Shown piece after piece: positions 1-37,892 of a stretch of DNA of 37,892 bases. The number at the start of each line of letters is the position of its first letter. Within the stretch, counting starts at the first letter, position 1. The notes under the pieces were generated by a model that saw only the letters and a program-made list of their open reading frames with translations, had not been told where the DNA came from and made no database searches. This DNA is from Balneolales bacterium (lineage in GTDB: Bacteria > Bacteroidota > Rhodothermia > Balneolales > Cyclonatronaceae): contig SLDG01000217.1 of assembly GCA_007125355.1 (NCBI GenBank), positions 1 through 37,892 on the forward strand, read 5' to 3'. Made by a program: the position numbers and the translations under genes.

Positions 1-713
1 CCAAAAACCACCTGCTGCGCTATTTCCGGTCGCACTTGATTAACCACAACCCGGGAGGCCTCGCGCTGTACACTACCTGTAGTTTCTGTAGATCCGTTAA
101 CTGAAACACGAACCTGAGGCTCTCTCGAAACTTCCACTTGGTTTGGTAGGGTGGTTTTAATGGCTTTCTTAGCATTGCTATCAGCTTGCCATGGATACAC
201 TTTCTGAATGTCTATCTGCGGCTTTTCTTTGTTAACAGTAATACTTGAGAATGCACTATCATTTTCCCCTTTTTGAGTCTCATTGGGCTCAACCCCAGTT
301 TGTGTATTAACTCGATCACCGTTATTAGTCAACCTACTCATTACATTATAGTCATAGAACAGAGCCGTCTCATGTGTCTCTTTATTTATTTGATTATTAT
401 AAGAACTACTGTCAAGATTTAAAGCCTCGACTTGTTGGCCTATTTGGGGGTGTAGAGGTTGCTGTTCAAGAGAAGTTCCAATTAGTTCTTCTACTATCTG
501 ATCCGTTTTACCAGATGAAGTGTTAGCTTCACCGGATTTATCATTATGTTCTTTATTTTCAGGTTTTTCACTGATAGCAATAGCACCATTTAAGAAAGAC
601 CTGAACAGCCCACCTTGAGTAATATTAGATCCATTACCATTGGCTTGAGCTAACTTTACAGAGCCAAGAGTATACTTGTTTTTGCCTATATTTTCTATAT
701 TAAACAAATTCAT
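1..713 (-). CDS. fliK: Probable flagellar hook-length control protein (FliK-like), partial at window edge
   Basis: Open minus-strand frame from ATG at 713 (MNLFNIENIGKNKYTLGSVKLAQANGNGSN...) running off the window. Low-complexity, polar, Gln/Asn/Thr-rich; last gene of the flagellar operon; ATGA overlap with the upstream ORF stop (710-712). FliK assigned by position and composition only. Confidence 0.5.
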   Translation of the reverse strand, partial: MNLFNIENIGKNKYTLGSVKLAQANGNGSNITQGGLFRSFLNGAIAISEKPENKEHNDKSGEANTSSGKTDQIVEELIGTSLEQQPLHPQIGQQVEALNLDSSSYNNQINKETHETALFYDYNVMSRLTNNGDRVNTQTGVEPNETQKGENDSAFSSITVNKEKPQIDIQKVYPWQADSNAKKAIKTTLPNQVEVSREPQVRVSVNGSTETTGSVQREASRVVVNQVRPEIAQQVVF

Positions 714-1357
714 AACATTATCTTTTGCATAAGATTTGCTGCCCTACCAGGTGCAAGTGATCTTAGCATTTTTTCTCGTTGAATATTTCCAGCTGTATCA
801 TACAGACGCAAAAGTTGTTGATCATCTAATTGCTTAAGTATAGGAGCAAGTTCCTCTTCTTCAAGATTTAATAAGCTCTTAACTCGTTCAGAGAATTGAC
901 TTTCATGTTCACCATTATCAGCAACTAACTGAGCTGTTGATTGAGTTTGGCTGACTGTCTGATCAGGTTCGCCTCGTTGTCTGTTTACCAATGTGTCTTG
1001 GTCCTCTAGGCGTTCTATATCATCTAAGGCTAATTCTTTTTGTTCTTTTAAAGCTTCAATTTCAGTTATTAACTCATTCTTTTGATTTAGTAAAGAATCA
1101 ATTATTATTTCCAGGTTTTTCCGCATTTGTAAGCGAGCCTCTGATTCTTGATGAACTATTTCTGTTTTGATTGGGTCTACTAGTACTATATCACTTTCAA
1201 AATATTCAATCTCATCATTTCCATTCGACCTAAATTGTTCCATAGCTCTATTATATCCCTCTTCATTTATATATGGATACAAAAAGAAAAACAAAATAAG
1301 TAGTACCAAGAATGGTACAATTATCAGACCTAATATGATTAGTATCTTTTTTATCAT
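710..1357 (-). CDS. MotE-like / MgtE N-terminal-domain flagellar protein (TM helix, coiled coil, MgtE_N-like C-terminus)
   Basis: N-terminal TM helix, central coiled coil, C-terminal 'LAPILKQLDDQQLLRLYDTAGNIQREKMLRSLAPGRAANLMQKI' resembling MgtE_N/MotE; directly follows fliJ. Confidence 0.65.
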   Translation of the reverse strand: MIKKILIILGLIIVPFLVLLILFFFLYPYINEEGYNRAMEQFRSNGNDEIEYFESDIVLVDPIKTEIVHQESEARLQMRKNLEIIIDSLLNQKNELITEIEALKEQKELALDDIERLEDQDTLVNRQRGEPDQTVSQTQSTAQLVADNGEHESQFSERVKSLLNLEEEELAPILKQLDDQQLLRLYDTAGNIQREKMLRSLAPGRAANLMQKIML

Positions 1358-1359
1358 GA

Positions 1360-1788
1360 TTATTTGCCAAATGATTGTATAGAAATTTCATCAATGGTAT
1401 TTTGTTCCGTTCTCTGTAACTCTTCTTGGAATAGTTCAATCTTAAATTCTTTCACCTTTTCTAAAATTGTTCTTTTCTGATGAACTTTTTCCAACTCTTT
1501 CCTTACTGCCTGAATTGATTTTTTTACATCTGTCTCTTTATTATCAAGTTTTTCTATCTCTAAATGAACTTGTTGTAAGTAGTGCGAATGCATTTTAATG
1601 TCATGTATAGATTCAGCATTTGTGCCATTAGAATCATTTATAAAGGTATTCAACTTTTCTTTTACTTTAGCCTGAAGATCTTTAATTTGATTTTTTTTCT
1701 GCATTTCTTTAGCTAGCTTTAGCTTTTGTATGTTCTCTTCATACTTTCTGACTTTGAGTACCGGATCGAGAGAAAAGTTAAACTTCAT
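1360..1788 (-). CDS. fliJ: Flagellar export protein FliJ
   Basis: Small coiled-coil protein starting MKFNFSLDPVLKVRKYEENIQKLKLA, immediately downstream of fliI. Confidence 0.8.
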   Translation of the reverse strand: MKFNFSLDPVLKVRKYEENIQKLKLAKEMQKKNQIKDLQAKVKEKLNTFINDSNGTNAESIHDIKMHSHYLQQVHLEIEKLDNKETDVKKSIQAVRKELEKVHQKRTILEKVKEFKIELFQEELQRTEQNTIDEISIQSFGK

Positions 1789-1801
1789 GAGATATAAGTT
1801 T

Positions 1802-3133
1802 TTAATGCTGAATTATTTTTTTTAGAGATTCCCAGGGATTATCACTAAAATCGTTTTCACTTATATCTTGTATCAAAAATGATACCAATTCCTGGTTTTT
1901 CTTTATAGCCTCATCAATTTTAGGATTGGAACCCTTAACATAGGCACCGATATTAATGAGGTCCTCGGCCTCACGGTATGTTGCTAAAAGCTCTTTTGCC
2001 TTCATGGCTACTGCTCTGTCTTCATCACTAATTATCTTCGGCATTACTCTGGATACACTTTGCAAAACATCTATAGCGGGATAGTGATTTTTGTGGGCTA
2101 GGCGACGTGAAAGAACAATATGACCATCTAAAATAGATCTTACAGCGTCAGCAACAGGCTCATTCATATCGTCATTATCAACTAATACTGTATATAAACC
2201 AGTAATACTGCCCTTCTCTGTTTTTCCTGCTCTCTCGAGTAGTTTTGGTAGTACAGCAAATACACTCGGGGTGTAACCCTTGGTTGTTGGAGGTTCGCCA
2301 GAGGCAAGTCCTATTTCTCTTTGAGCCATTGCTACTCGAGTTACAGAGTCCATCATTAATAGGACATTTTTTCCGCAGTCACGGAAATATTCTGCAATTG
2401 CCGTTGCAGCAAATGCACCTTTTATTCTACTCATTGCAGCCATATCAGAAGTAACAGCTACTACAACAGATCTATTTATTCCATCTTTTCCTAAAGAATC
2501 TGTCACAAACTCTTGCACTTCACGGCCTCTTTCTCCAATAAGTGCAATTACATTAACATCTGCAGCAGAATGTTTCGCAATCATTCCCATTAATACACTT
2601 TTCCCAACTCCAGAACCAGCAAACAACCCTAATCGCTGGCCGACGCCCATAGTATTCAGAGAGTCAATCGCCCTTATACCGGTAAACATAACCTTATCTA
2701 TTTGTTTACGCTCCATTGGTGCAGGGGGTTGAACATATACGGGGTTTTTAGTGCGACAAATTATGGAGCCCAAATTATCAATTGGCTCTCCATTAGCGTT
2801 TAAAACTCTGCCAAGTAACTCAGCCCCAACTGGCACAGACAGAGTTTGCCCAACTTTTTCGACCAAACAACCCGACTTAATTCCATCAACTCTATCATAA
2901 GGAATTAATATTGTTTCCCCATTTTTTAGCCCAACAGCTTCAGCAACAACTTTTTTACCATTGCTTGAATGAATAGAATAACTTTCCCCTATACTTGCTT
3001 CAAGGCCAGCACTTTCTATTACAGACCCGACTACGGATGTTACTTTACCATAGCTTTTTGGCCTAAATGATTCTTTTTTAATTTCACTACTAAAATTAAT
3101 TATTTGATCTTTAGCAATATTTTCGTATTTCAT
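1802..3133 (-). CDS. fliI: Flagellum-specific ATPase FliI
   Basis: Walker A 'GLFAGSGVGKSVLMGMIA', 'ALIGERGREVQEF', 'LLMMDSVTRVAMAQREIGLASGEPPTTKGYTPSVF'. Confidence 0.97.
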   Translation of the reverse strand: MKYENIAKDQIINFSSEIKKESFRPKSYGKVTSVVGSVIESAGLEASIGESYSIHSSNGKKVVAEAVGLKNGETILIPYDRVDGIKSGCLVEKVGQTLSVPVGAELLGRVLNANGEPIDNLGSIICRTKNPVYVQPPAPMERKQIDKVMFTGIRAIDSLNTMGVGQRLGLFAGSGVGKSVLMGMIAKHSAADVNVIALIGERGREVQEFVTDSLGKDGINRSVVVAVTSDMAAMSRIKGAFAATAIAEYFRDCGKNVLLMMDSVTRVAMAQREIGLASGEPPTTKGYTPSVFAVLPKLLERAGKTEKGSITGLYTVLVDNDDMNEPVADAVRSILDGHIVLSRRLAHKNHYPAIDVLQSVSRVMPKIISDEDRAVAMKAKELLATYREAEDLINIGAYVKGSNPKIDEAIKKNQELVSFLIQDISENDFSDNPWESLKKIIQH

Positions 3134-3191
3134 AAGCTTACCATTAAAAAGCGTGCCTTATAAAGTACCCCTCTTTATAAAGAGTATCATT

Positions 3192-3845
3192 CTAATCCCA
3201 GTGTGATAATATTACAGATTTCTTTTTAAAATCATTAAGCATTAGCTTGAATTTGCGTATTAACTTTTTATCATTATCCTCTAGTATAAACTCACCTTGG
3301 CTACACTCTTCAGTAAGTATAATTTTGACAGTTAATTCATCATCGAACTCATTTATCAGTTTTTTTGCTATTTCTGCATCTAAATGATTAACTTTTAGTT
3401 CAGTTCTAGTTTTTGAATTCATTTTTTTTAGAACTGATCGTAGTTCTGCTTCTGTTTTTTTAATAATATTGCTATCATTTTTGGGTTTTGATGCTATAAT
3501 TTTTTCGGCAATATCACAAGCAAGATTGATTAAGCCTGGTGCCGTTTCTTCCTGAAGATTCAACCATTGTTGATGAGCTGCTTCGAATGCTTTTTTTAAT
3601 ACCGTTATTTTTTTCTCTAACTCTGCATTAGCTTCATTTTTTCCAATTATAATCCCCTCTTTTAAACCATGTTTGTACGCTTTCTCACATTCTCGTTTTA
3701 GTCGTTCTTGCCAATGCTTTATTTGTTTCTCATGTTTTAAGTTTGCACTAATGAGTTTGCTCTGATAATCATCAGTATCATTATCAGGGATTTTTTCTTC
3801 AAAAATCATCTGATAATTGAGACGGGTTACATTATTATTTTCCAA
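3192..3845 (-). CDS. fliH: Flagellar assembly protein FliH
   Basis: Charged coiled coil then a FliH/HrpE-like C-terminal domain ('LACDIAEKIIASKP...'); located between fliG and fliI. Confidence 0.8.
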   Translation of the reverse strand: MENNNVTRLNYQMIFEEKIPDNDTDDYQSKLISANLKHEKQIKHWQERLKRECEKAYKHGLKEGIIIGKNEANAELEKKITVLKKAFEAAHQQWLNLQEETAPGLINLACDIAEKIIASKPKNDSNIIKKTEAELRSVLKKMNSKTRTELKVNHLDAEIAKKLINEFDDELTVKIILTEECSQGEFILEDNDKKLIRKFKLMLNDFKKKSVILSHWD

Positions 3846-3890
3846 TTTACATCCTCAGATTAAACAATTAGCAATAAATATAAAGAACGA

Positions 3891-4931
3891 TTATTCGACT
3901 ACTTCTTCTTCATCTACTTTTCGAGTACTAATTAATCCATTTTCTTCAAGCTCTTTTATCTTCTTAATAATCCTTTGTTGTGCCTCTTTAACATCTTTCA
4001 ATGGCACAGGCCCCAGTGCCTCCATGTCCTCTTGTAACATTGCAGCCGCTCTTTGAGACATATTACTAAGGAATTTTTCGGTAAGTTCTTTCTCTACACC
4101 TTTCAAGCCCATAACCAAATCAGATTTCTCCATTTCATTGACAATAAGTTGAACCGTTTTATCATCAAAGTGAATAATATCTTCGAATAAGAACATCTGT
4201 TCCTTAATATCAGCAGCCATTTGTGGGTCTCGCTCTCCAATAATGTCAAGTACATTTTTTTCAACTGAGATATTAGCTTCATTTAAAATTTGTGCTACTG
4301 TAGCTGTTCCACTATTTACGCGGTCACCAAGTGTGTCCAACCCACCCATATGCTCTTTAATTACGCCTTCAATTTCTTGTATTACATCCATTGACACTTT
4401 TTCCATTGAAGCTAATCTATAAATAATTTCCGCTTGCATATCCTGCGGCAAATAACTCAGTATCTCTGCTGATTTGTCTGTATGTAATTGAGAGAATATT
4501 AGCGCTGCCACCTGCGGGTGTTCATTTTGCACAAAGCTCGCGATTTGAGTTATTTTACTATCCTGAAAGTCTTCAAACACATTACTCTCTGCTTGAGCTT
4601 TTAATTTCTTAAGCATTTGTTCTGATTTCTCATTGCCCCCTAATTCATGTAACAATGCTTCAGCATAATCAACACCTCCCTCTAACAAGAACTTTTTAGC
4701 TTCCATTAAGTGGTAATACTCTTTTAAAACCTCTTCCGTTAATTCGGGTTTTACATTTTCCATTTTTGCAACCTCAAGAGTAATTGCTTCAATCTCACTT
4801 TGCTTCATAGATCTTAGCATTTGCGCTGAAGCCCTGGCACCAACAGATATTATTAATATCGCTGCTTTTTGTGGCCCGGTTAACTCAGCCACACTTAATG
4901 GACTGTTTTTGGTATTTTGCTTTTTTGCCAT
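3891..4931 (-). CDS. fliG: Flagellar motor switch protein FliG
   Basis: 'LTGPQKAAILIISVGARASAQMLRSM', 'EHPQVAALIFSQL', 'LDIIGERDPQMAADIKEQMFLFEDI'. Confidence 0.97.
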   Translation of the reverse strand: MAKKQNTKNSPLSVAELTGPQKAAILIISVGARASAQMLRSMKQSEIEAITLEVAKMENVKPELTEEVLKEYYHLMEAKKFLLEGGVDYAEALLHELGGNEKSEQMLKKLKAQAESNVFEDFQDSKITQIASFVQNEHPQVAALIFSQLHTDKSAEILSYLPQDMQAEIIYRLASMEKVSMDVIQEIEGVIKEHMGGLDTLGDRVNSGTATVAQILNEANISVEKNVLDIIGERDPQMAADIKEQMFLFEDIIHFDDKTVQLIVNEMEKSDLVMGLKGVEKELTEKFLSNMSQRAAAMLQEDMEALGPVPLKDVKEAQQRIIKKIKELEENGLISTRKVDEEEVVE

Positions 4932-4939
4932 TTTTTATA

Positions 4940-6568
4940 CTATGTCATCATTGCCCGAACTACCTGAGCAGCTTCACGCGGTTTAAGTTCTACGTAATCT
5001 TTTATTTCTTCTACAACTAATGTTTTTTCTTTTAGCTGTTTTCTAGATTCCTGAGATTTATTTTCATCAATAAATCTTTTAGACTGTCCTGATTCATTTT
5101 GATCTTTATATGATTCATAATCAGTTTCTGCCACATTCTTTAACCCGTTATTGGGTGAATTGGTCATTACCTGTATTCCTTCAATACTCATTTTTTTTCT
5201 GGTAGTGAAAATCATAAACACTATAATCAAGGCTGTAATGAGTATTATAACCCATCTAATAATATCTTGGGTCTGTATTGGCTGTGTAGTTTGCAATCCA
5301 ACTGTATCAAAAATAGTAGGATCATGAAACTCAAATTGTATTATGGTGAGTTCATCTCCCCGGCCTGGCTGAATACCGAGCGCTACCCTTACTAAATCAC
5401 GAAATTCATTAATTTCATTCTGACTATAAGGTTGGCTAATAACAGTCATTTGCCCATCATTGACTTCCTGCATGACTTGTTTGTGATTTAATAAAACCGA
5501 TGCAGAAATTCGTTTTATTTCACCTTGAGATTTTTCGTGAATTTCACGGATGCGGTTAACATCATAATTTCTGGTTTGTATAGTTGATTCGTTAGATCTA
5601 TTATTTACTATAACAGTTTCACCCCTTCTCTCAATTGGTGTAAATTCATCGAATGGTACTTGCTGTGATGATTGATCAGAGGTGTTTTCAGAACGTCGTT
5701 CCTCTGATATTATAGTGCGACTATCGGGATCGATTAGTTCCGACTCGCGAATAATTTTATCAAAATCATGCTCCACAGATACTCTCACCATGCTATTACC
5801 ATGCCCTAAAGCTCTATCAAGCATGCTCTGAGTGCGCTCAGTTAAATATGTTTCCACCCCAACTCTTAATTCTTTTTGCATCGTACCCGAGGCTTGATTC
5901 AGATTGCCATTAATGCCATCAGTTAGGCGATTACCAGCTTGATCTAAAATTACCACAGCTTCAGGGTTTAAGCCTTCCACGCTTCCGGATATTAATGATA
6001 CAATACCCTTTACCTGCTCACCATTCAACCTCGTACCAGATTTTAAATTTAAGATTACAGATGCAGAGGCTTCAACTGATGCTTGTTGAAATGCTCTCCT
6101 TTCCGGCAGAACTAAATGTATACGCGAAGTTTCGACCTGATCCAGGCTGTTAATAGATCTGGCAAGTTCACCTTCAAGTGCTCTCTTTTTATTCACCTGT
6201 TGCATAAAGTCTGTCATCCCAAGGGCATTTTCATCAAAAAGTTCATACCCTTTTATATCTGAGTGAAACAAATTTTTTGATGCCAGCTTTAGGCGTAAAC
6301 TGTGTACTTGTGAAGTAGGTACCAAAATAGATCTGCCATCATTTTCTAACATATACCTTACACCCTCACTCTCTAATTGCTCTACGATTTCAGATGCCAC
6401 ATTGGGCTGCATTGATCCAAAAAGTAAAGAATAATCAGGTTTAAGTGCCCAATAAAATAAGTAACCAAGCGAGATTAGAATAACCAAAACAAGGCCTAAG
6501 AACATAAACCTTTGCGCTGGGCTAAGTGGTATTACAAAATTGTATGCTCGTTCTACTATATTAGCCAT
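4940..6568 (-). CDS. fliF: Flagellar M-ring protein FliF
   Basis: 'YSLLFGSMQPNVASEIVEQLESEGVRYML', 'ALEGELARSINSLDQVETSRIHLVLPERRAF', C-terminal FliG-binding tail. Confidence 0.97.
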   Translation of the reverse strand: MANIVERAYNFVIPLSPAQRFMFLGLVLVILISLGYLFYWALKPDYSLLFGSMQPNVASEIVEQLESEGVRYMLENDGRSILVPTSQVHSLRLKLASKNLFHSDIKGYELFDENALGMTDFMQQVNKKRALEGELARSINSLDQVETSRIHLVLPERRAFQQASVEASASVILNLKSGTRLNGEQVKGIVSLISGSVEGLNPEAVVILDQAGNRLTDGINGNLNQASGTMQKELRVGVETYLTERTQSMLDRALGHGNSMVRVSVEHDFDKIIRESELIDPDSRTIISEERRSENTSDQSSQQVPFDEFTPIERRGETVIVNNRSNESTIQTRNYDVNRIREIHEKSQGEIKRISASVLLNHKQVMQEVNDGQMTVISQPYSQNEINEFRDLVRVALGIQPGRGDELTIIQFEFHDPTIFDTVGLQTTQPIQTQDIIRWVIILITALIIVFMIFTTRKKMSIEGIQVMTNSPNNGLKNVAETDYESYKDQNESGQSKRFIDENKSQESRKQLKEKTLVVEEIKDYVELKPREAAQVVRAMMT

Positions 6569-6577
6569 CTAATTTTC

Positions 6578-6886
6578 CTAAATCTGCATTCTGCTAATTT
6601 CTTGATAGGTTTCAATAGCTTTGTTTCGAATTTCCACCATCATCTGAAAACTAATCTGTGCCTTTTGCATACCAATCATTACATCATGTACATTATCTGT
6701 TTTGCCAGCTATAAAGTTTTCTATATTCTGGTCAGATACCTTCATTGCCTGATCTACGCTTCCTACAGCACGTGTTAGTAAGTCAGCAAAAGATGTTTCG
6801 GGCTTAACAGATTTTAGAACACCATTTGCAGGTCTGGATTCTAAAATAGACTGTGGCTGTAATGCTTTAATTTCTATTGGATTCAT
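6578..6886 (-). CDS. fliE: Flagellar hook-basal body complex protein FliE
   Basis: 'SFADLLTRAVGSVDQAMKVSDQNIENFIAGKTDNVHDVMIGMQKAQISFQMMVEIRNKAIETYQEISRMQI'. Confidence 0.95.
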   Translation of the reverse strand: MNPIEIKALQPQSILESRPANGVLKSVKPETSFADLLTRAVGSVDQAMKVSDQNIENFIAGKTDNVHDVMIGMQKAQISFQMMVEIRNKAIETYQEISRMQI

Positions 6887-6906
6887 AACTAACTTTATTT
6901 AAAGGC

Positions 6907-7134
6907 TCATATTCTTCTGTCTATGTTCAATCCGCGGGTCAAAAATTCACTTTTTTGAATTTTACCCTGACTTGTGTAACTATCCACAAATTTTGACCCC
7001 TTGAACTTATTGTTAATCATTGCAGACTCGTCGTTAGAAAGTGCAGGCGGCTTTGGTGCTACAGCGGCTTTGCGTAACGCGCTATTTTGGGCAGTTTTAT
7101 GAGTTTGTTGTGTATATATTGATTCAATATTCAT
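6907..7134 (-). CDS. Small (75 aa) uncharacterised protein encoded between flgC and fliE
   Basis: In-frame ORF fitting tightly between flgC (ends 7138) and fliE (starts 6886) with no other feature in the gap; polar, 'PALSNDESAMINNKFKGSKFVDSYTSQG'. Confidence 0.7.
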   Translation of the reverse strand: MNIESIYTQQTHKTAQNSALRKAAVAPKPPALSNDESAMINNKFKGSKFVDSYTSQGKIQKSEFLTRGLNIDRRI

Positions 7135-7137
7135 AAT

Positions 7138-7644
7138 TTAGATTTCTAAAGCACGTTTAATAATTTCTTTTTCCGCCTCGATACTGCTTAGATTAGCTTC
7201 ATACAATCTATTTGCACTAACCAATTGTGTCATTTCTCTGATAAGATCAACATCCGGGTACTTCACCATTCCGTTTTCGTCAGCATCTGGATGATTTGGA
7301 TCATATTCGAACCTAAAATTTTCTTGCTCAATTACTTCAAATTGTGGCCCAAGATTATTAAATCCAGTGTTTTTAGAACCTAGCGCGCCAGAACCAGCCG
7401 TTGATATATGATTAGGATGTGTAGTTTTCAGTGAGCTCAAACTATCTACAAGAACTTTTTTAAAACTTGTACCTGTAGGCTGCGTAGATTGTACAGATTG
7501 TGGCTTGTATACCTCTTTTGAGACCGGAGAAGATGTAGTTTGTGCATTAGCAATATTCCTTGAGGCTGTTGAAATCTTTTCACGCTGGAGTGCTAACCCC
7601 TGTGAAGCTGTTTGGAAAGTTGAAAAAACTCGGTCTGGTAACAT
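7138..7644 (-). CDS. flgC: Flagellar basal-body rod protein FlgC
   Basis: N-terminal 'TASQGLALQREKISTASRNIANAQTT' and C-terminal 'VKYPDVDLIREMTQLVSANRLYEANLSSIEAEKEIIKRALEI'. Confidence 0.95.
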   Translation of the reverse strand: MLPDRVFSTFQTASQGLALQREKISTASRNIANAQTTSSPVSKEVYKPQSVQSTQPTGTSFKKVLVDSLSSLKTTHPNHISTAGSGALGSKNTGFNNLGPQFEVIEQENFRFEYDPNHPDADENGMVKYPDVDLIREMTQLVSANRLYEANLSSIEAEKEIIKRALEI

Positions 7645-7662
7645 TATTCTCTAATTTCGGAT

Positions 7663-8025
7663 TTATCTATTGATTCCTGTTATCCCCGTTCTAAGCATTT
7701 CAAAATGATGGCGAAGGCTTCTGGCTACTACATTCACTCTAATTTGTGTATCTGCCATCTCTATAAGTTCATCTTCGAGTATCACTTTTTCATCGTTTTC
7801 TACAATTATTGGATTTACATCAATCATTGCCTTTTGCCCTCTGCTTTCCTGAACTCTTAGCAATTCCTGTTCAAACTGAACTTCATGCTTCTTGTAGGCT
7901 GGTGTATCTATATTTGCAATATTTGCTGATGTAATACGATGACGTAATGAATACGTATCCATCGCATTTTGCATTAACTGAGATATATTGCTGTCAATTA
8001 ATTTCATGGCTAATTCTTTTGTCAA
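7663..8025 (-). CDS. flgB: Flagellar basal-body rod protein FlgB
   Basis: 'YSLRHRITSANIANIDTPAYKKHEVQFEQELL'. Start may instead be the internal Met (MKLIDSN) at 8007. Confidence 0.95.
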   Translation of the reverse strand: MTKELAMKLIDSNISQLMQNAMDTYSLRHRITSANIANIDTPAYKKHEVQFEQELLRVQESRGQKAMIDVNPIIVENDEKVILEDELIEMADTQIRVNVVARSLRHHFEMLRTGITGINR

Positions 8026-8087
8026 TTAAGCATATCAGTTAGCTTGATAGCCCTGATAATTGAAATTTTTACTTGTAAGTAGTATTT

Positions 8088-8103
8088 AGCAATTGCTATG
8101 CCA
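8088..8103 (-). promoter_or_regulatory. Candidate sigma-54 (-24/-12) promoter for the flagellar operon
   Basis: Minus-strand TGGCAT-AGCAA-TTGCT matches TGGCAC-N5-TTGCW with exact spacing (one -24 box mismatch), about 63 bp upstream of the flgB start. Confidence 0.65.
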
Positions 8104-8323
8104 TGATTTTGAAGCCTCTCTGAAATCATAAAAAAAAGCATCCAAGCACAAACATAATCTTTACAATTAAAAAAAGAGGAACATTTCTTCCACTTCAAGG
8201 CAAATTTTTCCGAAACGCTTTTTCCTGTGAATTGGCTATTAAGATTTTTTCAATACGTGCTGATAAACATACTAAAGCAATTTTTTAAATAACCATGACA
8301 GGATTAACCAAATTATTGAAAAC

Positions 8324-9313
8324 ATGAATGCTTCTGTTGATTATACCTACAGCAATCCAACTATTTCAGAATTAGAAAACAGTTTACTCAAACTGCAGAG
8401 ACCCATTTTTGTGATTGATAGTAAGACCCACACTATTTTATCATCTAACCAAAAAAGAAATAGTTACAGCAGATATGACAACTATTCCGGAAAACAAATT
8501 AAAGATGTGCTATTAAATTATGACACCGAAGACCACCGCGCACCAGTCTTCTACGTTAATACTTGGTATAAGGTTGAAGAGGAATTATTTGAATTTGATG
8601 GAGAAGAATTACTTATAGTTACACTGAATGAATGCGCCGGAATACATAGTCAAGAAAATCTTCAAGGTATAAGATCTATGATAACAATGTTATTGCATCG
8701 TTTTCGCTCACCACTTACAGCTATAGGTGGTTATGCAGACATATTATCTACAAAATCAGATGAATCATCCAGTAAATTATATGCAAATAATATCAAAAAA
8801 GGCACATTTAGTATTTCCACAATTCTCGATGAGTTAGAAGTTCTTCTGCAAGATAATTATAAAGCAGAAAAGGAAGTCATTCGTTTTGAAAACTTCTTAG
8901 AAAAAATCACTCCTGTTTGGAGAGAAAAATCTTTGGCTCAAAGACTAAGATATTCCGCACGGAAAAACGGCATAATTATTGGCAGCAGTGAGTTGCTGAT
9001 TAAAATTCTTACCATACTCATACAAAATGGCTTTGATCATAGTATAGACCCTGATAGTGAAGTAGAAATTTATGTTAAATCACCGTATTGCATTGAGGTA
9101 AGAAGTAAGGGTAAAGCCATTAAAGAAGAAGATTACGAAACTATTTTTAACCCTTTTGTTACAACGCGTGCCGACAAACTTGGTACAGGACTAACGCTAG
9201 CTCGAATTCTGGCTCATAAAATGAACGCGTCAATCCACTTAAAGTCCGGTGAAGAGGGAAATGTTATTTTTTCAATTAACTTAGCTCCACTGGAATTGGC
9301 CTTAGTTAATTAA
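8324..9313 (+). CDS. Soluble sensor histidine kinase (PAS-like N-terminus, HisKA, HATPase), NtrB/FlrB-type candidate
   Basis: H-box 'MITMLLHRFRSPLTAIGGYADIL', N-box-like 'ILIQNGFDHS', 'IFNPFVTTRADKLGTGLTLARILAHKMNASIHL'; no TM segments; divergent from flgB. Confidence 0.85.
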   Translation: MNASVDYTYSNPTISELENSLLKLQRPIFVIDSKTHTILSSNQKRNSYSRYDNYSGKQIKDVLLNYDTEDHRAPVFYVNTWYKVEEELFEFDGEELLIVTLNECAGIHSQENLQGIRSMITMLLHRFRSPLTAIGGYADILSTKSDESSSKLYANNIKKGTFSISTILDELEVLLQDNYKAEKEVIRFENFLEKITPVWREKSLAQRLRYSARKNGIIIGSSELLIKILTILIQNGFDHSIDPDSEVEIYVKSPYCIEVRSKGKAIKEEDYETIFNPFVTTRADKLGTGLTLARILAHKMNASIHLKSGEEGNVIFSINLAPLELALVN

Positions 9314-9334
9314 CTCTCAAACAACAATACTTTT

Positions 9335-9545
9335 AACCCGAATTATTCACGAAAGTATGAAATTTAAAGCATAAACCATCGAATACTAGTGATATAGATA
9401 AATACTTTGTTCACTCAAATTTGGGTATAGTTAAAATGCTGCACACCGAGCCTGCCTGACTGCATCGGCAGGCAGGCGAAGCGATTCCCACGAAGTGAAA
9501 TTTTCCCGAATTACTCTGGGCAGGCTTTGGTGAATAATCTGGGTT
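9335..9545 (+). repeat. TIR-bounded intergenic repeat element, copy 1
   Basis: Ends AACCCGAATTATTCACGAAAG ... CTTTGGTGAATAATCTGGGTT (imperfect inverted repeats); internal stem GCCTGCCTG (9450-9458) / CAGGCAGGC (9469-9477). Homologous to the reverse complement of 27926-28229. Confidence 0.8.
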
Positions 9546-9573
9546 AATACAGTAATCAAATCCCTGAAAAAGG

Positions 9574-11154
9574 TTATCTCTCTTTATAGAAAACACCCTT
9601 TTTTAGTTTTTTCAGGATGTTTTTTTCATAGTAATTGGTTAAGTATCGGTTAGCTGTTCTTTTGGGGATATTCATGCGGGAAGCAATACTAAGTGCCTCT
9701 GAAGTACTAAACAATACTGGTAATAAATTATAAAAACGATCATACCTATCCCCTCTCGAATATTCATTCAACATGACCGGCAAGTTTTGATAAATTCTGA
9801 ACGCATGCTTTATATGTGTATCAATCAACCATAAAGCTGCAATAATATCTTCATCTCTGGCCAAAATGTAATTCTCATTACTAATATCTTCCAATTCCTC
9901 TGCTGCACGCAGTAAACGAAATGTAGACACTAGCTTAAGGCAATAAATAGAAGCATTTATTAGCATCTTATTTAAAGATTGTGATACCCCACTTTCGTTT
10001 AGAAGAGCTTTTTTTTCCTTAAACATATCATCTATCATAACCCAATGAGCGTCTTCGAGCTTAACTTGTAGCTTTCTACCAATATTTTTCCTCATCATAT
10101 ACAACCTGAATAACTCAGACGACACCTCTTCAATATCCGCAGAAAGCTCCTCAGACCATTTATCGGGCTTGACAGACTCCCAGTCTGATTTATCATCAAA
10201 CAAATAAAAGAAATAGTTTGTCAAATGTTGTTCGCTATACAGCTCAGCTAACTTCTTTAAGCCATTTAAATCTCCACAAAAAACAGTATTAGCTGATGGT
10301 TTAAGAACTCTGCTTTTATCATTATACTTACTTATCCTGATTGTTTGTTCATTAAAACTATCCTCGATAATATCTGAAAATATAACATTTCCAATTAGCT
10401 TACTGTCTGATATATTACCCACGTTTTGATCAAATATCAGAATCCTGCCATTATTATTGTATAGTGATTCCTGTATTTTTTCATCTCTTGTTGACAATGA
10501 CAGTAACCGAATTTGATTACTACCACTTTCAAGAAGTATCTTATTTCTTATTATTTCAGAAAAATCTAACGCTTTTCTAACATACCTGTTAAACACACCA
10601 TGCGGATTTACCAAATAGCATTTCAAGGAAGTTGAAAATTCACCAATCGCGTGTTGTACATAAATGTCATTTAAATGATAGGATAAAACCGGTAAAGATG
10701 AGATCAGAAATGTGTCTTTTTTCCTATTGCCTGGTATGCTGTTACAGCATTTTTTTAACTTTTCAGGTAAATTTTGGTAGACTACCTCAGGAATTGTAGG
10801 TGTATTTGATATATAATGTGGTGTTTCTGGTTCAAAACCACACTGTATTCTCAGTTCGTTTAGCTCATCTAGTACAGATTTATAATTTGATAACAAAACA
10901 TGAGATGAAAATGATACTCTTTGAGTCCCGACTAGTTCTTGCTGATGTTCCGACAAATCGCCCACTAAATTTAACTCTAAAATTTTCTTCTTAACTTCCC
11001 AAAAAGTTATGTCCTGCAGCGTCTTTTGACTAATTGCGTCAACAGGTAAATCTTCTGCAATTCTCTCTCTGGTATTCTCCCAAATAACACATTCCTGCCT
11101 GGAAAAATAATCAGGTGGTGGGCCTATTTCTAGAATGATCTTTGCTGACTTCAA
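9574..11154 (-). CDS. Uncharacterised protein with DUF3987-like organisation and C-terminal helix-turn-helix
   Basis: 526-aa ORF; 'DTFLISSLPVLSYHLNDIYVQHAIGEFSTSLKCYLVNPHGVFNRYVRKAL' resembles the region preceding the P-loop in DUF3987 proteins; 'DEDIIAALWLIDTHIKHAFRIYQNLP'; C-terminal 'EALSIASRMNIPKRTANRYLTNYYEKNILKKLKKGVFYK'. Confidence 0.6.
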   Translation of the reverse strand: MKSAKIILEIGPPPDYFSRQECVIWENTRERIAEDLPVDAISQKTLQDITFWEVKKKILELNLVGDLSEHQQELVGTQRVSFSSHVLLSNYKSVLDELNELRIQCGFEPETPHYISNTPTIPEVVYQNLPEKLKKCCNSIPGNRKKDTFLISSLPVLSYHLNDIYVQHAIGEFSTSLKCYLVNPHGVFNRYVRKALDFSEIIRNKILLESGSNQIRLLSLSTRDEKIQESLYNNNGRILIFDQNVGNISDSKLIGNVIFSDIIEDSFNEQTIRISKYNDKSRVLKPSANTVFCGDLNGLKKLAELYSEQHLTNYFFYLFDDKSDWESVKPDKWSEELSADIEEVSSELFRLYMMRKNIGRKLQVKLEDAHWVMIDDMFKEKKALLNESGVSQSLNKMLINASIYCLKLVSTFRLLRAAEELEDISNENYILARDEDIIAALWLIDTHIKHAFRIYQNLPVMLNEYSRGDRYDRFYNLLPVLFSTSEALSIASRMNIPKRTANRYLTNYYEKNILKKLKKGVFYKER

Positions 11155-11398
11155 TTAGTTTTATAAAGATTTTAACAGTAACAGTAAGCAAAAAATACTA
11201 CCGAAAATAATACTATGGTTGTGGTATGATTTATATTCAGCACCATTTTACTCACGATCTAATAAAGTGACATCACAAACAAAATAATAGTATTTACACT
11301 CCACAATTTTTACTATATAAGATTGAGTATAGAAGCTTTTAAAATAACCGTATCATAAAGCTTTCTTCAAATAGAGTATTACTCATTCATACTATTAA

Positions 11399-11451
11399 AT
11401 AAACACCTGCCTAAAGATACTATAGATATGATATTCTAAACAGGTGTTTAT
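11399..11451 (-). terminator. Candidate stem-loop terminator downstream of gltA
   Basis: ATAAACACCTG (11399-11409) / CAGGTGTTTAT (11441-11451), 11-bp perfect arms just past the gltA stop, followed by AT-rich sequence. Confidence 0.45.
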
Positions 11452-11463
11452 ATAAATTCCCGC

Positions 11464-12759
11464 TTACCTTTTTTCGAGGGGGATGTAATCTCTGCGGGTT
11501 TCGCCGGTATAGATTTGGCGCGGACGTGTAATTGGTTGCCCCTCGCGGGTCATTTCAATCCAGTTGGCAATCCAGCCGGGCATACGGCCAAGTGCAAACA
11601 TTACGGTGAACATATCGGTCGGGATTTCCATCGCGCGGTAGAGTAATCCTGAGTAATAATCTACATTCGGATAGAGCTTTCTGTCCACAAAATAACTGTC
11701 ATTCAAAGCATGATGCTCAAGCTCACGGGCGATATCAAGCAGCGGGTCATTAACTTTAAGCTCATCGAATACGGCATCTGCTGATTTTTTCAGGATGGTA
11801 GCCCTTGGATCATAATTACGATACACCCTGTGGCCAAATCCCATCAAGCGCTGTCCGGAGTTCTTATCTTTAAAGCGTCCAATCCACTTATCAATATTTT
11901 GTTTTGAGGCGCCGCCATCATCATAAATCCGCTGCAGCATTTCCAACACAGCCTGATTTGCACCGCCGTGTAACGGACCCCAAAGCGCCATAATGCCGGC
12001 CGAAACTGAAGTGTACAGGCTCGCGCGCGAAGACCCCACAACACGTACTGTAGAGGTAGAGCAATTTTGTTCGTGGTCGGCATGCAGAATAAGCAGCTTG
12101 TTCAGCGCATCAACCATCGTATCGCTGATTTCATACTCTTCAGTTGGTTTAGCGAACATCATATACAGAAAGTTCGCGCTGTAATCTAATCTGTTTTGGG
12201 GATACATTGCCGGATGGCCAACACTGTTTTTGTAAGCCCATGCAGCAATAGTGGCACTTTTTGCTATCAATCTCTGCACATGCAAATTCAGAGATTCATC
12301 CTCGCCATCTGTTTCCAGAATATCAGGATAGAACGCCGACAGTGCACAGACCATCGATGCCAATACACCCATTGGGTGCGCATGCTGAGGAAATCCCTCA
12401 TAGAATTTCTTCATATTCTCATGGATGAGCGTATGGTTTGTAACGCCGGTGGTAAATTCGTCAAGCTTGTTTTTATCCGGCAGCTCACCATAAATAATCA
12501 GATATGCCACTTCAAGAAAACTGGCTTTCTCCGCCAATTGCTCAATGGGATATCCTCTGTATTGCAAAATTCCATTTTCGCCTTCCAAATACGTGATACT
12601 GCTTCGTGTCACCGCTGTGTTTTTGAGGCCGTAATCTAAAGTAACATACCCTGTCTGTCCCCGAAGTTTACTAATGTCTAACGCGTGTTCGTTTTCTGAG
12701 CCGACAACAACAGGCAATTCAATAGTTTGATCATTAATTTTTAATTCTGCTTTACTCAT
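11464..12759 (-). CDS. gltA: Citrate synthase
   Basis: 'GILQYRGYPIEQLAEKASFLEVAYLIIYGELP', 'LHADHEQNCSTSTVRVVGSSRASLYTSVSAGIMALWGPLHGGANQAVLEML', 'LMGFGHRVYRNYDPRA', 'GWIANWIEM'. Confidence 0.97.
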   Translation of the reverse strand: MSKAELKINDQTIELPVVVGSENEHALDISKLRGQTGYVTLDYGLKNTAVTRSSITYLEGENGILQYRGYPIEQLAEKASFLEVAYLIIYGELPDKNKLDEFTTGVTNHTLIHENMKKFYEGFPQHAHPMGVLASMVCALSAFYPDILETDGEDESLNLHVQRLIAKSATIAAWAYKNSVGHPAMYPQNRLDYSANFLYMMFAKPTEEYEISDTMVDALNKLLILHADHEQNCSTSTVRVVGSSRASLYTSVSAGIMALWGPLHGGANQAVLEMLQRIYDDGGASKQNIDKWIGRFKDKNSGQRLMGFGHRVYRNYDPRATILKKSADAVFDELKVNDPLLDIARELEHHALNDSYFVDRKLYPNVDYYSGLLYRAMEIPTDMFTVMFALGRMPGWIANWIEMTREGQPITRPRQIYTGETRRDYIPLEKR

Positions 12760-12927
12760 GGATAAACTCCGTTTAATTAATACACTTATTCAATTTGTAT
12801 AGGGTTACAGCTATTTAACTGTTATTCTGAAATTCACTAATATTCTAATATACTACATTTAAAATAGTCATTGTATTGAATTGACAAAAAAACTATTCGT
12901 TTTATTTCAACAGTTTACTATCCTGAA

Positions 12928-12995
12928 AGGCCTGTCAGGTTTTATCGGTCATTTGTAATTATCAGGAATCAATATCTTCGAAACCTGACAGGCCT
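12928..12995. repeat. Inverted repeat AGGCCTGTCAGGTTT / AAACCTGACAGGCCT downstream of ppdK
   Basis: 15-bp perfect arms at 12928-12942 and 12981-12995, directly after the ppdK stop; same core recurs at 36139-36200. Confidence 0.75.
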
Positions 12996-13002
12996 GCACT
13001 GT

Positions 13003-15660
13003 TTACCTTGCTTCTGATTCAGCCTTTTTCTTTAAACTCGCCTGCGCCGCCGCGAGTCTTGCCACGGGCACTCTGAATGGTGAGCAACTCACGTAATCGA
13101 GTCCAAGTTCGTAGAAGAAGGTAACACTGTGTGGTTCTCCACCGTGCTCGCCGCAAATACCGACTTTTAATTCAGGCTTTTGCTTACGGCCGGCTTTGGT
13201 AGCCATTTCAACCAATTGCCCGACTCCCTCTACATCAAGCACCTGGAAGGGATCGTACATCAGAATTCCCTCTTTCAGATACTCCCCGAGAAACTTGCCT
13301 GAATCATCCCGGCTGTAACCGAATGTCATCTGGGTCAAGTCGTTGGTACCAAATGAGAAAAACGCGGCATCCTTGGCAATTTTTCGGGCAACCAATGCAG
13401 CGCGTGGAATTTCTATCATGGTTCCTACGGAATATTCTACACTTTCTACTGCCCGCTCAAAAATTGCCTTTGCAACACGGTCAATCAGAATTTTTTGAAT
13501 GCGAAATTCCTGTGGCGTACCAACCAATGGAATCATTATCTCAGGGATAATGGTAACACCGCGTTTTTTCATTTCTAAGGCGGCTTCCAAAACAGCAGTA
13601 GCCTGCATTTCGGTGATTTCAGGATAGGTGATTCCCAACCGGCATCCCCTGTGGCCAAGCATGGGGTTAAACTCCTGAAGTGTTCTGATTTTCTCCTTCA
13701 AATCATTGAATCTGACTTTCAGTTTCTTGGCTACTTTTTTGATTTCATCAGTTTCATGAGGCAAAAATTCGTGTAATGGCGGGTCGAGCAAACGAATGGT
13801 AACCGGCCGGTCTCGCATCACCTCATAAATTTTAATGAAGTCCTCTTTTTGGTAAGGCAAAAGCTCATCTATAAAGTGTTTTCTTTCTTTTGCACTCGAA
13901 GAGAAAATCATTTTTCTTATGGCCTGAATTCTTTTTTCGCCAAAGAACATGTGTTCTGTACGGCAAAGGCCAATTCCCTCGGCTCCAAATTCAAGGGCTT
14001 TGGCAGCATCTTCAGGGGTGTCTGCATTTGTCCTGATTTTCATATCCCGGTATGAATCTACCCATCCCATAAAGGTAAAGTAGTCTTCATCCAATTCAGG
14101 TTTTATCACAGATCGCTCACCTTTAATTACGGTTCCATGGGTTCCGTCAATGGAAATCCATTCACCCTCGTGTATGGTGATGTTGCCATTTGTGAACATC
14201 TTTTTGTCGTAATCAATTATGATATCGTTACAACCGGCAACGCAGGGTTTTCCCCATCCGCGCGCAACAACCGCAGCATGAGAAGTCATTCCGCCACGTG
14301 AGGTCAAAATCCCTTCGGCAGCAGCCATCCCGCCTACGTCATCCGGACTCGTTTCTATCCTCACTAAAATCACCTTTTCGCCATTTCGCACATCATCTTC
14401 GGCGTCATCGGCGCTGAATACGGCTTTCCCCACAGCCGCTCCCGGAGATGCAGGTAAACCGCTGCCAATTATATCTGCTTCCTGAACCTGATCAATATCA
14501 ATCTGAGGATGTAAAAGCTGATCAAGATGATTTGGTTCCACCATTTTTAGCACAGCATCATACTCGCTGATGATATCTTCCTTAACCATATCTACAGCAA
14601 TTTTTACGGCCGCTTTACCGGTTCTTTTGCCCGAACGCGTTTGCAGAATAAAAAGCTCATCATGTTCTATGGTAAACTCAATATCCTGCATGTTTTTATA
14701 ATGTAATTCCAGCTTTTTACAAAGGCCGTCTAACTCTTCGTATGCTTTTGGCATTATATCATTGAGTTTTTGTATCTCAATGGGCGTTCTTATACCTGCC
14801 ACAACATCTTCACCCTGAGCATTGATGAGAAATTCGCCGTACAATTTATTTTCTCCGTTGGATGGATTTCGGGTAAAACAGACACCGGTCGCGCAATCAT
14901 CCCCCATATTCCCGAAAACCATAGTCTGCACGTTTACAGCTGTACCCAAAAGTCCGGTAATATGATTTATACGACGGTATGTTGCAGCTCTTGGACTATC
15001 CCACGATTCAAAAACAGCATTCACTGCAAGCTCAAGCTGCTCGTAAGGACTATCAGGAAACATATATCCCGTGGCTTTTCTGTACACAGCCTTGTAATTA
15101 TTTACCAATACTTTAAGGTCTTTAGTGGTTAATTCTGTATCATCGGCCACACCTACATCTGATTTCAGTTTTTCCATGGCATGCTCAAATTTCTCATGTG
15201 GTATGTTCATCACCACATCCCCAAACATATCTATAAACCGGCGATAGCAGTCGTAAGCAAAACGCTCATTATCTGTTTTACACGCGAGGCCTTCTACAGT
15301 GGCATCGTTTAAGCCAAGGTTCAGAACAGTATCCATCATACCCGGCATAGATACCGCCGAGCCCGACCGTACGGAAACGAGAAGCAAATTATCGGGATCG
15401 CCAAACCGGGAACCGCTTACAGACTCAAGAAAAGCAACCCCCTCTTTAATTTGAGTATTCAAGTTTTTTGGCCATGCTTTTTGATGGGTCGAATAATAAT
15501 AGCAAGCCTCCGTCGAGATAGTGAATCCCGCCGGCACCGGCAACCCAATACGGCTCATTTCAGCCAAATTTGCGCCTTTACCACCTAATAATTCGCGCAT
15601 ACTGCGGTCACCGTCGGCAGTGCCTTTTCCAAAATTATATACGTACTTACCCTTTTTCAT
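13003..15660 (-). CDS. ppdK: Pyruvate, phosphate dikinase
   Basis: '[31 protein letters not shown]', '[28 protein letters not shown]', '[21 protein letters not shown]'. ORF opens at 15699 but [11 protein letters not shown] (15660) is the likelier start. Confidence 0.96.
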
Positions 15661-15915
15661 AATATTCCTCACCAGATTTTCTTGTTTAGTTATCAGCACG
15701 AAAGAGCTTTAGAGTACTCTGTGTTTATAGAGCTCTGTGCAATTCGTGATGTTCTTCGTGAAATGTCTGTAACAGCAGGATTTATGAACCGGGGAAAATC
15801 AAAATAAATATTAAATAGCCCGTACTCCGGCCATTTTTCCAGACGCTGTTTGTAGGATACAAAAATTTTGGATAAATAGGTATAAAACTCGTATTATAAT
15901 TATAAATATTGTTCA

Positions 15916-15933
15916 GAAGGCAACATTGCCTTC
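15916..15933. promoter_or_regulatory. Perfect dyad upstream of nuoA
   Basis: GAAGGCAA-CA-TTGCCTTC, 8-bp arms with a 2-nt spacer, 17 bp before the likely nuoA ATG (15951). Confidence 0.4.
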
Positions 15934-15950
15934 CAAAAAATCGGATTAAT

Positions 15951-16415
15951 ATGCTGTCGGACTTTGGAAGTATCCTTCTTTTTATGATTGCCGGGGTGCT
16001 ATTCGTAGCCATTGCGCTTTTTGTTTCTAAATTAGTGCGCCCGCACCGGCCCAATGCAGATAAGCTCTCGACTTATGAATGCGGGGAGGAACCCATCGGA
16101 GATGCCCGGATTCAGTTCAATAACAGGTTTTATATCATTGGCCTCATGTTCCTGATTTTTGAAGTGGAAATTCTGCTTTTATTTCCCTGGGCAATGGTTT
16201 TTCAGGATTTAGGATGGTACGCGTTTTCGGCCATGTTTGTGTTCGTGTTCCTCATTTTCATCGGTTTTATCTATGAACTGGGAAAAGGACATCTAAAATG
16301 GGATTTGCCCTCGCCCGCCGTACCGGAATATGTAGAGGGCGTTGGTGTGGTTGAGAGGGATATCCGGACTGAGGATGATGAATTTGAATCTGACGGAGGC
16401 CTTACTTTTAAATGA
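15951..16415 (+). CDS. nuoA: NADH-quinone oxidoreductase subunit A
   Basis: 'KLSTYECGEEPIGDARIQFNNRFYIIGLMFLIFEVEILLLFPWAMV'; ORF extends to 15909 but MLSDFG is the likelier start. Confidence 0.95.
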   Translation: MLSDFGSILLFMIAGVLFVAIALFVSKLVRPHRPNADKLSTYECGEEPIGDARIQFNNRFYIIGLMFLIFEVEILLLFPWAMVFQDLGWYAFSAMFVFVFLIFIGFIYELGKGHLKWDLPSPAVPEYVEGVGVVERDIRTEDDEFESDGGLTFK

Positions 16416-16430
16416 TTAATCGGATGATAT

Positions 16431-16955
16431 ATGGGTCTGCTGGATAAAAAATATCACGACAGCAACATCATAATTGTAAACCTTGAGAGTGCCCTCAACT
16501 GGGCCAGAAAATCGTCGCTTTGGTACGAGCAATTCGGGCTTGCCTGTTGCGCTATCGAAATGATGGCTACCGCTGCATCCCGGTATGATTTCGACCGGTT
16601 TGGAATTATCCCCCGCTCTTCTCCGCGTCAAGCCGATGTAATGATTGTCGCAGGAACGGTTACCATGAAAATGGCATCCCGTATCCATAAACTTTACGAG
16701 CAGATGTCGGAACCGCGCTATGTCATCAGTATGGGTTCGTGCTCAAATTGCGGCGGCCCGTATTGGGAACACGGTTACCATGTACTAAAAGGGGTTGATA
16801 AAGTAATTCCTGTAGATGTGTACGTTCCGGGTTGTCCGCCTCGCCCCGAAGCACTTCTCGAAGGCTTCCTGAAATTACAGGAGAAAATAATGAATGAAAG
16901 CCTGGTAGAAGAAAAGCCGAAAATTGGTAACACTATCGAAAAAAAAGAAACATAA
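16431..16955 (+). CDS. nuoB: NADH-quinone oxidoreductase subunit B
   Basis: '[24 protein letters not shown]', '[46 protein letters not shown]'. Confidence 0.97.
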
Positions 16956-16974
16956 CGCAAGTAGATTGCAGCCT

Positions 16975-17487
16975 ATGGCAAAGTCAACACAGGAAATTTT
17001 TGATTATCTGAAAGCGGCATACCCCGAAGTGGATTTGGTGTTGGAATCTGCCAAACTTGGCGACCCATGGATTACAATCCCTGCTGAACACTGGAAAAAA
17101 ATCGCGAAATTTTTACGGGATGATTCAGACCTGCGCTTCGACACACTAATGTGCCTGAGTGGAATCCATTATCCCGATGAAGTGTTACTTGCCATTGCCT
17201 GCCATCTGCACGCTACCGAAAAAGGCCATACTTTGGCCATAAAGGTGAAAGTGCCGGAAAGCAATCCAAACATCCCATCAGTGGAATCTATCTGGAAAAC
17301 CGCAGACTGGCACGAACGGGAAGCGTACGATATGTTTGGGATTATTTTTGATGGGCATCCCGACCTGCGCCGGATTTTATGTCCTGATGACTGGGAGGGT
17401 TTCCCCCTGCGAAAAGATTACGTGCCGCAGGAAAGCTACATGGGTATTAATACCAAATATACCGAGGTGGAGGCGAGCGATGATTGA
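16975..17487 (+). CDS. nuoC: NADH-quinone oxidoreductase subunit C
   Basis: '[43 protein letters not shown]'. Start at MAKSTQEIF chosen over the ORF start at 16924. Confidence 0.95.
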
Positions 17488-18619
17488 AATCGTGCAAAAA
17501 GGCAAATCGCGTCCGGAAATGGTCATCAATATGGGGCCTCAGCATCCATCAACGCACGGTGTACTTCGGCTTGAGGTAACGTTAGATGGCGAGCTTGTAA
17601 CACACGTAAGGCCGCATATCGGTTATCTGCACCGTTGTTTCGAAAAATACGGCGAGTCGGTTGGGGATTACGGCATGGTAACGCCCTTCACTGACCGTAT
17701 GGATTATGTCTCGGCGATGAATCAGGAACACGGCTATGTAATCGCCATGGAAAGGCTGCTTGACATCGAGGTGCCGGAACGCGTGGAGTACATCCGGGTG
17801 ATTATGGCCGAGCTTCAACGAATTGCCAGCCATTTACTTGCCGTCGGTACATTCGGACTCGACCTCGGAGCATTCACTCCATTTCTATACGTATTTACCG
17901 AAAGGGAGAAAATCCTCGATATCTTCGAAAAAAGTTCCGGCGCGCGTCTGCTCTACAATTACATGTGCATAGGCGGATTAATGCGGGATGTTGATGACGA
18001 TTTCAAAAAAGACACAGAGGAATTTGTACGCACATTCAGGCCAAAAATTACAGAACTACAAAACCTGCTTACCTACAATTCCATTTTCATTAAACGTACT
18101 GCACATATTGGTGTGCTGCCCCCAAAAGTGGCGTTGAATTATGCTGCCTCCGGACCGGTATTGCGAGGTTCGGGCGTAAAATGGGACCTCCGCAAAAACA
18201 ACCCCTACTCCATTTACGACCGTTTCGATTTCGACATCCCCGTTGGAGAAGGTGAAGTCGGTACACTCGGCGATTGCTGGGACCGCTACATTGTGCGGGT
18301 ACTTGAAATGGAAGAAAGCTGCAAAATAATTGAACAAGCTCTCGAAGCCATGCCCGACGAAGGCGATGTTCAGCAAAACGTACCAAAGCGCGTCCGTACC
18401 AAGCCGGGCGAAATTTATGCCCGAACCGAAACTCCACGCGGCGAACTCGGGTATTATATCATCAGCGACACATCCGCCAAACCCTACCGTATTAAAGCAC
18501 GGGCACCGAGTTTTGTGAACCTGAGCCTGCTCCCTGCCATCTCGCGCGGAAGCCTGATGTCGGATTTGGTAGCCATAGTGGGCAGCATAGACATTGTACT
18601 TGGGGAGGTTGACCGATGA
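17480..18619 (+). CDS. nuoD: NADH-quinone oxidoreductase subunit D
   Basis: '[25 protein letters not shown]', '[29 protein letters not shown]'; start at 17480 overlaps the nuoC stop. Confidence 0.97.
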
Positions 18620-19629
18620 CATGGCTCGAATCTTTACCATTGGCTGTTTTTGTGATGATTCCCCTTGTCATCATCCTCATTTACGCTCTGTTCGCCATTT
18701 GGATGGAGCGCAAGGTTGCGGGATTTATTCAGGACCGTCTTGGTCCGATGCGTGTCGGAGGCTGGCACGGATGGGCACAGTCGTTTGCTGATTTGCTCAA
18801 ACTCATCCAAAAAGAGGATATCATTCCCGCAGAGGCAAGTAAATTCCTGTTTCGTTTCGCTCCTTTCCTCATGTTCGCGGCTTCTTATGCTGCTTTCGCC
18901 GTGATTCCATTCAGCAGCGCGTACATGGGAAGCAATATAGATATCGGTGTTTTTTACCTGCTTGCAATTACATCGCTGCTAACAATCAGTGTGATAATGG
19001 CGGGATGGGCGTCGAATAACAAATGGTCGTTGTTGGGCGCCATGCGTACGGCCGCGCAGATGGTCAGCTACGAAGTTCCAACTATAATGGCAGTACTTTC
19101 AGTGATTATTGTGGCCGGTTCGCTCAATCTTATGACCGTTACCGAAATGCAGTCGGGCAACGATACACTTGGATTCCTGCCCAATTGGCTCATTTTCCAG
19201 AACCCGTTTTTGTTGGTGGCATTCGTGATTTTCTTTATTTCCATTTTAGCTGAATCGCACAGGGTTCCGTTTGACCTTCCTGAGTCGGAATCGGAACTGG
19301 TAGCCGGATTCCAGACCGAATATTCCGGTATGCGCTGGGCTATGTTCATGCTCGCGGAATATGCCGACATGCTGTTGCTTTCATTGCTTGGCGCGGTGCT
19401 GTTTTTTGGGGGATGGAACAGTCCCTTTGGCGGATTCATGGATGGCCCGATTTGGGGATTCTTCTGGTTCATGTTCAAAGGCATGATATTGGTTTTTGTA
19501 ATGATGTGGATTCGTTGGACACTCCCCCGATACCGGGTTGATCAACTCATGTATTTATGCTGGAGTATTCTTATCCCACTGTCATTCATCAATTTTGTAC
19601 TGATTGCATTGTGGGAGATGCTTTTTTAA
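18616..19629 (+). CDS. nuoH: NADH-quinone oxidoreductase subunit H
   Basis: '[41 protein letters not shown]', '[40 protein letters not shown]'. Confidence 0.97.
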
Positions 19630-19647
19630 AGGATTCAGAAATACAAT

Positions 19648-20823
19648 ATGGTACATAGTTTTAAACAAGGCTGGCAGACATTAAAGAGCATCTTTACTGG
19701 GATGGGGATAACCATCCGCCATTTTTTCGGTCCTTCGGTAACATTACAGTATCCGGATGAAAGAGATGTACTACCAAAACTTGCCCGCAGCAAACTGTTT
19801 GTAAATATTGATGATTGCATTGGATGCAATCTGTGCGCCAGAGCATGCCCCGTTAACTGTATTGACATAGAAACGGTTAAAGCCGGCGCGGACGTAGATT
19901 TGGGAAAGACCTCAAATGGCAGCCAAAAACGTTTATGGATTTCCCGTTTCGTCATTGATATGGCCAAGTGTATGTACTGCGATTTATGTACATATCCGTG
20001 TCCGACCGATTGTATTTATATGGTTCAGGAATATGAATATTCTGACTTTAACCGCGATAATCTGGTCTATAAATTCAGCAACCTTACCCCGGAAAAAATT
20101 GCTGAAGTGAAAGAAACGGCAAGGATTGAAGCTGAAGAAGCTGAGAAAAAGAAAGCCGAAGAAGCCGCAGCCAAAGCTGCCAGGGCGAGTAAAGCTTCTG
20201 ATTCACGGCCGTCATCTGTACCAGGTGCCGCAAGAGGTATCCCGGGATCAGCAAAAGGAATCCCCGGGAAAGCTAAAGGAATTCCGGGCGCATCAAAAGG
20301 GGTGCCGGGCAAGGCTCAAGGTATTCCCGGTGCTGCGAAAAGCATCCCTGGAAAAGCTAAAGGGATACCGGGTGCGGCGAAAGGAGTACCCGGCAAAGCA
20401 AAGAGTATCCCCGGAACAGCGAAAGGAGTACCGGGTGCCGCTAAAAGTGTCCCAACTGCGGCCAAAGGCGTACCGGGTAAAGCAAAGGGTGTTCCGGGTG
20501 CGGCGAAAGGAGTTCCCGGCAAAGCCAAAAGCGTTCCAACCGCGGCTAAGAACGTGCCAGGTAAAGCAAAGAGTATTCCCGGAACTGCAAAGGGAGTGCC
20601 CGGGAAGGCTAAAAGTGTTCCAACTTCAGCCAAAAGCGTGCCCGGGAAGGCAAAGAGTGTCCCCGGTACAGCTAAGAGCGTACCAGGAAAAGCAAAAGGG
20701 GTTCCCGGCAAAGCAAAAGGAGTTCCGGGTGGCGGAGCTGCCAAGGTTCCGGGCAAATCTACTGCAAAACAAGTACCGGGCAAAAAACCGCCAAAAGAAA
20801 ATAAAGACAACAATACCGACTGA
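19648..20823 (+). CDS. nuoI: NADH-quinone oxidoreductase subunit I with long basic heptapeptide-repeat C-terminal tail
   Basis: Two 4Fe-4S motifs 'CIGCNLCARACPVNCID' and 'CMYCDLCTYPCPTDCIY'; charged helix 'EVKETARIEAEEAEKKKAEEAAAKAARASKA'; then about 25 heptads such as KGVPGKA. Confidence 0.95.
   Translation: MVHSFKQGWQTLKSIFTGMGITIRHFFGPSVTLQYPDERDVLPKLARSKLFVNIDDCIGCNLCARACPVNCIDIETVKAGADVDLGKTSNGSQKRLWISRFVIDMAKCMYCDLCTYPCPTDCIYMVQEYEYSDFNRDNLVYKFSNLTPEKIAEVKETARIEAEEAEKKKAEEAAAKAARASKASDSRPSSVPGAARGIPGSAKGIPGKAKGIPGASKGVPGKAQGIPGAAKSIPGKAKGIPGAAKGVPGKAKSIPGTAKGVPGAAKSVPTAAKGVPGKAKGVPGAAKGVPGKAKSVPTAAKNVPGKAKSIPGTAKGVPGKAKSVPTSAKSVPGKAKSVPGTAKSVPGKAKGVPGKAKGVPGGGAAKVPGKSTAKQVPGKKPPKENKDNNTD
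20212..20736 (+). repeat. 21-bp period coding tandem repeat (about 25 heptapeptides) in nuoI
   Basis: SSVPGAA RGIPGSA KGIPGKA ... KGVPGKA KGVPGGG read in the nuoI frame; 25 x 21 bp = 525 bp, degenerate at the nucleotide level. Confidence 0.95.
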
Positions 20824-21326
20824 TGGAATTAACAACTCTTTTATTTTACTTCTTTTCACTGCTCACTATTGGCAGTGCCATTTTCATGGTGTTCAGTAAA
20901 AACATCGTTCATGCCGCATTCGCGTTGATGTTTACCCTTCTTGGCGTAGCAGCACTTTATGTGTTGCTGTTTGCAGATTTCATCGCGGCAACCCAAATTT
21001 TGGTCTATGTCGGGGGAATTCTCATCCTCATCCTTTTCGGCGTGATGCTCACCACAAAGGGCTTCACCGACAACCTGAAAACACTGACCACAAACCTGCG
21101 TCCTGTTTCTGTTGTCATGACCCTCGTTGCGGCCGGAATGATATATGTACTGCTTACCACAACATGGCCTGTAGCAGAAATAGCAGAACCCGAAGGTACC
21201 ATCACCGGGCTTGGCACACTCTTGTTGAAAGAATACATCCTGCCGTTTCAGGTAACCGGGGTACTGTTGCTCGTCGCCATTATTGGCGCGCTGCTGATGG
21301 CAACCAAAGTTAAACATCAACAATAA
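20823..21326 (+). CDS. nuoJ: NADH-quinone oxidoreductase subunit J
   Basis: 'NIVHAAFALMFTLLGVAALYVLLFADFIAATQILVYVGGILILILFGVML'; overlaps the nuoI stop. Confidence 0.96.
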   Translation: MELTTLLFYFFSLLTIGSAIFMVFSKNIVHAAFALMFTLLGVAALYVLLFADFIAATQILVYVGGILILILFGVMLTTKGFTDNLKTLTTNLRPVSVVMTLVAAGMIYVLLTTTWPVAEIAEPEGTITGLGTLLLKEYILPFQVTGVLLLVAIIGALLMATKVKHQQ

Positions 21327-21341
21327 AAAGCGCTCAGAATC

Positions 21342-21677
21342 ATGGAAAATGAACTTATTCAATGGCTGTCGCAACCGGGGTTAACCCACTACCTGATGAT
21401 CGGGGCGTTATTGTTTTGCATCGGTATCACACTTGTCCTCACACGAAGGAACGTGATTATGATTCTAATGGGGATTGAGCTCATCCTGAATTCCGTAAAC
21501 CTGAATTTTATCGCGTTCAGCCGGTTCAGTGTCATTACACTCGACGGCCACCTGACCGCTTTATTCCTGATCATACTTGCCGCCGCCGAAGCCGCAGTTG
21601 CACTCGCCATTGTCCTCAATATCTATAATCGTTTCAAAACCATAGATATCGACGAAATAAGCTTATTGAAAGGGTAA
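21342..21677 (+). CDS. nuoK: NADH-quinone oxidoreductase subunit K
   Basis: 'RRNVIMILMGIELILNSVNLNFIAFSRF', 'LFLIILAAAEAAVALAIVLNIYNRFKTIDID'. Confidence 0.96.
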   Translation: MENELIQWLSQPGLTHYLMIGALLFCIGITLVLTRRNVIMILMGIELILNSVNLNFIAFSRFSVITLDGHLTALFLIILAAAEAAVALAIVLNIYNRFKTIDIDEISLLKG

Positions 21678-21683
21678 TCGCGT

Positions 21684-23744
21684 ATGGAGCAAAGCATGTT
21701 ACATCTTTCCCTTCTCATTCTTTTCATCCCGCTTGCCGGGTTCCTGATTCTTGTATTCTTCGGCAAAAAACTGCCCCGACAGGGCGATTGGCTCGGAACC
21801 TCCCTCATTGGAATAACCCTGCTTATGGCGCTTTATATGCTTATAAGTAAAATTTCTTCCATGTCCACCGAGACACTCACCTATTCGGCTTCATGGGTTA
21901 TTCTGAGAAATTCATCTTTTGGCGCCACGAGTATTGACCTTGGGTTTATGATAGACAATCTCACAGTTGTGATGCTTGTTGTGGTGATGCTCGTCAGTTT
22001 TCTGGTGCATCTGTTTTCTATCGGTTACATGAAGGGGGATGCCCGCTACTCCCGCTATTTTGCGTATTTGGGATTGTTCACATTTTCAATGACCGGCATC
22101 GTGCTGACCCACAACCTGTTGATGATGTATATCTTCTGGGAGTTGGTTGGCGTAAGCTCCTATCTGTTAATTGGATTCTGGTACGAGAAAAAATCAGCCA
22201 CTAACGCGGCATCCAAAGCGTTTATCGTTAACCGGATTGGGGATGCGGGGATGTTTATCGGGATCATGATTCTGTTCATCCACTTCTCCACATTTACATT
22301 TGAACCGATTTTCAGCGGACTTGCCGCCGGTGACCTTCCCTTCCAAAGCACGGCTTGGTTAACGGCAGCCGGAATTCTCATTTTCTGTGGTGCAGTCGGT
22401 AAATCCGCGCAGTTCCCGCTTCATGTGTGGCTGCCCGATGCGATGGAAGGCCCGACGCCCGTGAGCGCGCTCATCCATGCGGCTACCATGGTCGCTGCCG
22501 GTGTGTATCTGATTGCACGAATGTTCCCGATGCTCACTGCCGAGGCGCTGATTGTTATCGCGTACATTGGCGCCATCACAGCTCTTATTGCAGCTACCAT
22601 AGCGCTTACGCAATACGATATTAAAAAAGTACTGGCGTATTCTACCATTAGTCAGCTTGGCTTTATGGTTATGGCGCTCGGGCTTGGAGCGTTCGCCGCC
22701 GGATTCATGCACCTGGTTACCCACGCCGCTTTCAAAGCCGGCCTATTCCTCGGCGCCGGAAGTGTAATCTTTGCCATGCACAACGCCCTGCACAAGAAAA
22801 ACGACCATCATACCGATGCGCAGGATATCCGGAACATGGGCGGACTCAAAAGCAGGATGCCCGTCACCTATTGGACATTCCTCATTTTTACGCTTGCCAT
22901 TGCCGGTGTTCCGCTGACTTCCGGTTTCCTCAGTAAAGACGAAATTCTCGCAGGCACATTGGCATTCAGCTCGCTGAACGGACATTATCTGCTCCCAATC
23001 ATCGCGTTCACGGTTGCCGGAATGACCGCTTTCTACATGTTCCGTTTGTTCATTCTCACTTTCCACGGCAATCACGCCGACGAAAGCCGGATTTCCGGTT
23101 TGATGGAATCGCCACTGACCATGACCATCCCGCTGCTGATTCTGGCAGGGCTTTCTACATTCGTTTTTTACAGTTTCAATCCGCTCGGTGCATCGGGTGG
23201 ATGGTTCTTCAGCGCCATTGAGCGTCCGGCGAGCATGATTCCCGAAGCCCTGCAACCTGCAAGTGCCGAAATCTTTAATCAGGCAGTAAAAGCGCTGCAC
23301 ACTCCGGCGCTGATCCTGTCTGTTCTGATAGCCGGTGCCGGTATTTTTGGGGCAGTTTGGGTTTATGAATGGAAAAAGTCAAGCGCGGATGTCATCTCCC
23401 AAAATTTCGGTGCTTTATACAAGGGCGCTTTCAACAAATGGTATTTCGATGAAATGTACCAATACGTTTTTGTCGGCGGTACATTCATCCTCACAAAAAT
23501 ATTACGATGGTTCGATGAAAAGATTATCGACGGAATCGTAAACGGAGCGGCAACACTTTCCGAAAGATTCTCTGTTATGAACCGCTGGTTTGACGAGAAT
23601 ATCATTGACGGCCTGGTGAATTTCACCGCATGGTTCATGGGAATTTTAGGATTTGTACTGCGCAGACTCCAAACAGGAAAAATTCAACACTACCTGGCCT
23701 TCGTGGTTCTGGGGGTACTCGTTTTTTACTTCATATTTGTCTGA
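21684..23744 (+). CDS. nuoL: NADH-quinone oxidoreductase subunit L
   Basis: 'YFAYLGLFTFSMTGIVLTHNLLMMYIFWELVGVSSYLLIGFW', 'QFPLHVWLPDAMEGPTPVSALIHAATMVAAGVYL'. Confidence 0.97.
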   Translation: MEQSMLHLSLLILFIPLAGFLILVFFGKKLPRQGDWLGTSLIGITLLMALYMLISKISSMSTETLTYSASWVILRNSSFGATSIDLGFMIDNLTVVMLVVVMLVSFLVHLFSIGYMKGDARYSRYFAYLGLFTFSMTGIVLTHNLLMMYIFWELVGVSSYLLIGFWYEKKSATNAASKAFIVNRIGDAGMFIGIMILFIHFSTFTFEPIFSGLAAGDLPFQSTAWLTAAGILIFCGAVGKSAQFPLHVWLPDAMEGPTPVSALIHAATMVAAGVYLIARMFPMLTAEALIVIAYIGAITALIAATIALTQYDIKKVLAYSTISQLGFMVMALGLGAFAAGFMHLVTHAAFKAGLFLGAGSVIFAMHNALHKKNDHHTDAQDIRNMGGLKSRMPVTYWTFLIFTLAIAGVPLTSGFLSKDEILAGTLAFSSLNGHYLLPIIAFTVAGMTAFYMFRLFILTFHGNHADESRISGLMESPLTMTIPLLILAGLSTFVFYSFNPLGASGGWFFSAIERPASMIPEALQPASAEIFNQAVKALHTPALILSVLIAGAGIFGAVWVYEWKKSSADVISQNFGALYKGAFNKWYFDEMYQYVFVGGTFILTKILRWFDEKIIDGIVNGAATLSERFSVMNRWFDENIIDGLVNFTAWFMGILGFVLRRLQTGKIQHYLAFVVLGVLVFYFIFV

Positions 23745-23787
23745 TAATTCAATGTTTGTAAGAATTACTTTAATGTAGGTTTATGAT

Positions 23788-25374
23788 ATGGAACTTCAAT
23801 TTTTAGGAATAGGCATACTCACCTGGATACTCTTTCTGCCGATTGCAGGCCTTATTATCATCCTGCTGATTCCGGGTGACAAATTAAAGGCTATTCGGAT
23901 TACCGCAACGGCCATTACCGGCATACAGGTTATTCTTGCTGCCGTAATTTTCAGGCATTTCGACCGTGCTATTGAAGGCATAAACTCCATCGAAGGCTTT
24001 CAGTTTGTAGAAAAATACAGGTGGATTACCGTCGAAGCCGTGCCGTGGTTTGGTCGCATAGAAATCAACTACTTCCTCGGAATTGACGGCCTGAGTGTGC
24101 TTATGGTCATCCTAACCGCGTTGATAGGTTTCATTGGCGCGATTTCATCATGGACAATCAAAAAACAGGTAAAGGGATATTTCGCCCTGTACATGCTGCT
24201 TGTTACTGGTATGATGGGCGTTTTCGTAGCCCTCGACTTTTTCCTCTTTTTTATTTTTTGGGAAGTAATGCTCCTGCCCATGTATTTCCTCATTGGCATC
24301 TGGGGCGGCCCGAGAAGAGAATACGCTGCCATCAAATTTTTCCTCTACACATTTGTCGGCGGTATTTTGATGATGCTTGTGATGCTTGCACTATATTTCA
24401 GTGTGGCCGTGCCCGATCCCGAAACCGGCGAAATGTATCACACCTTCAACATCCTGCACATGATGAATCCCGCCTACTATGTCGAGGGTTCCATACTTGC
24501 CGGCGTAGATACCACATGGCGCTATGTCGCGTGGATGGCATTGTTCATAAATTTCGCCATCAAAATCCCGCTGTTCCCGTTCCACACCTGGCTGCCCGAT
24601 GCCCACGTGGAAGCCCCGACCCCTATCAGTGTGATTCTGGCAGGCGTACTTTTGAAACTCGGAACCTACGGATTGTTGCGAATCAGCTTCCCGATTTTCC
24701 CGGACGCGACAATGTACTTCATGATTTTCATGGCCGTCTTAGGAATGATAAGCATTATTTACGGAGCCTTCTGTGCGCTTGCTCAGGATGATTTCAAAAA
24801 GCTGATTGCCTATTCTTCCATCAGTCACATGGGAATTGTGGTCATTGGTATTGCCGCGCTAAATACGCAGGGTATGGTCGGCGGCGTGCTGCAAATGTTC
24901 AATCACGGGATTATTACAGCCGTGCTTTTCCTGATGGTCGGCGTGGTGTACGACCGCACCGGCAAACGCGGGCTGTACGATTTTGGCGGCTTGGCGAATC
25001 AAATGCCAAAATACACCGGCATCGCCATGATAGGTTTATTCGCCGCACTTGGCCTGCCGGGATTAAATGGCTTTGTGAGTGAGCTGTTCTCTTTCCTTGG
25101 CGCATTCGAAGCTTACCGCTGGATTGCCATAGTTTCTGTCTTTGGCATCATCATAACAGCCGGTTACATTTTATGGACACTCCAACGTGTTTTCCTTGGC
25201 AACACACCGGAACACCTTACAAGCCTGAAAGACCTCACCACCCGCGAAATGGTCTGCTTCGTGCCACTGATTATTCTCATAATCCTGCTTGGTGTATATC
25301 CTGCACCCGCCATTGAGCTTATGAATACCTCGCTGAGCTATCTAACTCAAATCGTGACCGTTCCGGCGTACTAA
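23788..25374 (+). CDS. nuoM: NADH-quinone oxidoreductase subunit M
   Basis: 'FFLFFIFWEVMLLPMYFLIGIWGG', 'PLFPFHTWLPDAHVEAPTPISVILAGVLLKLGTYGLLR', 'LIAYSSISHMGIVVIG'. Confidence 0.97.
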   Translation: MELQFLGIGILTWILFLPIAGLIIILLIPGDKLKAIRITATAITGIQVILAAVIFRHFDRAIEGINSIEGFQFVEKYRWITVEAVPWFGRIEINYFLGIDGLSVLMVILTALIGFIGAISSWTIKKQVKGYFALYMLLVTGMMGVFVALDFFLFFIFWEVMLLPMYFLIGIWGGPRREYAAIKFFLYTFVGGILMMLVMLALYFSVAVPDPETGEMYHTFNILHMMNPAYYVEGSILAGVDTTWRYVAWMALFINFAIKIPLFPFHTWLPDAHVEAPTPISVILAGVLLKLGTYGLLRISFPIFPDATMYFMIFMAVLGMISIIYGAFCALAQDDFKKLIAYSSISHMGIVVIGIAALNTQGMVGGVLQMFNHGIITAVLFLMVGVVYDRTGKRGLYDFGGLANQMPKYTGIAMIGLFAALGLPGLNGFVSELFSFLGAFEAYRWIAIVSVFGIIITAGYILWTLQRVFLGNTPEHLTSLKDLTTREMVCFVPLIILIILLGVYPAPAIELMNTSLSYLTQIVTVPAY

Positions 25375-25426
25375 GGTGAAAAAATATGACAGATTACAAG
25401 ATAAATTTAAATAAGATCTTAATTAC

Positions 25427-26911
25427 ATGAGCGAACATGTTCTGAATAGCATCGGATTATTTGTGCCTGAAATCATTCTGGTGGCATCGCTGTGTATTAT
25501 CATTGTGGCTGATCTCCTCCTGAAAAAACGCACACATGCAGGTGGATGGATCCTGCTGGCTTCTCTTGTGCTCTGCTTTTTCGCATTCAGTGCGCAATCG
25601 GGCATAAATACCTCTGCTTTTTTCGCGATGATTGCGGTTGATCCGTTTTCGGTGTTTTTTAAAGTAATTCTGGTGATTTCGGGGATTTTTATAGTGTTGT
25701 TTTCTATGCAGAATAAAGAGCTAATCCCCTATAAAAACCGCATTGGCGAATATTACATGCTTATTGCCGGCATGATGCTGGGCATGTTCCTTATGGTCAG
25801 TTCCACAAACTTGCTGATGATGTACCTCGCTTTTGAAATGACGAGTATCTGCTCGTATGTGCTTGTGGGATTCACCAAAAAATCCATTCGGTCGGCGGAG
25901 TCATCCATCAAGTACATCATTTACGGTTCGGTAAGTTCGGGGATTATGATTTACGGGATGTCGCTGATCTACGGGATGTCAGGCAGCCTGAATATTTTTG
26001 AAATCGGCGCCGCACTTTCAGGTTTGGAATCGGCGCCCATTTTTTCGATGGCCGTATTGATGATTACCGCGGGGATTGGATTTAAGATCGCGCTCGTGCC
26101 GTTCCATTTCTGGGCTCCTGATGTGTACGAAGGCGCTCCTATGGCCATCACCGCGCTTCTTGCCGTAACATCTAAAATCGCTGCCGTTGCCATGCTCATC
26201 AGGCTGTTCCGGGTTTCATTTACCGGTGTGGATGCCACAGGCATGATGGCCATCATCCCCGAAGGAATCCGCTGGGATATGATGCTTGCCGTAATGGCCG
26301 CCGCCGCCATGATTCTCGGTAATCTCGCAGCGCTTTGGCAGGATAACATCAAACGGATGCTTGCTTATTCGAGCATTGCCCATGCCGGTTATATTATTAT
26401 GGGCGTAGTGGTCCTCACCGATCAGGGCATTTCGGCTGTGATGCTCTACGCGTTTATGTACCTTTTTATGAATCTCGGCACGTTTTACATGGCTATGCTG
26501 TACGCCAACAAGTTCAGCACGGAATCCATAGAAGGCTACAAGGGTATAGGCTACCGAGCGCCATTTACCGCCGTTGCACTGACCATCTTTTTGGTGTCGC
26601 TTACCGGACTACCACCAACTGCAGGATTCATAGCCAAACTGTATATCTTCGGTGCTGCCATAAACGCCGGCTGGATTTGGCTGGTACTTGTTGCCGGTGT
26701 AATGACTATCGTATCGCTGTTTTACTACATCAGGGTCGCCCGAAATATGTTTTTGTACAAACCCGAAGGTGAAACCGAACCGGTGCGTTTTGATAATTTC
26801 ACAACAGCCATAGTTCTGTTACTGCTGACTCCTGTTCTTGTGCTCGGCGTTTACTTTACGCCTGTTCTTGAATTCATAAAACATTCGCTTGTCATGTTTG
26901 GAGTGCAATAA
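25427..26911 (+). CDS. nuoN: NADH-quinone oxidoreductase subunit N
   Basis: 'LLMMYLAFEMTSICSYVLVGFTKKSIRSAESSIKYIIYGSVSSGIMIYGMSL', 'VPFHFWAPDVYEGAPMAITALLAVTSKIAA', 'RMLAYSSIAHAGYIIMG'. Confidence 0.97.
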   Translation: MSEHVLNSIGLFVPEIILVASLCIIIVADLLLKKRTHAGGWILLASLVLCFFAFSAQSGINTSAFFAMIAVDPFSVFFKVILVISGIFIVLFSMQNKELIPYKNRIGEYYMLIAGMMLGMFLMVSSTNLLMMYLAFEMTSICSYVLVGFTKKSIRSAESSIKYIIYGSVSSGIMIYGMSLIYGMSGSLNIFEIGAALSGLESAPIFSMAVLMITAGIGFKIALVPFHFWAPDVYEGAPMAITALLAVTSKIAAVAMLIRLFRVSFTGVDATGMMAIIPEGIRWDMMLAVMAAAAMILGNLAALWQDNIKRMLAYSSIAHAGYIIMGVVVLTDQGISAVMLYAFMYLFMNLGTFYMAMLYANKFSTESIEGYKGIGYRAPFTAVALTIFLVSLTGLPPTAGFIAKLYIFGAAINAGWIWLVLVAGVMTIVSLFYYIRVARNMFLYKPEGETEPVRFDNFTTAIVLLLLTPVLVLGVYFTPVLEFIKHSLVMFGVQ

Positions 26912-26933
26912 TCAACCCGAATAAAATAACATT

Positions 26934-27356
26934 ATGAAAATTGAACAAATAAAGGATTTATTCTCTCAAGGAGAAGAAAATCTCAAAGGCGCTGAAAACG
27001 AACTTTATCGTCCATCTTCAGATGTGGTTAACTATGCCGTTTGTGTGAATGGAAGGAAAGCCATCCATTATTTTATGGCTTGTTTATATCTCTATTATTG
27101 TGATGAAAACAATGATACCCCTGCAGAAGACCCGGTTATTGAAGAAATGCTGGAGTACTGCAAACAGCACAATAAAACGCTGAAAGAGATGGATTTTTCA
27201 CAGCTCAACTGTATGGGTAAAGATGTTCGGAAAACCGATGATTTTTATTGTTGTAACGATGTAAAAACGGTGTCATCCTGTACAAAGCTGGCAAGCGATG
27301 TCCGCACAATTTTTGTGAATGAAGCCGGTAACGGCAATACTGATTTTTTGAACTAA
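26934..27356 (+). CDS. Cysteine-rich HEPN-like protein
   Basis: 140 aa, helical, 'SSDVVNYAVCVNGRKAIHYFMACLYLYY' resembles the HEPN core; 8 Cys; 22 bp after nuoN on the same strand. Confidence 0.55.
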   Translation: MKIEQIKDLFSQGEENLKGAENELYRPSSDVVNYAVCVNGRKAIHYFMACLYLYYCDENNDTPAEDPVIEEMLEYCKQHNKTLKEMDFSQLNCMGKDVRKTDDFYCCNDVKTVSSCTKLASDVRTIFVNEAGNGNTDFLN

Positions 27357-27379
27357 AATATAAATTTGCCGTACCTTTG
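27347..27379 (+). promoter_or_regulatory. Bacteroidota-type promoter (TTTG / TAnnTTTG) upstream of the Rrf2 gene
   Basis: TTTG at 27347-27350, 21-nt spacer, TACCTTTG at 27372-27379; matches the -33/-7 style known from Bacteroidota. Confidence 0.5.
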
Positions 27380-27453
27380 TGCTCTGCTTAATCTTGTTGA
27401 GTAAACACAAAATATGTTAATCGACCTTTGAATCTCAATTAAAAACTGAACAG

Positions 27454-27909
27454 ATGTTTTCTACATCATGCCATTACGCGTTACAGGCTATGATTTTTAT
27501 AGCCTTAAAATCTGACGGAAACAAAAATGTGGACCTCACAAGTATTTCCACAGAATTAGATATTCCCAAACATTTCCTTAGTAAAATCCTTCAGATGCTG
27601 GTAAAGCACCGGCTACTTAATTCAATGAAAGGCCCCACGGGCGGCTTCAGCCTGAAAACACCGGCAGATAAAATTACGCTTATCAAAGTCGTTGAAATTG
27701 TAGATGGGCTTGATGTCTTCAACCGCTGCGGAATTGGATTTAAAGAGTGCGATGACCAAAACCCGTGTCCGATTCATTTCGAATTTTGTCAGGTCAGGGA
27801 ACAAATTCAGGAGGTATTCGAGTCCAAAACCCTCGAACAACTAAAACAAGACATCCTCGACGGCAAAAGCATCATAAGCCCCGATTTGACGGAGAAATTA
27901 GCGAAGTAA
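27454..27909 (+). CDS. Rrf2-family transcriptional regulator with probable Fe-S cysteine triad
   Basis: 'HYALQAMIFIALKSDGN...ISTELDIPKHFLSKILQMLVKHRLLNSMKGPTGGFSL' wHTH plus 'CGIGFKECDDQNPC' (C-x6-C-x5-C). Confidence 0.92.
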   Translation: MFSTSCHYALQAMIFIALKSDGNKNVDLTSISTELDIPKHFLSKILQMLVKHRLLNSMKGPTGGFSLKTPADKITLIKVVEIVDGLDVFNRCGIGFKECDDQNPCPIHFEFCQVREQIQEVFESKTLEQLKQDILDGKSIISPDLTEKLAK

Positions 27910-27925
27910 AAACAGACCCCTGCCT

Positions 27926-28229
27926 ACCCCGGATTATTCACCAAAGCCTGCCCCGACTAATTCGGGGAAATTTTCTCGTTAGAAAGGCGAAGGGGGAAAA
28001 TCCGCGGAAGGGTACCTGAGTACCCTGAGCATGATTTTTCAACTTCAACGCGGCTAACGTGGAAATTTCACTTCGTGGGAATCGCTTCGCCTGCCTGCCG
28101 ATGCAGTCAGGCAGGCTCGGTGCGCAGCATGTCAACCACACCCAAGTTTGAGTGAATGCAGTATTTATCTATATCATCAGTATGCAATGGTTTATGCTTT
28201 AATTTACATACTTTCGTGAATAATTCGGG
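27926..28229 (-). repeat. TIR-bounded intergenic repeat element, copy 2, with internal insertion
   Basis: CCGGATTATTCACCAAAGCCTGCCC ... ACTTTCGTGAATAATTCGGG is the reverse complement of copy 1 apart from about 90 bp extra; shares TTCACTTCGTGGGAATCGCTTCGCCTGCCTGCCGATGCAGTCAGGCAGGCTCGGTG. Confidence 0.8.
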
Positions 28230-29258
28230 CTACTTCACTTCCCACGTATTTCCGCTCATGAATAAATCAGAGGTGGATTTGTAGGGGGTGTATTTTTTTG
28301 CTGCTTCTATGGCATTATAGACCTGCGCATCATAACTGACATCCTCTACCTGTCTTAAAATCCCCGTGGCGACGGGAAATTCAGGTAGCTGCATTCTTGC
28401 TAATGCCAGATGAAATGGCGAGGATTCTTCGTGCATATCATGCTTTAGAAATGCTTCATCAGGAATGGATTGCCCGAATTTTTCTTTTTTCAGTTTCATG
28501 CCATTAAGCACCAAACCGTACTCGTCATCTTTTCCGAAACGAATGGTTTCTCCGTGCGACAGCACAACCTGATTTTCGTCTTTGGTTTCTTTGGATGTAA
28601 TTTGCTCGTGAATCCCATCTGTGTAAATCACACAATTCTGCAGCACTTCAATGACGGACGTCCCCTTGTGTTTATAGGCGGCGTGCATGGTTTCTTCAAG
28701 CATTTTGTAATCTTTATCAGGCACACGGGCAAAGAAAGATGCGCCGCACCCGATGGCGGCTTCACCGATATTAAATGGACGTTCATATACACCGCCGGGA
28801 GCCGTCTTGGTTTTCAAACCTTCAGGAGATGTGGGCGAAGACTGCCCTTTGGTCATCCCGTAAATTCTGTTGTTAAATATGATGATATTCAGGTCGATAT
28901 TTCGGCGAACGGCGTGAATAAAGTGGTTCCCGCCGATGGCCATACAGTCGCCGTCTCCGGTGGCAACCCATACGCTCAGACCGGGATTTGCCAGTTTCAC
29001 CCCCGATGCCGTTGCAATAGCACGGCCGTGAATCGAATGGATACCGTAGGTTTCCATGTAATATGTAATCCTCGACGAGCAGCCAATCCCGGAAACCAGC
29101 GTGAAGTCTTCTTTCCTGACTCCAATATCAGCAAAAACCTTCCGCATGGTGTTCAAAATCATGAAATCTCCACAACCGGGACACCAACGAACATGCTGAT
29201 CGGTCATAAAATCTTTGCGATCGTACGCAACGGTATGAGGTTTAACTTCAGCCTGCAT
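28230..29258 (-). CDS. korB: 2-oxoacid (probably 2-oxoglutarate):ferredoxin oxidoreductase subunit beta
   Basis: 'HVRWCPGCGDFMILNTMRKVFADIG', TPP-binding 'WVATGDGDCMAIGGNHFIHAVRRNIDLNIIIFNNRIYGMTKGQSSPTS'. Confidence 0.93.
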   Translation of the reverse strand: MQAEVKPHTVAYDRKDFMTDQHVRWCPGCGDFMILNTMRKVFADIGVRKEDFTLVSGIGCSSRITYYMETYGIHSIHGRAIATASGVKLANPGLSVWVATGDGDCMAIGGNHFIHAVRRNIDLNIIIFNNRIYGMTKGQSSPTSPEGLKTKTAPGGVYERPFNIGEAAIGCGASFFARVPDKDYKMLEETMHAAYKHKGTSVIEVLQNCVIYTDGIHEQITSKETKDENQVVLSHGETIRFGKDDEYGLVLNGMKLKKEKFGQSIPDEAFLKHDMHEESSPFHLALARMQLPEFPVATGILRQVEDVSYDAQVYNAIEAAKKYTPYKSTSDLFMSGNTWEVK

Positions 29259-31110
29259 ATTCTGATTCCTCCAGTGTTTCCCTGATTTTTTGTTTAATTT
29301 CGTCGACGAAGAAAGGCTGTCCCTGAATTTTGTTGTAATTCCTGATTTTCAAGCCGGGATATTGTGTCTGCAAATAGGCCGCGAACTGACCATTATTTTG
29401 TTCACAAACGAGCAGTTCATCAAACCGGCTGAATAATTCGCCTGTGTTTTCAGGAAGCGGTTTAATATAATTGAAGTGGGTGAATCCCATGGAATCGTGT
29501 CCCTCTTCAAGCAGTTCTGTAAAGGCTGTTTTAGCCGAGCCATACGTACTGCCCCAGCAAACTATAAGCAATTTGCCTGAGTCCGGGCCATAGACATTTT
29601 GTTTTGGCAGTTTCTTAGCAACGCGCGCTATTTTTTCCTCTCGCAGCTTTACCATCAGCTCGTGGTTCAGCGGCTCATAGGTTAGATTACCTGAATTTTC
29701 TTTTTTCTCGAGTCCACCGATACGATGTTCAAATCTGGCCTGACCCGGATATTTCCAGAAACGGGCTAAATACTCAGCCTCTCTTTGATAAGGCTGCCAA
29801 TCTTCCGGGGCTCCTTTGTATTCCGGAATGTTGATATCAGGAAGTTCTTGCGGCGGGGTGATGCGCCACGGACTGTTTCCGCTCGACAGATAGGAATCTG
29901 TAAGAAGAATCACCGGAGTGGAATGCTCCATGGCGAGTTTGCATGCTTCGTAGGCAAATTCAAAGCAATCGTCAGGTGTGGATGCCGCAAGTACAATCAA
30001 GGGAGCTTCGCCATGGCGGCCATATAAGGCCTGAAACAAATCGGCCTGTTCGGTTTTTGTCGGTAATCCGGTAGAGGGACCCGCACGTTGCACGTTCACC
30101 ATTACCAACGGAAGTTCAGCAATTACAGCCAAACCCATGGCTTCTGATTTTAGAGATGCGCCCGGCCCGGATGTGGTTGTCAGAGACAAATTCCCCGCAA
30201 AAGCCGCACCGATGGAAGCACAAACCGCGGCGATTTCATCCTCTGCCTGAAACACTACCACGCCGAGGTCTTTTCGTGCCGATAGCTCATGTAAAATTTC
30301 TGACGCCGGCGTAATGGGATAAGAACACAGCGACAACGTTTTGCCGGTTTTTTCTGCAGCCGCCAAACACCCCCAAGCTACAGCTGTATTTCCGTCGATA
30401 TTTCGGTACATCCCCTTCCTAAGTCTTGCCGGGGGGATGTGCATAGAAAGCGCGTTGATTTCTGTGGATTCGGCGAAACTGTAGCCCGCTTGCAGCGCTT
30501 TGGAGTTCGCCTTGGCTATTTCCGGCTTTTTGGCGAATTTCTTTTCAAAATACGCAACTGTTGATTCGAGTGGCCTGCTGAACAGGTGATAAACCAGCCC
30601 GAGCGCAAACATATTACGGCAACGCATTATCGTTTTTGTATCCAAGCCCATGTCTTTGAGGGCTTCTTTGGTCATAAACGCAATGGGGGCTTTTATCACT
30701 CTGAAATCTGAAAGCGTATCATCTTCAAGCGGATTATTTTCATATTCTGCCTTTTTGAGATTCTTTCTGTTGAATTCATCGGCATCCACAATAATCATGG
30801 CGCCCGGCTTCAGGAATTTCAGGTTTGCGGCAAGTGCGGCCGGATTCATAGCCACCAAAAGATCGGTTTTATCCCCGGGTGTGTAAATCTCTGTTCCCCC
30901 GAATTGCACCTGATAACTTGAAACACCGCTTATCGTACCCTGTGGCGCGCGGATTTCAGCCGGGAAATCCGGGACGGTTGTTAAATCATTACCGGCCAGG
31001 CCTGAACTCTGCGAAAACAAACTGCCCGTAAGCTGCATGCCGTCGCCTGAGTCGCCTGAGAATCTGACCACCACCTTATTGACCGGCGTGGAAATTGTAG
31101 GTTCAGCCAT
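29248..31110 (-). CDS. korA: 2-oxoacid:ferredoxin oxidoreductase subunit alpha (gamma-alpha fusion)
   Basis: 'VRFSGDSGDGMQLTGSLFSQSS' gamma domain; 'SYPITPASEILHELSARKDLGVVVFQAEDEIAAVCASIGAAFAGNLSLTTTSGPGASLKSEAMGLAV'; 11-bp overlap with korB. Confidence 0.93.
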   Translation of the reverse strand: MAEPTISTPVNKVVVRFSGDSGDGMQLTGSLFSQSSGLAGNDLTTVPDFPAEIRAPQGTISGVSSYQVQFGGTEIYTPGDKTDLLVAMNPAALAANLKFLKPGAMIIVDADEFNRKNLKKAEYENNPLEDDTLSDFRVIKAPIAFMTKEALKDMGLDTKTIMRCRNMFALGLVYHLFSRPLESTVAYFEKKFAKKPEIAKANSKALQAGYSFAESTEINALSMHIPPARLRKGMYRNIDGNTAVAWGCLAAAEKTGKTLSLCSYPITPASEILHELSARKDLGVVVFQAEDEIAAVCASIGAAFAGNLSLTTTSGPGASLKSEAMGLAVIAELPLVMVNVQRAGPSTGLPTKTEQADLFQALYGRHGEAPLIVLAASTPDDCFEFAYEACKLAMEHSTPVILLTDSYLSSGNSPWRITPPQELPDINIPEYKGAPEDWQPYQREAEYLARFWKYPGQARFEHRIGGLEKKENSGNLTYEPLNHELMVKLREEKIARVAKKLPKQNVYGPDSGKLLIVCWGSTYGSAKTAFTELLEEGHDSMGFTHFNYIKPLPENTGELFSRFDELLVCEQNNGQFAAYLQTQYPGLKIRNYNKIQGQPFFVDEIKQKIRETLEESEYAG

Positions 31111-31161
31111 AAAGTTGAATCAAATAGATAAGTAATAAAAAATAAGCGGAGAGGCGTTTAT

Positions 31162-31512
31162 TTAGCCGTGCAGAAATTCACGTTTAGCAAGAAGAATTTC
31201 TTCGTCTTCGTCATGATCTGCATGTGTTATTATGCAATCATCAACCGGACAAAAAGACACACATTGTTCCTCATCGTGTTCACCCTTACAACCCGTACAC
31301 TTTTCCGGCACGATGAAATAGAATTCATCTGAGAGCGCCTCTTGTGGTTCTTCGGCGTCTACTTCCCTGCCATCATATAAGGCAATTAGCCCTTCCAAAG
31401 AAGTACCTTCGGCCATAGACCATTCGGCTCCGGGTTCGTAGATTGCCTGATTAGGACATTCAGGTTCACATGCACCGCAGTTGATGCAGGTATCCGTGAT
31501 AAATAGTGCCAT
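31162..31512 (-). CDS. Acidic 2[4Fe-4S]-type ferredoxin
   Basis: 'CINCGACEPECPNQAIYEPG' and 'CTGCKGEHDEEQCVSFCPVDDC'; 29 Asp/Glu vs 5 Lys/Arg in 116 aa; directly upstream of korAB. Confidence 0.92.
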   Translation of the reverse strand: MALFITDTCINCGACEPECPNQAIYEPGAEWSMAEGTSLEGLIALYDGREVDAEEPQEALSDEFYFIVPEKCTGCKGEHDEEQCVSFCPVDDCIITHADHDEDEEILLAKREFLHG

Positions 31513-31783
31513 ATTCTGTAATAATTATATTTTTAGTGTTTTCTTAAAGCAAATTATATCAATTAGTTATAACCCGATATAATTTTAGACAAATTACTCT
31601 ATAATTAAATTACATAAATTACCATCTCAGTACAAGAATTATGCGTTATTTTTACTGTATCTAAAGAACCGGAGGGTAAGGTTGAGGTTGAGTTAAGGTC
31701 AGTTGCGCGTTACGTTTTTCGGGTTGCGTGTGTTTCGAGGAAAAAATAATTTATTTACCCAAGATTTTAATATTAGTAGTCAG

Positions 31784-31813
31784 TCTGCTGCGTCCCGAGT
31801 ATCGGGGAGCAGA
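31784..31813. repeat. Intergenic inverted repeat TCTGCT..CCCGA/TCGGG..AGCAGA
   Basis: Compound stem with 3-nt loop (GTA) at 31799-31801. Confidence 0.6.
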
Positions 31814-31860
31814 ATGCCGGATAATTGTTAATGTTTGGGGTGAGCAACGTAATCCGGCAT
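31814..31860. repeat. Intergenic inverted repeat ATGCCGGAT / ATCCGGCAT
   Basis: 9-bp perfect arms at 31814-31822 and 31852-31860. Confidence 0.6.
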
Positions 31861-31981
31861 GTAGTCGAAGTCCTGGTCGATTATGCTCCGTACACTAAAT
31901 TTGTCATTTCGAGGGTAGATTATTGCCACGATTTAAGATTTCGCCATTAAGATTCTAATCATTTTCAGGCAAAGTATACCC

Positions 31982-32042
31982 GAGAAATCTCCCAAGTTTG
32001 CCCTTGTAAAATTGCTATAGAGGTCACCTTGGGGGATTTCTC
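31982..32042. repeat. Inverted repeat GAGAAATCTCCCAAG / CTTGGGGGATTTCTC
   Basis: 15-bp arms with 1 mismatch at 31982-31996 and 32028-32042. Confidence 0.7.
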
Positions 32043-32162
32043 CCACATGCATTGGGGTGGCAAGAATTGTGGTTGTAATCCAATGTCTTGCCATTGGTAC
32101 GAATGTGCGTTCGAAAGGACACGATTGGGTTTTGTGCCGTTTCTATCAAATTTACCTGACAG

Positions 32163-32190
32163 GTAGAGACGCAAAATTTTGCGTCTCTAC
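32163..32190. repeat. Perfect 28-bp palindrome GTAGAGACGCAAAATTTTGCGTCTCTAC
   Basis: 14-bp self-complementary halves without loop; preceded by ACCTGACAGGT (32154-32164). Confidence 0.85.
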
Positions 32191-32227
32191 GGTGATTGCA
32201 GGCTTGTTCATGTTGCAAGCATTCGGG

Positions 32228-33445
32228 TTAAACACCCTCAGCAACCAGCATGATCAAACCACCATCACCATGTTTTGTAAAAAACAGGTGTGCTTGATTT
32301 CCCATAGATAAACCGAATTTTTTGTACAGCACATCTACCGTTTGGGGGAAGTCGCGTTTGTGAATCATTACTTTTTCGATTTGCTGTTCTTTCAGAAATT
32401 GTTTGATGATTCTCGGTTTGAAAGGTATCACTGCCGTAATCAAAAATTTCTTGCCGCAGAAATCTGGAATGAGTTTGTCTGATGTCAGATAATCAGAACC
32501 TTGATTCAGTTTATTTATCCCCAATTTTACAGCGTATTTCCTTGTAAGTCCGGCTTTGATGATGGTGGCATCCGGTTCATACAAAAATCCCATCGGCTCG
32601 ATGGCCGTATCGGCGGGGGGTGATTCGTTCAGCTTTACCGAGACTTTTTCTGTTTCATTACCCTGCTTGTCTAATGCAACGGCGTGAACAGTTGGCTCCT
32701 CGTCTGCATCCGTTTCCTGAGGCTCTGAAACTGACAGCACTTCTTTGACTTCCCCATTCACCGAAATCACATAAATATCTCTTATGGCCGGAATTTCGCG
32801 CGTCAATTGCTGGATATCATACAATGGCGACACTTTCACTACCAGCAATCGCGTGCGAGTATCGAGGAGTGGATACAGCAAGCGGACATCCGGCTCGCAA
32901 TCCCTCAGCCGGAAAAACCGTTTATTACTATCTCTTCTGGATGGGTCGATATAGATCAAATCAATGACGGTATTCTTTTTTTGCTTCAACCATTCTTCAG
33001 CATCTGATTCATAATGCCGGATATTATCATAACCAAGCAATTTGTGATTATGAGATGCTGTTTTGCAGACAATGCCGTCTTTTTCCACATAGATTACATT
33101 TTCAAACGCATCCGCCAGAAAAATGGAATCCATCCCGAGTCCGCCGGTAAGGTCGATGGCCGTATCCCCCTTAAAAAGCCTCTTTTTGAATGTCATTACA
33201 GCCTCTCCGGTCGATTGTTCTATCGCTTTTCGGGTATAGAGCATGCCCTCCCTGTGCAGAGTGGGGAATTTTTGGGATGCACGCTGATAGCAATCCAGCA
33301 AACGGGCAGCATCGGCAACCGGAATGGGGATTGTATCAGATTTTATCTTCATGGCAAAATCGGCCGGCGGCATAGAACTATACTCGCGCAATACCGGCAG
33401 CATATCAGAAAGAAAAGGGATAACCGAAACGGGGAAAGTGTTCAT
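32228..33445 (-). CDS. Class I SAM-dependent methyltransferase (THUMP-like domain family)
   Basis: 'AIDLTGGLGMDSIFLADAFENVIYVEKD' SAM-binding motif I, 'VIDLIYIDPSRRDSNKRFFRLRDCEPD' motif IV-like. Confidence 0.8.
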   Translation of the reverse strand: MNTFPVSVIPFLSDMLPVLREYSSMPPADFAMKIKSDTIPIPVADAARLLDCYQRASQKFPTLHREGMLYTRKAIEQSTGEAVMTFKKRLFKGDTAIDLTGGLGMDSIFLADAFENVIYVEKDGIVCKTASHNHKLLGYDNIRHYESDAEEWLKQKKNTVIDLIYIDPSRRDSNKRFFRLRDCEPDVRLLYPLLDTRTRLLVVKVSPLYDIQQLTREIPAIRDIYVISVNGEVKEVLSVSEPQETDADEEPTVHAVALDKQGNETEKVSVKLNESPPADTAIEPMGFLYEPDATIIKAGLTRKYAVKLGINKLNQGSDYLTSDKLIPDFCGKKFLITAVIPFKPRIIKQFLKEQQIEKVMIHKRDFPQTVDVLYKKFGLSMGNQAHLFFTKHGDGGLIMLVAEGV

Positions 33446-33448
33446 GTC

Positions 33449-34471
33449 TCAAGATACTTTTGCGTTTTCACGCATCATTGACAATTGCCATAAATCGGTG
33501 TTATTAAGCTTGAGTAACGGCTGTATAGCAAGCTTTCCTGTTTTGCCAATTTGGGAATCGAGATAGTTCAGTTCAGAAAACTGAGCCTCCACAAGAGGTG
33601 AAAGTGGTAGTTCTATCCCACTGTTTTTCATGATGAGGATGCCCTTTGCCTCGACAGAGAGCTCCAGATAAATTCTGAGATAGCAAATCAGATCGCCAAC
33701 CACCGTGGGCGGAAAGTTGTTTTCGATGGATTTAATGTAATTCCCTATTCTGGTGTCTGTAATGTTTCCGGCCAACAGTATGCGCAGCATTTCCATATCA
33801 CTATCGAGGCCGGTACCGAGCCATTCTCTTGTATTGCTTTCGCTTTTTTTGAAGATAGCAACAAAAATAGCCGGCAGCGTAAGAATAACAATCAACGCCA
33901 TGGTAATGGGCGGCAGGATAAACATATTGAACAGAGCATGAATTACAATCGCTGCCATCAAGCCAGGCAGATAAACAAGCGGGAATGGCCAGTTTTTACG
34001 GTCGGCCAAATCCTTGCAAATTACAGCCGCTATAGCCGTTGCGCCGCCATGCATAATGGCGGTGCCAAATCCCCTGACGAACCAGGTTAAAATTCCTGCA
34101 TCAGTCAGATAATTCATGTAATAAAAATTCTCGATGATGGCAAAACCCGCCCCCACAGCAAACCCAAGAATGGCTGCATCAACCATAAATCCCACTTTAT
34201 TCACGCGTATTACATAGATGATAAAAAGTATTTTCAGGATTTCTTCTGTAACAGGTGCCACAAACCTGCTTACGTCAACAGACTCTAAATCCAATAAATT
34301 CATCAGTCCATTATTAACAAATACGGCCAAAATTGCCACAAAAAAACCCACCAATATAGCCACAGCCACATCCTTCGTTTTAACAAGCTGGAAGCTGTCC
34401 ATCATATACATTACAACAAGAAATGTGATGATGGGCAAAAAAGCTATACCGGTTTCAAGGATGTTTATCAT
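33449..34471 (-). CDS. PrsW-family intramembrane metalloprotease-like protein
   Basis: 'APVTEEILKILFIIYVI' (EExxK), 'GFAVGAGFAIIENFYYM', 'IVIHALFNMFIL'; multiple TM segments. Confidence 0.85.
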   Translation of the reverse strand: MINILETGIAFLPIITFLVVMYMMDSFQLVKTKDVAVAILVGFFVAILAVFVNNGLMNLLDLESVDVSRFVAPVTEEILKILFIIYVIRVNKVGFMVDAAILGFAVGAGFAIIENFYYMNYLTDAGILTWFVRGFGTAIMHGGATAIAAVICKDLADRKNWPFPLVYLPGLMAAIVIHALFNMFILPPITMALIVILTLPAIFVAIFKKSESNTREWLGTGLDSDMEMLRILLAGNITDTRIGNYIKSIENNFPPTVVGDLICYLRIYLELSVEAKGILIMKNSGIELPLSPLVEAQFSELNYLDSQIGKTGKLAIQPLLKLNNTDLWQLSMMRENAKVS

Positions 34472-34516
34472 TGCATAAAATAACCCATTTTAGTAACAAT
34501 AATCCAGCCACCAGAC

Positions 34517-34801
34517 TCAGATTATCTCAAGAACCTGATCGAGCTTCGTAAACTTAAACACATCCTTCACATGATTGTTTGGATTCTTGAGCTTTATGGT
34601 GTGCCCATTTTCTTCGAGCCTTTTAAATGTTCTGGCAAGTACGCCTAAACCAATACTCGAAATATATTCAAGCTCAGAAATATCTATGACTATAGTTTCT
34701 CGTATGTGGGCGAGTTCCTGCGTAGCATATTCAGCCTGACTCGCATCAAATCTGCCTGTAAACTTCAATTCGTTTTCGCCTGCTTTTTCTATGGAAAGCA
34801 T
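34517..34801 (-). CDS. STAS-domain protein (anti-sigma factor antagonist-like)
   Basis: 'ETIVIDISELEYISSIGLGVLARTFKRLEENGHTIKLKNPNNHVKDVFKFTKLDQVLEI'. Confidence 0.88.
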   Translation of the reverse strand: MLSIEKAGENELKFTGRFDASQAEYATQELAHIRETIVIDISELEYISSIGLGVLARTFKRLEENGHTIKLKNPNNHVKDVFKFTKLDQVLEII

Positions 34802-34897
34802 GTTTGTAAACTAAATATTCTAAGAGTTTTTATAAAAGAGAAGATATTACACTACTATGGCATATACAACTATTCAGTCGTATTCAATGTACGCTTT

Positions 34898-36088
34898 TTA
34901 TCGGGGCAGGCTAACGATTATAACTCCGGCCAAAATTAGTATTCCGGATATGGTCATAAGTAATTGATAAGGCAAAAATAGAAATACGCCAAAGAGTGGC
35001 AATCCGGCCATCATGCCCATGAACAAGATCATCAACACCACTCCTGAGAGTAATAAAACCGGGGCTAATGCATTCAATATTTTATTTTTAGGGGGATGGG
35101 ATGCAAACGGAATTAAAATTAAAGTAACACACCCAAGTAAAAACAGATGCAAAAACAACACTTTCAGGTGGTGATTGGATGTCAAATATAGAAGGAAAGG
35201 CAAAAATGCTATAATTTGAAGAACTGATTTGACAATTAAAAACAGCAATCCCTGGAAAACAAGCCACTTGTCAATTGTTTTTTTGAGTGCCGGTTTTATA
35301 AGGGGGATAACGACCATCAAGGTACCAATTGAAAACGCCACATTAAATAACCAGCCAATCCATTGCAGCTTTTCAGAAATATCCAGCACATAAAACATAG
35401 AAATCATGGAGCCCGGCAGGCTGTAAAACATGATATTGAAACCAATATTCATCCATTTATTTGAATCTGTTTTTACGTGCAGATGCTGAATGCCCACAGC
35501 GATAAGGATAAACAAAATCCAGCCGTTGGTAAGCAAATATAAATAGCTGCCCAACCAGAACTGCGCCCACTGCCCCGCCATACCCCCGGTAAATGCCAGC
35601 GCGAAGAGGCCAAATCCCGACAACATAAGCCACAGCCAGGCCGAACCTGTGAAATTCCTTACTAAAAGGGGAGCATCCTTTTTCCTGAAAAAAAGATACA
35701 CAACAGCCAGCCAAACGGTTAAAAACAGGTGGATGGATGAAAATAAAATCGACCAAAATGCATAACCCTGCAAACTAAAGGCGATAAACATGCCCACATT
35801 CGCTAGGTGCAACCCGACTGCCATGGGTACAGCAATAGCAGTTGCTTTCCTTTCGGGGATGACAGTTTTGAGCGTGAAACCTGAAAAAATCAAATATACC
35901 CAACCCAGCAGCGCTGCGTGTGTATGTGTGTGAATTAAATGAGGGATGGCAAATTCAGATTGTATGGGACTATGCCACTCAAAGCGAATCCAAATTCCTA
36001 CAATTAGTGACAAAACGAGCCAGATGAATGCAGGTTTATAAAACCAAACATCGACCAATGACCGTAAATCTTTTGCCTTTGATGTCAT
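34898..36088 (-). CDS. Multi-spanning membrane protein resembling heme-copper oxidase subunit I
   Basis: 'IPHLIHTHTHAALLGWVYLIFSGF', about 10-12 hydrophobic helices; adjacent to hemN. Confidence 0.6.
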   Translation of the reverse strand: MTSKAKDLRSLVDVWFYKPAFIWLVLSLIVGIWIRFEWHSPIQSEFAIPHLIHTHTHAALLGWVYLIFSGFTLKTVIPERKATAIAVPMAVGLHLANVGMFIAFSLQGYAFWSILFSSIHLFLTVWLAVVYLFFRKKDAPLLVRNFTGSAWLWLMLSGFGLFALAFTGGMAGQWAQFWLGSYLYLLTNGWILFILIAVGIQHLHVKTDSNKWMNIGFNIMFYSLPGSMISMFYVLDISEKLQWIGWLFNVAFSIGTLMVVIPLIKPALKKTIDKWLVFQGLLFLIVKSVLQIIAFLPFLLYLTSNHHLKVLFLHLFLLGCVTLILIPFASHPPKNKILNALAPVLLLSGVVLMILFMGMMAGLPLFGVFLFLPYQLLMTISGILILAGVIIVSLPR

Positions 36089-36138
36089 CCTGATGAAAAA
36101 AAAATACTTTTACTTTATCAAAATTGTTAACAGGCAGT

Positions 36139-36200
36139 CCTGTCAGGTTTTGAAGACATTTTTCTTCTAATTATGCAACTGAGACTAAAAACCTGACAGG
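36139..36200. repeat. Inverted repeat CCTGTCAGGTTTT / AAAACCTGACAGG between hemN and the membrane-protein gene
   Basis: 13-bp perfect arms at 36139-36151 and 36188-36200; same core as the ppdK-downstream repeat. Confidence 0.75.
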
Positions 36201-36230
36201 TCTTCAAAAAATAATTATAAATAAATAACA

Positions 36231-37589
36231 CTAAATTGTTTTAGAATAGGTGGGAGTAGTACTTTTCTGCGCAAGATATTCATCAAACACCATTGCGATA
36301 TTTCTTAAAAAGTGGCGACCTTCGGGATAAATTTCAACCGAGTCGGGTGCCACTTTTAGAATACCATCATCTTCAAATGGTTGAAGTTGTTTCAGTTCAT
36401 TAGCAAAGAATTCCACGGCATTGATATTCCACTTTTGGCTGACATCTTTAAAAACAAGGCTTCGGCTGCACATAATCTGCATGATAACATCCCTGCGTAA
36501 ACGGTCGTCGCCGGTCAATTTTAGTCCTTTAACCCAGGCATCTCCACGGCGTTCTATGGACTGTGACCAGTCGTCAAGCCCTTTATAGTTTTGGAAGTAA
36601 TAATCGCCAACCGAGCTAATACTCGACATCCCCAATCCATACAAATCCAGCCCTGACAAGGTGCTGTATCCCTGGAAATTTCGCTGAAGGGTTTTGTTTT
36701 TAAGCGATACGGCAAGTTCATCGTCGGGACGCGCAAAATGATCCATTCCGATGTGAACCATCCCAAGTTTTTCCATGTAATCTATGGCATCCTGCAATAG
36801 TTGCAGTTTTTCGTTGGGCGCAGGCAGGTCTTTATCTTCAAGCAGCTTTTGCGCGGGCTTTATCCATGGGACGTGAGCGTAGCTGTAAATAGCAAAACGG
36901 TCTGCCTGCAATGCGGCGGCGGCATCAAGCGTGTTTTTAAATCGCTCACTTGTTTGCTTCGGCAGTCCGTAAATAATATCCAGATTCACCGAGCTGATTC
37001 CCGCCTTTCGAAGCGTGTTCATTACGCCCTCGACCATCGAAAATGGCTGAATCCGATGGATTGCTTTTTGTACCTCATCGTTGACATCCTGCATGCCAAT
37101 CGAAGCCCGGTTCATACCATAATCCATCATTGCCTCGAGGTGTGACTCTGTAAACGAGCGCGGATCAATTTCGACACTGTACTCGGCATTGAGGTCAATA
37201 TTCAGATATTTGTGCAGCATTTTCCCGAGATGTCGGAGCTGTACAGGCGAAAGGAATGTAGGTGTACCGCCACCGTAGTGCACCTGCCGCACGTTATGCT
37301 CAGGATGCAGATTTCGGGCTAAGGTCTTGATTTCCTTTTCAAGCACCTTTAGATATTCATCGGCCTGCCCTTTGTTTTTGGTGATTACCGTGGTACAACC
37401 ACAGTACCAGCACAATGAAGCACAAAAAGGTAAGTGGATGTAAATGGAGACATCACGGGGAACAACGTTTCTGTCAATGAGATAACGTTGCAAAGATTCG
37501 CGCTCAACAGGCTGGAATTCTACAGCCGTTGGATACGACGTGTATCGGGGACCCGGAACATTGTATTTTTTGATCAGTTCAGCTGACAT
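36231..37589 (-). CDS. hemN: Oxygen-independent coproporphyrinogen III oxidase
   Basis: 'YNVPGPRYTSYPTAVEFQP', radical-SAM 'IYIHLPFCASLCWYCGCTTVITKN', 'VHYGGGTPTFLSPVQLRHL', 'VNLDIIYGLPKQT'. Confidence 0.96.
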   Translation of the reverse strand: MSAELIKKYNVPGPRYTSYPTAVEFQPVERESLQRYLIDRNVVPRDVSIYIHLPFCASLCWYCGCTTVITKNKGQADEYLKVLEKEIKTLARNLHPEHNVRQVHYGGGTPTFLSPVQLRHLGKMLHKYLNIDLNAEYSVEIDPRSFTESHLEAMMDYGMNRASIGMQDVNDEVQKAIHRIQPFSMVEGVMNTLRKAGISSVNLDIIYGLPKQTSERFKNTLDAAAALQADRFAIYSYAHVPWIKPAQKLLEDKDLPAPNEKLQLLQDAIDYMEKLGMVHIGMDHFARPDDELAVSLKNKTLQRNFQGYSTLSGLDLYGLGMSSISSVGDYYFQNYKGLDDWSQSIERRGDAWVKGLKLTGDDRLRRDVIMQIMCSRSLVFKDVSQKWNINAVEFFANELKQLQPFEDDGILKVAPDSVEIYPEGRHFLRNIAMVFDEYLAQKSTTPTYSKTI

Positions 37590-37815
37590 AGTTCGATTAA
37601 CAACTTATGGATGGCAAAATGCTCAATCCATTCAAATAATTATAATATTAATATACGAATAATTGAGGTAAAAATAAAAGCAAGGGGAGGAATTCAGAAT
37701 GCAGAATTTGAGGAGGGGGAAGGGGAATTCAAAATGTAAAATTCAAAATTTAGAATTTTTGGGGATATGGGCGAGGCTCTGAGCACTTGTCATTTTACTG
37801 ACGCTCTTTAATAAC

Positions 37816-37831
37816 TGTCATTTCGAGGGTA
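37816..37831 (+). repeat. 16-bp exact repeat TGTCATTTCGAGGGTA (also at 31902-31917)
   Basis: Identical 16-mer in two intergenic regions of the window. Confidence 0.7.
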
Positions 37832-37892
37832 CACTTGGGCAACATTTGAAGTATAAACCATGAAACCCCGAAGCAAGCTACCCCAAAGCATA

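Follow-up and report, generated by a model that had tools for sequence, protein, structure and literature searches.

A polycationic heptad-repeat tail on NuoI of a Balneolales complex I lacking NuoEFG, and a putative ferredoxin donor encoded nearby

In the 37,892-nucleotide stretch of Balneolales DNA analysed here (hereafter the window), the complex I subunit NuoI continues beyond its iron-sulfur core into a tail with two predicted parts: a stalk helix some 37 residues long, then a flexible arm of roughly 200, which includes 25 tandem heptads. Our best reading is that this tail is an optional, disordered polycationic arm that would concentrate ferredoxin, helping at most in the capture of the electron donor. 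It is a new variation on a known enzyme, the complex I without NuoEFG, for which ferredoxin has already been suggested in print, and the pairing of the complex with a 2-oxoacid:ferredoxin oxidoreductase (KorAB) and its ferredoxin is probably a more useful result than the tail itself. That pairing is nearly one-to-one in Balneolales and supplies a concrete, testable candidate donor for the 11-subunit complex I of Bacteroidota. In addition, orthologues that naturally have or lack the tail alongside the same ferredoxin offer a ready comparison for the ability of a disordered charged arm to speed respiratory electron input.

Table 1. Positions and supporting evidence for the features of the window
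Feature	Position	Strand	Basis
nuoA, nuoB, nuoC, nuoD, nuoH; no nuoE/F/G between D and H	16056..19629	+	ORFs; Pfam NuoB, NuoD; synteny in 58 clusters
nuoI open reading frame	19648..20823	+	391 aa, without frameshift
NuoI core, residues 1-145, two 4Fe-4S motifs (clusters N6a/N6b), basic hairpin KTSNGSQKRLW (87-97)	19648..20082	+	TIGR01971; alignment with NdhI and Nqo9
K/E/A-rich stalk helix, residues 146-188 (predicted helix 148-184)	20083..20211	+	AlphaFold2; segment common in clade
Heptad array: 25 units of K-[GS]-[VI]-P-[GT]-x-A with 33 K, 1 R and no acidic residue	20212..20736	+	pN/pS 0.34; pLDDT about 40
Degenerate basic tail end: two further irregular VPG units, KKPPKENKDNNTD, short end, stop codon overlapping nuoJ	20737..20823	+	Sequence
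nuoJ, nuoK, nuoL, nuoM, nuoN	20823..26911	+	ORFs, synteny
140-aa protein with no confident Pfam assignment; its gene follows nuoN in many relatives	26934..27356	+	Synteny
Rrf2-family regulator, kept downstream of nuo cluster	27454..27909	+	PF02082, 101 bits; synteny
korB and korA, 2-oxoacid:ferredoxin oxidoreductase	28230..31110	-	TIGR03710, TIGR02177
Acidic 2[4Fe-4S] ferredoxin, Alvin/YfhL type, probable electron donor	31162..31512	-	NF033683, 95 bits, over cut-off; structure matches

An accessory complex I and its candidate donor

The window cluster, nuoABCDHIJKLMN, encodes 11 subunits and lacks nuoE, nuoF and nuoG, in agreement with the initial annotation, which had described a complex without NuoEFG. 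Its NuoI belongs to a widespread clade, for which 58 complete clusters were recovered (from Balneolota, Ignavibacteria, Calditrichota and other Bacteroidota); none has any of the three genes in its vicinity. As in other 11-subunit complexes I, NuoB has the cysteine pair of cluster N2, and NuoI carries two copies of the CxxCxxC...CP motif. The NuoI core scores 107 bits against the TIGR01971 model, just below the cut-off of 113, and is nevertheless assigned as NuoI because the gene order confirms it; it can also be aligned with NdhI and Nqo9 from solved complexes. In that alignment QKRL of the basic hairpin falls on KKRL of chloroplast NdhI and is a putative ferredoxin contact. The same genome holds a canonical nuoABCDEFGH set on another contig (L152) as well as a second, unextended NuoI of 222 aa (L153). 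Given this separate canonical enzyme, the window complex plausibly uses another donor, and its gene content plausibly marks it as an accessory, NADH-independent 11-subunit complex I. A comparison of the charge of the other Nuo subunits gave no clear signal, the values for NuoD, whose start codon was placed too far upstream, having been set aside.

The candidate donor is encoded next to korAB. KorA matches TIGR03710 at 616 bits, above the cut-off, whereas the best model for KorB, TIGR02177, scores 239 bits against a cut-off of 262. The ferredoxin itself is a protein of 116 aa with a net charge of -24 and a pI of 4.05, and shares with its structural matches among the Alvin/YfhL-type ferredoxins (PDB 3exy, 1blu, 2zvs and 1rgv) a two-cluster fold and an acidic C-terminal extension, differing from them by an insert of about 35 residues between the cluster motifs. 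A close form of the window NuoI is present in 31 of the 133 genomes of the order that were compared. The ferredoxin is matched in 30 of these 31, whereas only 2 of the 102 without that form have a match (Fisher p 2.7e-26, with kinship ignored). The nuoI and ferredoxin genes are linked at 16 loci, at distances of 8.5-14 kb, and a genome with two nuoI copies (G102) has one linked ferredoxin for each. The sole exception among the 31 is a tail-bearing genome, G018, which gave no ferredoxin match; the contig with its korA stops within that gene, just short of where the ferredoxin gene would be expected. We infer that this ferredoxin is the redox partner of the complex, an assignment that the genomic data support well, and that electrons probably flow from ferredoxin into the complex. 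The earlier proposal that electrons come from ferredoxin instead of NADH is strengthened by genomic pairing and by the adjacency of KorAB, which make it a likely donor.

Comparable 11-subunit, NuoEFG-less enzymes have been described from Desulfitobacterium hafniense (PMC11238625), Bacteroides fragilis (NUO; PMC7002350) and Melioribacter roseus (PMC3534657), and share the gene set nuoABCDHIJKLMN with the window. In the excerpts available of these papers, reduced ferredoxin is suggested as the donor for D. hafniense (PMC11238625) and Melioribacter (PMC3534657), the donor of the B. fragilis enzyme is described as unknown (PMC7002350), and such a tail goes unmentioned for all three; by the same excerpts, the window differs in its basic heptad tail on NuoI and in its specific, linked KorAB/ferredoxin pair. 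The cyanobacterial and chloroplast NDH-1 complexes (PMC7021789, PMC6992706) also resemble it, in their 11 core subunits, electron entry at N6a of NdhI/NuoI, a basic NdhI hairpin and an acidic ferredoxin, which docks on Lys86/89/91 of NdhI (PMC7021789; see also PMC6992706). However, NDH-1 combines a 2Fe-2S ferredoxin with the OPS subunits (NdhS, V and O), whereas the window probably combines a 2[4Fe-4S] ferredoxin with charge placed on the NuoI tail.

In several relatives the nuo cluster has a pair of such ferredoxins in its neighbourhood. At two loci (L094 and L096) the second lies directly after the Rrf2 gene, is 50-57% identical and is less acidic, with net charges of -9 and -6; second ferredoxin matches also occur in G066, G068, G080, G102, G107, G109 and G110. 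The 140-aa protein is recognisable at 31-44% identity in many relatives, where its gene is kept 3' of nuoN, and it is possibly an accessory subunit or assembly factor. Genes for citrate synthase and pyruvate, phosphate dikinase (window 11464-15699) adjoin the nuo and korAB genes, and at one other locus (L087) the order is ppdK-fdx-korA-korB-citZ-nuoA, a proximity that suggests a tie to 2-oxoacid metabolism. A gene for a 526-aa protein with a sub-threshold DUF3987 match (window 9574-11154) lies between that for citrate synthase and a histidine kinase gene that adjoins flagellar genes.

Composition, predicted shape and selective constraint of the tail

The nuoI reading frame continues, as the initial annotation had described, past two 4Fe-4S motifs and through an Ala/Lys/Glu-rich helix into 25 uninterrupted heptads (residues 189-363, 175 aa), and our count of 33 K, one R and no D or E bears out the 34 Lys/Arg and absence of acidic residues noted for that block. 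Acid-free composition is confined to the heptads; the whole post-core segment, residues 146-391, contains 51 K/R and 13 D/E, for a net charge of +38. The motif [VI]P[GT] occurs 27 times in the tail, 25 of them at an exact spacing of seven residues (residues 191-359), while 2000 shuffles of the tail gave a mean count of 0.8 and a longest spacing-7 run of 2. Tandem Repeats Finder reports periods of 21, 42, 63 and 84 bp with DNA matches of just 57-75%, indicating that the repeat is far better kept at the protein than at the DNA level. An AlphaFold2 model of NuoI, built on a 33-sequence alignment and of modest overall confidence (mean pLDDT 57.7), places the linking helix at about residues 148-184 (pLDDT 83-87) and no secondary structure beyond it (pLDDT about 40). 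Charge-hydropathy analysis likewise puts residues 146-391 on the disordered side, so that two predictions agree with the earlier view of the tail as probably disordered. Disorder and a charge opposite to that of the partner, two properties expected of a fly-casting arm, are both predicted for the tail.

Searches of the genome and its relatives returned no strong in-frame match to the tail beyond the NuoI proteins of the window and G018, the remaining matches being off-frame, antisense or weak, and no relative of the tail emerged among solved structures. A match to the Pfam model LbR_Ice_bind lies exactly at the cut-off and was taken as compositional. A literature search, partial in its journal coverage, turned up no description of a NuoI tail of this sort.

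Short-read metagenome assemblies break in repeats, and one of the contigs discussed below (G009) ends inside its tail, so an assembly artefact or a mis-read frame has to be considered as the source of the heptads. We find this scarcely credible. The heptad copies differ at most third positions, which makes them assemblable, and when compared with each other they give a pS of 0.76 (synonymous sites saturated), a pN of 0.26 and a pN/pS of 0.34, against pN/pS values of 0.99 and 3.2 for the two other forward frames of the same DNA. Diversity between heptads at the three codon positions is 0.31/0.20/0.68, and the tails of two further genomes, G018 and G009, give pN/pS values of 0.20 and 0.40. The nuoI stop codon (TGA, 20821-20823) overlaps the nuoJ ATG at 20823, which fits a genuine gene end, and G018 has a complete version of the protein, of about 355 aa. 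With in-frame constraint, the overlap of stop and start codons and kindred VPG tails in two other genomes, we conclude from the sequence data that the tail is real and that the heptads of the window are selectively kept at the protein level.

Variation of NuoI tails among relatives

Across 103 NuoI proteins of the accessory type, the segment that follows the last cluster motif ranges from 43 to 321 residues; its first part is conserved and the rest is mostly of low complexity. A K/E-rich stretch after the core is common to tails of the clade. The net charge of the segment averages -2.9 (SD 3.8) when the three VPG-tail sequences are left out, compared with +36 in the window and +30 in G018. In charge the window tail lies at the far end of a feature that varies among these proteins, and it does not stand alone. 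Basic VPG-repeat tails are found in three genomes: that of the window, with a unit of 7 residues; G018 (Balneolales MAG CSBr16_48), where [VI]PG recurs at alternating intervals of 6 and 8 residues; and G009 (T1Sed10_100), whose array of 8-residue units is cut by the contig end. Net charge per residue is 0.19, 0.20 and 0.14, respectively. In a tree of NuoD, NuoH and the NuoI core the three form one clade (support 100/98). Each lineage has rebuilt the repeat unit but retained [VI]PG turns and positive charge, which suggests that bulk physical properties, and not a precise motif, are under selection. Of the 31 genomes that encode this complex, the other 28 have NuoI tails that are near-neutral or acidic. 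A cultivated relative, Rhodohalobacter sulfatireducens (L091), also lacks the tail. The expectation, in its strong form, that presence of the tail would correlate with absence of nuoEFG did not survive this comparison, and we reject a basic tail as a defining trait of complex I without EFG: the loss of EFG is clade-wide and the basic tail is rare.

Such variety could mean that the clade accepts almost any disordered C-terminal extension, with the basic heptads an expanded variant of little function. The very different compositions of the 103 segments agree with this, as do the confinement of the basic tail to one clade and the existence of other repeat types, K-[LIV]-[PS]-P-M-[MV]-A-A-K-[LM]-A-A-K-K-A in L169-L172 and S-[EG]-E-S-P-E-P-S-R in L167. 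Nevertheless, we think it unlikely, as residues are conserved across heptads whose synonymous sites are saturated. Drift should also have scrambled the arrays of G018 and G009, yet these are still basic VPG repeats, with their units rebuilt.

The rest of the family in which G018 is placed has a different NuoI (about 60% identical; L154/L164), yet the nuo operon of G018 groups with that of the window, which suggests that the tail-bearing operon has moved by horizontal transfer.

Possible functions of the arm

We propose a model in which KorAB would reduce ferredoxin and the 11-subunit complex would oxidise it, with electrons passing to N6a and N6b in NuoI, then to N2 in NuoB and finally to quinone, coupled to ion pumping. 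In one small clade, NuoI would have gained a helix-mounted, disordered polycationic arm of Pro/Gly turns, which could raise the local concentration of polyanionic ferredoxin, and possibly also of the reductase, around the N6a docking site through non-specific, multivalent electrostatics. Once captured by the arm, ferredoxin would dock on the folded basic hairpin. Such an accessory role in recruiting ferredoxin is the single most likely function of the tail, although we put it forward tentatively; the case for an action on ferredoxin consists of charge complementarity and an analogy with NdhS. In the available excerpt of PMC13249358, a fly-casting role is proposed, citing Schuller 2019, for the Lys-rich, flexible C-terminus of NdhS, which lies near the ferredoxin entry and to that extent resembles the window tail. 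That C-terminus is, however, short and belongs to a separate subunit, whereas the window has a tandem repeat of about 200 residues on a core Fe-S subunit, and we treat the likeness as an analogy. The precedent is also weakened by the distance of about 25 A between NdhS and bound ferredoxin in cyanobacterial Fd-NDH-1L (PMC7021789).

The fly-casting recruiter of the initial annotation is favoured by opposite charges (+38 on the tail, -24 on the ferredoxin), predicted disorder, constraint on the heptads at the protein level and the ferredoxin partnership; it fares less well against the 28 of 31 genomes that lack a basic tail. Ferredoxin acidity is not linked to the tail either, with net charges of -24 and -22 in tail-bearing genomes and -17 to -24 among tail-less orthologues, and comparison of these orthologous ferredoxins revealed no coevolution. 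Tail-less relatives retain the basic hairpin around QKRL, and docking would accordingly appear to need no tail, and no compensating loss of the hairpin was seen in the tail-bearing genomes. The failure to find a ferredoxin in G018, on a korA contig that ends prematurely, also counts against recruitment.

Polycations bind lipid, RNA and polyphosphate too, and the arm might instead be a localisation tether: by holding RNA, polyphosphate or the anionic head groups of membrane lipids, it would position or cluster the complex with no recruitment of a donor. Its charge density of +0.19 per residue, disorder and acid-free heptads make this physico-chemically reasonable, and a tether would work without coevolution with a particular partner, which fits the unchanged ferredoxin charge. 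We nonetheless judge it improbable, since the sequence carries no sign of lipid binding, the array has neither an amphipathic helix nor a hydrophobic anchor, and the analyses run gave no tie to nucleic acid. The Lys density of the tail, about 19%, is moreover well under that of linker-histone tails.

The regular [VI]PG turns, small residues and Lys, maintained in three genomes at different unit lengths, are also reminiscent of elastin-like polypeptides, which are tandem VPGXG repeats. Together with the strongly opposite charge of the ferredoxin, they could be taken to indicate a complex-coacervate scaffold in which Lys-bearing repeats phase-separate with ferredoxin and KorAB into a condensed electron-transfer hub. 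This is quite improbable in our estimation: the tail lacks aromatic residues, salt would screen coacervation, and the repeat is not the exact VPGXG pentad. With [VI]PG spaced at seven residues and Lys in most units, the tail was rejected as an elastin-like polypeptide proper.

Salt also bears on recruitment of ferredoxin, our preferred reading, as a salt-in cytoplasm would screen the tail. The nearest named relatives are mostly MAGs, with isolate codes that we take to denote soda-lake sediments. A soda-lake sediment MAG data set of such a kind has been described (PMC6146748). The computed pI values of citrate synthase, PpdK, KorA, KorB and Rrf2 are about 5.5-6.4, and because most of the window's soluble proteins for which values were computed are not extremely acidic, a salt-in cytoplasm is not indicated, though the argument is a weak one.

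More broadly, a core Fe-S subunit may have acquired a long polycationic arm of tandem repeats by which ferredoxin is captured or condensed, with electron input tuned by repeat number and charge and not by a docking subunit, and differently built low-complexity NuoI tails across Bacteroidota (for example K-[LIV]-[PS]-P-M-[MV]-A-A-K) may act alike; as a whole this generalisation is possible but doubtful. In other Bacteroidota (L169-L172, L168 and L182) the NuoI tail contains two to four copies of K-[LIVM]-[PS]-P-M-[MV]-A-A-K-[LM]-A, a pattern that resembles a short linear binding motif in repeated form.
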